Shown: positions 1-48,017 of the stretch, piece by piece
Position numbering within the stretch: the stretch's first letter is position 1
How the letters are laid out: each line of letters starts with the position of its first letter
Virus record (IMG/VR): IMGVR_UViG_3300009551_000023
Coordinates: 1-48,017 of that record
DNA: 48,017 nt
Source of the DNA: a virus
Direction: 5' to 3' (one strand)
The notes under the pieces: model-generated
Told to the model about the DNA's origin: nothing
Seen by the model: only the letters and a program-made list of their open reading frames with translations
Database searches by the model: none
Program-made: the position numbers and the translations under genes

Positions 1-123
1 GAGCGAAACCACCGTACCGTCCACGCCACCTGTCAGAGTCGCCCCGGACCACGAGAAGTGCGAGGATGTCTCGCTGATCGCCACCGCATTGCCAGCCGCC
101 CCGATCGCCACTGCCTGTAGATC
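1..123. repeat. Terminal direct repeat, copy 1 (circular overlap)
   Basis: Bases 1-123 are identical to 47895-48017. The tail hub reading frame continues without interruption across the join, so this is best read as the overlap of a circular or circularly permuted genome of 47,894 bp. An assembly overlap is more likely than a true 123-bp packaged terminal repeat, because it lies inside a coding sequence. Confidence 0.95.
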
Positions 124-1227
124 GAAAGCGGCCCCCACCGGAGTAAGCGCCCGCGCCGATATATTGGCCTGCGTCGGTGTGCTGTAGAGGGTGCCGGCCC
201 CCGATCCCGCGTTGATGGCCGCCACGCAATTGGTAGCCGTGTCGGTATTCGCCGCGCCGATGAAAATCTGGTTCGCGACGGTGTTGTCGATGGCCGTGAC
301 CGCAGTGTAGACTTGGCCGCCGATTGTCAGCGTGTCGCCGTTCGCCAGGTTCGTCGCCAGAGTGCCCGTTGCTGTAGCCTGCGTGCTCAAGGTGACAGTG
401 GCCGATATTACCTGAGTGGCAGGACCCGGAAGAGTGAATGCGAGAGTGGCGCCGTCTCCTGTGAACACCACGCCCGATGGTGGAAGAGTGTTCGGTACAG
501 TCTGGATTACCTGTTTGTCCCGGAAGTCGGCACGCGATTGCTTGTAGCGGAAGCTGGTCCCGAATGTTCCCGTGGTGAAGATCTCGCCTGATGTCAGTTC
601 CCACGGCGCAGGCCGCGTATCTCGCGCATGGAAATAGAACTTTAAGTCGCGCGGGTCGATGTAGGCGATCACGTTTGAATCGGTCGCCAGTTGCGCGATG
701 CCGGACCATATCGAAGTCTTGCCGTCAAAGACGCGGTTGTTGATGCTCACGCCAGAGTCTACGGTCCCGAGGGTGATACCGAAAGGGTTAGCCGTGGAGT
801 TGAACAGCGCCGTGGCGATTGCGCCCGCATCCGTAGCATTGAACTCCTGGGCAGGCGCCATCTGCGTGTCATAGAACTGCTCAAGCGACACCCCGGTAAG
901 ATCCGCAATCGTCAGGCCCGCATCGTCGATGTAGGTTAGTTGACGGGTATCTGTCGTTCCAGCCCAGACGCGGAAGCTCGAATCGTCCGAGGGGTCAAGC
1001 TCGAAGATTTCAAGGTAATCGCCTATCTGCGGGTCGTAGGAATTATCCGCATCGAGGCATAGCGGAACGCTACAGGTGCCCCGCTGTCCCATGGTGGCAG
1101 TGAAGGATAGCTGCGTCTGATCGTGGATAATGCTGGTGCGGTTAACGCCGTTGATCTTTAATTGTGTCCCGGCCTCCAGCCCCGCCGAAGCGTAAGGCCG
1201 GAACATCCGAAAGAGCGGCGCTGGCAT
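1..1227 (-). CDS. Tail hub/baseplate-type protein, N-terminal part (continues at 47894 across the circular join)
   Basis: The frame starts with ATG at 1227, just after the TAA of the upstream gene, and stays open to base 1. It then continues from 47894 down to 46944, giving a protein of 725 residues. The first ~250 residues look like a siphovirus hub or baseplate protein read after the tape measure. They are followed by a beta-rich module with the pattern NGDTLTIGGQVYT ... AAINAG ... GAAGNAVAISET ... SGATLTGG, which recurs in phage tail and adhesin proteins. The position downstream of the tape measure and before the spike supports a role at the tail tip. The exact hub family cannot be assigned by eye. 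Confidence 0.75.
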   Translation of the reverse strand, partial: MPAPLFRMFRPYASAGLEAGTQLKINGVNRTSIIHDQTQLSFTATMGQRGTCSVPLCLDADNSYDPQIGDYLEIFELDPSDDSSFRVWAGTTDTRQLTYIDDAGLTIADLTGVSLEQFYDTQMAPAQEFNATDAGAIATALFNSTANPFGITLGTVDSGVSINNRVFDGKTSIWSGIAQLATDSNVIAYIDPRDLKFYFHARDTRPAPWELTSGEIFTTGTFGTSFRYKQSRADFRDKQVIQTVPNTLPPSGVVFTGDGATLAFTLPGPATQVISATVTLSTQATATGTLATNLANGDTLTIGGQVYTAVTAIDNTVANQIFIGAANTDTATNCVAAINAGSGAGTLYSTPTQANISARALTPVGAAFDLQAVAIGAAGNAVAISETSSHFSWSGATLTGGVDGTVVSL

Positions 1228-1228
1228 T

Positions 1229-2232
1229 TTAGCCCACCTTCACGATGGGATTAGCAGTTGCGGAAGTGGTAATGCTCTGCGACCAGGCAGTGGTACTGCC
1301 GTCCTCCTTGTAGACTACTTCGCTGGTACCGCTGGTGGCGTCCACCTTGTTGCGGAGAAATCGGAAGGCGTTCAGCGCGGAGAAAGAAGCCTCGCCCGTT
1401 AGCCCGCTCCAGTCTCGTTTCAACAGCGCGTCGGCGTTCGCCGTGGCGGTGGGTATATCTGAAACCGCCGCAGGTGCCGCTGGAAGATTGTCCGTCTTCG
1501 CCTTGATCGCCGTGATGTCGGAATTATCCGGCGCCGTGTAGCTCGCGCTCGCCAGTCGGCTGCTTACCGTGGCGTTCAGATTGTCCCCTACGATCTTCCC
1601 TGCCGTTCCAGCCCCATAAGCACCCGGCAGAGAAGTTGCCCATGGATCGCCCGCTGAGCTTGCCGCGTTGAGGGCGAATCCCGTACTGCCAGCGGTCACG
1701 TGCGAGGCGAGCGTCACATCCCAGACCGCGCCGATATCGGCGGTGACTAGCGAAACCTTGCCGCCTGATAGCGTAATCTGATTCGTGCTACTCCCTGCTG
1801 TGATCAAGCCGCCCGATGCAGCCGCATTGGCGTTGGGGAGAGCCGTCAGGCCACCACGCACGGCGTCTTGATTGTTCCATCCGGTCAACTCAATTTCGAG
1901 CAGCACAGGAGCCATATTCGCAGCACCGCTGAGCATGATCGTAACGAAGCGGCCAGAAGCGAGAGCAGCATCTGGAATGTCGAGTCGATACAGACCGGGG
2001 CAATGCGTAGAGTCAATCTCCACGAATCCGCCCTGCTCCAAGCGCCTGTGACAGTCTGCGTTGCAAGGGTGATAGCCGACGCAGCAGCGCGAGGCAGGAC
2101 GTAATAGGCAATGAGGCTGGATGTATTGAACACGAGCCCCGTCAGGCCAGCGCCAGTCGTCAGGCTCGAATTCTGAACAAAGATGTTCACCGTCTGCGAA
2201 GTAGAAGCAACTTGGATTGCGAGTTTAGCCAT
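1229..2232 (-). CDS. Tail-associated protein interrupted by a -1 frameshift
   Basis: Two minus-strand frames join to make one sensible protein of 334 residues. The 5' frame starts at 2232 (MAKLAIQVASTSQTVNIF) and runs to a stop at 1885. The 3' frame continues from about 2035 to the stop at 1229. Re-reading the C at 2035 gives TGAWS-QGGFVEID, which restores a continuous fold (GLYRLDIPDAAL follows). The 3' frame has no credible start of its own, only an in-frame TTG. The start overlaps the end of the LamG gene (ATGGCTAA). I recognise the N-terminal half as a type common in phage tail genes, but its function is unknown. The shift may be a sequencing indel, a real lesion or programmed; no canonical slippery heptamer is visible. 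Confidence 0.7.
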
Positions 2233-3061
2233 TGATTCCGCCCGTAAAATCCTTCATGCCACCTGTCATCCCAGGGTTTACCAAAAGCGAGCCAGCCGCA
2301 GCGACTGAATTAAAAAAAACGCGCTTGCTGGTACTGATGATCTGGTATGGATTACTCCACAGACGCATCGCATCGCTCGTTCGTAGTGGTCGGTTCCAGA
2401 TACGGACGTATGCAATTTTCCCGTCGAGCGCTGTGGCTCCATCGTTGCGATTGCCGAAGCGAATTGGGTTTGCTGTGTCCGTTACGGTCTGGCTGCTGGC
2501 GGATACGGCCGCATCGCAGAACCCGTTTAGGCAAGTTAGCAAAGATCCGGTACCGCTCGGATCGTATGCTGCTACAAAGTGGTTCCAGCCAGTCTGAATA
2601 AAAGCGGTGCTGCCAGTTCCGGTGTTGCTGGAGCCATTGCCGACATTAAAATTAACGTGGGCGTTCGATGGGCTGAACATATCCCAAGGACCCGGCTGAT
2701 TGCTATTGGTCTTGCTCACCAACCCGTTGAAGTTTCTCGCGGTGTTTGGCCAGAACAGAACCTCAATTCCAAATCCTTGACTAAACCGAAGGCTTGGATT
2801 ATCAGCGACCGATACGAATTGCCCGTTAGCAGCAACGAAGGCGAGGTCCATCCCTTTCTCGCGAAGTTCCCAAGATGGCGTTCCCGATGTTCCGCCTAGA
2901 GTTCCTGGTCCATATTGAAGTTGATCGGGAACGACCCCTCCCGTATATGAGGAAAAGGCCCAATATCCTACGAGCCCGTTACAGAGCGAATTGGCGCGAT
3001 CCAGAGCGAAACTCTGCTGCGGCTTGATCGCATACGTCCGTCGATAGATGGTGATAGCCAT
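2225..3061 (-). CDS. Tail protein with LamG/concanavalin-A-like lectin fold
   Basis: The protein has 278 residues. The central region (about 30-235) has the signature of a laminin-G/concanavalin-like jelly roll: GLVGYWAF near the start, a GFGIEVLFWPN strand, WNHFVAAYD and, at the end, GKIAYVRIWNRPL. Such domains bind carbohydrate or mediate adhesion. The C-terminal tail ends in a Gly-rich segment. It lies between the 161-residue virion-type protein and the frameshifted tail gene. Its ATG follows the preceding TAA directly (TAAATG). A tail-tip adhesin or structural jelly roll is the likely role; its ligand is unknown. Confidence 0.75.
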   Translation of the reverse strand: MAITIYRRTYAIKPQQSFALDRANSLCNGLVGYWAFSSYTGGVVPDQLQYGPGTLGGTSGTPSWELREKGMDLAFVAANGQFVSVADNPSLRFSQGFGIEVLFWPNTARNFNGLVSKTNSNQPGPWDMFSPSNAHVNFNVGNGSSNTGTGSTAFIQTGWNHFVAAYDPSGTGSLLTCLNGFCDAAVSASSQTVTDTANPIRFGNRNDGATALDGKIAYVRIWNRPLRTSDAMRLWSNPYQIISTSKRVFFNSVAAAGSLLVNPGMTGGMKDFTGGING

Positions 3062-3547
3062 TTAGACGATTTGAGACTGGATGCCCTGATAGTTGGATGA
3101 ACCGACCGAAGCATCGAGCGTTGCACCAGTTTTATTTTCCACAACAATCCCCCAATGATCGGGGAGTATGCCACCGAATGCAGCCGCCACACTCATTGCC
3201 GTCCGGCTGTAGGTTGTCGAGTTCGCGTTGGCAGTGATGGTCCCGATGAGAGCGATCTGTGGAGGACTGGAAAGCGTCACGCCCGCGTTGGTTCCCATGC
3301 TCGCCTCGCCGCCGCCGTAGGTAGTACCGCCGTCTGTGGTGCCGTAAGCATACACATTGACGTATCCCGTGGCGCTGGTACTCGACCCGGCAGTCTTGAC
3401 CGTCACCGATACGAGCGCATCCAAGAACAGATTGCTAGTATTGTCAACCGCAGCGCTCGATCGCTGGCCATTGTTCGCCAGCGACGTAATGGTGCAGGTA
3501 ATTGACTGATTGCTTGACCCGTAGAGCGGCTTAATGGTCGAGGACAT
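3062..3547 (-). CDS. Probable virion/tail protein, beta-rich
   Basis: This protein of 161 residues is rich in Ser, Thr, Gly and Val and contains a GYVNVYAYGTTDGG core typical of small phage structural proteins. It is the first gene after the tape measure and starts at 3547 behind a clear AGGAG ribosome site. Position and composition argue for a tail-tip component. I do not recognise a named family. Confidence 0.6.
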   Translation of the reverse strand: MSSTIKPLYGSSNQSITCTITSLANNGQRSSAAVDNTSNLFLDALVSVTVKTAGSSTSATGYVNVYAYGTTDGGTTYGGGEASMGTNAGVTLSSPPQIALIGTITANANSTTYSRTAMSVAAAFGGILPDHWGIVVENKTGATLDASVGSSNYQGIQSQIV

Positions 3548-3573
3548 ATTGCTCCTATCGAATCACCACCTTA

Positions 3574-6500
3574 TCACGAACTGTACGCACTAGCACCGGG
3601 AATGACGGTCTTCAAATGATCGGTGAACATTCGCGCCATATCCCGCGCGTTGGTTACGCCGTTGAATGTGATAGGCGCGTTGATCGTCACCACGCGACCG
3701 CCGCCGCTTGCCGATCCGCCGCCTGCGGGAGACTGCGGCGCATAGCTGGGAGTCTGAATCATCCGGCGAAGCGTGCCCGCGATGTCTGCCGGAATGACGA
3801 ACTCGCCGCTGTGGATCTGCGCCAGCATGTCATGGGGAACATCGCCGCCGACATCGTAAGACGGAATCGAATAGCTGAATACTGGGTCAATCGTGGGAGT
3901 CTTGTTCGCTGGTCCGTAAGCAGGAGCGGGGTCCATTACTGGAGTTTTGTTCGTTACGCCGCTCGCGACGGCCAGCGGGTCTTGCACCGGGGTTTTATTC
4001 GTTACGCCAGTGTGTGGAGTAAGCGGCGGCGGTGGCTGAGATGGGGGAGCGACCGCTGGCGCAGGCTTGGCGTTGTCATACCGCGTTCCATCGGCATAAT
4101 AGCCACCCTGCGTGTCGGTCGGAGTGCTGTATGGGTTGTAGCCCGAGAAGCTGGAGCCCTTGCCTGGTTGCCAAGATGTCGGCTCTGGAGATGTTGGAGT
4201 GGGATTGCTCGCCGATTTCGCCGTCATCGAAACAGCCAAAATTTGATGGTTGATGTCGTCTACATTCTTTTGTGCGTGAAGGATTGATGACGAATCGCCG
4301 CTTTTCACGGCCACTGCAAGAGCAGCAATCGCATCATCAAGCTCTAGGCGTAGCCTGTCAATCGCGTCCTTGGATGCCTGCGCCAAAGTAGCCGCCATCA
4401 ACTTTGCCCTGACATCATCGGCATCCTTCTGCGCAGCCTGAATCTTTGCTGGGTCGCCATCTTTAACGGCTACAGCAAGCGCCGCAAGCGCTTCGTCAAG
4501 TTGAGTTTGCAGCGTTGTGATCGCATTGACTACTGGGGCGGATGCGTCGGTCGTTCCAGCCTTAGCCGACGCGAGTTGACTGGTTAGATCATCAACTTGC
4601 TTCTTCGCTGCGAGAATCGAGGCTGAATTACCACCTTGCTTTGCCACCTCTAAACTCTTGAACGCATCATTAAGCTCACTCGTTAACTCGTTGATTGCAT
4701 CTTGGGTTGTTTTCAGAGCGCCTTCGACGGCCAGCCGTTGTAACAGCTCCTTTTGTGCAATATCTACCTGTTGCTGCGCAAGTTGAATTTTGGACGCGTC
4801 TCTGGTGCTTTGCGCTACCGCAAGATTATCAATCGCAGATTGTAAAGCAGCCTGAAGTACCTTAATCGCATCACTCACGGGAGTGCTGACAGAGCTTGGG
4901 CTTGCAGGATCTTGAACGGGAGTTTTGTCGCGCGGCGGCGTCGATACGGGATCTTGGACAGGGGTTTTATTAACTGGCCCAACCGTATTTCCCCACGTCG
5001 AAAGCTCCCGAACCTGATCAGCGGTGAGAACATACTCCCCTTCGTGAAGCACCGCCAGCTCATTCTCTGAAATAAACCCGCCATCAGCGTGCGATGGAAT
5101 TCGATTGCTAACGGGGACGCGCGGTATGGGTGCGCCGGATTCAGTCTTGACAGGCTGCACTGTAACCAATTGCGCCTGATCAGTACCACTCGAAGCCGTA
5201 GCCCCACCCGCACCCGCGCTGGCAATAGCCGCCGCGATTGCATCGGCTATCCCGCCGAACGCACCGCTCAGGCTGGAGATCGCATCTACGATCGGCCCGC
5301 TGACGTTTCCGAGTCCTCCTAGAATATCCGCATCCAACGTACTCAGCGCTGCCACCACATCAGCGCTCGCGGTGGTGATCGCCGTGACGATGCTGATGAC
5401 GGAATTATCTACGTCGTGCAACCCGGCAACGATGCTGTTGCCTTCCGCGAAGATCCCATCGGTGTTCGACTTGATGCTGGAGATGTCGCCCTGAAGAGAG
5501 AGCACCGCGGATTGAATGCCGGTATCCGTGGCGTAGATGCTGCTGATATTCTGCGCGGAGTCCGTGACCTGCCCGAGCAGATCGCTAGCGGACTGCGTAG
5601 CATCGGACGCGAAGCTATCGACCGATTTCTGCAGCGCTCCAAGCGCCCCAACTGTATCCGTATCCAGCTTGTCGGTGCTGGTCGCTGCTGCCTTTACCGC
5701 TGCTGTGATATCGGCGAGTTTGCCCGTATCGGTGTGGATGGCCTCGATGCTGGTCTTCAATCCCGAGATCGCGCTGATAACTGGCGTCCAGTCGGTCTGC
5801 CCGCTGCCCGCTGGAGGTGGTGTGTATTCGCCGCCCGTGCCCGTGCTCGGTGGCGGCGTAGTGCCACCCGATGGAGGCGTATAGGTCCCGCCACGTCCAG
5901 AAGTTCCGCCCGCTGGTGTGGTTGGTCCACGATCAATACTGCCTCGCGGAGAAACGCTGCCACCACCAGCCCCACTATTATCTGTACGCCCCGTGGGGTC
6001 CTGAGCAATTCCGCCAGGGCCGCCAGTTTCAACTGTAGGTGGCCCCGAAACTCCTCCCCCAAGAGGATCGGTGAATTTGGGCATTCCCGGCTGGATGGAG
6101 TCCGAGCCAGTCATCGGGCCTGTCGTCGCGGTAGTCGGGGGAGGTGTCGATACAGGAACGCTCCCAGTATTCGTTGGCCCCTTGTAAGGCAAACTCGGCT
6201 CAGGAGGTCCGAGCGGCTTCCCGGTATCGACCAGCCACGAAATGCCGTTCACGTCGGGAGTTCCCGGCCCCATCGCAGTCGGAACCGGAATATTGAAAGA
6301 CCGCGTTTCGGGCGGCATGTAGCCTTGCCCTTGGATGTTTAATACGTAATCTCTGTAGGCTGATTCGTAGATAGCCCAGCGGTTTGCGTTCTGCAGGTTG
6401 GCGTTCGCGATGGTGCCGGCGTTGAGATTCGCCACCAGATCGGATGGCTGCGCGTATCCAGTCTGGAAGTACGGGGAGGTTGGCTGCTGGAGTGGAGTGT

Positions 6501-9500
6501 AGCCGCCGCCCTGTGCGGCAGACATTCCTTGTCCCGGTGTATTCGCTATCGGAGTGGCGCCGACAGTTCCCGCGCCTCCAGATCCCCCGCTGCCCGAAGT
6601 CCCAGTGGTTGCGCCGGAACTGCTGGAAGATCCCGTGCTCGTTGTTCCCTTGAGCGCTGCCAGTAGATCGTTAGCTGTTTTCAGTTGCGCGTTGGTATCA
6701 CCAATTTCCTTTTGGATGGTCGCTACGAGGCTGGTCTGATTCTTGGCCTGCGCGTCTACCAACTGCTTATTCAGGTCTGCAAGGTGGTCATTCAGCCCGT
6801 TGATAGTGGACTGCTCACTCGCAATCGCGGCGGTGATCTGGGAAGCACTCAACTGCGAAGCATGGGAGAGCCCAGGAGCAATCTGCTCAAGTAGAGATTG
6901 GTCCGCGGAAATCTGGCCCTTGAGGATGTTGATCGCAGCGACGATATCGCGCGCTCGCTTCGTGTCTCCATTCGCAAGGGCGATGATCAACTGCTGGTTT
7001 AGATCGTCTTCCTGCGCCTGCAATCCCTCGATTGCGTGTTGCAGATTGCTGACCGCACTCCCCTGCTGGTCGCCTGTGGCCTTCGCGCCCGTGATTCCCT
7101 GATTGAGAAGGTCGTTCGCCGCTGCGGTGTTGATCTGAATCTGATTCAGTACACTATTCGCGGTGCTCAGGTCGCTGTTGGTTGTGCCGATCTGGGCATT
7201 CAGCGTATCGACGAGTTTTTTATTTCCATCAGCTTCCGCAACGATTAGCTGCTGCTTCAGGTCGTCGAGCTTCGCCTGCAGATTATCAACTGCCCGCTGT
7301 GCGTTCTCGGTGGCCGTCTTAATCTGATCGGCGCTCGCCTTCACCCCGCTTAGCCCGGTAACAATATCGGTATTGCCCGTCTGGGTGATGCCCTTCAACT
7401 GATCGAGCGTTTGGCTTGCGTTGGTGATCTGACCGTTTACCTTGCCGAGTTCCGTCTCAATGGACGCAACCAGCTTGTCATCGCCATACGCAATCGCGAT
7501 GATCAGGTCCTGATTGAGTTGCGCCTGCTGCGCCTGAAGCCCCGAGAGCGTGTCCTGTTGCTTGCTGATGGCTGCGGCAATCTCGCCCTCGCTGGCGGAT
7601 AGCCCATCCATTCCCTTGATGACGGCGGCTTCCTGCTTCGCGGAGGCATCGGTAAGCGCTGCATCGAGATCAGCAGTCGCCTTGGCAAGCGCGTCCGCAT
7701 TGCCCGATACGATGGCGTCTGCCATCTCTTTCTGAGCAGCGGCCAACTTGTCGGTGTTTCCCGCTTCTGCGGCCTTCAGGTCGGCGGTCGCCTTCTCCAG
7801 ATCGGCCATGTTGCCCGACAGGAGAGCCGCTTGCATCTCAGCCAATGCCGCGACCACTGCGGGCGATTGGGTCGCCTGCATGATGACAGCATGGAGATCG
7901 GCGGTGGCCTTGGTAATGGCCGCGATGTCGCCGGATTGAAGCGCTACACGCAGTGCTTCGAGATCTGCCTGTAGCTTGTCGAATCCGGCATTGTCGAGAT
8001 TGCCGGGAGAACTGAGCAGCTTCATGCCAGCGTTGAACGTGTCGAAGCCGCTGACAATGGCCGGTGCGATTGCGCCTACATCGGTGCGGATACCATCGAG
8101 TATTCCCTGCGCGGTGCTGAGCGAACTGTTGACCGTGCCCAGTTGAGTCTGGAGCGCTGTAACGAGCGCCGTGTTCCCCTGAGACTGCGCAACGATGATG
8201 TCGTTCTGTAACTGTGCCTGTTGCGCTTTCAGACTGTCGATGCTGTTAGTCGCATGGCTGAGAGCGTCTACCATGTTCGCGGTGCTGGCCGCAACATGAT
8301 CGCTTGCGACGGTAGACTGCTTGGTCGATCCGTCGATTGATGCGAGCGTATCCTGCTCAGTCTTGATGGCACCCGCAACAATCTGCAGGTCGGCAGAGAG
8401 CTTATTGCCAAGGTCGATGTTTCCCTTGGCAAAAGCCTGCACCATCTCATTGTTCAGTCCTGTCTGAAGATCGGTTAGCCTTTGGATCTGCGTATTGATC
8501 GCGCTGATCGCCTGCGCCGTGGTCATGCTGTCAGGCGCGGTACCGGGAGAGAAGCCTGGATTCTGCTGCGTCCCGAGTCCGGTATTCCCACCAGCCGAAA
8601 GGTCGATACCGAGCGATGCCGCAAGTTGTGAAACCTGCGATCCGCTCATTCCCGCGATCGGAAGATAGGATGTGATGTTGAGGCTCGAAGGGCCACTGAA
8701 TAGATCCTTGAAAACTCCTGTAAGTAGCTTGCCCGCCTCAAACGCTGCGGTGAAGATTGCCACCAATCCACCGACACTTGATGCAAATGAAGTAAAGCTA
8801 GACGTGGCGCTATCAGCGGAACCAGCTAAGGAATCAATCCCGCCAGACAGCGCATTCGATCCATCGCCAAGATCGGAAAACTCTCCATCAGTAGCGTTGG
8901 CCCCGTCTCCTAAATCGGTGATGTCAACCTTGGCGGATTGCGCCGCCTTTCCGATAGACGATAGCGCGGCGCTGGCATGATCCGCGCCAGTTTTGGCGCT
9001 GCTGCCCAGATTGAGAAGTTCGTTTTCGAGCGGCTTGAGAAACTGCGTGATTAGGACATTGATTTCCCGCGTCTGGAACGCCTTCCAGATTCCGGCGAAT
9101 ACATCCGAGGCGTCCTTGCCCGAAACGATGATGTCCGCGAGTCCCTTGTTAATCGAGGAGAATGCATCCTGAATATTCTTGGTTGAAGAAACCGCCGACT
9201 CTCCCCATCCGATAGCTGAATCCCTCAACTGCTCCTGTTTGAGCCGGATGCTTTCGAGGGCGATTACCTGCGCACTTGCGGACTCTCCAGTCTGGATGGC
9301 GTCATTTATCTCCGCCTGAAGCATGTGCGCCTGAAGGTCAAGGATTTCTCCTATCGGAGCCTTCAGCGCGATCATCTTGTCGATTACCTTCTGCCATTCC
9401 ACCTCAGCGGCTGGCAGATCGGTTTTCGCAAGCTTGTCGATTACAGTGCTGACCTTTCCCCACGCCTGCTCCAGTTCAGGTAGGGTGGTTGTGCCACTCT

Positions 9501-11742
9501 TGACGATGGTGTTGAGTGCGTCTTCGGCCTGCTTCTGTTTGATCGTCAGCCCGTCAACGGTGACTCCCAAACCTCCAAGTGCATTAGACAGATCGGTGAA
9601 TGTGACGCCGTTGACATCCTTAAATTTCTGATCGAGTTCAGCAAGCCTCTGCTGCAGGGTCGCGGTGATCGGGATTACTTCGTTCTGCACCGCCTCCCTG
9701 TATTTATTCATCGCCTGCTGGAAGTGATCGCCCATCTTTTGGGTCTGATCGTCCAACTGCTTCTGAGCTTCCAGCCACTTCCCAATCAATCCAGCCGGAT
9801 CAATCTTGTTGAACGCTGCTGGGACTTCATCGGCGGTCTTCTGCGCTGCGGTAACGAGATCCTTCAGTGCCCCGGTCATCTCGCCGACTTGCTGCGGGAA
9901 CTTCGCCGCGAGCCCTGCGATCTGGCCAGATAGCTTATTCCATGCGTCCTCTTCGGCGAATTCTTTTACGGTGTCGCGTGCTTCCTTGAGCTTGACGATC
10001 CACTCTTGCAGACCCTCGATCATCGCGGGGTCTTTGAGCTTCAGCGCGGCGGTGCTGGCCGCATCAATTGCGGAATCGATATCTTTGAGTTGCTGAACTG
10101 CCGTCTTCCCGCCGTCCTGAAGGTCTTGCAGGTATTTGTCGTAGGAGTCGGAGACGTTTCCTAATACGCCGCTGATCTTCCCAAGTTCGGTATTGAGGTT
10201 GGCCAGTTCCTGTGCGTACTCTTTAGCCGCATCCTTCGACTCTTTGGTTGTGACCGTTAAATTAGAAAGCTCTCCTGATGTATCCTTGGCCGATTGCGAA
10301 GTCTTGTCCAGAGCGTCGGGCAAATCAACGCCCCATGCCTGCTTTCCAAAATCCACACCCGCTTTGATGTCGGTCTGGATCTTGGTGGACATGTCCGACA
10401 TGTCGGTTTTGACCCGATCAACCGCAGCAGATACGGCACTCGCAGCACCCGAGAAATCCAACTTAGCGAGCGCGTTTCCGGATTCGGCCAATCCGGTATA
10501 AACGTCCTTCAGAATGCCGAGCCATCCACCGAATAGATCAATCAGAACCTTGAGCGATGTGGCACCCGCATCGACGCCAGTGACTAGCACCTTCAGCGCG
10601 TCCACGAGATACGGTAAAGCCACCTGTGCCAAAGGTCCCAGGGCATCGCCAAGCTTCGCCAGGGTAACGTAGAACTCGTTCATCGAGCGCTGAATGTCGC
10701 CCTTGATGTCGTCGTTCATCGCCTTGGCGGCACCGTCCAGTTCAGACAGTGCGCCCTTCAGCACGTCGGCGTGCTGAGTTTCATCCATGACCTTCCAGAG
10801 GTCTTTCCAATGGCCAGCCACCAGATCGGCATTGGCGCCCATGTCGATCATGGATTGCTTGATCTCATCGACGGTCAGCCCCATGGTTTTCAGCGAACGT
10901 GCCGAAATGTTGGAGCCTTCCTCTGCCATGGTTGCGAACTTCTGCGCCATGGAGTCAATAGATCCGCCCGTCAACTCGGAAGCGTTCCCGAGTTTCTGTA
11001 ACGTGTCGATGGCGTCTTGCCCATGGACTCCGAGTACTTCCAAATGCTGAGCGGCAGTAACGAGCCCAGGGAATGAAAGCCCCTCATCCTGCGCGACGGC
11101 GAGCAGCCCGGCAATCTCCGTCTTTCCGTCCATCGCGCTCTTATTCAGGCGACCGATGGCATAGGCGGCATCATCCAACTTGTCGGATGCTTCGATAGCA
11201 GACTTGCCCAATTCCACGAGGGCTTCGATGCTGAGGGTGATTCCGCCGATAGCCAGCAGCGAAGTAACCATTGAGCCGATACCGCCGCTCGCTGTGGTCG
11301 CGCTCTCGCCAGCCTGTTGTGAAGCCTTCGCTACTTCCTGAATTTGCGGTGCCGCAGTAGATGCCGCATCGTTGGTTTGGCTGATCGCTGCTGACAATGG
11401 CGCGAGTTGGGTGGCCGCTGTAGAGCTATTCTCTCCAAGCTGCTGGATGGCCATGGCCAGAGCTTCGGATGTGCTCTGCGCCTGCCCTGATGACAGTAGT
11501 TCCGCGATCTTTGCCCCGAGATCATCAACCGCCTTTCCTGTGCTGGCGGCCTTATCCCCGACGTTTTCGATGGCATTGGACAGCGCGTCGGTATTCGGCG
11601 GCTGGAAACCATCCTGAATCGCAGACGCAAGTTTACTGGACTGCTGCTGCGCGTCTGAGATGGCATCGGAAAACTTCCGGTCAAGATCCGAAAAATCAGC
11701 CGTAATCGGTATGCTTATTCCAGGTATCGTTTCGTCTGCCAT
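3574..11742 (-). CDS. Tail tape measure protein, 2,722 residues
   Basis: This very long protein directly follows the tail chaperone frame (TGAG-ATG junction) and precedes the tail-tip genes. The N terminus is tape-measure-like (alternating helical, Ala/Gln/Asp-rich), with hydrophobic stretches near residues ~170 and ~990 that could enter the host membrane. Helical repeats occur near residues 1168, 1400, 1486, 1571 and 1648 (LQAQQAQLNQDLIIA type, the last four ~80-85 residues apart). A Pro/Gly-rich linker follows at ~1690-1980. A second set of ~57-residue helical repeats lies at ~2290-2500. Five KTPVQDP-like motifs lie at ~2258, 2272, 2581, 2597 and 2611. Two GG...HEGEYVL/HSGEFVI motifs, common near tape-measure C termini, are also present. 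At about 0.15 nm per residue the tail would be roughly 400 nm. Confidence 0.93.
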   Translation of the reverse strand: MADETIPGISIPITADFSDLDRKFSDAISDAQQQSSKLASAIQDGFQPPNTDALSNAIENVGDKAASTGKAVDDLGAKIAELLSSGQAQSTSEALAMAIQQLGENSSTAATQLAPLSAAISQTNDAASTAAPQIQEVAKASQQAGESATTASGGIGSMVTSLLAIGGITLSIEALVELGKSAIEASDKLDDAAYAIGRLNKSAMDGKTEIAGLLAVAQDEGLSFPGLVTAAQHLEVLGVHGQDAIDTLQKLGNASELTGGSIDSMAQKFATMAEEGSNISARSLKTMGLTVDEIKQSMIDMGANADLVAGHWKDLWKVMDETQHADVLKGALSELDGAAKAMNDDIKGDIQRSMNEFYVTLAKLGDALGPLAQVALPYLVDALKVLVTGVDAGATSLKVLIDLFGGWLGILKDVYTGLAESGNALAKLDFSGAASAVSAAVDRVKTDMSDMSTKIQTDIKAGVDFGKQAWGVDLPDALDKTSQSAKDTSGELSNLTVTTKESKDAAKEYAQELANLNTELGKISGVLGNVSDSYDKYLQDLQDGGKTAVQQLKDIDSAIDAASTAALKLKDPAMIEGLQEWIVKLKEARDTVKEFAEEDAWNKLSGQIAGLAAKFPQQVGEMTGALKDLVTAAQKTADEVPAAFNKIDPAGLIGKWLEAQKQLDDQTQKMGDHFQQAMNKYREAVQNEVIPITATLQQRLAELDQKFKDVNGVTFTDLSNALGGLGVTVDGLTIKQKQAEDALNTIVKSGTTTLPELEQAWGKVSTVIDKLAKTDLPAAEVEWQKVIDKMIALKAPIGEILDLQAHMLQAEINDAIQTGESASAQVIALESIRLKQEQLRDSAIGWGESAVSSTKNIQDAFSSINKGLADIIVSGKDASDVFAGIWKAFQTREINVLITQFLKPLENELLNLGSSAKTGADHASAALSSIGKAAQSAKVDITDLGDGANATDGEFSDLGDGSNALSGGIDSLAGSADSATSSFTSFASSVGGLVAIFTAAFEAGKLLTGVFKDLFSGPSSLNITSYLPIAGMSGSQVSQLAASLGIDLSAGGNTGLGTQQNPGFSPGTAPDSMTTAQAISAINTQIQRLTDLQTGLNNEMVQAFAKGNIDLGNKLSADLQIVAGAIKTEQDTLASIDGSTKQSTVASDHVAASTANMVDALSHATNSIDSLKAQQAQLQNDIIVAQSQGNTALVTALQTQLGTVNSSLSTAQGILDGIRTDVGAIAPAIVSGFDTFNAGMKLLSSPGNLDNAGFDKLQADLEALRVALQSGDIAAITKATADLHAVIMQATQSPAVVAALAEMQAALLSGNMADLEKATADLKAAEAGNTDKLAAAQKEMADAIVSGNADALAKATADLDAALTDASAKQEAAVIKGMDGLSASEGEIAAAISKQQDTLSGLQAQQAQLNQDLIIAIAYGDDKLVASIETELGKVNGQITNASQTLDQLKGITQTGNTDIVTGLSGVKASADQIKTATENAQRAVDNLQAKLDDLKQQLIVAEADGNKKLVDTLNAQIGTTNSDLSTANSVLNQIQINTAAANDLLNQGITGAKATGDQQGSAVSNLQHAIEGLQAQEDDLNQQLIIALANGDTKRARDIVAAINILKGQISADQSLLEQIAPGLSHASQLSASQITAAIASEQSTINGLNDHLADLNKQLVDAQAKNQTSLVATIQKEIGDTNAQLKTANDLLAALKGTTSTGSSSSSGATTGTSGSGGSGGAGTVGATPIANTPGQGMSAAQGGGYTPLQQPTSPYFQTGYAQPSDLVANLNAGTIANANLQNANRWAIYESAYRDYVLNIQGQGYMPPETRSFNIPVPTAMGPGTPDVNGISWLVDTGKPLGPPEPSLPYKGPTNTGSVPVSTPPPTTATTGPMTGSDSIQPGMPKFTDPLGGGVSGPPTVETGGPGGIAQDPTGRTDNSGAGGGSVSPRGSIDRGPTTPAGGTSGRGGTYTPPSGGTTPPPSTGTGGEYTPPPAGSGQTDWTPVISAISGLKTSIEAIHTDTGKLADITAAVKAAATSTDKLDTDTVGALGALQKSVDSFASDATQSASDLLGQVTDSAQNISSIYATDTGIQSAVLSLQGDISSIKSNTDGIFAEGNSIVAGLHDVDNSVISIVTAITTASADVVAALSTLDADILGGLGNVSGPIVDAISSLSGAFGGIADAIAAAIASAGAGGATASSGTDQAQLVTVQPVKTESGAPIPRVPVSNRIPSHADGGFISENELAVLHEGEYVLTADQVRELSTWGNTVGPVNKTPVQDPVSTPPRDKTPVQDPASPSSVSTPVSDAIKVLQAALQSAIDNLAVAQSTRDASKIQLAQQQVDIAQKELLQRLAVEGALKTTQDAINELTSELNDAFKSLEVAKQGGNSASILAAKKQVDDLTSQLASAKAGTTDASAPVVNAITTLQTQLDEALAALAVAVKDGDPAKIQAAQKDADDVRAKLMAATLAQASKDAIDRLRLELDDAIAALAVAVKSGDSSSILHAQKNVDDINHQILAVSMTAKSASNPTPTSPEPTSWQPGKGSSFSGYNPYSTPTDTQGGYYADGTRYDNAKPAPAVAPPSQPPPPLTPHTGVTNKTPVQDPLAVASGVTNKTPVMDPAPAYGPANKTPTIDPVFSYSIPSYDVGGDVPHDMLAQIHSGEFVIPADIAGTLRRMIQTPSYAPQSPAGGGSASGGGRVVTINAPITFNGVTNARDMARMFTDHLKTVIPGASAYSS

Positions 11743-11743
11743 C

Positions 11744-12567
11744 TCACGCCTTCTTTCTCGGTAGCTCCTGCCCTTGGCCCTTCAGACTGGCAACCACCGA
11801 TAGCTTTTGTTTGGGATTTTCTTTGTCTACCCGCTGCGATTCCACCCGCTGCTGGAACTCTTGCGGGGTCCACTTCTTAATCACGCCGGGTTCAGACTTC
11901 TTGCCAGGTGCGCCGAATTCCTGAGCGGTATAAGCCTTGCCGTTCTTGCGCGGCATCATGCCGTTGTGGAAGTCCGCACGCAGCACCGCGAGCATCGTGT
12001 ATTGGTCCTGTCGATGCTCGCGCCACACTCGCAATTTTGCTGCATACTCCACATGATCGAGGTACCAAAACTCGGCATCTCGCAAGCCAAGACCCATGGG
12101 CGCTGCCGCAGTGGCAAACGCCCACATCCGCATCCAATACGCTGGGTCTAGTTGATCGGAGTCGGCACTTGAGCCGCTTCCGTCGTCGCTGGAGTCGGCG
12201 CGGCTTGAGTCTTTCGCTCCAGCGACCATTTTAGGATTGCAGTCCGCACCGCTGTGGCGATCTGAGTGAACACCTCGGTGGGGTAATTGTCGAGCGTTTC
12301 CGCCCACTGTTCGGCGGTTGGAGGCTCCAGTTTTGGCTTTGCGAGAGTGAAGTGATGCGCGGTGCACGCACGCCAGATGTCAATGATTCGGGAGAGGTTT
12401 TCGGGAGCGCCACCTTGGGTAAGGACTCCCAAGGCATCAGAGGGCGAGACGCCCGCTTTGCTGAGTTGGTAGTTGGCGGTCATTCCATACCGCACTTCGT
12501 AAGTAGTCCCGCCGACCGTGACCTTGGGCCATTCGTTCGGCGGGAGTGGGGTTTCATTGTCTGCCAT
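11744..12567 (-). CDS. Tail assembly chaperone long form, G-T type -1 frameshift fusion
   Basis: The downstream frame, read from about 12235 to the stop at 11744, has no convincing ribosome site for its internal ATG (12232). It overlaps the end of the short chaperone gene in the -1 frame. A -1 shift gives a 274-residue fusion, the arrangement known for lambda G/GT and many siphoviruses, which guides tape measure assembly. Two candidate slip sites are visible on the minus strand: CCTAAAA (12229-12235) and GCGAAAG (12211-12217). The latter resembles lambda GGGAAAG with one change. The T part holds a conserved-looking core (PAYWMRMWAFATAAAPMGLG) and a Lys-rich end. Existence of the fusion is inference from layout. 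Confidence 0.7.
12148..12567 (-). CDS. Tail assembly chaperone, short form (G-like)
   Basis: A 139-residue protein between tail tube and tape measure, the standard place for the chaperone. It begins with a small beta region (WPKVTVGGTTYEVRYGMTANYQL) followed by helices, and ends in an Ala/Pro/Thr-rich tail where the -1 shift would occur. A TATTGT hexamer lies 7 nt before the ATG at 12567 and there is no Shine-Dalgarno site, so it may also start a leaderless transcript. Confidence 0.75.
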   Translation of the reverse strand: MADNETPLPPNEWPKVTVGGTTYEVRYGMTANYQLSKAGVSPSDALGVLTQGGAPENLSRIIDIWRACTAHHFTLAKPKLEPPTAEQWAETLDNYPTEVFTQIATAVRTAILKWSLERKTQAAPTPATTEAAQVPTPIN

Positions 12568-12600
12568 GGATGAAACAATACCATGGCGCTTCGTTTGTTA

Positions 12601-13089
12601 CTACGGCAGCGCTTGACCGGACGGCATAACCGTGGCATCCCACAGGTACGTGATGGCGCCGGAAATGCGGAATTCCGCGTCTGCCGAGTAGACGCCGGCA
12701 ACGGGTTCCTTCAGGCTGAACTTCGACACGTAGGCGTTGAAGGTCATCTGCGGATCGGTGATAATGCCCGCGTCGTCAACGAAGGTGATCAGCCAGGATT
12801 TGAACGCGCGGCTTTGCTCCAATTCGGCAAGCGCCTGCGCGTTACCTGCAAGCGTCGGCTCGGTTGGCACGAACCAGACGGGGCAGGTGATCGTGCCCGG
12901 ATCGATGAGGGTAGCCACGAAGTTACGGAACTTGTCTCCGTGCTTCGATACGTCTACCGTGGTGGTTGACTGGCCGGGGCCAGTGAAATCGCCAAGATTG
13001 GCGACGGCGTTATACAGATTCGGGCTTTCTGATGTCAACAGCATCAACACTAGATTTGATGCTGGTAATCCGGGCGGCACTACAGGCAT
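12601..13089 (-). CDS. Major tail tube protein
   Basis: A 162-residue protein located between the tail terminator and the tail chaperone, as expected for the siphovirus tube subunit. Its beta-strand-rich sequence includes YVSKFSLKEPVAGVYSADAEFRISG near the C terminus, matching the usual tube-protein ending in which strands precede an F-R-I-S-G-type segment. A strong AAGGAGAAC ribosome site stands before the ATG at 13089, consistent with high expression. Confidence 0.75.
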   Translation of the reverse strand: MPVVPPGLPASNLVLMLLTSESPNLYNAVANLGDFTGPGQSTTTVDVSKHGDKFRNFVATLIDPGTITCPVWFVPTEPTLAGNAQALAELEQSRAFKSWLITFVDDAGIITDPQMTFNAYVSKFSLKEPVAGVYSADAEFRISGAITYLWDATVMPSGQALP

Positions 13090-13101
13090 TGTCGTTCTCC
13101 T

Positions 13102-13548
13102 TTAGGTGTTGTCGTTCCAAATTCGATATTCCAGACTGACGACCGGGGTGGGACGCTGCGTCTGGTAGTCCAGCCCCCCACGATCATTGAGCTTGATATT
13201 CGTTCCAGGCCAATTGCCAGCGGGCGAAGTAAAAGCCGAATTGCGGGCGAAGTCGGCACGCTCCAGCCATGCATCAATCGCAGCCGCCGCTTCCGCTGCC
13301 ACCGATGGCCGCTTATCCAGCACGTCGATCTGCGTGCGGTCTTGCGTCAACTGCTTCCGCATCGGCACGCCGTGAACGTTATCCACGATCTGCGAAACTG
13401 TCAGCACGCGAGCGCATGTCTGTACGCCGATGATTCCGGCTGGAACCTGAATGTAGAACCAGCGAAACGTGGTCAATTCGTCGCCAAAGAAGGCGCGGAG
13501 TGTTGGCTCCTGGAAGGCCAGCAGGCGCATACGGGAGTAGAGGGTCAT
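13102..13548 (-). CDS. Tail terminator/tail completion protein
   Basis: A 148-residue protein placed between the head-closure gene and the tail tube gene. Its start overlaps the preceding stop by ATGA, so the two are probably translationally coupled. It contains a helix-then-strand pattern and a long Ala-rich helix (SVAAEAAAAIDAWLERADF), consistent with gpU/gp17-type tail terminators. The assignment rests mainly on gene order. Confidence 0.6.
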   Translation of the reverse strand: MTLYSRMRLLAFQEPTLRAFFGDELTTFRWFYIQVPAGIIGVQTCARVLTVSQIVDNVHGVPMRKQLTQDRTQIDVLDKRPSVAAEAAAAIDAWLERADFARNSAFTSPAGNWPGTNIKLNDRGGLDYQTQRPTPVVSLEYRIWNDNT

Positions 13549-13979
13549 TGCGTGAACCTCCGAACGTAGACGCGCGTCATCTGCCCCTGAGAATCGCCCT
13601 CTGCTCCCATCACGTCGAAAATTACGCCGTCGATGGTGACGCGCCAGCCCTGCCGCCAGCCAGCCTCAACCGCATCATATCGGCGGTCCAACAGCACATG
13701 CTTCGGCGCATCGAGCATCAACTCTTCGAGCCCCTTGGTTTCTGTGGCTGAGATCCCCTCGCCCGTTCCAATCGGAGGCGCGGTGCAGGGAATCGCGATC
13801 AGTCCGGTCACATCTTCGTAAGTCCCAAACGGGAAGCCTTCATCGTCGAGCGTCCCGGCTGGTGCGCTATCGCTGGCACCCGTGGGCTTCTGGAAGGTTG
13901 CGAGGCTCACCAGCAGGCCCGTGGCGCGAACTGCTGGCATGACTCCGAGGATGGCCTGGTGAATGAAGTTCTGATTCAA
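13545..13979 (-). CDS. Head-tail stopper/head closure protein (TTG start)
   Basis: The best start is TTG at 13979: it overlaps the preceding TGA (TTGA) and has GGTGGAGGA about 6 nt upstream, giving 144 residues. An upstream in-frame ATG would lie deep inside the preceding gene. The sequence contains GTYEDVTGLIAIPCTAPP and ends WRVTIDGVIFDVMGAEGDSQGQMTRVYVRRF, the beta-barrel pattern (dimension-like WxVxxDGxxYxVxxVexDSqgxmTrlxvr) typical of small head-closure proteins in this slot. Confidence 0.7.
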   Translation of the reverse strand: MNQNFIHQAILGVMPAVRATGLLVSLATFQKPTGASDSAPAGTLDDEGFPFGTYEDVTGLIAIPCTAPPIGTGEGISATETKGLEELMLDAPKHVLLDRRYDAVEAGWRQGWRVTIDGVIFDVMGAEGDSQGQMTRVYVRRFTQ

Positions 13980-14455
13980 AACTGTCCTCCACCCGCCGTC
14001 TGCCGCTGGTATTGATTCCAGAATCTTTGAGCAAATCCCCAGACGGTGGTGCACTGCTCGAAGATAATCATCGCGCCGGATTCGTTATCGGTAGTCCGAT
14101 ACTGCGCCGCCTGGTCGCGCAACGATACCGCCGCTTCCTTGGGAGACAGCGACACGTCGAGCAGCTTGGTGATGGCCGATAGCCGGGAAGCATTGGACGC
14201 CAGCGAATCAAGCGCCAGCGCCGCCACGCGGAGAGTGGAGACGGGAGAGTACGGCAGATCGCGGCCCGCTGAGCCGCTGAAGAACATGGACGACTGAAAC
14301 GTGGCCTGCTGGATGTTGTAAAAGGCGTTGATTTCGGTATCGCTGAAAATGGCCGGCTGCGCGTCAGTGTTGATCGTGTCGCTGATCAACAAGCGCACGT
14401 TCGCCACCCGAGGATTGGTATCGAAGTCGTAGGTGAAATCTGTGATAGCAGCCAT
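13976..14455 (-). CDS. Head-tail connector/adaptor protein
   Basis: A 159-residue protein, first of the connector genes after the capsid gene. The opening segment NPRVANVRLLISDTIN...FSDTEINAFY is typical of gp6/gp15-like adaptors, which bind the portal. The rest is helical (ALALDSLASNASRLSAITKLLDVSLSPKEAAVSLRDQAAQYR). It lies just beyond the terminator that follows the capsid gene, so its expression needs read-through or its own promoter. Confidence 0.7.
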   Translation of the reverse strand: MAAITDFTYDFDTNPRVANVRLLISDTINTDAQPAIFSDTEINAFYNIQQATFQSSMFFSGSAGRDLPYSPVSTLRVAALALDSLASNASRLSAITKLLDVSLSPKEAAVSLRDQAAQYRTTDNESGAMIIFEQCTTVWGFAQRFWNQYQRQTAGGGQF

Positions 14456-14466
14456 ATTCAGTCAAC

Positions 14467-14494
14467 AAAAAAGCCGGGAGCCTAAGCCCCCGGC
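14467..14494 (-). terminator. Rho-independent terminator after the capsid gene
   Basis: On the minus strand a GCCGGG/CCCGGC stem, extended by a G-U and two GC pairs with a TTAG loop, is followed by six T. It sits in the gap between capsid gene and connector gene. It likely sets a high capsid to low connector ratio. Confidence 0.85.
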
Positions 14495-14519
14495 CCGTTT
14501 CTTCCAGGGAGCAATCGCG

Positions 14520-15854
14520 TTACGACCCGGAAGCGTTGGACGCTACGGTCGAGCGCCCATCAATCTGCGTTCCACCCTGAACGCCGATGATTTGCAGGTC
14601 GTTGGTCAAGGTGTCGTACTGCCCCATCGTGACTTCCACGCCGCCGCCCAACCGCTGAATGTTCGGCACGCGCTGGTAAATCTGGGGAGTTTCAAAGCCG
14701 CGCAACTGGCCGAATTCCACAGCGGGACGGTTGACGCTGCCGGGATCGACAACGAGTGCCCAGCTATGCGGATGCGCCGTGGCTACGATGGACAGGTACG
14801 GATCGGCAATCGGCACAACTTTGGCCTTCATCCAGTTGTTGATGGTGAGCTGGTACGCCGGGAAGGTGGCCGAAGTCTGAGTACCGCCAGTGACGCTGAT
14901 GTTGCTCGTTAGAGTGTTCATCAGGTTCTGGACAGTCACCCATTCGGTCAATGCGTGCACCAAGTAAATGGTCGCGTTGCCCATGACCATGATCGGATTG
15001 CCAGTGTCGTCCTTCATGTTCATCAGGACGGTAAAGGCATCCTGCAAGCCCTGCGCGTCGAGCGGCGGATTGTTGGTGCTGGCGCCGTTCGCCTGGTTGA
15101 TGATGTTGCCGTAGCTGCCAGAGCCCGTGGTATATAGCGAAGCATTCGGACCGTTCGGATCAAAGAAGAACTGCGTGATCAGCTTGGCCGTTCCACGATT
15201 TCCTTCGATAGCGAGCCGCTTCGGAACGTCGCGGAAGATGCCGAGATCGTCATTGACGCCTGCCTGCCACGTGATCGAAGCCCCGGCCTTGTAAGCCTTC
15301 GGCTGATACGTGACGGCTGCGGTGGATGCGGTCTGCGCGTTGCTGCCGCCCTGCGGAACAGGTCCGGTTAGCGAAGTCATCGGAGCCGGCGCGCCGGAAT
15401 CCACGGCAGTCCATGGCGTCACCATGCCGTCGTACAGGTACCGCTTGACTACGCGGAAGTCCATGCACGTGTGGCGCTTCACCAGCGGGTACGTTTCAAT
15501 CGGCCAGTCGTTGTACCAGCCGTAATATTGGCGGTCGATAACGTCAACGAAGAGCGCCTGATAGTCCGTGGTGCTCATGGCTTCGCGCAATCCCTGCATC
15601 TTGAAGCTTTCGCCAAAGATGCCGGGGTACTGGCTCGCCAAGTGATGCACGTAGACTTCGTGGGTCGGTCGCATCGCCTGCTGAAGCAGGAACGGTTCGA
15701 CCTTGCCGCCCAACACGTCGCTATAGAGGCGAGCGGCCTCGCGCACGCGGCGTGTGTTCTTTTTCGCGGCGATTGGCCGGAAGCCCGACGCAATCATTTC
15801 GTCGAAGGCGGAATCGGAGATCTGCTCTTGAGGTTGAAAGTTAGTAACAGGCAT
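14520..15854 (-). CDS. Major capsid protein (HK97-like)
   Basis: A 444-residue protein that follows the cement protein with a TAATG overlap and is followed by a strong terminator, the usual position of a highly expressed capsid gene. A long N-terminal helical arm (~1-110), a YYGWYNDWPIETYPLVKRHTC region and the later PFTVLMNMKDDTGNPIMVMGNATI-type segment (AFTVLMNMKDD here) are typical of this class. The C-terminal part ends with ...FETPQIYQRVPNIQRLGGGVEVTMG. The fold assignment is by family resemblance and synteny. Confidence 0.88.
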   Translation of the reverse strand: MPVTNFQPQEQISDSAFDEMIASGFRPIAAKKNTRRVREAARLYSDVLGGKVEPFLLQQAMRPTHEVYVHHLASQYPGIFGESFKMQGLREAMSTTDYQALFVDVIDRQYYGWYNDWPIETYPLVKRHTCMDFRVVKRYLYDGMVTPWTAVDSGAPAPMTSLTGPVPQGGSNAQTASTAAVTYQPKAYKAGASITWQAGVNDDLGIFRDVPKRLAIEGNRGTAKLITQFFFDPNGPNASLYTTGSGSYGNIINQANGASTNNPPLDAQGLQDAFTVLMNMKDDTGNPIMVMGNATIYLVHALTEWVTVQNLMNTLTSNISVTGGTQTSATFPAYQLTINNWMKAKVVPIADPYLSIVATAHPHSWALVVDPGSVNRPAVEFGQLRGFETPQIYQRVPNIQRLGGGVEVTMGQYDTLTNDLQIIGVQGGTQIDGRSTVASNASGS

Positions 15855-16267
15855 TAGCTTCCGCTCCCTGCGAGCTTCACACCCGCGTATGTATTGGTGG
15901 TCCCCGCAGTGATGGCCGTATTGTATTGCGGGTCCAGATAACCGAAAAGCGTTCCGGTCGAACTGTTCGCGTCGAGAGTCAACGCGGTGGTTACGTTGGT
16001 GGCGCTATCGAGCGTCCCCACCGCGTAAATCCGATCACCAGGCTTGATGCCAGCGGTCACAACGGGAGATTCCGAACTGCGGCCAATGACCGTCAGACCG
16101 TACGTGCCCGCCATGTAGAACGTCGTGCCGCCGAGATTGCTCTGGTAGTCATCGAGCGCCACGGCGGGTTCGTTGCCGATCAGCACCGGCATACCAGCCG
16201 TTACCGTCGTGGGGCAAAGCGCGAACCGGGGACTTGTGGGAGTGCCGAGATAAATCTGATTCTTCAT
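15854..16267 (-). CDS. Head decoration/cement protein (DUF2190-like)
   Basis: A 137-residue beta-rich protein between protease and capsid genes, overlapping both neighbours by TAATG. The pattern AGMPVLIGNEPAVALDDYQ ... GIKPGDRIYAVGTLDSATNVTT ... GTLFGYLD is characteristic of the DUF2190 capsid-cement family, which trimerises on the capsid surface. If the virion is glycosylated by the cassette at 23920-30800, this exposed protein would be a plausible target, but that is speculation. Confidence 0.8.
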   Translation of the reverse strand: MKNQIYLGTPTSPRFALCPTTVTAGMPVLIGNEPAVALDDYQSNLGGTTFYMAGTYGLTVIGRSSESPVVTAGIKPGDRIYAVGTLDSATNVTTALTLDANSSTGTLFGYLDPQYNTAITAGTTNTYAGVKLAGSGS

Positions 16268-17514
16268 TACGCGGCCCGTCCTTTCGCGGCGAATTCCGCG
16301 CCGCGCTTCGACATGCCGAGCGATTCGTAAATCTTCACCTCATCGGCAAACTCGCGGGACTCGCGAGCTTCGCGGGTGGCGATGTCTTCGGGCTTCGGCG
16401 GGGCAGCCGGAGCGCTGATACCCATTCCCTGGATGCGAGAACCGCCAGTGATAGCCGCTAGATATTCGCCTTCCGCCTTCGATTCGGCTACGACGCACTC
16501 GCGCAGTTTGTCGAGGTCGAGTTCGCCGGTTGCGGTGGTCGCCGGGTTCGCGATGGCCCGCTCGATGATGCGATTCTTTGCCACCTGAGGTAGCGTGATG
16601 GTTTCCAGCAGCCGGGTAGCTTCGCCTCGTGCATCGCCCTGAATGGCGCGAGCCTTAAACGGCGCTACGGCTGCCTCGATTAAACGTTGAGTCTCTTCAG
16701 CCGTCATTCCGGCCTCCTGTGTGTTGAGTGGTAAAAGTCCTGCCTCTTTGGCAGCTTCAGCAAGCGCGAGCCCGCCGCGCCCTGCCTTCGTAACGTAATC
16801 GACCGATTCGATATGGCTGAATTCCTTCAGGACAGGCTTTCCGCCGACAATGCGGTCGCCTTCCGTGAATCCGCCAGCGCGAATCGAAAGCCCGATGTGC
16901 GGTGCACGCTCTTCGACCTTCTGCGCGTAATCCGCCATCACCTTCGCCTCGGAATAGATTCCAGGACCTTTCGGTCCGTCGTCCATCCACTTGCCTTGGC
17001 TGGTGGTGATCGCCGCGAGATTGTCGAGATTGCCTTCCGGTCGCGCCGACTCTTCGGCCTTGGTCGGGTGATTCCAGAACATCAGCGTGCCAGGCTTGAA
17101 CTTCGCCGCCTCACGCTTCAACACCTCTGCCGGATAGTGGGCAGTGCTGCCCGTTCCGGGGCTAATCATCAGAATCGGGTAGTTGGTGCGAGCTTCGAGA
17201 AGCGGGATTTCCTGAAGGAAACCTCCCGCAGATTCGACCAGCTTGAGTTCGGTGGAGACTGCCGGCCGCGCTGCCTCTTCCATTCCGCCACCGCACGAAG
17301 CGCCCAACACCATCGAGGCGTCGTGAATCGCTTGCAGGTGGCCCATGTCCGAGGCTGAATGACGCGCGCCCGCTTCCAGAAACGCTTTCCATGGCCCGTC
17401 TTCCGTCTCGGCGGCCAGCGCTGCTTCCAGCTTTTCCTTGAACTTTTCGGGTGATTTGGTGACGGCTTCCTGGAGTTTCAGCGCCAGCGCCATATAGCCG
17501 TTCTTGAGAACCAT
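16267..17514 (-). CDS. Prohead maturation protease, probably fused to scaffold
   Basis: With the ATG at 17514 the protein has 415 residues; MALALK at 17493 is an alternative start. The protease domain (~105-245) contains GTLMFWNHPTKAEESARPEG with His149 and HIGLSIRAGG with Ser210, the likely catalytic pair of this phage capsid-protease group. It also contains the ESVDYVTKAGRGG ending of the domain. The remaining ~170 residues are Glu/Ala/Lys-rich helix, a plausible scaffold. It lies directly upstream of cement and capsid genes and overlaps the cement gene by TAATG. A promoter-like TTGTGG-N18-TACCAT lies just upstream. Confidence 0.8.
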   Translation of the reverse strand: MVLKNGYMALALKLQEAVTKSPEKFKEKLEAALAAETEDGPWKAFLEAGARHSASDMGHLQAIHDASMVLGASCGGGMEEAARPAVSTELKLVESAGGFLQEIPLLEARTNYPILMISPGTGSTAHYPAEVLKREAAKFKPGTLMFWNHPTKAEESARPEGNLDNLAAITTSQGKWMDDGPKGPGIYSEAKVMADYAQKVEERAPHIGLSIRAGGFTEGDRIVGGKPVLKEFSHIESVDYVTKAGRGGLALAEAAKEAGLLPLNTQEAGMTAEETQRLIEAAVAPFKARAIQGDARGEATRLLETITLPQVAKNRIIERAIANPATTATGELDLDKLRECVVAESKAEGEYLAAITGGSRIQGMGISAPAAPPKPEDIATREARESREFADEVKIYESLGMSKRGAEFAAKGRAA

Positions 17515-17523
17515 ACAGCGCGG

Positions 17524-17553
17524 ATGGTACGCGACCGTGCATATGCCCCACAA
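17524..17553 (-). promoter_or_regulatory. Candidate promoter for the head operon
   Basis: On the minus strand TTGTGG (17548-17553) and TACCAT (17524-17529) are separated by 18 bp, 9 nt before the protease ATG at 17514. The divergent gene at 17588 reads away from it, and two CATATG hexamers lie within the shared region. This supports the 17514 start over longer frames. Confidence 0.45.
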
Positions 17554-17574
17554 CATATGGGCTAATTTGTACAG

Positions 17575-17580
17575 TAGACT
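17575..17580 (+). promoter_or_regulatory. -10-like TAGACT for a leaderless start
   Basis: TAGACT lies exactly 7 nt before the ATG at 17588 and no Shine-Dalgarno site is present. The same hexamer and spacing occur before the gene starting at 23909. No good -35 is visible. Confidence 0.45.
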
Positions 17581-17587
17581 AGCCGAT

Positions 17588-17866
17588 ATGGCTACATGTG
17601 ATTGGAAAGGCGGATGCGACTCCGAAGCCGCCTCAGAACACCACTGGTGCAAGACGCACAAGGCGGAATATCAGCGCACGTGGCGGCAGACGCAGGAAGA
17701 GATGCTTCAGTCGAGGGCATTCGCGCGGGGAGTAGCGGCTTTCCGCCAGGATGTGTGCGGGACGCTGATGCGAATGCCAATGGCTCAGTTCAGCGGCCAG
17801 GCGGTGGCGAAGTGGATATGGGATCGCCCGCTACCGACTTTTGAGAACAACTGTAAAGACTCCTGA
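17588..17866 (+). CDS. Small Cys/His protein, plus-strand island
   Basis: A 92-residue protein in the head region, transcribed against its neighbours. The N terminus carries C-x4-C ... H-x2-C-x2-H spacing (CDWKGGC ... HHWCKTH), which could bind zinc. The middle is Arg/Gln-rich helix (YQRTWRQTQEEMLQSRAF). No family recognised; a small regulator or nucleic-acid-binding protein is possible. Its 3' end overlaps the end of the convergent gene 17790-18077 by 77 bp. Confidence 0.65.
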   Translation: MATCDWKGGCDSEAASEHHWCKTHKAEYQRTWRQTQEEMLQSRAFARGVAAFRQDVCGTLMRMPMAQFSGQAVAKWIWDRPLPTFENNCKDS

Positions 17867-18077
17867 ACCCCTCAAATCCATAAATATCGGCATATTCGTC
17901 CCACGCCTGCGCAGACGTGCCTACCATGCTGCGCTCGTCTGGTGGCTGGTAATACTTATGCATCGACCATTTGAATCTTTTCCAGAACCGCTCATTGATT
18001 CGGGTGGCCTCTTCTTTTTCCTCTAGCCGGCACTCTTCGGCTAGCCGATCAATGCAGACCTTCGGAATCCTGCGCAT
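17790..18077 (-). CDS. Hypothetical charged protein
   Basis: A 95-residue protein with a Lys/Arg/Glu-rich helical N-terminal half (RLAEECRLEEKEEATRINERFWKRFKW). It has a GAGGG ribosome site before the ATG at 18077 and follows the malectin-like gene by 7 bp. The C-terminal 25 residues are antisense to the convergent small gene and look less protein-like. Function unknown; moderately likely to be real. Confidence 0.5.
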   Translation of the reverse strand: MRRIPKVCIDRLAEECRLEEKEEATRINERFWKRFKWSMHKYYQPPDERSMVGTSAQAWDEYADIYGFEGFRSLYSCSQKSVAGDPISTSPPPGR

Positions 18078-18084
18078 GGCACCC

Positions 18085-18759
18085 TCACTTTGGCGTGTAA
18101 TCGCAAATTAAAGCACCAGCAGCATCCGCCATCAGCGTCCCAGCATTTGGCGTAACGGTGGTCCCATCGTAAACGTAATCTGTTCCCTGATACTGCCTGA
18201 TCCCATTGACATAACAAGCGATTGCAGATGCGGAAATCTTGAATGTCCCGCCTAATCCTTGCGTCGGTCGGAATCCCACCACGGGCGAAGTCGGCACGGG
18301 CAGTACTTCGATTGCTGACACCACAGCGTTGCGGACGATGGTGGTGAATGCGATTGATATCCCATTGCCCGCAGCCGTCGCCGGGAATGTCTTCACGACC
18401 TCCACATTTATGCCCGCTACCGCGAACAAATCCAGCGATGGAATGACGCTCGACCCGTTGATTGCCACCGAGAATGAGCGCTGTCCCGCCGCTGTGATCG
18501 CGCTGCTGTTTTCCACGAAGTGCAGCACCACCGTGTAGGAGCCATCGGACACCGGGAAACGATAGGAGAAATTGCCCGCTCGCGAAGTTTTCAGGTAATC
18601 AGGGAGTCCCGCGGGAACGGCGACCGTTGCCGTGTATGCCGCGCCACCCGTGAAATATTGATCTGCCCCGTATGCACCAGACACGCCGCCGCCAGCATTG
18701 ACGCGGATCTGTGCTGCCAGCAGCGGCGCGGCGATTAGGAATAGCAATAATTGTCTCAT
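18085..18759 (-). CDS. Exported malectin-like carbohydrate-binding protein
   Basis: A 224-residue protein. The first ~16 residues form a type I signal peptide (MRQLLLFLIAAPLLAAQ). Residues ~18-150 match the malectin/di-glucose-binding pattern: IRVNAGGG, YGADQYFTGG, YLKTSRAGNFSYRFPVSDGSYTV, LHFVENSS, RSFSVAINGS and a final NAVVSAIEVLP strand. A short unrelated domain follows (NGIRQYQGTDYVYDGTTVTP). Malectin domains bind carbohydrate. An exported carbohydrate-binding protein in a phage head operon is unusual. It may act in the periplasm or at the cell surface, or be virion-attached; the signal peptide favours export. Confidence 0.75.
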   Translation of the reverse strand: MRQLLLFLIAAPLLAAQIRVNAGGGVSGAYGADQYFTGGAAYTATVAVPAGLPDYLKTSRAGNFSYRFPVSDGSYTVVLHFVENSSAITAAGQRSFSVAINGSSVIPSLDLFAVAGINVEVVKTFPATAAGNGISIAFTTIVRNAVVSAIEVLPVPTSPVVGFRPTQGLGGTFKISASAIACYVNGIRQYQGTDYVYDGTTVTPNAGTLMADAAGALICDYTPK

Positions 18760-18762
18760 GAC

Positions 18763-19494
18763 CTATTGGCCTTTGAATGAAGCCGTTAGTCCGATCAAGT
18801 CTCCCGCAGTGCTGAAGGTGGCGGTGGGAGTGATCGAGGTACCAGATGCCTGGACGAGATAAGCGAAAGCCCCCTCGTAATTGACGCCTCCTGAAAAATC
18901 AGCCTGATCGAGAATCGTGAACCCCGGAGTGACGCCAGTCCACGTACCGCTCGTCGTGTTGCTGCTGAGGACCACCAGGATAATGTGCTGGCCGCTTCCA
19001 GGATCGTAAGGCCCCGCCCCTGCGGTCGGCGACACCGTAGTGATTCCTGAACTGCTTCCAGCCGTGGCCCCAGGATCGAGGTTGCCAGTCGTAAGCGTGT
19101 TGGAGAAGCACGCCGCGCCCCATGCATTAAACTCGCCACCAGGCCCTGTGAATGTGTGTCCCGATCCTACGGCAAAAGCTCCAGTAGAAGCGTTGGCATA
19201 CCACAAGCTTGTTCTGCCGCTATCCCAGAATGCAAGAACGTACGTGTTGCTCTTGCTGTCTGTCGGAGCGCTCCCACCGCCAGATCCTGCCCCACTTTTC
19301 CAGACAAAACATTCCGTTGATCCCGTGGAAACGATTGCCGATGAAGTACCACCACCAGCAGGACCGAGGATATGAGAGATCAGCGTGATTGTGCCGCCGC
19401 CACCGCCTCCCGAAACAGGTAGCCCAGGACCGGGGAATGGCATCACCTGCGCGCCGGCAGAGAATGCAGCTAGGAGTAGAAGTGCGAGTTTCAT
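18763..19494 (-). CDS. Exported beta-rich protein of unknown function
   Basis: A 243-residue protein whose start at 19494 overlaps the preceding stop by ATGA. A signal peptide (MKLALLLLAAFSAGAQ) is followed by a Pro/Gly linker and a Ser/Thr/Gly-rich beta-sandwich-like body containing AGSGGGSAPTDSKSNTYVL, VYWYANAS-like (LWYANASTGAFAVGSGHTFT) and GQHIILVVLSSNTTSGTW. The strand layout resembles adhesin-like proteins of phages and environmental bacteria. It is the middle member of three consecutive exported proteins and is probably co-translated with them. Confidence 0.65.
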   Translation of the reverse strand: MKLALLLLAAFSAGAQVMPFPGPGLPVSGGGGGGTITLISHILGPAGGGTSSAIVSTGSTECFVWKSGAGSGGGSAPTDSKSNTYVLAFWDSGRTSLWYANASTGAFAVGSGHTFTGPGGEFNAWGAACFSNTLTTGNLDPGATAGSSSGITTVSPTAGAGPYDPGSGQHIILVVLSSNTTSGTWTGVTPGFTILDQADFSGGVNYEGAFAYLVQASGTSITPTATFSTAGDLIGLTASFKGQ

Positions 19495-20294
19495 CGAACT
19501 ATCGTCCAGTTGAGAGTGGCCGCACCGGGAGTGATGCTGCTGCCCGTTCCATTGCAGACCGCGAAGTTCACGGCATCCGCACTGATCCACGGGTAGATTT
19601 TCAGCCCATCTGCGGAGCCAGCCCCATATCCCGTAACACCGCTGATATTGGCGTTCGGTGTCCAAGTCATCGAATCAGTCGAGAGTGCGCCAGTCGCTGT
19701 TACCGTCACAGTGGAGGCGCAGGCATTGGCCGTGATTGCTGAAGTGCCAAGCGTGGCAGTGCCGCTCCACTTGCGCACCATCGTGTACGGGTTTCCGCTG
19801 GAATCCAGACAGATTTGCGTGTTCGCCGTAGAATCGAAATAGCAGGTTACATTGCCGGATGCCGGCGTGGATGGCACCGTGCCCGTTGCTCCCGTGACGA
19901 CGTACGGCCCGCTTCCTGTGACCGACAGGACCTTTTTCCAGGTGTTCGTGGCACTGCACCACCATTGTTCCTGCGTGTCCGTATCCACGTAGGTTGCCAA
20001 ATTCGAGCTTGACGGCGCGGTGCAGTTTGCCGATGGGTTGCCGGTGCCTGTGGTCACGGTAACAACGCCTGATCCGCCACCGCCGCCATACCGCGTCCAC
20101 TGGCTGCTCACGCAGGTGAACATCCAGCCGCTACTGTCGAGATATCCTATCCGCCGAGATCCCGTGCAAGAGCCGCCTTCGCCGCCAGGCGGGTTGCCTC
20201 GCAACATCGCAGACGGCGGATTTACTGGCTGGGCATTGATCGGTTGCGCGAATATCACAACCGCAAATAGGAACAGCGCGATCAGATAGCGCAT
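19491..20294 (-). CDS. Exported Gly/Thr-rich protein with C-terminal beta domain
   Basis: A 267-residue protein. A hydrophobic signal peptide ends near AQPINAQP (residue ~22). Residues ~40-70 hold four Cys around GGSCTGSRRIGYLDSSGWMFTC. The last ~90 residues form a domain (LGTSAITANACASTVTVTA ... DGLKIYPWISADAVNFAVCNGT ... LNWTIVR) that I associate with phage or prophage structural and adhesin proteins. Even Cys content fits an exported protein. It overlaps the upstream 95-residue gene and is ATGA-coupled to the next exported protein. Confidence 0.65.
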   Translation of the reverse strand: MRYLIALFLFAVVIFAQPINAQPVNPPSAMLRGNPPGGEGGSCTGSRRIGYLDSSGWMFTCVSSQWTRYGGGGGSGVVTVTTGTGNPSANCTAPSSSNLATYVDTDTQEQWWCSATNTWKKVLSVTGSGPYVVTGATGTVPSTPASGNVTCYFDSTANTQICLDSSGNPYTMVRKWSGTATLGTSAITANACASTVTVTATGALSTDSMTWTPNANISGVTGYGAGSADGLKIYPWISADAVNFAVCNGTGSSITPGAATLNWTIVR

Positions 20295-20569
20295 AGCAGC
20301 ACCGCGTTTGCCGAGGTCGTCAGAAAAAAGTAGATCGACTCCAAATCGTAGAAGTCGAATCCCAAAGCTATCGGCGGCTGAAAGTTGGCCACTGTCGTCC
20401 CGATTGGGTAGCCGTGAGTAGCATCGACAGTTGATCCACCCAATGTGAAAGCCGCCCCGTCAACGTTCAGAACCTGAAACCATTTGCATTTTTTCGGAAC
20501 GCCGGTCGCGCCATCCGCAAGCGCGAGAGCGGCGCCCGTGCCTACGATGTTGAAACTGAGCAGTTGCAT
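20282..20569 (-). CDS. Small beta-rich protein, probable structural
   Basis: A 95-residue protein without signal peptide, first gene of the exported-protein block. Its sequence (GTGAALALADGATGVPKKCKWFQVLNVDGAAFTLGG) resembles small virion proteins that follow phage portals. A TATCAT hexamer lies 6 nt before the ATG. Function unknown. Confidence 0.6.
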   Translation of the reverse strand: MQLLSFNIVGTGAALALADGATGVPKKCKWFQVLNVDGAAFTLGGSTVDATHGYPIGTTVANFQPPIALGFDFYDLESIYFFLTTSANAVLLCAI

Positions 20570-20575
20570 GGGCGG

Positions 20576-20585
20576 ATGATAACAT
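20576..20585. promoter_or_regulatory. Divergent leaderless-type promoters for 20569(-) and 20593(+)
   Basis: Only 23 bp separate two divergent start codons. On the minus strand TATCAT (20576-20581) ends 6 nt before the ATG at 20569. On the plus strand TAACAT (20580-20585) ends 7 nt before the ATG at 20593. Neither start has a Shine-Dalgarno site, so both transcripts may be leaderless. Confidence 0.45.
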
Positions 20586-20592
20586 ACACATC

Positions 20593-21015
20593 ATGCCGAC
20601 GATTCGAGCAACCGCAACCGCCACGCCGCGAGGTTCAGCCGGCCAGTTCATCGCCGCCCGTATCGCTCCAGCAGTCCGCGCGGCGGTCGAAGCATCGGGG
20701 AAAGCTGTCTTGGAAGAGGCAAAACGCATTGTCCCAGTTGACACCGGGGAATTGCGCGATAGCGGCTATACTACTGTCCGCGAGACGGATAAAACGATCG
20801 TAGCCGATGTGGGATTTTCCGCAAACCACGCGGCATATGTCGAGTACGGGACGGGACGCGCAGGAGCCGCATCGGCTGGTGCCGGCGATGGACCCTACAG
20901 CCCCACATGGCCGGGAATGCCCGCTCAACCTTACCTGCGACCCGCTCTTGACACCACCCGCGAAACAATCCGCGAACTGTTCGCATCACAGATTGCGCTT
21001 GCGATGCGGAAGTAG
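20593..21015 (+). CDS. HK97 gp10-like tail/neck protein on the opposite strand
   Basis: A 140-residue protein with the hallmark of the HK97 gp10 family: an N-terminal helix, then EEAKRIVPVDTGELRDSGYT, YVEYGTGRA and PYLRPALDTTRE. These proteins act in tail completion and normally lie between the head-closure and tail terminator genes. Here the gene is alone on the plus strand between portal-side and exported-protein genes. The family call is strong; its displacement and inversion are unusual. Confidence 0.88.
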   Translation: MPTIRATATATPRGSAGQFIAARIAPAVRAAVEASGKAVLEEAKRIVPVDTGELRDSGYTTVRETDKTIVADVGFSANHAAYVEYGTGRAGAASAGAGDGPYSPTWPGMPAQPYLRPALDTTRETIRELFASQIALAMRK

Positions 21016-21195
21016 CGTAACCACAGGCCGCGCTCGCCAGAAGCGAATGCCGTGCTCACTGGAAGGCTTCCATTCCAGCCCGCACTTTGGGCAAGTCCAC
21101 GACTCCGCATCATCCAACTGGCCTTTGCGCATGGCTTCTGCGATTCGCCTGCAGCAGCCCACGGCATCTTCAGCATCGTATGCCTGCATCATCAT
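20986..21195 (-). CDS. Small zinc-finger-like protein
   Basis: A 69-residue protein beginning with three Met codons; the first (21195) overlaps the preceding stop (ATGA). The middle contains WTCPKCGLEWKPSSEH, a treble-clef or knuckle-like CPxCG followed by a possible His ligand. Its last 30 bases overlap the end of the convergent gp10-like gene. Function unknown. Confidence 0.55.
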   Translation of the reverse strand: MMMQAYDAEDAVGCCRRIAEAMRKGQLDDAESWTCPKCGLEWKPSSEHGIRFWRARPVVTLLPHRKRNL

Positions 21196-21482
21196 ACGTA
21201 CACTCGCACCCTGCGCTCCTTGAATTCCAATTCGCACTGGCAATTTGGATGTGCGGGCGGCGCGTCGATGGGGTTGCCTTCCGAGTCGATGAAGGTTTCA
21301 TCATCACCAATCCATCCGGCATCGGCGTTCTCTTCGCACTCCTCACAATTGCCGCTCTTGCCACCGCCATCGAGAATCCAGCGCTTCTGATTTACCGTGT
21401 CGTAATAGTACGTGCGCGAATTGCCCTTGGCCGCTTCAACGAGCGCCAGCAGCGCGCCGATGATTCTATTTGGAGCTACCAT
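21192..21482 (-). CDS. Short head-morphogenesis (MuF C-terminal-like) protein
   Basis: A 96-residue protein downstream of portal. The pattern SGNCEECEENADAGWI ... PPAHPNCQCEL matches the Cys/His end of MuF-type minor head proteins, where the HPNCxC motif is typical. Full MuF proteins are usually several hundred residues, so this looks like a stand-alone or reduced version of the C-terminal part. Confidence 0.6.
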   Translation of the reverse strand: MVAPNRIIGALLALVEAAKGNSRTYYYDTVNQKRWILDGGGKSGNCEECEENADAGWIGDDETFIDSEGNPIDAPPAHPNCQCELEFKERRVRVYV

Positions 21483-21753
21483 GATGGCTTATCGCTTGCT
21501 GCGCTGCCCATTTCAATTCTCTGGCAGTCTTTTCATATCCATGGAATTCTAAAAGATCTGCACAAGACAATGCCTTCATGATTAAATGCCTTACCGCATC
21601 GTCATCGTAATCCCATATATTTACAGGACACACCCTACCATCCCTTAGATCAAATTTCTGCATCGGATGTCTCCGCGATAGCCACCACTGTTTCTTTAGG
21701 AGCAATCGCTTGGTATGGCTCCATATATCTTTAGTGTTTCGAGTGTCTGTCAT
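21466..21753 (-). CDS. Hypothetical protein coupled to portal
   Basis: A 95-residue protein whose start overlaps the portal stop (ATGA). It is mixed helical and basic in the N-terminal third, with HLIMKALSCADLLEFHGYEKTARELKWAAQQA near the end. No family recognised. Confidence 0.55.
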   Translation of the reverse strand: MTDTRNTKDIWSHTKRLLLKKQWWLSRRHPMQKFDLRDGRVCPVNIWDYDDDAVRHLIMKALSCADLLEFHGYEKTARELKWAAQQAISHHGSSK

Positions 21754-23711
21754 TCGGTTTGCGCCGTCGCCTCATGCACCCGCCTCAAAGCCTCTGCAAT
21801 CCTGCGCGTCGGTCTACCTGCGATGTCTCGCGCCGATTCCTTGGCCACTGGATGCGGGGATTCTTCGCCAGTCTTCGGATCAATCAGAGGCTCACCACCG
21901 GGTAGCTTCTGTGTGGGCATAATCGGCGCGGCAATCTCCTGCTCGGATCGGTCGATCTTGTATTTCCCCTCGGGGAACATCTTCTCGGATAGCTCCTGTC
22001 CGTCTTCGATGCCCAACAAGTCGAAGAGCTTGATCACGCCAGCCTTCAGGTCAATGCCTACCGCTTGGCCGCCCTTGTTATTAAGCGTGATGGCTTCGAC
22101 CGTCGCCGCCACTAAAGCCTGCAAGTCGCCCTCGCGAATCGCAGGGAAGTTTACCTGAATTTCAATCTCTTCGTCGCTTGGCTCCATCGCTTCGTAGACG
22201 ACTTCGCCGCGTGGCCCTCGCTTGCGCCTGCATTCGCGGATCTCCGTCCACCCGCTTCGCATCGACTCTCGCAGTCTGCCGCTGGGTGCCCCGGCTGAAA
22301 CCTCCAGCACGTATTTCGCGATCACAACCAGATCCTCGCGCCACGCTTCCTGCTTCTCCAGGAAAATCGTTTCGGTCGGTCGGTCAAGGCTGGTAGCCGT
22401 CGCCAGATTGCCCGTGCTCACATCCGCAAGGAACGTTTCAGGTACGCCCGCCACCATCGCGCACATGAGTTTGTATTGCCGCACGTCGTCAGGATTGCCG
22501 CCAGCACCCGTCATATTGAAGGCTTCCACCTGCGTGCCTGGTCCGGTCACAACCGAAGCTCCGCTTACCGCTGGCGGGTTGGTATCCCAGATCGGCGTCT
22601 GCGGCCCCACGGTGGTCTGCATCTGTTGTTTGATGCCCTCGATAGCCTGCTGCCCGCCCTTTGTCGTCCACTTCAGCCCGATCTGCATCAAGGTTTGCTT
22701 GAGACTCGCACACGCCGTCAGGATGTGTTTCGCCTCCTTCGCCCAATCAATCATGGGATAGTTGCGTGGGCACCCGAAAAGCCACTTGCCGACGTATCCG
22801 CACTTGCGATGGTAGACGGGATAATCCCACATCACAGGTGACTTGTTGAATTCCGCAGGCTTCTCTGGCGGGTCGAATCCGATCGCTGGATACCAGCACG
22901 ATTGCGTGGTTTCTCCCACTTCGCCGCGCTGTGGATCGAATGTCTTCTGAGTCCAGATGCGCTGGTAATACCACGGAGTATCCGAATCCTCCGGGTCGGT
23001 CACGATCTGTTGAATCTCGGTCGCGTCAATCCGCCGCGCATCTACCAGCCCCTTGTTTTCGCGGTCAGAGAAAAAGCACCAGAACAAATTTCCGTCGTAG
23101 TCCTTCGCCTTCTCCGATTCCACCAGCGCAATCTGCCCGAAGACTTTCTTGTTGCGCTCGAAGAAATCCTTCAGCACCTCATTGGCGGTTTCGTCTGAGG
23201 TCGTAACTTCCACACCGCGAGCGAACACGTAAGCCGCGCACACGTCGATCAGCCGCCGCACGATGGGGTTCTTGATGTAGTAGAGACGGCAGATCAGGAT
23301 AATCTGCTGAATACCCCAGCGCGAGAACTCCAGCCACGACAGCGCCGTCTCCCTGCGCCAGCCGATATTGGCCAGCATCAGGTTGATGTCGCCCGTTGCG
23401 CCGATCGCGCCGTCGATCGACTCGCGCACTTTGAAGTGTTCACGCGCGTCCTGAATGATGGCCTCGGTTGTCGCCAGCGCAGCAGGCCCCGCACTCCACG
23501 GCCCCGCGCCGGCCATCTGTTTTGCTTCGGCGAGCTCGCCCACCATCGACACGTAGCTGTCCATGGCATCGCGCATCTGCTCCTGTTGCAGCAGTGCGAC
23601 TAGCTGTTCTTGCAGCCACTGATTCTGGCGGCGCAGATCGGGATCGGGGTCAGTTTTCGGCTTGAGATGCCGGTAGGCTTTGAGCAGTAGGCCGCGAAGG
23701 CGTTGGCGCAT
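21750..23711 (-). CDS. Portal protein
   Basis: A 653-residue protein placed between terminase and the head genes. An N-terminal helical region is followed by the portal-like core (YYIKNPIVRRLIDVCAAYVFARGVEVTT; LFWCFFSDRENKGLVDARRIDATEI), where IVRRLID and the ARGVEV segment are typical. GVPETFLADVSTGNLATATSLDRPTE matches the conserved portal segment near the channel helix. The C-terminal ~60 residues are Pro/Glu-rich. It is longer than many siphovirus portals (450-550). Confidence 0.85.
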   Translation of the reverse strand: MRQRLRGLLLKAYRHLKPKTDPDPDLRRQNQWLQEQLVALLQQEQMRDAMDSYVSMVGELAEAKQMAGAGPWSAGPAALATTEAIIQDAREHFKVRESIDGAIGATGDINLMLANIGWRRETALSWLEFSRWGIQQIILICRLYYIKNPIVRRLIDVCAAYVFARGVEVTTSDETANEVLKDFFERNKKVFGQIALVESEKAKDYDGNLFWCFFSDRENKGLVDARRIDATEIQQIVTDPEDSDTPWYYQRIWTQKTFDPQRGEVGETTQSCWYPAIGFDPPEKPAEFNKSPVMWDYPVYHRKCGYVGKWLFGCPRNYPMIDWAKEAKHILTACASLKQTLMQIGLKWTTKGGQQAIEGIKQQMQTTVGPQTPIWDTNPPAVSGASVVTGPGTQVEAFNMTGAGGNPDDVRQYKLMCAMVAGVPETFLADVSTGNLATATSLDRPTETIFLEKQEAWREDLVVIAKYVLEVSAGAPSGRLRESMRSGWTEIRECRRKRGPRGEVVYEAMEPSDEEIEIQVNFPAIREGDLQALVAATVEAITLNNKGGQAVGIDLKAGVIKLFDLLGIEDGQELSEKMFPEGKYKIDRSEQEIAAPIMPTQKLPGGEPLIDPKTGEESPHPVAKESARDIAGRPTRRIAEALRRVHEATAQTE

Positions 23712-23735
23712 GGCGGTAGTTTACCACCGCGCCGT

Positions 23736-23909
23736 TTATTTGATTGGGCCACCAAAGACTTGCAGCCCAACAATGAGCAGCAGCACGTAAAACAGGAAGT
23801 GGCGAAAGCCGCGCGGGTATGGGTATGGCTGACCGGGAGTGTATTCAGCCCAGAATCCGAACAGTAACGAGATCACGTAGATTATCCAGAACCACACTGA
23901 TAGAGCCAT
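23736..23909 (-). CDS. Two-TM membrane microprotein
   Basis: A 57-residue protein with two hydrophobic segments (~4-20 and ~38-53) separated by a Pro/Tyr-rich loop (EYTPGQPYPYPRG). It sits between the last glycosyltransferase and portal, with TAGACT exactly 7 nt before its ATG. Size and topology fit a class II holin or a small membrane accessory protein of the sugar cassette; neither can be proved here. Confidence 0.65.
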   Translation of the reverse strand: MALSVWFWIIYVISLLFGFWAEYTPGQPYPYPRGFRHFLFYVLLLIVGLQVFGGPIK

Positions 23910-23919
23910 GGCCCTAAGT

Positions 23920-24786
23920 CTACGCTAATACTCCGTAGTCCGTCAGTCCCGCTTCAATCCCAGGATTCTCCCGCATGATCCGCAGCGCTTCCGCCTTCTG
24001 CCACGGCTCCGCATCGACATTCAGGTATTGCAGCAACGATTCGTAACCCGCCCACCATTCAGCAGGCGTAGGAGCCATCCGGTCAACTGCATTCACGGTC
24101 GGGTCGTACATTACGTTCAACTGTGCAGGCGTCCGCTTATTCGGCCACCGCAGCCGTTCAATCAGCTTGTACAGAAACTGCTTCCACCGCAATCGCTGAT
24201 AACTGACCATCTGGCAGTGCATGATGCCACCAGTTCGCGCCATCCCCATCGGCATATAGCCTACGAACGGTCGCCCCATCGGGTGCCTGTGGTGATGATC
24301 GTAGCCATTCTGCGCGCGCCAGAAGTATTCCGCCATGTCGGGGAAGGCCACCGAAGCGTTCTGCTGCCCCCACAAGCCAGTTGTATGCACTTGGTTGATG
24401 CTGCCCCGCAGTTGGAGCCATGGGAGTTGTAGAACCTGCCCGTGCGGTGTGCGTTCGACCATCGCGCGGATGATCGGAAGAAAGTTCGCCGTCAGGATTT
24501 CGTCGGCATCCACAATTACAACGTGCGAGGCATCAAGGAAGCGGGCGGCATCCAACAGCTTTTGCCTCTGGGACATCTCGCGCCAAGTGGGATCGTTGTC
24601 TTCCATGACCGTCACTCTCCCCGGCCCGTATTCGATCACCAGCGCGTCTAGGATGGCTCCGGTATTGTCGGTGCTGGCGTGGCTCAGCACGACAACCGAA
24701 TCCACCCATCGCATCAGCGCTCGCAGGCTGCAGCCGAGAATCCATCCCTCGTTACGAACTGGGAGAATGGCGACGATGCGGCTCAT
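23920..24786 (-). CDS. Glycosyltransferase, family 2 type (GT-A)
   Basis: A 288-residue protein. The opening IVAILPVRNEGWILGCSLRAL and VVVLSHASTDNT are the canonical GT2 nucleotide-sugar binding strands. IVDADE at 92-96 supplies the metal-binding DxD. A C-terminal His/Arg-rich part (YDHHHRHPMGRPFVGYMPMG) probably binds acceptor. It is ATGA-coupled to the dehydrogenase gene and is the last enzyme of the cassette. Confidence 0.85.
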   Translation of the reverse strand: MSRIVAILPVRNEGWILGCSLRALMRWVDSVVVLSHASTDNTGAILDALVIEYGPGRVTVMEDNDPTWREMSQRQKLLDAARFLDASHVVIVDADEILTANFLPIIRAMVERTPHGQVLQLPWLQLRGSINQVHTTGLWGQQNASVAFPDMAEYFWRAQNGYDHHHRHPMGRPFVGYMPMGMARTGGIMHCQMVSYQRLRWKQFLYKLIERLRWPNKRTPAQLNVMYDPTVNAVDRMAPTPAEWWAGYESLLQYLNVDAEPWQKAEALRIMRENPGIEAGLTDYGVLA

Positions 24787-25751
24787 CGGTTCGCCTCGTA
24801 AACCGATTCAACAATCCGCAGCGCCGCCTGAGCCTCGCGAATCCCCGGCACTGAAGTGCGCTTCAGCCGGATATCCTCGCAGAACTCCAGCCATTCGCGC
24901 TCCCAGGAATCATCCGCCATCGGGTATTCCCACTTCGTAGTGGTGGGCGGTCCCATCTCGGGAGACATCGCATACAGCGTGCAGGATTCCACGCCGTAGC
25001 TTCCGCCGAGTCCGTTGATTTCGAGCTTTCCGCGCTCACCGAATATCTCGAAACTGAATAGGTTTTTCCATTCGGTGTTGGAAACGTGGAGTTGTGCAAC
25101 GGCCGCTGGCTCTTCGGTGGCCAATACCAAAAAGGCGTTATCTTCAACTTCGCAATCCCAAAACGCCCGCAACCCCGTCCCGTGAGCAATCCTTACCGAT
25201 CCCATGAACCATCCACACAGGTCGATCATATGCACGCCCATGTCGATCAGCACGCCGCCTCCTGAAATCTTGGGATCGGCCCGCCATTCCTTCTCATAGC
25301 CCAATCGCCCGCCGTGGCCGTATCGCCCGCGGATGTACATCAGATCGCCGATAGCGCCCGCGTCGAACAGTTCGCGAGCCTTCTGGATGGTGCGGTGGTA
25401 GCGGTGATTGAAGCCGACACGCACGCAAGCACCGCGTGGCGTGGCCGAATCCATGATGGAGTCGAGGCGCTTTGCGCAATGCGCGGCAGGCTTCTCTATC
25501 AACACGTGCTTGCCGAAAGCCGCAGCGGCACCAGCAATTTCTGGCGCGACATCCGGCGTTGTGGCGATGATGACGGCATCAACATCTTGGCGAGCAATAA
25601 TCGGCCTCCAGTCGATATCGGCCTGGAATGCTCCGACTTCATATGCCTTGTAGATATTTGTGTCGCAAGCCCATACCAAGTGATCTTCCGCCCGCAGCGC
25701 TTTTGCCCGCCGCTGTCCGATCTTGCCGCAGCCGATGATGGCAACGTTCAT
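24783..25751 (-). CDS. Gfo/Idh/MocA-type NAD(P)-dependent sugar oxidoreductase
   Basis: A 322-residue protein of normal family length. It has an N-terminal Rossmann fold with IIGCGKIGQRR at 5-15, the EKP motif at 86-88, and the C-terminal alpha/beta dimer domain starting near GFNHRYHR, with GGGVLIDMGVHMIDLCGWFMG carrying the conserved D...H pair. Family members oxidise or reduce nucleotide sugars and related polyols. Here, between an SDR and a glycosyltransferase, it most likely makes a modified nucleotide sugar. Confidence 0.88.
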   Translation of the reverse strand: MNVAIIGCGKIGQRRAKALRAEDHLVWACDTNIYKAYEVGAFQADIDWRPIIARQDVDAVIIATTPDVAPEIAGAAAAFGKHVLIEKPAAHCAKRLDSIMDSATPRGACVRVGFNHRYHRTIQKARELFDAGAIGDLMYIRGRYGHGGRLGYEKEWRADPKISGGGVLIDMGVHMIDLCGWFMGSVRIAHGTGLRAFWDCEVEDNAFLVLATEEPAAVAQLHVSNTEWKNLFSFEIFGERGKLEINGLGGSYGVESCTLYAMSPEMGPPTTTKWEYPMADDSWEREWLEFCEDIRLKRTSVPGIREAQAALRIVESVYEANR

Positions 25752-26479
25752 ACAAGCCTCCGAAGCGTGAGCAGTTCAGGAGACTCCACCAATCTGCGCT
25801 TAAGTGCTTCGCCATCTTCCCAGTGATCCCACTTCGCACTGATCAGCCGCCCCGTAATCGGCCTGCTATCGTCGCTGGCGAGCCACGCAACAAGCTCAGC
25901 CGCCCGGTCTGGTGGGTCACCATCGGGACTGCCCATGCGCGTATTCAACAGCCCCGGAGCCACGCAGTTGACGCGGATGCCGTACCGCTCGACTTCAGCC
26001 GCGAGCGTCTCGCTGAATCGCACCAGCCCGCATTTTGCCGTGGCATAGGCGCTGTAGTTGGGACGCGGCGATGTGGCCCCACCGCCGCTGATGTTGATGA
26101 TGGAGCCTGCTGTTTTGGTCTCTTCCATCCATGCCGATACGAGCTTACAGAGTTCAACGGGAGCGAAGAGATTAACCTTCAGGCATCGCTTCCAATCGTC
26201 AATGTCGCACTCGGCCATAGGGCCAACTGGGCCGGTAATCGCCGCATTATTGATTAGGATATCGACAGAGTCCCAAGTCTCTCTGGCGTATTGCATTACG
26301 AATTCTGGAGACTGGAAGTTGGCCAAATCTGCCTTTACGTGGAACGCCATTACTTCAGCGATTCCGTCCCGATTGACCGACATCACCTTGCATCCCTCGC
26401 GCACCAACACTTCCGCGATCTTCGCGCCCAGCCCGCGCGAGGCTCCCGTTACGATGGCCCGCTTGCCCTTGAGCTTCAT
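25748..26479 (-). CDS. Short-chain dehydrogenase/reductase
   Basis: A 243-residue classical SDR. TGASRGLG at 11-18 binds NAD(P), NNAA at 77-80 is conserved, and Ser131 with YATAK (Tyr145, Lys149) forms the catalytic set. All key residues are present, so the enzyme should be active. It is coupled on both sides by ATGA overlaps and probably works with the neighbouring Gfo/Idh/MocA enzyme on a sugar or small polyol. The substrate cannot be read from sequence. Confidence 0.88.
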   Translation of the reverse strand: MKLKGKRAIVTGASRGLGAKIAEVLVREGCKVMSVNRDGIAEVMAFHVKADLANFQSPEFVMQYARETWDSVDILINNAAITGPVGPMAECDIDDWKRCLKVNLFAPVELCKLVSAWMEETKTAGSIINISGGGATSPRPNYSAYATAKCGLVRFSETLAAEVERYGIRVNCVAPGLLNTRMGSPDGDPPDRAAELVAWLASDDSRPITGRLISAKWDHWEDGEALKRRLVESPELLTLRRLV

Positions 26480-26772
26480 GTCTTGACTCCAAATCGAGGC
26501 TTCATCCAGTCTGATAACGGGAACCTATCGCTCGGAACATAATCGCTCGCCACGACGTTGCAGAATCGCCAGTCCGTTGCCTCGGGCCAATCTTTCAGAA
26601 CGTAGCGCTTTGCCGCGTCTTCGTCCTTGGCGCTTACGACCGCGCAAAGGCTCGACTCGCCTTCCCCGCGCTCTCCGCTTCTCCACCATCCCAAAATGTG
26701 GTTATTCGGGGGGAAAGTCAGCGGCCTGTAATCTTCTCCCGGCTGCCACCACGAAATCCAAAATCTGATCAA
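26476..26772 (-). CDS. Small Trp-rich protein of the sugar cassette
   Basis: A 98-residue protein starting MIRFWISWWQPGEDYRP with a WxxWW-type aromatic N terminus and KDEDAAKRYVLKDWPEATDWRF in the middle. Similar small proteins occur beside phage sugar genes but I cannot name a family. ATGA overlaps on both sides show it belongs to the operon. Confidence 0.6.
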   Translation of the reverse strand: MIRFWISWWQPGEDYRPLTFPPNNHILGWWRSGERGEGESSLCAVVSAKDEDAAKRYVLKDWPEATDWRFCNVVASDYVPSDRFPLSDWMKPRFGVKT

Positions 26773-27386
26773 TTTACCCTCCGTAAAATCAGGTTTTCCT
26801 GATTCTGCTCCACGATCACGTACCCCAGAGGCCGCGCCACCTGCATGATCTCGACTGCCCGCCCGTTGTACTCTACGCAGATCACCTTGGGGCGATGGTC
26901 CGTCCGCATCAGCGCAATGCAGATTTCTGTGGAACTGCCCTCGGTGTCGATGGACGCGAAGTCTATCGCCTTATCCCCGAAGAACTGCGAGAGCAGCGCT
27001 CCAATGCTGATCGTTGGCACCCACAGGTGGCCGTAGAATCCGCCGTGATAGCCCGGTCGCAGATCCTTCCAGCCGGCAACCTGCGCCTCGCTATCCGTTG
27101 ACAGCGCATCCTCGGTCACATGGAAGCGCGTCACGTGCCCCGGCTCAGCAGTGACAGCCGCGGCGATGATCTTCACCCGCTCGTTGTAACCGTGCGCTTT
27201 GATCTGGCGGTCCACTGCGAGGGGCGAGAACTCCACCAGAGTGGCGTCCCATCCGCGATCAATGAACAGTTTCGAGTTGGAGAACTCTTCGGGAAACCAT
27301 GCGCCGATTTCCAGTAGCGTCCCCTTGTAGTCAGGCGGGAAGCACGCCGCGATGATCGAATCCTCGCCGTTCTGAGAATGGCTCAT
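26769..27386 (-). CDS. FkbM-family methyltransferase
   Basis: A 205-residue protein. It opens SQNGEDSII, then LLEIGAWFPEEFSNS (SAM site, 25-30), VEFSP and the FkbM signature SIDTEGSSTEI (147-150 DTEG) near the end. FkbM enzymes usually O-methylate sugars or glycans. It is coupled on both sides and probably methylates the sugar transferred by the cassette. Confidence 0.85.
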   Translation of the reverse strand: MSHSQNGEDSIIAACFPPDYKGTLLEIGAWFPEEFSNSKLFIDRGWDATLVEFSPLAVDRQIKAHGYNERVKIIAAAVTAEPGHVTRFHVTEDALSTDSEAQVAGWKDLRPGYHGGFYGHLWVPTISIGALLSQFFGDKAIDFASIDTEGSSTEICIALMRTDHRPKVICVEYNGRAVEIMQVARPLGYVIVEQNQENLILRRVN

Positions 27387-27634
27387 TTCTGTGCCTCAAG
27401 CCTTTCCTTAATCGCGAAATACTGCTCGCGGTTGCACAGCAGCAATCCGCCGACGTATTTGTTTTCTAGGCCAATCGCCGCCACCACGTCACCGCCGACG
27501 CCTATCGTCACCTGCGTTCCGGCCTTCACCTTGCGTAGATTGGTCACGTTCTCAAGCGGAGCAATCTGGATATCCAGATTCTCAGCAGCCATCACTTTGC
27601 AAATGTCGAAATGTCCCACCTTGCTCATTCGCAT
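27383..27634 (-). CDS. Small beta-barrel-like protein of the sugar cassette
   Basis: An 83-residue protein with LRKVKAGTQVTIGVGGDVVAAIGLENKYVGGLLLCNREQYFAIKERL, suggesting a small beta structure capped by a C-terminal helix. Its start overlaps the preceding gene by 10 bp. No family recognised. Confidence 0.55.
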   Translation of the reverse strand: MRMSKVGHFDICKVMAAENLDIQIAPLENVTNLRKVKAGTQVTIGVGGDVVAAIGLENKYVGGLLLCNREQYFAIKERLEAQK

Positions 27635-28356
27635 CTCTCCCAGTAATCCTGCATGTCCACCATCAGCGCTTTATGCGGCGCGAAATCCATCTTCGGGTCC
27701 GGCACATGATCTGGCGGCATCCAGCCTTCATACCCGCGCCAGCAGCAAGCTACCCCGTTCGGCGTCCAGTACATCCGACAGCGCCAGCCCTGATCCATCA
27801 GGTACCGCACGCCGTCGCGTACCGCAGTGCCAAGCGTGTCGTGGAACATGATGATGCATTCGGGCTTCGCGTGTGCCAGTGCGCCCTTCGCATCGTTCAG
27901 CGGCTCGGGGCTGTCGTGGTTGCCGTCGATAACGAAGCCTTCGAATCCGCCATAGATGTTCGCCGCGTTGCTGTTCCAGAACCTACTCGCGGTCAATTCG
28001 TAAGGCCAGATGAATCTATCCCAGTGGTTAGTGTTCTCGCAGAAGCGATCCCAGAACGCCTCAACTTCCAACTCTGGATCAACCGCCAGTACGCGATAAT
28101 ATTCATTGGGGTGAGCTGAAGCGATAGTAGCCGCCGTCCATCCGAGACGCGCGCCGATGTCAACCCATGTGCCAGAGGGTACGGATTTGGCCACGTTGTA
28201 CAGTATCGCCGACTCATCCATCGTCCAATAGGTACAGCGCGGGTCGAAGTCTGGATCGCTCGGCGCATCGTAGCCGCAGTGCTGCATCGGCGGATCGAGC
28301 AGTTTGAAGTAGGGGCGCAGGTCAGGGGCGCGGAGGTTGCTTTGGTAGATTGCCAT
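27625..28356 (-). CDS. Class I SAM-dependent methyltransferase
   Basis: A 243-residue protein with the SAM motif TWVDIGARLGWTAATIA (65-72) and AVDPELE as the second motif. GFVIDGNHDSPEPLNDAKGALAHA and IIMFHDTLGTAVRDGVRYL match the Methyltransf_24/cephalosporin-hydroxylase-like group found in glycan and polysaccharide loci. TAATG overlap with the upstream glycosyltransferase. Confidence 0.78.
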   Translation of the reverse strand: MAIYQSNLRAPDLRPYFKLLDPPMQHCGYDAPSDPDFDPRCTYWTMDESAILYNVAKSVPSGTWVDIGARLGWTAATIASAHPNEYYRVLAVDPELEVEAFWDRFCENTNHWDRFIWPYELTASRFWNSNAANIYGGFEGFVIDGNHDSPEPLNDAKGALAHAKPECIIMFHDTLGTAVRDGVRYLMDQGWRCRMYWTPNGVACCWRGYEGWMPPDHVPDPKMDFAPHKALMVDMQDYWERCE

Positions 28357-29144
28357 TAGACGTTCCTGTATCGCGAGCCGCTATCGTTGCGCGGCCCCGC
28401 ACCATAACGCTGCTCGAAGACTTGGGGATAGAAGTTGTCTGTCCCGAATTTGGCGAGTTCATCGTTGCCAAATTCACACGCCTCTCTGTAAAGCTTGAAA
28501 TTATATTTATGTGCCAGCAGCGTCATGATCGCCTGCTCTGTGCGGTGCTCGTGGAATCCGGTAAGCTCTCTTGCTATTTTGCTAGGCGCGAATGTCGTTG
28601 CGAGAGGATTAAGACAGTATGTCTGCCATTCCATCAAGAATTGCTTCACGTGGTACGGTCCCTTCTGGAACAGCATGAATCGCGCGACTCCCGCTTGACT
28701 ACGCAACTCCACTGCACGCCTTCCCGGATAGTTCTCGCCAGCAGCCATTACCGCCCAACAGTCCCATTTGCAGAACTGCAGGTTGTCGCATCCCTGCGCC
28801 GCGAATAGCATCTGCCCGCCATCAGCAACGCAGCGGTCGAACAGTGGCGTCATGTCCGCTATCGGGTGCGTGTCGCCGTCAATGAACATCACCACATCAC
28901 GATCAGCCGCGAAGCGTTCCAGCGCGTCCATGATGATCAGAGGCTTCCATGCGAACCAGCACAGCCCGCGCACGCCAGGCAGTTCGAACAGCCAGCGATT
29001 CAGCTCGTAGAACGGATGCGCCCGAAGCCAAACGTCATCATAGACGTAGCAGGCATCCGCGCCGAAGCGCTTGTGATCTTCGACGGTGGCGCCGACCGTG
29101 GCTTCGTAGGCTGAGCCGCCGAAGGTTATGAGGATTTTGCGCAT
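28356..29144 (-). CDS. Glycosyltransferase-like protein with IDGD motif
   Basis: A 262-residue protein. MRKILITFGGSAYEATV is an N-terminal strand-turn, WFAWKPLIIMDALERF precedes VVMFIDGDTHPI (88-91), a DxD-type site in the position expected for a GT-A enzyme. Later segments (FMLFQKGPYHVKQFLMEW; FHEHRTEQAIMTLLAHKYNF) fit polysaccharide-type glycosyltransferases. It overlaps the small coiled-coil gene by 19 bp. Confidence 0.72.
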   Translation of the reverse strand: MRKILITFGGSAYEATVGATVEDHKRFGADACYVYDDVWLRAHPFYELNRWLFELPGVRGLCWFAWKPLIIMDALERFAADRDVVMFIDGDTHPIADMTPLFDRCVADGGQMLFAAQGCDNLQFCKWDCWAVMAAGENYPGRRAVELRSQAGVARFMLFQKGPYHVKQFLMEWQTYCLNPLATTFAPSKIARELTGFHEHRTEQAIMTLLAHKYNFKLYREACEFGNDELAKFGTDNFYPQVFEQRYGAGPRNDSGSRYRNV

Positions 29145-29272
29145 TGAGCTTCCAGTTCCTTAACCCGCTGCTGCAAGTTGAAAATCACCTGCAGGTTGGC
29201 ATAGTGCTTATCGCGCCAGTACTTCACAAGCTCGCGCTCTTGGTCGAAGTTCGCCTGCTCGACTGGGGTCAC
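29126..29272 (-). CDS. Small coiled-coil protein (GTG start)
   Basis: A 48-residue peptide. The GTG at 29272 overlaps the TGA of the preceding gene (GTGA). Almost all of it is predicted helix with heptad-like spacing (LVKYWRDKHYANLQVIFNL). A scaffolding or dimerisation role within the glycosylation operon is possible but unproven. Confidence 0.55.
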   Translation of the reverse strand: MTPVEQANFDQERELVKYWRDKHYANLQVIFNLQQRVKELEAQCAKSS

Positions 29273-30081
29273 AGCGGCTCCGATCCGGGGAATCCAGCAG
29301 CCTTGAGCGCCTCGAATACTGGCTTCATCTTCACGTAGTCGGCATCGAAGTGCTTCTGATGGGGAGCCCATTGGCCGCCTTTTCTGCGCGAGTGGTTATG
29401 GTAATGAATTAAGTCACGACGTTGCCAGAAGCACCCATACTTGATCGCAACGTTTTGTAGGGTTTCGTCAGCCCAGTTATGCCAGAATAGCTCGCACAGC
29501 GGCCCTTTCCCCTGGTTGATGCGCAGGCAGAATTCCCGCCCCATCCATGGACTGCCGCAGATGCGGTCGATCATGGCCGGCGCTTCTGGCCACTTCGCGC
29601 GGGCGTAGGCATCATCGCCCCAGCGATCGCCAGTCGGTTGCATCACGCCGAAGGTAGAGTAGTAATTCCGAGCGCTTGGCTGTTGCCCGGTCAAGTCCGT
29701 AAACTCGCCACTGCGAGCGTTGACCATCGCGCATATCACATTCTCCATCCGAAACCGCCCTTGCTGCTCTCCGAAATACCTTCCGCATTGATACTCAATC
29801 TCCCCTGCCGTGTGTCTCATATCCGGGTGCGTATCATCGCCCGCCGCCACAATCCAGTTGCACTCCAGATCATCCGCCAGGACGCCCTTGGCAAGGTAGT
29901 TCACCGCTTCCGGGTAGCCCCTGTACGGGCGCTCCATCATGATGTGCGCGTACTGCGAGTCGTAAATGTGGCCGGGGTCGCGCTGAATGCACAACTTGTA
30001 GCCTTGCTGGTGCCAGAGCCTGAAGCATTCATCGGCCTGCTCGGGAGGCAGAGCACTCGGCAGAACTAACCATACCGACAT
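29269..30081 (-). CDS. Probable glycosyltransferase
   Basis: A 270-residue protein starting at 30081 (TGATG overlap). It opens with MSVWLVLPSALPPEQADECFRLW and has NWIVAAGDDTHPD (GDD 81-83), the strand-plus-acidic arrangement of a GT-A donor site. FGVMQPTGDRWGD and SPWMGREFCLR follow, consistent with an acceptor region. I cannot assign a GT family number. The neighbouring GT2 genes support the call. Confidence 0.62.
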   Translation of the reverse strand: MSVWLVLPSALPPEQADECFRLWHQQGYKLCIQRDPGHIYDSQYAHIMMERPYRGYPEAVNYLAKGVLADDLECNWIVAAGDDTHPDMRHTAGEIEYQCGRYFGEQQGRFRMENVICAMVNARSGEFTDLTGQQPSARNYYSTFGVMQPTGDRWGDDAYARAKWPEAPAMIDRICGSPWMGREFCLRINQGKGPLCELFWHNWADETLQNVAIKYGCFWQRRDLIHYHNHSRRKGGQWAPHQKHFDADYVKMKPVFEALKAAGFPGSEPL

Positions 30082-30800
30082 CAGATCATCTCCATGTGAG
30101 TTCGGCAGTACGCATCCCATTCGGGCGTGCGCTTGAAATTCCCGTTACGCTTGGTGAAGTCGTACGCCCCGCTGGTGTTGCCACCGTGGACGCCGAAGAT
30201 GACGCGCGGCACTTCCCAGTCGATGCGATCACCTTGCTCAATTACCATGCTGTCCACCCCCACCGTCTTGCACCGCTTGGTAAAGCGCTCATCTTCGCCG
30301 TGGCTGACATGCTGGAACGTGTTCCGCTCCCACGTCTTCCGCCAGTACATCAGCGAGGCACCCAAAGCGTACAGAGGATTTGGGAATTGGTACAGCCACG
30401 CTTCGCCATCCTTGCGAGTATCCCAGAACAGCGCACAGTTGTAGCCCACGGCATCGGCGCCGCTCGCCTCCAGCAGCGCAACCTGTTCGGCAATGCGGTT
30501 AGGGTGGCTCCAGTCGTCCGAGTCCCAATGCGCGAAGATATCCGTCGATCCGATCGGCCACGTGGTGACGTACTCGTTGGCGTAGTTGCGCAGTTCCCCG
30601 ATGGTCATGCCGGATTCCTTGGCCTTCCAGTGGACCTCATTCTCGCGCCAGGCGATGTGTTCACCCCAAGCAGTATCGCCCGTGTCGAGCACCAGCAGGC
30701 CCTTGTTTTCGTAGGTCTGCGAGCGAAATGATTCGATCGCCCTGCGGTTCATGCCGCCGCGATCTCTGGTGAGCATGATGCAGGCTACTGACAGGCTCAT
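30081..30800 (-). CDS. Glycosyltransferase, family 2 type
   Basis: A 239-residue protein. The ATG at 30800 has GGAG 4 nt upstream and overlaps the stop of a 23-codon membrane peptide. VACIMLTRDRGGMNRRAIESFRSQTY is the usual GT2 opening, HWDSDDWSHPNRI (DSDD 93-96) the metal site, and HGEDERF (168-173) matches the catalytic-base ED motif. All expected motifs are present. Confidence 0.88.
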   Translation of the reverse strand: MSLSVACIMLTRDRGGMNRRAIESFRSQTYENKGLLVLDTGDTAWGEHIAWRENEVHWKAKESGMTIGELRNYANEYVTTWPIGSTDIFAHWDSDDWSHPNRIAEQVALLEASGADAVGYNCALFWDTRKDGEAWLYQFPNPLYALGASLMYWRKTWERNTFQHVSHGEDERFTKRCKTVGVDSMVIEQGDRIDWEVPRVIFGVHGGNTSGAYDFTKRNGNFKRTPEWDAYCRTHMEMI

Positions 30801-30868
30801 TCGCTCCACGCAGTTCTGGCCAACAGCACCACAGCAATCAGCAGCATTACCGCCATGTAGGGAATCAT
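30797..30868 (-). CDS. 23-residue membrane microprotein
   Basis: ATG at 30868 overlaps the stop of the zinc-ribbon gene (ATGA), and its own TGA overlaps the glycosyltransferase ATG at 30800 (ATGA). The peptide is nearly one transmembrane helix (MAVMLLIAVVLLA core) with a short WSE end. Double coupling argues for real translation, either as a functional peptide or as a coupling leader. Confidence 0.55.
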   Translation of the reverse strand: MIPYMAVMLLIAVVLLARTAWSE

Positions 30869-30972
30869 TTGCGCCTCGCTTGGCAGCGCGGGCATTTCGC
30901 CGCCCCGCCTTTCTTACGTGTCGGCCATTCGTGCTTGCAGTTTGCACATTTGGCGATTTCGACTTTCGACAT
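30865..30972 (-). CDS. Small zinc-ribbon protein, first gene of the sugar cassette
   Basis: A 35-residue protein with two knuckles, CANC and CPRC, around a basic loop (KHEWPTRKKGGAAK), a complete zinc ribbon. A TTGCAA-N18-TAGTAT promoter ends 7 nt before the ATG, so the mRNA may be leaderless. Such ribbons are common in phages; a regulatory or nucleic-acid-binding role is possible. Confidence 0.65.
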   Translation of the reverse strand: MSKVEIAKCANCKHEWPTRKKGGAAKCPRCQARRK

Positions 30973-30978
30973 GCACAT

Positions 30979-31009
30979 GATACTACCGTAAGGTGGTATC
31001 GAATTGCAA
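30979..31009. promoter_or_regulatory. Divergent control region with hairpin and promoter
   Basis: On the minus strand TTGCAA (31004-31009) and TAGTAT (30980-30985) are 18 bp apart. The -10 lies 7 nt before the ATG at 30972. An inverted repeat GATACTACC-GTAA-GGTGGTATC (30979-31000) overlaps the promoter, with nine pairs including one G-U and a GNRA-type loop if transcribed. This could be an operator controlling the sugar cassette and the divergent gene at 31031. Confidence 0.55.
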
Positions 31010-31030
31010 GCGGTATGATATGCTCTCCGC

Positions 31031-31255
31031 ATGACCGACGCCGTAACCATCGCTATCATCTCTGCCGTTGGATCGTTCGCCGCTGCTGCGCTCAGCCTCG
31101 CAAACAACATCGTCGGTCGCCGCAATACGCGCAATATCGCCACGCTGGAGAAGAATACCAACAGCATCAAGGATGCGCTCGTCAAGGTGACAGCGGAATC
31201 GGAATATGCCAAGGGGCTGAAAGCTGGCGAGGATAGCAAGTCTACACCGGGCTAA
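31031..31255 (+). CDS. Small membrane protein, candidate holin or lysis accessory
   Basis: A 74-residue protein with one N-terminal transmembrane helix (TIAIISAVGSFAAAALSLA) followed by a polar helix (IATLEKNTNSIKDALVKV) and a charged tail. Phages often carry such N-in proteins near terminase, sometimes annotated as holins or membrane proteins. It is on the plus strand, convergent with terminase and overlapping its last 14 bp. TATGCT lies 6 nt before the ATG and there is no Shine-Dalgarno site. Confidence 0.65.
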   Translation: MTDAVTIAIISAVGSFAAAALSLANNIVGRRNTRNIATLEKNTNSIKDALVKVTAESEYAKGLKAGEDSKSTPG

Positions 31256-32603
31256 TCTCGTATCCCTGCCCGTAGTACTGCACCACGCTTTGCGCTTCGC
31301 AGTCGATGACAAGCTCGGTGATCGCCCACACCAGAGCGTCCATGCGGTCCGGCGACTTCATGCTTGCCCCCGGAACGTAACTGCACATCTGCTTTTCCAA
31401 CTCCGCGAAGTATCCGATATGATGCACCCGGCCCTGTTCGTATAGCGCTGCCACGGGTTCAGCACGCACCGCCTTACCGCGAGACGCACGCACCGCACGA
31501 AACGGGATGTTCGGATCGACGGCACGCATGTTGCCCGCTACCAAGTCGCCGCCGTTATTGACTTCGGCCACGATGCGGTCTGCCTTCCACTTGCGGAATC
31601 CGTCGATGGCGATCTTCGCCCAGCCGAGCGGCGATTCCTTGCAGCTCAGATCGTCCATGACGATGACGTGCCCGCTGATGGTGAGGCCCGCAACCACGAT
31701 GCCGGTTTCATCGCTTTCCTCTCCCGACGTGACCGCAGGATCAATTGCGACCACTATCCGGTTGATGACGTTGAAACGCACGTCGATCAGTTTCACTCGT
31801 AGCCTGTCAATCGTTGCCATGTTCCACAGCGCGCCTGGAATATCCTCAAGCACTTCGGCCAAAAGCTCTTGGCGCCCTAATCGCGTGCCTTCGTATTTCT
31901 TGATGACGGTCTGAAAGAACTGCGGCGATAGGTTCCTGCGGTTATCGTACGTACTGCCGCGCGTCACTATGCAGGCAGGATCGTTCATGATGGACCGAAG
32001 CAGTTCTGTTGGCTTCGGTGTGGTGGTGATGACGCTGCGCAGTTCGTCGCCGATGCGGAATCCGAACATCAGGTTGTCCCATGCCTCTTGGCCGAATCGC
32101 CACGTCGCAAGCTCGTCCGCCCAGAAGCGACAGCACTGCGGCCCGCGCAATCGTTCTGGCTCATCGGCAGAGAAGCAATAAGCGATGTTGCCATTCGGCC
32201 ACGTGATCAGATGGCCCTTGGATGGTTCGTAATGCGGTTGCTGTCCGGGTGGATAGCAAGAGAGCAGGCCACCGTTCGGGCCTTCGATCATGACCTTACG
32301 GATGTCGGCTGCGGTGGGAGCGATTAGATGGATTGGTCCAGGCAGTGGCTTCTCTGCCCATTCGCGAACGGTTTCAGCCCCGACACGGGTCTTACCGAAA
32401 CCACGGCCAGCGAGCAATAGCCAGTGCGTCCAATTGCCCGCAGGTTGTACCTGATTCCAGCGTGCCCAGAACCCGCGCCAGTCGTAGATTACCTGCCACG
32501 CCTGCTCATTGTTGAGGCTCCGAATCGCTGCTTCCCGTTCCGCTTCGGGCAGCGAGGCTAGCAATTCTGCTGGTGAGAGCTTCTGTACCGCTAGTGTTGA
32601 CAT
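31242..32603 (-). CDS. terL: Terminase large subunit
   Basis: A 453-residue protein. The ATPase domain has Walker A AGRGFGKT (65-72) and Walker B FWADE (160-164), followed by the TTTPKPTELL coupling motif. The nuclease domain starts with VVAIDPAVTSG (286-294) and ends with SPDRMDALVWA, giving the RNase-H-like acidic set. Length is normal. The ATG at 32603 lies inside the small terminase gene (98-bp overlap), so translation is probably coupled. Confidence 0.95.
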   Translation of the reverse strand: MSTLAVQKLSPAELLASLPEAEREAAIRSLNNEQAWQVIYDWRGFWARWNQVQPAGNWTHWLLLAGRGFGKTRVGAETVREWAEKPLPGPIHLIAPTAADIRKVMIEGPNGGLLSCYPPGQQPHYEPSKGHLITWPNGNIAYCFSADEPERLRGPQCCRFWADELATWRFGQEAWDNLMFGFRIGDELRSVITTTPKPTELLRSIMNDPACIVTRGSTYDNRRNLSPQFFQTVIKKYEGTRLGRQELLAEVLEDIPGALWNMATIDRLRVKLIDVRFNVINRIVVAIDPAVTSGEESDETGIVVAGLTISGHVIVMDDLSCKESPLGWAKIAIDGFRKWKADRIVAEVNNGGDLVAGNMRAVDPNIPFRAVRASRGKAVRAEPVAALYEQGRVHHIGYFAELEKQMCSYVPGASMKSPDRMDALVWAITELVIDCEAQSVVQYYGQGYEISPV

Positions 32604-32922
32604 TCATCGAACCTGCGTGTTCGGTTACCTGCGTTTCCTTCCAGCCAGCACGACACTTCATCCAGAAGCATACCGCCCATGCCTCGCCCTCGGTTGCCTT
32701 CTGGAATGCTACCTGACCGATGCGGGCATTTGCCATATCCATGGCGGTGTCAAGCTCACGGCGAAAGTGGATGCGCAACGTCTCCGGGTTGATGCCGTCA
32801 GTGCCGATGCAGCGCGCAATAGCGATCTGCGAGAATCCACAAGCGGCCATGCTGCGCACGGTGTTGCGGTCTGCTTCGGTCGGCTGGTATGCGGGACGCC
32901 CGCCCTTATTCGGCTCGGTCAT
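32506..32922 (-). CDS. terS: Terminase small subunit
   Basis: A 138-residue protein directly before terL. The N-terminal half is a helix-turn-helix (TVRSMAACGFSQIAIARCIGTDGINPETLRIHF) for DNA recognition. The middle (AFQKATEGEAWAVCFWMKCRAGWKETQ) is the usual oligomerisation segment, and the C terminus is Ser/Thr-rich. It overlaps the methylase gene by 17 bp. Confidence 0.9.
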   Translation of the reverse strand: MTEPNKGGRPAYQPTEADRNTVRSMAACGFSQIAIARCIGTDGINPETLRIHFRRELDTAMDMANARIGQVAFQKATEGEAWAVCFWMKCRAGWKETQVTEHAGSMNVNTSGTEALTSRIASLAARSGTGSSDSEPQQ

Positions 32923-34210
32923 ATACTTCTTCCTTCACGGCGTCCTGCGCGCCGAGTCTACGTCCGAACTTAGCATGTTCAAACGTGCAGCCGTGGCCAT
33001 CGAGCGTGGCTTCCTTGCCCGTGAGGTTCTGCCAGCGGGTAACGGCGCAGTCCACAAATTCTGGCGCAATCTCCATTGCATAGCAGCATCGACCTGTCAC
33101 CTCCGCTGCTGCAATCGTGGTCCCTGATCCACTGAAAGGCTCGTAGCAAATGCCATTCGGATCGGTGTGATATTCGATTGGACGCCGCGCCAACTCGACG
33201 GGCTTCTGTGTGGGATGAATGCCGTCTGATTCTCCGATCTGGTTGATATTCCAGACGGTTGGAATATTGGCTGGTGGACGCCGAAAAGGTTTTCGGCCTT
33301 GCGGCCAACCGTAGAACGCCACCTCGTGCTGCCACATATAGTGACTGTGCGTAAGTACGGCATGCGCCTTCACCCAAACGATATGTTGGTGGACAAGTAG
33401 TCCGCACTTTAACCAGGCCTGATGCACAAGATACTGCATCAATGCCGCGTGCCATTGGTAAACAGCCCCCCCATCGGCGAGGTGCTCCAGTCCTACACGC
33501 ATGAATGTTTCGTAGAACTCAATGCTTGATGCGGGATCTTTATAGGACTCCCATCCCTTGTCTTTCACATCAGGAGAATTTGACAACGATTGCGGGTGAC
33601 TTCCGCCAGTGTAATTGACGAGGTACGGGGGATCAGTAGCCAGCAGATTCGCCTTCTTCCCATTCATCAATCGACCGACATGCTCGCTGTTGGTCGAATC
33701 ACCGCACAGCAGCCGATGCTCACCCATAAGCCACAAATCGCCAAGCTGTGACACTGGGGCAATCGGTACTTCCGGTACATCGTCTTCCGCCGCATTCGGC
33801 TGCAGCGTGAAGCTGTCAATCTCGCGCAGGTCGAAGCCGGTCAGCGATAGGTCGAAGTCCAGCGCCTTCAACTCGAGGAACTCCGCGCTGAGCATGTCGA
33901 TGTCGAATGTGGACTCGAGTGCTGAGCGGTTGTCCATCAGGCGAAGGCCACGGCATTGCGCCTCGGATAGATCGCGCGCCACGTGCACCGGGATCTCGGT
34001 CAGCCCCAGCGTGCGGGCGGCAGTGCGCCGCAGGTGGCCGATGATTATCACGCCTGCCTTATCAACTACCACCGGCTGGCGGAATCCGTAAGCCTTGATA
34101 CTGGCCGCGACTTTACTGATTGCGTGCTTCGACCACTTGCGTGCATTATTCGGATAATCGGTAGGCTTATCTATCGGCCAAGTTTCAATTGACAGTATGT
34201 TTTTAGACAC
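32906..34210 (-). CDS. ParB-N domain/DNA methyltransferase fusion (beta class)
   Basis: A 434-residue protein with GTG start at 34210. Residues ~8-85 form a ParB/Srx-like N domain with the GHLRRTAA motif (58-65). The methylase has DPPY (193-196) before EPFSGSGTT (357-365), the motif order of beta-class N6-adenine or N4-cytosine enzymes. There is no helix-turn-helix of the plasmid ParB type, so this is not a partition protein. It probably modifies phage DNA, possibly against restriction, and lies directly before terS. Confidence 0.9.
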   Translation of the reverse strand: MSKNILSIETWPIDKPTDYPNNARKWSKHAISKVAASIKAYGFRQPVVVDKAGVIIIGHLRRTAARTLGLTEIPVHVARDLSEAQCRGLRLMDNRSALESTFDIDMLSAEFLELKALDFDLSLTGFDLREIDSFTLQPNAAEDDVPEVPIAPVSQLGDLWLMGEHRLLCGDSTNSEHVGRLMNGKKANLLATDPPYLVNYTGGSHPQSLSNSPDVKDKGWESYKDPASSIEFYETFMRVGLEHLADGGAVYQWHAALMQYLVHQAWLKCGLLVHQHIVWVKAHAVLTHSHYMWQHEVAFYGWPQGRKPFRRPPANIPTVWNINQIGESDGIHPTQKPVELARRPIEYHTDPNGICYEPFSGSGTTIAAAEVTGRCCYAMEIAPEFVDCAVTRWQNLTGKEATLDGHGCTFEHAKFGRRLGAQDAVKEEVYDRAE

Positions 34211-34247
34211 GCGGAATACCCGCTAATTAGAATACAGGCAATTGTGC

Positions 34248-34253
34248 CATAAT
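34248..34253 (+). promoter_or_regulatory. -10-like CATAAT for a leaderless start
   Basis: CATAAT lies exactly 7 nt before the ATG at 34261 and no ribosome site is visible. It stands in the 50-bp gap between divergent starts at 34210 (minus) and 34261 (plus). No clear -35. Confidence 0.45.
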
Positions 34254-34260
34254 TCACGCT

Positions 34261-34395
34261 ATGAAGAAACACCACGACCATCCGCTACCGCCGACTCACC
34301 CAGAACCACCGAGTACTCCGCTACCGCCGCAAGCTGATGAGGAGACTGCGACGACCAAGGCCCCGCAGATCCCGCCCGATACTGGCGGTCACTAA
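34261..34395 (+). CDS. Pro/His-rich small protein
   Basis: A 44-residue peptide, about one third proline, with a His-rich start (MKKHHDHPLPPTHPEPP) and no hydrophobic segment. It is followed after 3 bp by the membrane protein gene 34399-34698. It is likely disordered. Function unknown. Confidence 0.5.
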   Translation: MKKHHDHPLPPTHPEPPSTPLPPQADEETATTKAPQIPPDTGGH

Positions 34396-34398
34396 GAC

Positions 34399-34698
34399 AT
34401 GAGCGCCCCGGTACCGCAGGACCCAGGAGGACACGTGTCGCAGCCGCAGGGACATTGGTGGGAGACGGTTGCCGCAGTCGCCAGTTTCGGTGCTGGGCTT
34501 ATCGCGTTCCTGCGTGGATTGCAGGCGGCAAAACACGCGCCCGCTCCAGCGAACGATGATTTCCAAAGCCGGCTCTCACGGTGTGAGGAGCGATGCGCAA
34601 TGTTGGAGGATGCGGTCCTGGACCAAGCAAGATGGATGCTGAAACATCCGGGATCGCAGGAACGATCCAATCGTAGCGGCGCCATAGAGCAACCGTAA
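34399..34698 (+). CDS. Single-TM protein with coiled coil, candidate holin-like protein
   Basis: A 99-residue protein with a Pro/Gln-rich N terminus, one transmembrane helix (TVAAVASFGAGLIAFLRGL, ~24-42) and a charged helix (DDFQSRLSRCEERCAMLEDAVLD). The layout resembles phage holin or spanin-like proteins. Its last 200 bp overlap the 3' end of the convergent 7-TM gene. Confidence 0.55.
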   Translation: MSAPVPQDPGGHVSQPQGHWWETVAAVASFGAGLIAFLRGLQAAKHAPAPANDDFQSRLSRCEERCAMLEDAVLDQARWMLKHPGSQERSNRSGAIEQP

Positions 34699-35296
34699 TC
34701 CAGCCGGCGCAGCAAAACACTTCGAGCAGTCGGTAAGCGGTACGTGCCGAACTCCAATGTGTCAAGTCCGCGAATAGCACATGTCCACAGGCTAAAGCAC
34801 AGATAAGAGCTCCATGTAGCCTGATTTTCCACAGGCGTTTCCCACGGTTTAGCGAGTGCATCATCCCGGTCGCGATCAGAGCACAGGTGGCAATGCACAG
34901 ATTCACGATTATCCGATCCGATTTGACCTGTGCGAACCAGTCCGAATAGGTGGCCATCGGCAGCATCCACCGCATCGACATGCCCGCGAATGTGAATCCC
35001 CCCACAAAACCCAATAGAACCCCCACTTGGTGGGGTGTGGGAAATCGTCCCATTGCACGCCACAGTACCTCTAGAACGGCTGCTGCGGTAAGCGCCAGAA
35101 GTGCGATGTCACCAGGTAGCCACCAGTGAATCGCGGCGGCACGATCGGTGATGGGGACGAACAGCAACACGCCGATTTGCCAACAGGTTACGGCCATCTG
35201 CGCGGCGAACAGACGCCACAGCCGATGGTACTGGGTCAGGGTAACCACGAGCAGGCAGACGAGATTAACCCCTAAGTAGCCTAGCGACAGCAGCAT
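34499..35296 (-). CDS. Seven-transmembrane protein of unknown function
   Basis: A 265-residue protein with seven hydrophobic helices in the first ~215 residues, for example LGYLGVNLVCLLVVTL, DIALLALTAAAVLEVLW and LLEVFCCAGWITVALW. The remaining ~50 residues are antisense to the plus-strand gene and may be only a read-through tail. TACAAT, a near-consensus -10, lies 6 nt before the ATG, with TTGCAC 16 bp further up. A host-membrane target or superinfection role is possible. No family recognised. Confidence 0.55.
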   Translation of the reverse strand: MLLSLGYLGVNLVCLLVVTLTQYHRLWRLFAAQMAVTCWQIGVLLFVPITDRAAAIHWWLPGDIALLALTAAAVLEVLWRAMGRFPTPHQVGVLLGFVGGFTFAGMSMRWMLPMATYSDWFAQVKSDRIIVNLCIATCALIATGMMHSLNRGKRLWKIRLHGALICALACGHVLFADLTHWSSARTAYRLLEVFCCAGWITVALWRRYDWIVPAIPDVSASILLGPGPHPPTLRIAPHTVRAGFGNHRSLERARVLPPAIHAGTR

Positions 35297-35321
35297 AGCG
35301 GCATTGTACTCCGATTGTGGC

Positions 35322-35492
35322 TCAGTGCAAGTGGAATGCCGAACGATTTACGGCCCTTTCCGCGCTGATTTTCAGTTCGACGTACGCTTCCAGTTCGGAC
35401 TGAGTGAACGCGATGGTTCCGGCCAAGGCATCGTACGCTTCAGCCTTGCGCTTCCACTCAAGAATCATGGCCTCGGTAATCTTGCCTCTCAT
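35322..35492 (-). CDS. Small helical protein after the DpdA-like gene
   Basis: A 56-residue protein whose ATG overlaps the preceding stop (ATGA). It is mostly amphipathic helix (ITEAMILEWKRKAEAYDALAGTIA). No family recognised; coupling suggests a related role or simple operon membership. Confidence 0.55.
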   Translation of the reverse strand: MRGKITEAMILEWKRKAEAYDALAGTIAFTQSELEAYVELKISAERAVNRSAFHLH

Positions 35493-36226
35493 ACGAACTC
35501 CTCGATGAAATGCCCTTGATAAGGCCGTTCTATTTCAACAACATTGCGGAATCTCTGCGCCTCCCGGTAGTCGTTCGCATTGCGACCGCCTTTGCGAGCT
35601 GCAAAGCTCCATGCCATGGAATCGGCTGTTTCCAGCAGCGCTCGGATCAGCCCATGCGCCAGGGCGATGGTCTTAAGTCCAAAGCCGTGCAGCCGAAGAT
35701 CAGGCCGCCGCGCCTTGATGGCTATCAGCACATCGAGGATGGCTCGCGGGTCTCCGTTCCGCTTGCAGACCGAACCAACTCCCACCCATGCGCCATACTC
35801 CAGTCTGTCGCCGTACTGGTCGATGTGCGAGACGTACTCTTCAGGCATGTATCCTTGGAGTACAGGCATGATGTAACATCCCGTATCGCATTGCAACAAC
35901 CTGTCATACCGTGCAATCGTCAACCGCTGGTGGTCGGCTACCGTCAGTCCGGTGATTTTGAGCATTGACGGCTCGCACATGTAATCCTGCGTGACCGCTG
36001 CCAGCAGATTGCCGCATCGCTTCCATCGCCGGATCTGATCCCCGTAGACTTCCGGCTCCTCGGGATAGCCCCCGTGCTGCAAGATCGTCGAGAATGCCCT
36101 GCTGTCCAGAATCCAGTCGCCCACCACGAAATCAGACTTGCGATTCCGCAGTCGGCTGATGGAAACAAAGGCCGCATCGAAGTGCTTGGCGTCCGATGGC
36201 TGGTGTAATCCGACAAAGAATCTCAT
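35489..36226 (-). CDS. dpdA: DpdA-like 7-deazaguanine DNA insertion enzyme
   Basis: A 245-residue protein. The order DSRAFSTI (41-48), QDYMCEP (80-86), TGLTVADHQ (92-100), MPVLQGY (120-126), VGVGSVCKR (148-156), LHGFGLKT (179-186) and ADSMAWSFAARK (201-212) matches the TGT-related phage DpdA family, which swaps guanine for a 7-deazaguanine base in DNA. The usual DSG is DSR here. No preQ0 synthesis genes (folE, queD, queE, queC) are seen, so the base would come from the host. Confidence 0.78.
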   Translation of the reverse strand: MRFFVGLHQPSDAKHFDAAFVSISRLRNRKSDFVVGDWILDSRAFSTILQHGGYPEEPEVYGDQIRRWKRCGNLLAAVTQDYMCEPSMLKITGLTVADHQRLTIARYDRLLQCDTGCYIMPVLQGYMPEEYVSHIDQYGDRLEYGAWVGVGSVCKRNGDPRAILDVLIAIKARRPDLRLHGFGLKTIALAHGLIRALLETADSMAWSFAARKGGRNANDYREAQRFRNVVEIERPYQGHFIEEFV

Positions 36227-36292
36227 GTCCGAACGATTTGCAAACGAAACTTGCGCTGGCTTCAGTCCACAGATTTACGCATTAGAGGCGTT

Positions 36293-36454
36293 TTAAGGCA
36301 CTCCAGATTCTTCCCCGCCACTTTCTACGTGATCGGCATCACCGTTCGATTCTAGGGCCGTTTCCGCCCCAGCAATGGCAACTTCACGTTCATTCTCGGT
36401 CTGCTTATCGTGCATCGGCGGGTATCGCAGATCGCCGGGGAGTACGGGAATCAC
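36293..36454 (-). CDS. Small acidic protein (GTG start)
   Basis: A 53-residue protein. The GTG at 36454 overlaps the preceding TGA (GTGA) and has GGGAGG 4 nt upstream. It is Glu/Asp/Gly-rich, especially at the C terminus (GDADHVESGGEESGVP). Function unknown. Confidence 0.5.
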   Translation of the reverse strand: MIPVLPGDLRYPPMHDKQTENEREVAIAGAETALESNGDADHVESGGEESGVP

Positions 36455-36975
36455 TTCGCCTCCCGATACTTCGCGACGGCAGCGCGGAGAGCCTTTGCCT
36501 GATCAGCAAGGAACTCCTGACGGCCTGCGCCAATCGGCCACTGGCTGGATTCGTCTAGCAGGTTCGCCCTGTGCCTCAAGTCCTCCAGCAGTTCGCGCTC
36601 CGCCTCGGCGCGGGCGGCAAGCGCCCTATCCGCCATATCGCACTTGATGGCGAAGTTACGCCCGTTCATCTGCTCGCCAAAGTGCTTGGCGAACCAGCGA
36701 TGCGCGTTCACTGAGTCCGCATACAGTGCCTCCGCTATCTGTAAGGCAGCCATATAGTCGTCCACCCGCTGGCCCGCATCCCCATCGGGGCGGGCAGCTA
36801 ATATCGCATTCCGTTCTCGACACGACTCGCAGTCTGCGTGAGTTCTGGAGTGAATACACATCGTCGCCTTCGCTGCCGCATCCACCTCGGGCTTCCGGGA
36901 CGGTTCGGAGCACACCTCCATCTCTCGCGCTAGCCTGCGCTCATCGGCTGAATCTGTGTCGAATGTTCGTGCCAT
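36451..36975 (-). CDS. Hypothetical protein, Ala/Arg/Glu-rich helical
   Basis: A 174-residue protein from the ATG at 36975, which has a strong GGAGGGGAAG ribosome site; a longer frame upstream is unsupported. Residues ~37-52 include CIHSRTHADCESC, a possible metal site. The rest is long helices (DMADRALAARAEAERELLEDLRHR). No family recognised. Confidence 0.6.
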   Translation of the reverse strand: MARTFDTDSADERRLAREMEVCSEPSRKPEVDAAAKATMCIHSRTHADCESCRERNAILAARPDGDAGQRVDDYMAALQIAEALYADSVNAHRWFAKHFGEQMNGRNFAIKCDMADRALAARAEAERELLEDLRHRANLLDESSQWPIGAGRQEFLADQAKALRAAVAKYREAK

Positions 36976-36977
36976 CG

Positions 36978-37193
36978 CTACTTCCCCTCCCGGTTCATCG
37001 CCGCTAACTCCGCCGCCTTGCTGCGCTTCGTGGGAATCGTCAGGTTGCCGCGCAGGCAGTTGCCCATCGCATAGTCTGGGCGATCCCACCATCTGCCGGC
37101 TGCCAGGTAGTCATGCGCGCCGCGTTGTCCTGCTGGTGGGAAAGGCTTCGCGTTGGCTGTGCCCATCTCCACGGGGTAGGGTATCCATCTCAT
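36978..37193 (-). CDS. Hypothetical protein coupled to the replication gene
   Basis: A 71-residue protein with ATGA overlap to the replication gene. It is aromatic and basic (DYLAAGRWWDRPDYAMGN; TIPTKRSKAAELAAMNREGK). No family recognised. Confidence 0.5.
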   Translation of the reverse strand: MRWIPYPVEMGTANAKPFPPAGQRGAHDYLAAGRWWDRPDYAMGNCLRGNLTIPTKRSKAAELAAMNREGK

Positions 37194-38029
37194 TTCGCAC
37201 CTCCGGGTAGCATGGCGTCAATTACCGCTGGAAACCACATCCACGAACTAGTCGGGGCTTTATGGCCACGAACCATTTCGGCCAATGCTGCGTTAAGTGC
37301 GTTCTCTTCTGTCACTTGCGGGTGCCTCCTTGCGATTTCTATGCATTTACCGATCACTTCGTCGTCCGGGTTGCCGATGAGTTGCTGTGCGCCAGGGTAC
37401 CGCTTCAGCATAATCCGCACGTTTTCGTGCAACTGTATCCGGCGTTCCATCGACACGCGATCCTCCGGTTTTTTATGCGTTCCGTTTTTCGGCGGCGGCG
37501 AGATGCTGCGAATCGCCTGCTTCAGTTCATCCACAGTCGGTACGGCCGCCGCTTCTGTGTCTGCTCTGCTCTGTATCTGAATCTGTTCTGTATCTGGGGC
37601 CGTTCCCGAAACGTTCCCGTAAACGTTCTGTGGAACGTTCCCGGAACGTTCTGTGGAACGTTTCATTCGGTGCTTCCTTGTCCTTAACGTAACATTATCA
37701 GATACATACTGATGTTCGCTCCAATCATGTGGAACCCACTGTCGGCCCTTTGTGCGGTCCAGTAGACCGCGCATCTCAAGCTCATGTAGCGCCGATGTGG
37801 CGTCCATGTAGTACTTATGTACTGTATTATGTGAATCGGATGTGCCGTTATCTGGAGTCGATGTGAGCGGCATCCGAAGGCGAAAAGCTATCGTTCGATC
37901 GTCTGGAAGTACACCATCGTAGAGTCTGGCGAGGCAGAGCAGATTGACCCAGAATTTGAACAGTTCGGGGGGGAGTTCTTGAACCTTGGGATTGTCCAAG
38001 GCGTCCGTGTGATACCGAAACCAATCCAT
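37190..38029 (-). CDS. Replication initiation/replisome organiser protein
   Basis: A 279-residue protein. Its N terminus (MDWFRYHTDALDNPKVQELPPELFKFWVNLL) is the winged-helix start typical of phage replication proteins. A low-complexity linker (ERSGNVPQNVYGNVSG) is encoded by AACGTT iterons, and a DnaD-like helical C-terminal region follows. Internal iterons resemble the lambda O gene with its embedded origin. With no phage polymerase seen, it would recruit host replication proteins. Confidence 0.75.
   Translation of the reverse strand: MDWFRYHTDALDNPKVQELPPELFKFWVNLLCLARLYDGVLPDDRTIAFRLRMPLTSTPDNGTSDSHNTVHKYYMDATSALHELEMRGLLDRTKGRQWVPHDWSEHQYVSDNVTLRTRKHRMKRSTERSGNVPQNVYGNVSGTAPDTEQIQIQSRADTEAAAVPTVDELKQAIRSISPPPKNGTHKKPEDRVSMERRIQLHENVRIMLKRYPGAQQLIGNPDDEVIGKCIEIARRHPQVTEENALNAALAEMVRGHKAPTSSWMWFPAVIDAMLPGGAK
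37594..37657. repeat. AACGTT iterons, candidate replication origin
   Basis: Five AACGTT(C/T) elements begin at 37605, 37617, 37629, 37640 and 37652, spaced 12, 12, 11 and 12 bp, with a degenerate sixth (GCCGTT) at 37594. Spacing near one helical turn puts them on one DNA face. They lie in the linker of the replication gene, beside a tract of repeated TCTGTATCTG-like units at 37557-37590. Confidence 0.65.
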
Positions 38030-38035
38030 TTATTC

Positions 38036-38107
38036 ACCCCTCCTATGGGGTTTGCGGGGGCCAGATATAGGACTCTGGCCCGTGGTCCGCATACTGCCGG
38101 CCACGGG
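38036..38107 (-). promoter_or_regulatory. Structured leader RNA before the replication gene
   Basis: Between the promoter and the ATG at 38029 three inverted repeats follow: CCACGGG/CCCGTGG (38079-38085 with 38101-38107), GGGCCAGA/TCTGGCCC (38058-38065 with 38074-38081) and ACCCC/GGGGT (38036-38040 with 38047-38051). The first two share three bases. In the transcript the last one encloses the AGGAGGGG ribosome site, so it could hide the start. Confidence 0.5.
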
Positions 38108-38142
38108 GTCATGACTCCCCTGTGGTGCGCCCGACAGAAGTC

Positions 38143-38171
38143 ACTATAGTCTCATTGAATAGTTATTACAA
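38143..38171 (-). promoter_or_regulatory. Sigma70-type promoter for the replication gene
   Basis: On the minus strand TTGTAA (38166-38171) and TATAGT (38143-38148) are separated by exactly 17 bp in an AT-rich stretch. The predicted transcript starts ~107 nt before the ATG and so has a long leader. Confidence 0.7.
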
Positions 38172-38219
38172 CTACAATATGCAGGCGATTTTGGTATGGT
38201 TACATCCACTCGTGGTAGT

Positions 38220-38426
38220 CTACTTCCGCTGTCCAAGTGCCGCGCTCGCCTGCCAAATCTGCTCCATCTCGGGAGCCGTCAGGCATAGGTGTCCCATCTG
38301 GGCATCGGCTGCGGCAATGGCGTAGTCGAGTGTCCATCGGCTTCCCTTGCGGGGCGTGCGTCCGGCATTGATGCGTGCTGCGTCCTGGGCGGCCAGGCGA
38401 AGGATGGAGTATTGGATGATGGTCAT
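38220..38426 (-). CDS. Hypothetical small protein
   Basis: A 68-residue protein with ATGA overlap to the upstream gene, which selects this frame over a longer overlapping one. Mostly helical (ILRLAAQDAARINAG; TAPEMEQIWQASAALG). Unknown function. Confidence 0.55.
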   Translation of the reverse strand: MTIIQYSILRLAAQDAARINAGRTPRKGSRWTLDYAIAAADAQMGHLCLTAPEMEQIWQASAALGQRK

Positions 38427-38686
38427 GCCCCGAATTCCTGATCAAGCCGATCGAGCTGCCCCGTCTCCAGCAGCCACTTTGCGCGGCGAACCTTCCATGT
38501 GGGCAGTCCAGATGGCCTGCGATCCGATCGTGGCCTTTTCACCTTCGCCCGAGGCTCATGTGGTACCGGATCGCTCCACTTATCCGGCCCACGGTTAGTC
38601 TGCCAGTCGGCGGGGATCTTATGGCGCTTGTGGTTCCCCCATCCGGCAGCGATCAAGGCGTCAACGGGTGCGTCGTGCGGGCTCAT
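38423..38686 (-). CDS. Hypothetical basic protein
   Basis: An 87-residue protein. The ATG at 38686 overlaps the nuclease stop (ATGA). It is Arg/Lys/Pro-rich with a final helix (LPTWKVRRAKWLLETGQLDRL). Possibly nucleic-acid-binding. Confidence 0.5.
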   Translation of the reverse strand: MSPHDAPVDALIAAGWGNHKRHKIPADWQTNRGPDKWSDPVPHEPRAKVKRPRSDRRPSGLPTWKVRRAKWLLETGQLDRLDQEFGA

Positions 38687-38997
38687 TCGGTTACCTGCCT
38701 TTTGGCGAAGTTGATTACTGCAAGCTGCGCTTCTTCTGCCGTGCGGACAATGCTCACCTGTCCCGGCCATGTCTCATGCCAGTCGCGCTCAGCGGCGGTC
38801 AGTGCCTGTTTGCTGGGCACCTTCGCGCCGTCCTTGATTTCCAGCAGCACGTTTACCCCTTGGTACCCCACGATCAGATCGGGGCAGCCGTCGCCCACGA
38901 TGGCGAGAGATTGAGGCTTCGCTCCGATGTTGCGCAAAGCCTCCATGATCTCGGTGTGGTTTGAATCTGTGCGGCAGCGCTGTACGCCTCGGCTCAT
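38683..38997 (-). CDS. Small PD-(D/E)XK (VRR-NUC-like) nuclease
   Basis: A 104-residue protein from the ATG at 38997, which has GGGAGGG just upstream; an in-frame ATG at 39099 lacks a ribosome site. GDGCPDLIVG (Asp40) and LLEIKDG (Glu53, Lys55) form the catalytic D...ExK, followed by SKQALTAAERDWH. The pattern is typical of small phage VRR-NUC-like or resolvase-type nucleases acting in recombination or replication. Confidence 0.75.
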   Translation of the reverse strand: MSRGVQRCRTDSNHTEIMEALRNIGAKPQSLAIVGDGCPDLIVGYQGVNVLLEIKDGAKVPSKQALTAAERDWHETWPGQVSIVRTAEEAQLAVINFAKRQVTE

Positions 38998-39106
38998 TTG
39001 CCCTCCCAGTTGCATCGGTAGACTCTCAAGCACGTCCAGCAGCGATACGTTCCATTGACAGGAGTCGAAATGCGGCGGTGGAAATGGCGGCAGATCCATC
39101 TAGCGA

Positions 39107-39490
39107 TCATTTGGTTTCGACCTTCGGCCAAAAGTTCGATACCTGAATCCTCCTATCATCAGGTGCGGATTTCAATGCCTTCTCTGGGCCATCCCGCAAA
39201 AAACGAAAGGCGATCTGCTTAGCTGCTCCGACTTGGGCTCCGCTGAACCCGCCACAGGAATATTTCCCGTCCGGTTTCTTATAATCAATTCGCGATACGG
39301 TCGAGTCTCCCCAATCGCTCCAAGTGTTTTCATCAGGCAGCGGGTTGGAGATGTTGTCTCGTATAATCTCAATCACCAAGATTTGAATCGCCTGCTCGTA
39401 TCCGGGGCCTAATCCACCCATTTCGATACTCCAAACCGATTCGCCAGAATCCCATATCCGCAACTGCTCATCTGCTGTTTTTGCGTACAT
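39107..39490 (-). CDS. Hypothetical conserved-looking phage protein
   Basis: A 127-residue protein (MYAKTADEQLRIWDSGESVW at the start; GPGYEQAIQILVIEIIRD in the middle). It lies between the annealing protein and the nuclease. The opening feels familiar from other phages but I cannot name a function. Confidence 0.6.
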   Translation of the reverse strand: MYAKTADEQLRIWDSGESVWSIEMGGLGPGYEQAIQILVIEIIRDNISNPLPDENTWSDWGDSTVSRIDYKKPDGKYSCGGFSGAQVGAAKQIAFRFLRDGPEKALKSAPDDRRIQVSNFWPKVETK

Positions 39491-39493
39491 TTT

Positions 39494-40429
39494 CTATTCC
39501 TCGCTCCACTGATGCCCCTCTGGCGTGTCGATGATCTCCCAAGTCTTGCCCTTGCAGCGCAGCACCACACCGATCACTAATGGGACAGGGTCAGGCAAGC
39601 TCTCAACCTCCGGGATAGGCGGATTCTTCGCGGCCACTTCGAGATCAGCCACGACGAGCGAAAGTTCCTTGTAGCAGCTGCGGGCATCCTGCATCCCCTC
39701 GGGAGTCGCCGCGAACTGGTTCGACTTCTCGACGCCGTACTTCGGCAGAATGGTGTAGTACACATCCTCCTTTCCGATCTTCTTGAAGCGGGCCTTGATA
39801 TCCCCGAATGCCTTGAGCGCGTTGAAAGGGGTGGTGCCCTTGGCCTTCGGCGGATTCGCCTTGATGTCCTCAGTCAGCGTGGCCGCTGGCGCAGGATCGG
39901 CAATCTCTCCCGTCTCGTGGTTCACCGGGATATGCGAGGCACCCCGCACCGATTCAACCTCATGCTCATCGAGGTAGGCAAGGCCGCTGATGCTGAGCGT
40001 GACGCGCCGCTTGGCTTTCGTTTCCGCCTTCATCATGGCGTTCGAGCGGCTTTCGCCCTTCAGCCCGTCGATCGAGACGGCGCCGATGGATTCATCTTGT
40101 CGGCCATTCGCCATGGATGCCCGCGCCGTGACGACGTAGCAGCCCTCTATGACTTCGCGGCTGACGATTTGGATGCTGATGTTGTGTATGCTCCGCAATT
40201 GCTCTGAGCACGACTTTAGCGCGTACAGGATCGTCTTGCCATTGAGCGTCAGGTACTCGAATGGCCGGGTTAGCGGGTTGAGTCCCACCGATTTGCAGAT
40301 GGCGTCATAGTACGCAACGCGCTCCTGCGGTTTCAGTGCTGCAAGGTCGCCCTTGAGCAGCACCGATTCTACTGTCTCTGCCGATATCCGGGGCAGTTGC
40401 GGTTGTTCAAAGCGCTGCAGTTCGCCCAT
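39494..40429 (-). CDS. Single-strand DNA annealing protein (RecT/Red-beta-like)
   Basis: A 311-residue protein. The core (~20-165) contains YYDAICKSVGLNPLTRPFEYLTLNG, YALKSCSEQLR, TARASMANGRQDESIGAVSI and NAMMKAETKAKRRVTLSISGL, the layout of phage annealing proteins. A Pro/Ala linker and a second small helical domain follow. With the neighbouring nuclease it probably forms the recombination module. The exact subfamily (RecT, Red-beta or other) is not certain. Confidence 0.72.
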   Translation of the reverse strand: MGELQRFEQPQLPRISAETVESVLLKGDLAALKPQERVAYYDAICKSVGLNPLTRPFEYLTLNGKTILYALKSCSEQLRSIHNISIQIVSREVIEGCYVVTARASMANGRQDESIGAVSIDGLKGESRSNAMMKAETKAKRRVTLSISGLAYLDEHEVESVRGASHIPVNHETGEIADPAPAATLTEDIKANPPKAKGTTPFNALKAFGDIKARFKKIGKEDVYYTILPKYGVEKSNQFAATPEGMQDARSCYKELSLVVADLEVAAKNPPIPEVESLPDPVPLVIGVVLRCKGKTWEIIDTPEGHQWSEE

Positions 40430-40430
40430 G

Positions 40431-40583
40431 TTAGTGCCTCATCCACAATGCGAAAGCGCCCCAGAAGAGCGCCGCGCTGAATAGAACCTTGATGCTGATT
40501 GCCCATGTGCGCCTCCGCTGCTCGTGGCGCGGTCGGTATGCAATGCGCGAGGCCATCCGCGCGAAATATTCATCTTGCGTCAT
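40431..40583 (-). CDS. Small protein with C-terminal transmembrane helix
   Basis: A 50-residue protein with a basic N-terminal half and one C-terminal hydrophobic helix (VLFSAALFWGAFALW). Its ATG overlaps the preceding stop (ATGA). Tail-anchored topology; function unknown. Confidence 0.5.
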   Translation of the reverse strand: MTQDEYFARMASRIAYRPRHEQRRRTWAISIKVLFSAALFWGAFALWMRH

Positions 40584-40690
40584 TCCTGAAATCCCTCCGG
40601 CTTGGACAAGGCATTCCTTCGAGCAGTTTCGGTGCGTATGGCATTATTCCACCCCTTAAGGTATTCCACGGAAAGTTTAGGTGATGCCAT
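40580..40690 (-). CDS. Very small protein, frame uncertain
   Basis: 36 codons from ATG at 40690, ending in an ATGA overlap with the next gene. An in-frame ATG at 40708 is an alternative. A second frame over the same bases, starting with a GTG behind GGAGGAG, is also open for ~47 codons, so the coding frame is not settled. Confidence 0.35.
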   Translation of the reverse strand: MASPKLSVEYLKGWNNAIRTETARRNALSKPEGFQE

Positions 40691-40778
40691 GCGTCGCGAT
40701 TGAGCCATCCCACTTGAGAGACTCCTCCTTGAGATCCGTATCAGGACCGATTCCAAAGTCTTCAGTTGGTCTGCTCAT
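40677..40778 (-). CDS. Very small acidic protein
   Basis: 33 residues (MSRPTEDFGIGPDTDLKEES at the start) from ATG at 40778; ATG at 40786 is in frame too. It overlaps both neighbours. Weakly supported. Confidence 0.35.
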   Translation of the reverse strand: MSRPTEDFGIGPDTDLKEESLKWDGSIATHGIT

Positions 40779-40896
40779 GCTCGTCATACTCCCCTGTCGG
40801 CACTGCGCCGACGTGATAAGCAGCCAGCACGAACACCAGCGCGGTTACTGCAGCGCCAGACACGAATGCCGGAATCAGCCACAGCCAGTTGATCAC
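40762..40896 (-). CDS. Single-TM microprotein (GTG start)
   Basis: 44 residues. GTG at 40896 overlaps the upstream TGA (GTGA) and has GGAGGGG 5 nt before it. One transmembrane helix (LIPAFVSGAAVTALVFVLAA) is followed by an acidic tail (GEYDEHEQTN). Well supported as a gene; function unknown. Confidence 0.6.
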   Translation of the reverse strand: MINWLWLIPAFVSGAAVTALVFVLAAYHVGAVPTGEYDEHEQTN

Positions 40897-41063
40897 TTGC
40901 GCCCCTCCACCAGTTGGTTGATTGCTTGGTTGATACATTCCCGTGCGCCGCGTAGCAGTTCAATCTTCTGCTCGCGCTCCGCCTCGGGATCATCATTTGC
41001 ATAGCGACGGGCGCTGCCGATAGCAGCCGCCGCTTCCCAGGTGAGATCGTCGAAAGTGGGCAT
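40893..41063 (-). CDS. Small helical protein
   Basis: 56 residues from ATG at 41063, mostly charged helix (EREQKIELLRGARECINQAI). Coupled by GTGA to the following membrane microprotein. Resembles small gene-dense early-region phage proteins of unknown role. Confidence 0.5.
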   Translation of the reverse strand: MPTFDDLTWEAAAAIGSARRYANDDPEAEREQKIELLRGARECINQAINQLVEGRK

Positions 41064-41064
41064 A

Positions 41065-41229
41065 TTAGTCGGTGTAGTCGATCCCTAACGACATCAGGTA
41101 TTTGGCCTCTTCGAGAGTGCACCCGGCCATTGCTTCCATGCGCATCTCAAAGGCAATCTGCTGCTCCATCAGTCGTAAATCAGCGGCCATGGCCAGATCT
41201 GCAAGTCGAATCAGTTGCTCTTCGTACAT
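41065..41229 (-). CDS. Small helical protein
   Basis: 54 residues starting at 41229 with TAATG overlap. Met/Ala/Glu-rich helices (LADLAMAADLRLMEQQIAFEM). Unknown function. Confidence 0.5.
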   Translation of the reverse strand: MYEEQLIRLADLAMAADLRLMEQQIAFEMRMEAMAGCTLEEAKYLMSLGIDYTD

Positions 41230-41387
41230 TAGAACGGGCATTCTTCGCTTCCTTTCGGTTCGGGAATATCTTCGATCACGGAATGCAGCGCCGGAGGCTC
41301 CGGCTCGTTTTCCTCGTTCTCGTAATAATCGGCTTCGCTGTCTCCGTAGTAGTCGCGATCGCTCGGCGCGTCCCACATTGTCCACAT
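41229..41387 (-). CDS. Small acidic protein ending in ECPF
   Basis: 52 residues, TAATG overlaps at both ends. The middle is very acidic and Tyr-rich (DRDYYGDSEADYYENEENEP) and the C terminus is GSEECPF. This resembles the acidic, Pro-Phe-ending tail of bacterial single-strand binding protein, but there is no OB fold. It could mimic that tail or DNA. Confidence 0.5.
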   Translation of the reverse strand: MWTMWDAPSDRDYYGDSEADYYENEENEPEPPALHSVIEDIPEPKGSEECPF

Positions 41388-41614
41388 TAGTAGTTGCCTC
41401 CGTTCTCGACACAGCCGCAATCATTCTTTGGCCGATCGCAAACATAGCACCATGTGGTGTCGGCTTCGACGACATTGACGCCGCGAATTACAGACGAGCT
41501 TCCGAGTCGAACGCGGCTGAACTGGAGCAGCAGTCGAACGGCACTGTGGGCGCTGCATCCTTGGCTCATCAGCGGCGCGATTGATTCGGCGGTGATTTCT
41601 GCGTGGTTGACCAT
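41387..41614 (-). CDS. Small Cys-containing protein
   Basis: 75 residues from ATG at 41614, behind TAGGAGAGA. A helical N-terminal half is followed by CYVCDRPKNDCGC, a possible zinc site. Unknown function. Confidence 0.55.
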   Translation of the reverse strand: MVNHAEITAESIAPLMSQGCSAHSAVRLLLQFSRVRLGSSSVIRGVNVVEADTTWCYVCDRPKNDCGCVENGGNY

Positions 41615-41707
41615 TTTTTTATCTCTCCTAGATGGCAGAAGCGGCCACCGCTCTGCCGGGCGGTTGCAAAGGGGCGTCGTGGCGGCGCCCACTGGGCCTA
41701 GCCAGAA
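41615..41707. other. GC-rich gap between early genes
   Basis: A 93-bp gap holding the ribosome site of the next gene and short inverted GC-rich segments (GCGGCCACCGC; GGCGGCGCCC). No open frame with a convincing start is seen. Confidence 0.4.
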
Positions 41708-41917
41708 TTAGAACCCCCGCTCCATTAACGAGCGCGAGGAAACCTTGCTGAGATACTTTACTGCGTCTGCTTCCGTGGAAAATCGGGATGCGAGGACTCG
41801 CGGAATCGGGCCGCCGACCACTACGACCTGGAAAGTCTTTCCTTCTGCGCGAACGCTCAGAGTGAAGTCTCCAATCACTTTCTGCGCCATCATTTCGGTG
41901 TTTTGTGTTTCGCTCAT
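41708..41917 (-). CDS. Small protein, first gene of the early minus-strand block
   Basis: 69 residues from ATG at 41917; a longer frame upstream crosses the promoter and is unlikely. Beta-rich (DFTLSVRAEGKTFQVVVVGG) with a C-terminal helix. It is driven by a near-consensus promoter whose -10 lies 6 nt before the ATG. A regulator is possible but there is no recognised DNA-binding motif. Confidence 0.6.
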   Translation of the reverse strand: MSETQNTEMMAQKVIGDFTLSVRAEGKTFQVVVVGGPIPRVLASRFSTEADAVKYLSKVSSRSLMERGF

Positions 41918-41923
41918 GAATTC

Positions 41924-41989
41924 AGTATCGGCCACTTTGTGCACAATGTCAAGATATTTGTGCACAAAGTCTGAAATATATTTTATACT
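41924..41989. promoter_or_regulatory. Divergent early promoters with paired TTGTGCACAA operators
   Basis: Minus strand: consensus TTGACA (41947-41952), 17-bp spacer, GATACT (41924-41929), ATG 6 nt on. Plus strand: TATACT (41984-41989), 6 nt before GTG at 41996. Two perfect 10-bp palindromes TTGTGCACAA at 41937-41946 and 41958-41967, 21 bp apart (two helical turns), lie in the minus spacer and over the plus -35 region, as expected for repressor operators. Confidence 0.75.
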
Positions 41990-41995
41990 GGGGTT

Positions 41996-42208
41996 GTGGA
42001 AGAGAAAGCTAAACCGAAGATGGGTCGCCCGCGTGGTAGAGAGATGCCCTGTGGCTGGGGCTGTGGGACTATGCTGAGCGTGCGGACTGCGCGAGAGCAT
42101 TGGCCTATTTGCCCGCAGTTCAAGAAGTGGGAGAGGAAGCAGGTATCATTGATGCGTGAAAATGCCCGCCCATCTACCACGCGAATGGGAAGCGATACGC
42201 GCCCTTGA
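41996..42208 (+). CDS. AT-hook/zinc-finger-like small protein, candidate regulator
   Basis: 70 residues from GTG at 41996 (possibly leaderless); ATG at 42020 is an alternative. It has a GRPRG AT-hook-like core followed by CGWGCGTMLSVRTAREHWPIC, a C-x3-C ... H-x3-C finger. As the first plus-strand gene next to paired operators, it is the best candidate for the switch regulator. Confidence 0.6.
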   Translation: MEEKAKPKMGRPRGREMPCGWGCGTMLSVRTAREHWPICPQFKKWERKQVSLMRENARPSTTRMGSDTRP

Positions 42209-42338
42209 CCGGGCAGCCTTGCCGCTTATCCCTACTGTGGGTATCGACGCAGCCTATCGTATCGCCCTCGAGCAGGAGCCGCATTTCACGTCCAATGCTA
42301 AACCGCCGCGCGCGAAGAAACAAGGCGAACTGTTTTAA
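42156..42338 (+). CDS. Small hypothetical protein
   Basis: 60 residues from GTG at 42156, or 58 from ATG at 42162; overlaps the end of the zinc-finger gene. Helical first half (EWEAIRALDRAALPLI) and a Lys-rich end (RAKKQGELF). Unknown function. Confidence 0.45.
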   Translation: MKMPAHLPREWEAIRALDRAALPLIPTVGIDAAYRIALEQEPHFTSNAKPPRAKKQGELF

Positions 42339-42391
42339 GCTAAAGGCGGCGCGGGAAGCGCGGACTGCCATACGGTGACTCCTAGCGGTGG

Positions 42392-42421
42392 TTACAACGC
42401 CCCGCGCCGCTGTGCTAGAAT
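42392..42421 (+). promoter_or_regulatory. Extended -10 promoter for the plus-strand operon
   Basis: TTACAA (42392-42397), 18-bp spacer and TAGAAT (42416-42421) preceded by TGC, an extended -10. The following gene has an AGGAG ribosome site, so this transcript is leadered. Confidence 0.6.
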
Positions 42422-42437
42422 CCGCGCAGGAGTCACT

Positions 42438-42917
42438 ATGACAGCAGCACAACTCTCGCAAAATATGCAATCTGCGGTCCTGGATCAATTCGGTCCAGAT
42501 CAATCGCAGGAGATGTTCCCTTTCGTTTACTTCAACCACAATGTGAAAGTCGTCCAGCCTGACGGAGGGATGACACCGCGAGCGCCCGCCTACTGCGCAA
42601 CGCTCTTCGGTGCCAACCAGTTGAAGAGCTTCTTTACCGCCGACAATCCCGACGCTGGCGGCTTTGTTTGCACCGGAATCGTTTTCGGCAACGCCGTTCT
42701 CTACGGAGGTCTGCTGGATAGCTGGAACGATACCGAGGCAGTCCCGTATCTGGCCTTCGGTCGCCCGGTGAATGTCCCTGACGGTCGCGGCGGATTCGTG
42801 CAGACCCCGAGCGGCCCGTTCGTCAATGCGGCGCAGTTGCTGGGCTATTTCAACCACGGGTGGAGCCCGTTGCAGGCAGCGGCATACGCTGTGAATGAAG
42901 TGAAAGGAGCAAAGTAA
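42438..42917 (+). CDS. Hypothetical protein, first gene of the plus-strand operon
   Basis: 159 residues from ATG at 42438, chosen for the AGGAG site; an upstream ATG would overlap the promoter. Mixed alpha/beta, Gly/Phe-rich (GGFVCTGIVFGNAVLYGGLLDSW; LLGYFNHGWSPLQAAAYAV). No family recognised. Confidence 0.6.
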   Translation: MTAAQLSQNMQSAVLDQFGPDQSQEMFPFVYFNHNVKVVQPDGGMTPRAPAYCATLFGANQLKSFFTADNPDAGGFVCTGIVFGNAVLYGGLLDSWNDTEAVPYLAFGRPVNVPDGRGGFVQTPSGPFVNAAQLLGYFNHGWSPLQAAAYAVNEVKGAK

Positions 42918-43259
42918 ATGGATCGCAGCAGCCAGTTTCAACCGTTGATTTCCCTCTTGAACGAGATGCAGGCCACGTGGCAGGAGTTCGATTCCGCCGT
43001 GGCGGATCTGAATGCCGCTACCCAGAAGGCGCAGGACGCGCAAGACGCGCTCTACCTGGCCAAATCGAAAGTTCAGTTTGGGATCTTCCAAACATCTGAC
43101 ACCACAAAATGGCAGGCATTTGTCGATGCCCAGAATGCGCTGAACGCCGCCAACGATGCGATCCCGGCTATTCGGACGCGCGTCGATCAGTTGCAGGTGA
43201 ACAAGGGCGCCCAGTTCAACAAAGCGGAGGCGCTGCTCGGCGCAGTGTTGCAAAACTAA
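42918..43259 (+). CDS. Coiled-coil protein
   Basis: 113 residues directly following the previous stop, with AGGAG upstream. Nearly all helix with Ala/Asn/Asp repeats (DLNAATQKAQDAQDALYLAK). It may be an extended rod or adaptor. It ends in a TAATG overlap with the next gene. Confidence 0.6.
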   Translation: MDRSSQFQPLISLLNEMQATWQEFDSAVADLNAATQKAQDAQDALYLAKSKVQFGIFQTSDTTKWQAFVDAQNALNAANDAIPAIRTRVDQLQVNKGAQFNKAEALLGAVLQN

Positions 43260-43660
43260 TGTCGGTCGGGTCTTTCTTCGGCAGCATCGGCCATGCGATC
43301 GCCGGGGTCTTCGGCGCCACGCTTCCGAAAGTCGGCACCGCAGCCGGCATCGCTGGCGGAATTATCGGCCTATTCAATCCAGCATTAGGTGCGGTCGTCG
43401 GCAAGCTGTCCACGCTGATCACCGGGACTGAGGCGCTGTACACCACGGCGAAGCAGGGGGTTGCCAAGAAGCAGACAGTGAGCCAAATTGCTATCGCTGA
43501 ACTGCCACAGCTTGAGGAGATCATTGCTCAGTTCGGAGCTAACCCTAAGATTCCAGAGGCGGAACTGAGTCACGCGATAGATGCTGGAGTGGCTTTCTAC
43601 AATGCGGCGGGAGCGTTCCTCAAGGCTATCGAAGCGGCCAACGCGAAGCCAGCCGCTTAA
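43259..43660 (+). CDS. Gly-rich hydrophobic protein, membrane-active candidate
   Basis: 133 residues from ATG at 43259 (TAATG). The first ~55 residues are hydrophobic and Gly/Ala-rich (FGSIGHAIAGVFGATLPKV; TAAGIAGGIIGLFNPAL), then helical. It could be a holin, pore or internal virion protein. No recognised family. Confidence 0.55.
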   Translation: MSVGSFFGSIGHAIAGVFGATLPKVGTAAGIAGGIIGLFNPALGAVVGKLSTLITGTEALYTTAKQGVAKKQTVSQIAIAELPQLEEIIAQFGANPKIPEAELSHAIDAGVAFYNAAGAFLKAIEAANAKPAA

Positions 43661-43665
43661 TTTCC

Positions 43666-43693
43666 TTGCAGTTATGCGCGATTGGTATATAAT
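43666..43693 (+). promoter_or_regulatory. Promoter with perfect TATAAT just before a terminator
   Basis: TTGCAG (43666-43671), 16-bp spacer and TATAAT (43688-43693). An inverted repeat GCGATT...AATCGC (43678-43696) surrounds the -10. Only ~65 bp separate it from the terminator. Confidence 0.5.
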
Positions 43694-43727
43694 CGCACTG
43701 TCTATCCATAAACTCTCTCTGATCCTT

Positions 43728-43761
43728 CCCCGGCCAGTTCCTCCACTGACCGGGGATTTTT
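43728..43761 (+). terminator. Rho-independent terminator of the plus-strand operon
   Basis: An 11-position stem with one mismatch (CCCCGGCCAGT/ACTGACCGGGG), a 6-nt loop, then ATTTTT. It ends transcription where the plus and minus operons converge. Confidence 0.85.
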
Positions 43762-43933
43762 ATGTTTCACGTGAAACGGATAACTCCCTAACTGGTGCCC
43801 AGCTAATCGACCGCAGCCCCGAGATCTCCGCCTGCTCGAAAGCCTCCGTGAGCTTCCGAATCAGTTCGCCGGGATCGTCCGAGCGCTGAATCTCGGCTGA
43901 GATAACCACATTGATTAGGAGCGAATCCGACAT
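43760..43933 (-). CDS. Small hypothetical protein, last gene of the tail operon
   Basis: 57 residues; ATG follows the preceding TAA directly (TAAATG). A beta strand (LLINVVISAEI) and a helix (PGELIRKLTEAFEQAEI). The last codons encode the parS palindrome. Unknown function. Confidence 0.5.
   Translation of the reverse strand: MSDSLLINVVISAEIQRSDDPGELIRKLTEAFEQAEISGLRSISWAPVRELSVSRET
43763..43778. promoter_or_regulatory. parS-like centromere site
   Basis: TGTTTCACGTGAAACG matches the bacterial parS consensus TGTTTCACGTGAAACA at 15 of 16 positions. The inner 14 bp are a perfect palindrome. No parA or true parB is seen in this genome. Confidence 0.7.
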
Positions 43934-44056
43934 TTAGCTGGGGCAGCAGCTAGTTTGCCCGGACCCGTAAGGATCGCAGCAGGGCGGGGGAAGCGTCGGG
44001 CCGTGGGCCAAAGCCGCGACTGTCAGGAACATGAGAAGTAGCGCAAGTTTTTTCAT
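43934..44056 (-). CDS. 40-residue exported Cys-rich peptide
   Basis: Begins with a signal peptide (MKKLALLLMFLTVAALA) followed by ~23 mature residues with two CC pairs (PPCC ... SCC), suggesting two disulphides. It lies between the small helical protein and the last tail-operon gene. It could be a lysis or surface peptide; unknown. Confidence 0.55.
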   Translation of the reverse strand: MKKLALLLMFLTVAALAHGPTLPPPCCDPYGSGQTSCCPS

Positions 44057-44064
44057 AATTCGCC

Positions 44065-44367
44065 TTATGCAGCCTGCGGGGGGACTGGATTGTTGGGGTC
44101 CTGACCCAACAGGTTGAGCTTATCGGCCTCGGCCTGCAGTGCCGCTTGGGATTCGGCGTTGAGGGAACCGTTGTCAATGAGGGCTTGGATGCGAGCAGCA
44201 ATCTTATCTGTCGCGTTATCGAACTGGGTAATCAAAGCGGCAATCTTGGGATCTACCATAGCGTTTGGCTCCTTGAGTACTGCGCGGTCGAGGGCCTGAT
44301 TGATATGCAGCAGTTTTCTTTCGATCTTCTGCTGCGCAATCAAAGCTTCGAGCTGAGTCACCACCAA
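44065..44367 (-). CDS. Small helical protein after the spike (TTG/GTG start)
   Basis: 100 residues from TTG at 44367; adjacent GTG codons are alternatives. Long helices (LEALIAQQKIERKLLHINQAL; IAALITQFDNATDKIAARIQAL). The site after a spike gene is typical of fibre chaperones or attachment proteins, but this is position only. Confidence 0.5.
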   Translation of the reverse strand: MVVTQLEALIAQQKIERKLLHINQALDRAVLKEPNAMVDPKIAALITQFDNATDKIAARIQALIDNGSLNAESQAALQAEADKLNLLGQDPNNPVPPQAA

Positions 44368-44373
44368 AGCATA

Positions 44374-46947
44374 TCAGATGAAGATATTGGCGGTGGATTG
44401 TGTGAAGGATACCGCACCGAAGACGTTACCGAACGTACCACCAGCCGATATCGAGATTGAGCAACTTGCGGAAGCAGTGCAGCCGGCAGTCGGCCCGAAC
44501 GCGATTCCGGTGATGAAGCCGAACGAGAACGACATCGCTGAAACGAGCGACCACGTAACGCCGTTGTCAGATGAAACCATCAATGGCTGCGTGTTCTGCG
44601 AGTTCAGTGCGCCCGAGATCCACTTGCCGTATCCGTACGAAACACATGCCCAGTGCTTCGTGGTGCCGGGAGTTGCGCGAATCGTCCAGTTGATTCCGTC
44701 TGTTGACGTCGCCGCCTGGTTGTTGGGATTGGTCGAAGTGTCCACCGAGGTCATCACGAAGATCCCATTCGCATAATGGATCGCGGCCCAGTTCTGCGTG
44801 CTGCCCCCTGGATTCGCCTGAACCGTCCACGTCACCCCATCGGGAGATGTCATCAGGTGAACGCCGCTGCCCTGAGGGCCGCCCACCACCACGAACAGGC
44901 CCGCACCCCACGTGATCGCCGCCGCTGGGAGATTGGTGCCCACATTTTGAAACGTCCACGTGATTCCGTCCGGCGAAGTCAAGACCCCAGGCGTTCCGAA
45001 CGTAGCCTGCGCGATGCAATATAGATCGAGATCAGGAGAATAGGCTACGTCAGCGCTGCTGGCAATCGTAGCCGGTGCCGTACGAGCGGTCCACGTGACC
45101 CCATCGGTGCTGGTCATGATATGCATGACGGATGAGATCTGGTACAAGGCGACCATCTTATCTTTGCCTGATACCATTTTTTTCACCCAGCCCGTACCGT
45201 CTGCCGGCGAACTCTGCGCGGTCCAGTCTCCCGTAAGCCCATCGGGCGAAGTTTGGATCTGCTCAGTGGTCCCCGCAAAGTTTGTTCCGTTGATCCACAG
45301 GCCGAGTGCTTCGCTGTAGGTGACGGAATAGCCCGAATCGGTTATGGCGGTGGTCTGCTGCGTCCAGGTCGATCCGTCTACGCTGGTGATGACAATCTCG
45401 GAATCAGAAAAACTACCATCGTCGCCAGTTGCCATGATCTGCGCGTACGATGCCTGAACCACGAATGGAAACGATCCCGCAGCCGTGGGCGTTCCGCTTA
45501 CAACTCCCGTGGCGGGATCGAGCGAAAGACCGTCCGGCAGTGAACCACTGGCAATTGAATAGAAAATGGCGGTGCTGCCCGACGCGGGGAAGGTGTGCGT
45601 GTAAGGCGTGCCTACTGTGCCGGACGGAGGCGAGCCGCAACCGATTGTGATGGGGCAGATCGGAAGCAGCGTAAACTGCATGTTTTCCGCACCCGAATCT
45701 GTACCAGAGCATTCCCACTCCGCAGCGACAAAGATCCCCGCCGCGTCATCGAAAGATGCAACCGCGTGCGCTCCGTATTGATTCGCTGGGTCCGTCGCGC
45801 CAGTCTGCGTGACCGCTGGAGTATTGAGTAGGAGTGTCGGCCCGCTCCAACTGGTCGGAGTGCTCCAGCTTGCAGTGCTGTATAGGACCTTCCCTGCTGG
45901 TGGAGATGCGCCGCCCTGCGAGTTGCACTGGAACAGATACAGACTGCTGTTGGAAGAGTGCGCCGACAATGAGAACGCGCGGCCAACTACGCCCGTGAAG
46001 TTTCCGAATGGCACCTCTAGCGAGGAAGAAATCACGCCAAGGGAAGTTGACGACCACGTTGGACTGTCAACGTCTGAGCCGTAGTAGAATCGCAATTCCC
46101 CATTTGGGGAGCCATCATCGAAGATTGCCGCGAAGCCTAGATCGGTCCCATACTGCACAAGGTTGCTAGTCTGATCGGGATTGACCGATACGGAGGTTAC
46201 GACCTGCTGTTCTGCGCTCCACGTTCCATCTAACGTGCGGTGGCAAACGTTGGTGTTTCCAGAACCGTCTTCGGTCCCATAAATCAGGTGAGTCTTGCCA
46301 CCGCTATCCACCAGCAAATCGGTGAAGACGTAATGGATCTGGTTGCCCGATTCATCAGGGATTGCTACCGGAGTGCCCCAACCAGAGCCATTGAAGGTCA
46401 CAAAATACATGCGGGCATAGTCGGTGCCTGCGATGTTTTCTGGTGCACCATTGTAGACCATGGCCATCGAGCCAGGGCCATACGTGACCATGCGGGCCAG
46501 AACGCCAGGCCAAGAGGTGTTCCAGACTGGTAGGGGAGTCGCCGCCGAAGTCCCGCCGTCCCACGTATCCGTCAGCGTGTCGAAGGCAAAAACGATAATT
46601 CCGCTGGTGGCCCCTGAAATCGTCGTCACGCCGACGAAGTAAACTGTGTCACCGTCGCGGCATATCGGACCTACGCCGCCGAAGCCTCCGCCCACTCCAC
46701 CGGATGAAAGCGTATCCACCGAGCCCTGTGATGTCCACGTGAGCCCGTCATCGGTGCTCTTGAAGGCATACATGTGCAGATCGCCCGAAGCGAACTGCGG
46801 GGAAGGCTCCGTCGCAATCGTGGCGAAGCCACCCTGCCGGCAGAACAGGTACGTAGCGGTAGCGGTGCGTATCCAGTTGTCGCCGCGGTTACTGCTGGTA
46901 AGATCGTACCCCTCGAAACTGTTGGGAACCGTCGTTGGGTAGCTCAT
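44374..46947 (-). CDS. Tail spike/receptor-binding protein with two Asp-box propellers
   Basis: 857 residues, ATGA-coupled to the hub gene. Residues ~1-430 form a first BNR-type propeller (STDDGLTW near 60). Residues ~437-490 form a putative Ig (He_PIG) domain (GTPYTHTF ... LPDGLSLDPATGVVSGTPTAAG). Residues ~500-830 form a second propeller with repeated S-x-D-G-x-T-W Asp boxes (SVDGSTW, STDGVTW, SPDGITW, SPDGVTW, STDGINW, SSDNGVTW). A Cys/Ser-rich tail ends the protein. Such propellers bind or cleave glycans; no sialidase Arg triad can be confirmed by eye. Confidence 0.8.
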   Translation of the reverse strand: MSYPTTVPNSFEGYDLTSSNRGDNWIRTATATYLFCRQGGFATIATEPSPQFASGDLHMYAFKSTDDGLTWTSQGSVDTLSSGGVGGGFGGVGPICRDGDTVYFVGVTTISGATSGIIVFAFDTLTDTWDGGTSAATPLPVWNTSWPGVLARMVTYGPGSMAMVYNGAPENIAGTDYARMYFVTFNGSGWGTPVAIPDESGNQIHYVFTDLLVDSGGKTHLIYGTEDGSGNTNVCHRTLDGTWSAEQQVVTSVSVNPDQTSNLVQYGTDLGFAAIFDDGSPNGELRFYYGSDVDSPTWSSTSLGVISSSLEVPFGNFTGVVGRAFSLSAHSSNSSLYLFQCNSQGGASPPAGKVLYSTASWSTPTSWSGPTLLLNTPAVTQTGATDPANQYGAHAVASFDDAAGIFVAAEWECSGTDSGAENMQFTLLPICPITIGCGSPPSGTVGTPYTHTFPASGSTAIFYSIASGSLPDGLSLDPATGVVSGTPTAAGSFPFVVQASYAQIMATGDDGSFSDSEIVITSVDGSTWTQQTTAITDSGYSVTYSEALGLWINGTNFAGTTEQIQTSPDGLTGDWTAQSSPADGTGWVKKMVSGKDKMVALYQISSVMHIMTSTDGVTWTARTAPATIASSADVAYSPDLDLYCIAQATFGTPGVLTSPDGITWTFQNVGTNLPAAAITWGAGLFVVVGGPQGSGVHLMTSPDGVTWTVQANPGGSTQNWAAIHYANGIFVMTSVDTSTNPNNQAATSTDGINWTIRATPGTTKHWACVSYGYGKWISGALNSQNTQPLMVSSDNGVTWSLVSAMSFSFGFITGIAFGPTAGCTASASCSISISAGGTFGNVFGAVSFTQSTANIFI

Positions 46948-48017
46948 CCGAACACCACCGTAAACGAAGCGATTCCATCCGCCACCTGCTGCCCGTCAGA
47001 CGCGATCACATCAGCGCTCAGCACGTCGAGATGGTTGAATTGCTCATTGATGTACGTCTCGGAGACATAGCCGGGAGCCGCCGAACTTGGAATCGTAATC
47101 GTCCACGTGTCCACAATGACGGGCGAACCCTGCGAGGTTTTGTTTATTCGCACCGTCAGATCCGATCCGATAGCCACCTTCAGCACAGCAACAATCTCCT
47201 GCCCCACCAGCGTTGCGCGAACCACAGGAGATCCAAGCGTCATCGGAGTGACGATAGGAACGATGTCGGCAATGTTTGTGCCCACGGTCGAGTCCTTCAC
47301 GAGGAACGTGCGCGGCGCTGCGATAGGCGCGAATCCATCGCCCGTATTCCCCGGTGTCGGCTGCTGGTTGTTGACAGGTCCGGTATCCGCGAGCCGCGCC
47401 AGCGTGTCTTGATACGGGGAAATCTGCGTCGAATTGATGCAGGTGACGGTATACCAGAAGCAAGGCGTTTCGGTAAACTCGAAGCCCTCCACCCAGTTGG
47501 CAACGATATCCTGCACCAGCCAGTCGCCATTGAGCAGGGTGGCCGCGCGCGCCGGAACGGTTAGATTGACGGTCAGCAGCTGGCCAACGAACAGTCCTGC
47601 GCGAATTACGACCACCGTGAAGGTTCCCGGCAAGATCGAGAATGCCGACAGGATGGCCGCCGCCTGCTGCTCGACGTCAACCTGCTGCGTTACGTTATGC
47701 GCGGTCGAGGCTATTGTCTGCGAGGTAATGCCAAGGCCAATCGCGGCGCTATTCCCCGAATCCAGTGAGCCGCCAGCCGATACATACGTGATGTAGAGCA
47801 GCGCCCCGGTTGCCGGCGCAGTCTCCAGTGTGATCGAAGTCGAACCGGGCGAATAGGTCAGCCCGAAGCTACCCATGCCCGCAATCCCGATGCTGAGCGA
47901 AACCACCGTACCGTCCACGCCACCTGTCAGAGTCGCCCCGGACCACGAGAAGTGCGAGGATGTCTCGCTGATCGCCACCGCATTGCCAGCCGCCCCGATC
48001 GCCACTGCCTGTAGATC
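46944..48017 (-). CDS. Tail hub/baseplate-type protein, C-terminal part
   Basis: Continuation of the gene that starts at 1227; bases 47895-48017 duplicate 1-123, so unique coding runs from 47894 to 46944. It contains the end of the GAAGNAVAISET...SGATLTGG module, then a domain with WYTVTCINSTQISPYQ and a final beta domain (PIVTPMTLGSPVVRATLVGQE; TVRINKTSQGSPVIVDTWTI). It is followed by the spike gene with ATGA overlap. Confidence 0.75.
   Translation of the reverse strand, partial: DLQAVAIGAAGNAVAISETSSHFSWSGATLTGGVDGTVVSLSIGIAGMGSFGLTYSPGSTSITLETAPATGALLYITYVSAGGSLDSGNSAAIGLGITSQTIASTAHNVTQQVDVEQQAAAILSAFSILPGTFTVVVIRAGLFVGQLLTVNLTVPARAATLLNGDWLVQDIVANWVEGFEFTETPCFWYTVTCINSTQISPYQDTLARLADTGPVNNQQPTPGNTGDGFAPIAAPRTFLVKDSTVGTNIADIVPIVTPMTLGSPVVRATLVGQEIVAVLKVAIGSDLTVRINKTSQGSPVIVDTWTITIPSSAAPGYVSETYINEQFNHLDVLSADVIASDGQQVADGIASFTVVFG
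47895..48017. repeat. Terminal direct repeat, copy 2
   Basis: Identical to 1-123; marks the closing point of the circular sequence. Confidence 0.95.

Follow-up and report, generated by a model that had tools for sequence, protein, structure and literature searches.

Why should sugar-related genes lie between the terminase large subunit (terL) and portal genes of a phage, and what would their products modify? These questions arose from the window, i.e., the whole 48,017-nucleotide stretch analyzed here (positions 1 to 48,017 of IMG/VR record IMGVR_UViG_3300009551_000023), in which ORF calls and profiles placed ~7 kb of overlapping minus-strand sugar genes between terL and portal. The block comprises a zinc ribbon, a transmembrane (TM) peptide, four glycosyltransferases (GTs), FkbM and class I methyltransferases, an SDR, a Gfo/Idh/MocA dehydrogenase, and small proteins. 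Every ORF named in the cassette by the initial annotation is on the minus strand. The features are as follows.

31242..32603, minus: terL, terminase large subunit, left flank (PHROG 979)
30865..30978 (or ..30972 from the second ATG), minus: zinc-ribbon peptide, 37 aa (CxxC...CxxC read directly)
30797..30868, minus: TM peptide, 23 aa (direct reading; ATGA overlap at either end)
30081..30800 (likely ATG start), minus: GT2a, family 2 glycosyltransferase, left anchor of the island (PF00535)
29269..30081, minus: GTb, predicted GT-A-like glycosyltransferase, core of the unit (predicted structure; no family model)
29126..29371 (start uncertain), minus: coiled-coil small ORF over the GTb end (ORF call; match in contig L021)
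28356..29144, minus: GTc, predicted GT-A glycosyltransferase with a DGD motif (predicted structure, GT6/GT8-type likeness)
27625..28356, minus: class I methyltransferase, Methyltransf_24 (PF13578, E 1.9e-9)
27383..27634, minus: small protein, 83 aa (ORF call)
26769..27386, minus: FkbM-type methyltransferase (PF05050, E 9.1e-8)
26476..26772, minus: Trp-rich protein, 98 aa, TTG start (ORF call)
25748..26479, minus: SDR dehydrogenase, TGxxxGxG and YxxxK intact (PF00106, E 5e-45)
24783..25751, minus: Gfo/Idh/MocA sugar dehydrogenase, inositol/UDP-sugar dehydrogenase-like (PF22725, PF02894, PF01408)
23920..24786, minus: GT2b, family 2 glycosyltransferase, right anchor of the island (PF13704)
23736..23909, minus: membrane peptide, 57 aa, between GT2b and portal (ORF call; maximum Kyte-Doolittle value, 2.18)
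21750..23711, minus: portal protein, right flank (PHROG 10963)

Most adjacent cassette genes overlap by 1 to 19 bases, and the coiled-coil ORF overlaps GTb by ~100 bases. The ORFs, their overlaps, and the Pfam and PHROG matches bear out the initial annotation in that a coupled set of sugar-modification genes splits the terL-portal junction, and Pfam agrees with its gene identities for the GT2 enzymes at both ends, Gfo, SDR, FkbM, and Methyltransf_24. Misassembly of the block was rejected, as independent contigs (L020/L100, L021, L101, and L102) repeat most junctions inside the block as well as the one between GT2b and portal. The catalytic residues are retained: all 79 aligned rows keep the Asp-Asp motif of GTb (Asp95/Asp96), and the motifs of SDR, Gfo, and GT2 are intact on direct reading of the sequence. 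The dN/dS ratios range from 0.07 to 0.38 for the cassette genes where they were computable, and the genes are under purifying selection. The promoter assigned to the set at positions 30980-31009 did not hold up: read by eye it is TTGCAA-18-TAGTAT (~8/12 to consensus), the scan gave no minus-strand match there, and the 6 promoter-like sites compare with 6.7 ± 2.4 in shuffled sequences. A private sigma-70 promoter was thus rejected, the site count being at chance level. A plus-strand ORF of 74 aa with a hydrophobic stretch (31031-31255) separates terL from the cassette.

Two of the transferases fall outside the family models. GTb matched no Pfam, PHROG, or NCBIfam model, GTc had no match in Pfam, and a sequence search of the PDB retrieved no homolog of either. 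The predicted structure of GTb (AF2; pLDDT, 88) gave GT-A-type matches, including the PBCV-1 capsid GT structures, that are weak in global TM-score and back the GT-A class alone, not a substrate. That of GTc (AF2; pLDDT, 92; 24-row alignment) matched GTA/GTB, LgtC, and LARGE1 in the PDB. Both are thus predicted to be GT-A-like glycosyltransferases, and profile comparison detected no homology between them. A single GTb sequence used as the query had no match among viral contigs; a two-sequence alignment then gathered 98 relatives, all of them metagenomic except for one isolate prophage. Neither GTb nor GT2a had a tblastn match in 50,697 phage records, and the region itself had no megablast match among cultured phages; judged by sequence, cultured phages on record appear to be without the core enzymes of the island. 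The island thus contributes GT families for which Pfam, PHROGs, and NCBIfam have no model and whose catalytic motifs are kept over ~80 members.

The GTb relatives define a conserved unit, GT2a-GTb-[variable]-GT2b, which was found in 78 IMG/VR loci. Across these loci all cassette matches (348/348) share one strand and all 110 matches to recognized inner genes lie between GT2a and GT2b. GT2a is upstream of GTb in 50 of the 62 testable loci, GT2b is downstream in 51 of 56, and 50 bracketed loci have fixed anchors and order. The islands comprise 4 to 13 coupled genes, within which TylF and FkbM methyltransferases recur (FkbM in 36/56 testable islands). The inner gene content is strongly variable, and some members hold sigma factors, DNA methylases, and HNH genes. 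SDR and Gfo occur together only in the nearest relatives of the window (Gfo without SDR is also present in L032). From gene content, GT2a, GTb, and GT2b form the conserved core, with SDR and Gfo as accessory genes. The making of an unusual sugar, part of the initial proposal, is therefore not the core function.

The unit is not tied to one site. It occupies the terL-portal junction in the portal clade of the window and the MCP-connector or connector-tail junction in an unrelated HK97-type backbone. Phages with this HK97-type backbone include the prophage of the Acidobacteriota isolate KBS 96, which carries GT2-GTb-FkbM-GT2, and at other, sampled loci the unit adjoins terL, Dit, neck, major tail, or MCP genes (part of the GTb loci were typed by BLAST, and the remainder were sampled with PHROGs). 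On the GTb tree, backbone type must change 11 times, and well-supported branches force at least 6 of these changes, which points to repeated moves of the unit that nonetheless ended in structural blocks. Among 396 genomes of the phylum Acidobacteriota, the unit was found only in KBS 96, with two weak partial matches in addition; it is thus seldom present in genomes and is carried essentially by phages. The carriers are mostly uncultured, soil-type phages. GTb-negative members of the portal clade hold other sugar genes in the terL-portal slot (GT2, methyltransferases, epimerase, DegT aminotransferase, GT11, and PIG-L). In the window itself, dS goes from 0 to 1.0 from one gene to its neighbor in the comparison with a near twin, and the 83-aa small protein has 100% amino acid identity and a dS of 0. 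Such a jump between adjacent genes indicates allele swapping, i.e., gene-by-gene exchange within the island as judged from sequence divergence. These sequence comparisons describe a conserved, mobile, and reshuffled island rather than a one-off insert.

Same-strand coupling, the conserved unit, and its siting in virion gene blocks are direct observations. We consider it probable that this block represents one form of a virion-glycosylation island that is widespread and exchangeable, with cytoplasmic glycan assembly, methyl capping, and swapping of inner genes. Soluble GT2a, GTb, GTc, and GT2b would be produced as part of the late operon and would build a short glycan on at least one particle protein in the cytoplasm; the FkbM and class I methyltransferases would cap it by O-methylation, and in the subclade of the window SDR and the Gfo/Idh/MocA dehydrogenase would tailor one sugar. 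Recombination would swap inner genes between phages, so related phages would differ in their glycan coats. Late expression, a protein acceptor, the order of sugars, capping, and any biological benefit are likewise presumed. The initial annotation had left virion proteins, DNA, and the host surface open as targets. Virion proteins are favored here, and the other two are less supported, since particle-assembly genes surround the unit in backbones that are unrelated to one another. Siting beside structural genes suggests late expression and would also suit a late modifier of DNA or the host envelope. Two genic marks of virion glycosylation, phage-encoded GTs (Pfam and predicted structures) and siting among virion genes, were both present. 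An acceptor search based on the Ser/Thr content of structural proteins was only suggestive, for the 137-aa protein at 15854-16267, beside the MCP gene at 14520-15854, and for 18763-20294.

An unlikely alternative is that, in an infected or lysogenic host, the enzymes alter the O-antigen or capsule and so prevent superinfection or bring about a change of serotype. Surface polysaccharide loci typically hold GT2 enzymes, methyltransferases, and sugar-nucleotide enzymes, and a phage integrase in 8 of 32 island-bearing records implies that some carriers are temperate. However, the GtrA flippase (PF04138) was found in 0/32 records (control genomes were positive), a hydropathy check showed the cassette enzymes to be free of TM segments, and the flippase and membrane GT that mark gtr-type serotype conversion were thus not seen; moreover, the unit lies in structural blocks of unrelated backbones, not near lysogeny genes. 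Also doubtful is a defense against restriction in which the GTs glycosylate modified DNA bases, either hydroxymethylated pyrimidines or 7-deazaguanines. Phage DNA glycosyltransferases exist and vary widely (cited in PMC12619734), DNA methylase or Mom genes occur within a few of the islands, and the window also encodes DpdA (PF23859). Coupling of the cassette to that DpdA was nevertheless rejected, as the window alone among the 32 records carries it; a thymidylate synthase/hydroxymethylase-family protein (PF00303) is likewise present in 1/32, so that neither a coupled base hydroxymethylase nor a 7-deazaguanine insertion enzyme was found, and FkbM/TylF-type methyltransferases better fit sugar O-methylation. 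A Tet_JBP search gave no match in the records and none in the controls. A loose hotspot where unrelated metabolic morons collect without sharing a product would suit the variable inner genes and the occasional genes for sigma factors, DNA methylases, and HNH proteins, but it is highly improbable given the fixed anchors and order, the full codirectionality, the closely overlapping genes, and the fact that GTb-negative members have other sugar genes in place of the set.

Returning to virion glycosylation, a broader proposal is more tentative: phages, mostly uncultured and part of them from Acidobacteriota, may possess a virion-glycan "serotype" locus in the structural block, with fixed GTs at its ends, inner enzymes that can be exchanged, and a GT family that has no model. 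This locus would move between unrelated backbones and switch the sugar coat gene by gene. If this is true, sugar coats of tailed phages would be a common, modular, and fast-diversifying trait, not an oddity of a few mycobacteriophages. With fixed anchors and a swappable interior, near-identical phages differing mainly in the island would allow tests of why phages glycosylate their particles, possible reasons being receptor choice, protection, and evasion of binding.

Bacterial O-antigen and capsule loci hold variable transferase and sugar-tailoring genes inside conserved ends and are exchanged by recombination. The island resembles them in its conserved ends and variable interior, and by this analogy phage glycan coats would vary much as O-antigens do; unlike these loci and phage gtr modules, it showed no flippase (GtrA, 0/32), polymerase, or membrane GT. 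T4-like and other phage DNA glycosyltransferase systems also have phage-encoded GTs, whereas the island is not coupled to base-hydroxymethylation or DpdA genes. In the capsid glycan machinery of chlorovirus PBCV-1 (A064R, A061L; PMC9614988), virus-encoded GT-A transferases together with methyltransferases build and methyl-cap the glycan of the major capsid protein. The island likewise combines virus-encoded, predicted GT-A-type transferases with methyltransferases, and GTb has its weak structural match to the PBCV-1 capsid GTs; PBCV-1, unlike the island phages, is a eukaryotic virus, and the likeness is one of predicted structure. Phage virion glycosylation itself is already known, and the modular island would be a variant of it. 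In summaries of the mycobacteriophage work of Freeman et al. 2023 (PMC12363180, PMC12619734), phage GTs of Che8, Corndog, and Myrna are proposed to decorate the capsid and tail tube, and single glycosyltransferases are described as essential. In a comparison of sequence only, neither GT2a nor GTb had a tblastn match in the phage collection. The two systems share phage-encoded GTs with a proposed particle-protein target, and in place of single GTs the island phages have 4 to 13 coupled genes, among them sugar methyltransferases and sugar dehydrogenases, and the anchors are fixed.

All of the genes named in the initial annotation are present on the minus strand in the terL-portal interval of the window, which is an entire IMG/VR virus record of 48,017 bases. 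The flanks, the start of the block, and the two glycosyltransferases (GTs) without a known family are located as follows:

31242-32603, minus strand: terL, flanking the cassette
30865-30978, minus strand: zinc ribbon, 37 aa (read directly from the sequence)
30797-30868, minus strand: TM peptide, 23 aa (read directly from the sequence)
start at 30800, minus strand: GT2a (read directly from the sequence)
29269-30081, minus strand: GTb, without a family in Pfam, PHROG, or NCBIfam
28356-29144, minus strand: GTc, without a family in Pfam, PHROG, or NCBIfam
21750-23711, minus strand: portal, flanking the cassette

ATGA overlaps link the zinc ribbon, TM peptide, and GT2a, and the downstream genes mostly overlap their neighbors by 1 to 19 bases (~100 bases between the coiled-coil open reading frame [ORF] and GTb). 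Pfam assigned both end enzymes (GT2a and GT2b) to GT2 and identified Gfo/Idh/MocA, SDR, FkbM, and Methyltransf_24 (MT24) proteins; no membrane segment was detected in the cassette enzymes. A promoter proposed at 30980-31009 was not found by our scan and is unsupported, the region holding 6 promoter-like sites (6.7 ± 2.4 in shuffles). A 74-aa ORF with a hydrophobic stretch and no Pfam match (31031-31255, plus strand) lies between terL and the cassette, antisense to its neighbors. Elsewhere on the minus strand, a ParB-domain and DNA methyltransferase fusion (32906-34210; PHROG 498) lies upstream of terS, and a single 2,722-aa ORF (3574-11742), with only a weak FCD match in Pfam, is perhaps the tail tape measure protein.

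The cassette is not a one-off insert. Scanning viral contigs, with a two-sequence alignment as the GTb query, yielded 98 relatives of GTb, 35 of portal, and 31 of GT2b. Across 78 GTb loci, GT2a lies upstream of GTb in 50 of 62 testable loci and GT2b downstream in 51 of 56, with FkbM in 36/56 and a GTc-like gene in 46/56. All 348 cassette hits are codirectional, and all 110 inner hits are bracketed by GT2a and GT2b (median span, 5.7 kb).

In the portal clade of the window, this unit occupies the terL-portal site, apparently also where the preceding gene is a terL of another type. On an unrelated HK97-type backbone, one example of which is a prophage in the isolate Acidobacteriaceae/Bryobacterales bacterium KBS 96 (GT2-GTb-FkbM-GT2), it lies between MCP and the head-tail connector or among connector/tail genes; other GTb loci, which were sampled only, adjoin terL, Dit, neck, major tail, or MCP genes. 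On the GTb tree, the backbone label must change 11 times (at least 6 on well-supported branches), compared with a shuffled mean of 25.5; thus, the unit is clustered by backbone, yet has moved repeatedly. In a "Ca. Sulfotelmatobacter" MAG, the translations of one 4.4-kb contig read, in order, as ORFs resembling GT2a, GTb, FkbM, GTc, and GT2b.

Among TerL relatives in named phages (46 to 51% identity), the terL-portal junction that the cassette splits in the window is direct in L015, L017, and L018, and a single small gene intervenes in L019; a virion protein and others intervene in L016. In portal-clade members lacking GTb (L103, L110, L113, L115, L122, and L128 to L130), the gap holds other sugar genes, with GT2 enzymes making up 19 of 53 proteins, alongside Methyltransf_24, epimerase/GDP-mannose dehydratase-like, rhamnosyl O-methyltransferase-like, DegT aminotransferase, GT11, and PIG-L proteins. 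The slot can also be islandless, since inspected translations of the ~2.9-kb gap of L125 revealed no recognizable sugar gene. It gathers nonsugar cargo too, as pooled proteins (pooled counts) from some relatives' islands include DNA methylases, sigma-70 factors, Mom, or HNH genes. The TerL ORF of IMGVR_UViG_3300037230_000043 (L008:7630-9933) contains an in-frame intein of ~314 aa (Pfam Intein_splicing and Hom_end_hint), and terL is similarly split by ~930 bases in L110/L134.

Compared with its near twin L100 (amino acid identity, 98% for portal and 95% for MCP), the window alternates along its island between mostly 89 to 100% nucleotide identity in GT2a, the small protein, FkbM, the Trp-rich protein, and GT2b, and blocks of 60 to 86% in GTb, GTc, part of MT24, SDR, and Gfo. 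The dS values are 0 (small and Trp-rich genes), 0.2 (GT2a and FkbM), 0.43 (portal), 0.59 to 0.70 (SDR and Gfo), 0.78 (GTb), and 1.0 (GTc), and dN/dS, where computable for cassette genes, is 0.07 to 0.38. Adjacent genes thus appear to differ in age under purifying selection, a pattern that we read, from gene-wise identity and dS, as allelic recombination within the island. The island flanks are mostly 86 to 100% identical, except in part of the prohead-protease gene; its middle (16694-17420; ~60% identity, flanks mostly 90 to 97%) looks like a further swapped segment beyond the island.

Structure predictions for GTb and GTc are both GT-A-like, in agreement with their initial annotation as glycosyltransferases. 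The AlphaFold2 model of GTb (65 natural homologues as input; mean pLDDT, 88) matched GT-A glycosyltransferases in the PDB, including the PBCV-1 capsid GT, with Foldseek probabilities near 1; because these matches have E values of ~1e-3 and low global TM-scores, the model supports the class, not a substrate. Matches in BFVD were phage/viral GT-A proteins (E down to 1.8e-15), and ~80 GTb relatives show little or no variation at an Asp-Asp pair, Gly-Val-Met-Gln-Pro, Asp218, and His241. GTc (pLDDT, 92) matched blood-group GTA/GTB, LgtC, and LARGE1 (E to 1.4e-5).

Three GTs form the core, typically accompanied by a sugar-type methyltransferase. The two dehydrogenases credited with sugar synthesis are present, but the SDR-Gfo pair is accessory, since it was detected only in the nearest relatives of the window (Gfo alone also occurs in L032). 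Of the candidate glycosylation targets, we consider virion proteins the most likely, and a fairly probable one. Modification of the host surface seems unlikely; among 32 island-bearing records, none encodes GtrA, for which controls gave matches. A phage integrase is encoded in 8 of the 32. DNA as the target is slightly more doubtful still, with DpdA (the window itself) and a thymidylate-synthase-family protein each in 1 of the 32 records. A Tet_JBP search, silent for its controls as well, is uninformative. The DpdA homologue (35489-36226, minus strand; PF23859, E = 4e-41), not found in the 31 island-bearing relatives, suggests a putative 7-deazaguanine DNA modification.

None of 50,697 phage records matched GT2a or GTb, and no plasmid matched GTb; GT2b and GTc had distant cyanophage/marine matches only. 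In the passages found in one report on Acidobacteriota phages, which covers another KBS 96 provirus, a glycosyltransferase is mentioned only for Tunturi 5 (PMC11924767). Using enzymes of its own, PBCV-1 assembles and methyl-caps the glycans on its capsid (PMC9614988). Phage GTs are already known to glycosylate virions in mycobacteriophages (PMC12363180; PMC12619734, citing Freeman et al. 2023), and the cassette of the window would be a variant of that kind.
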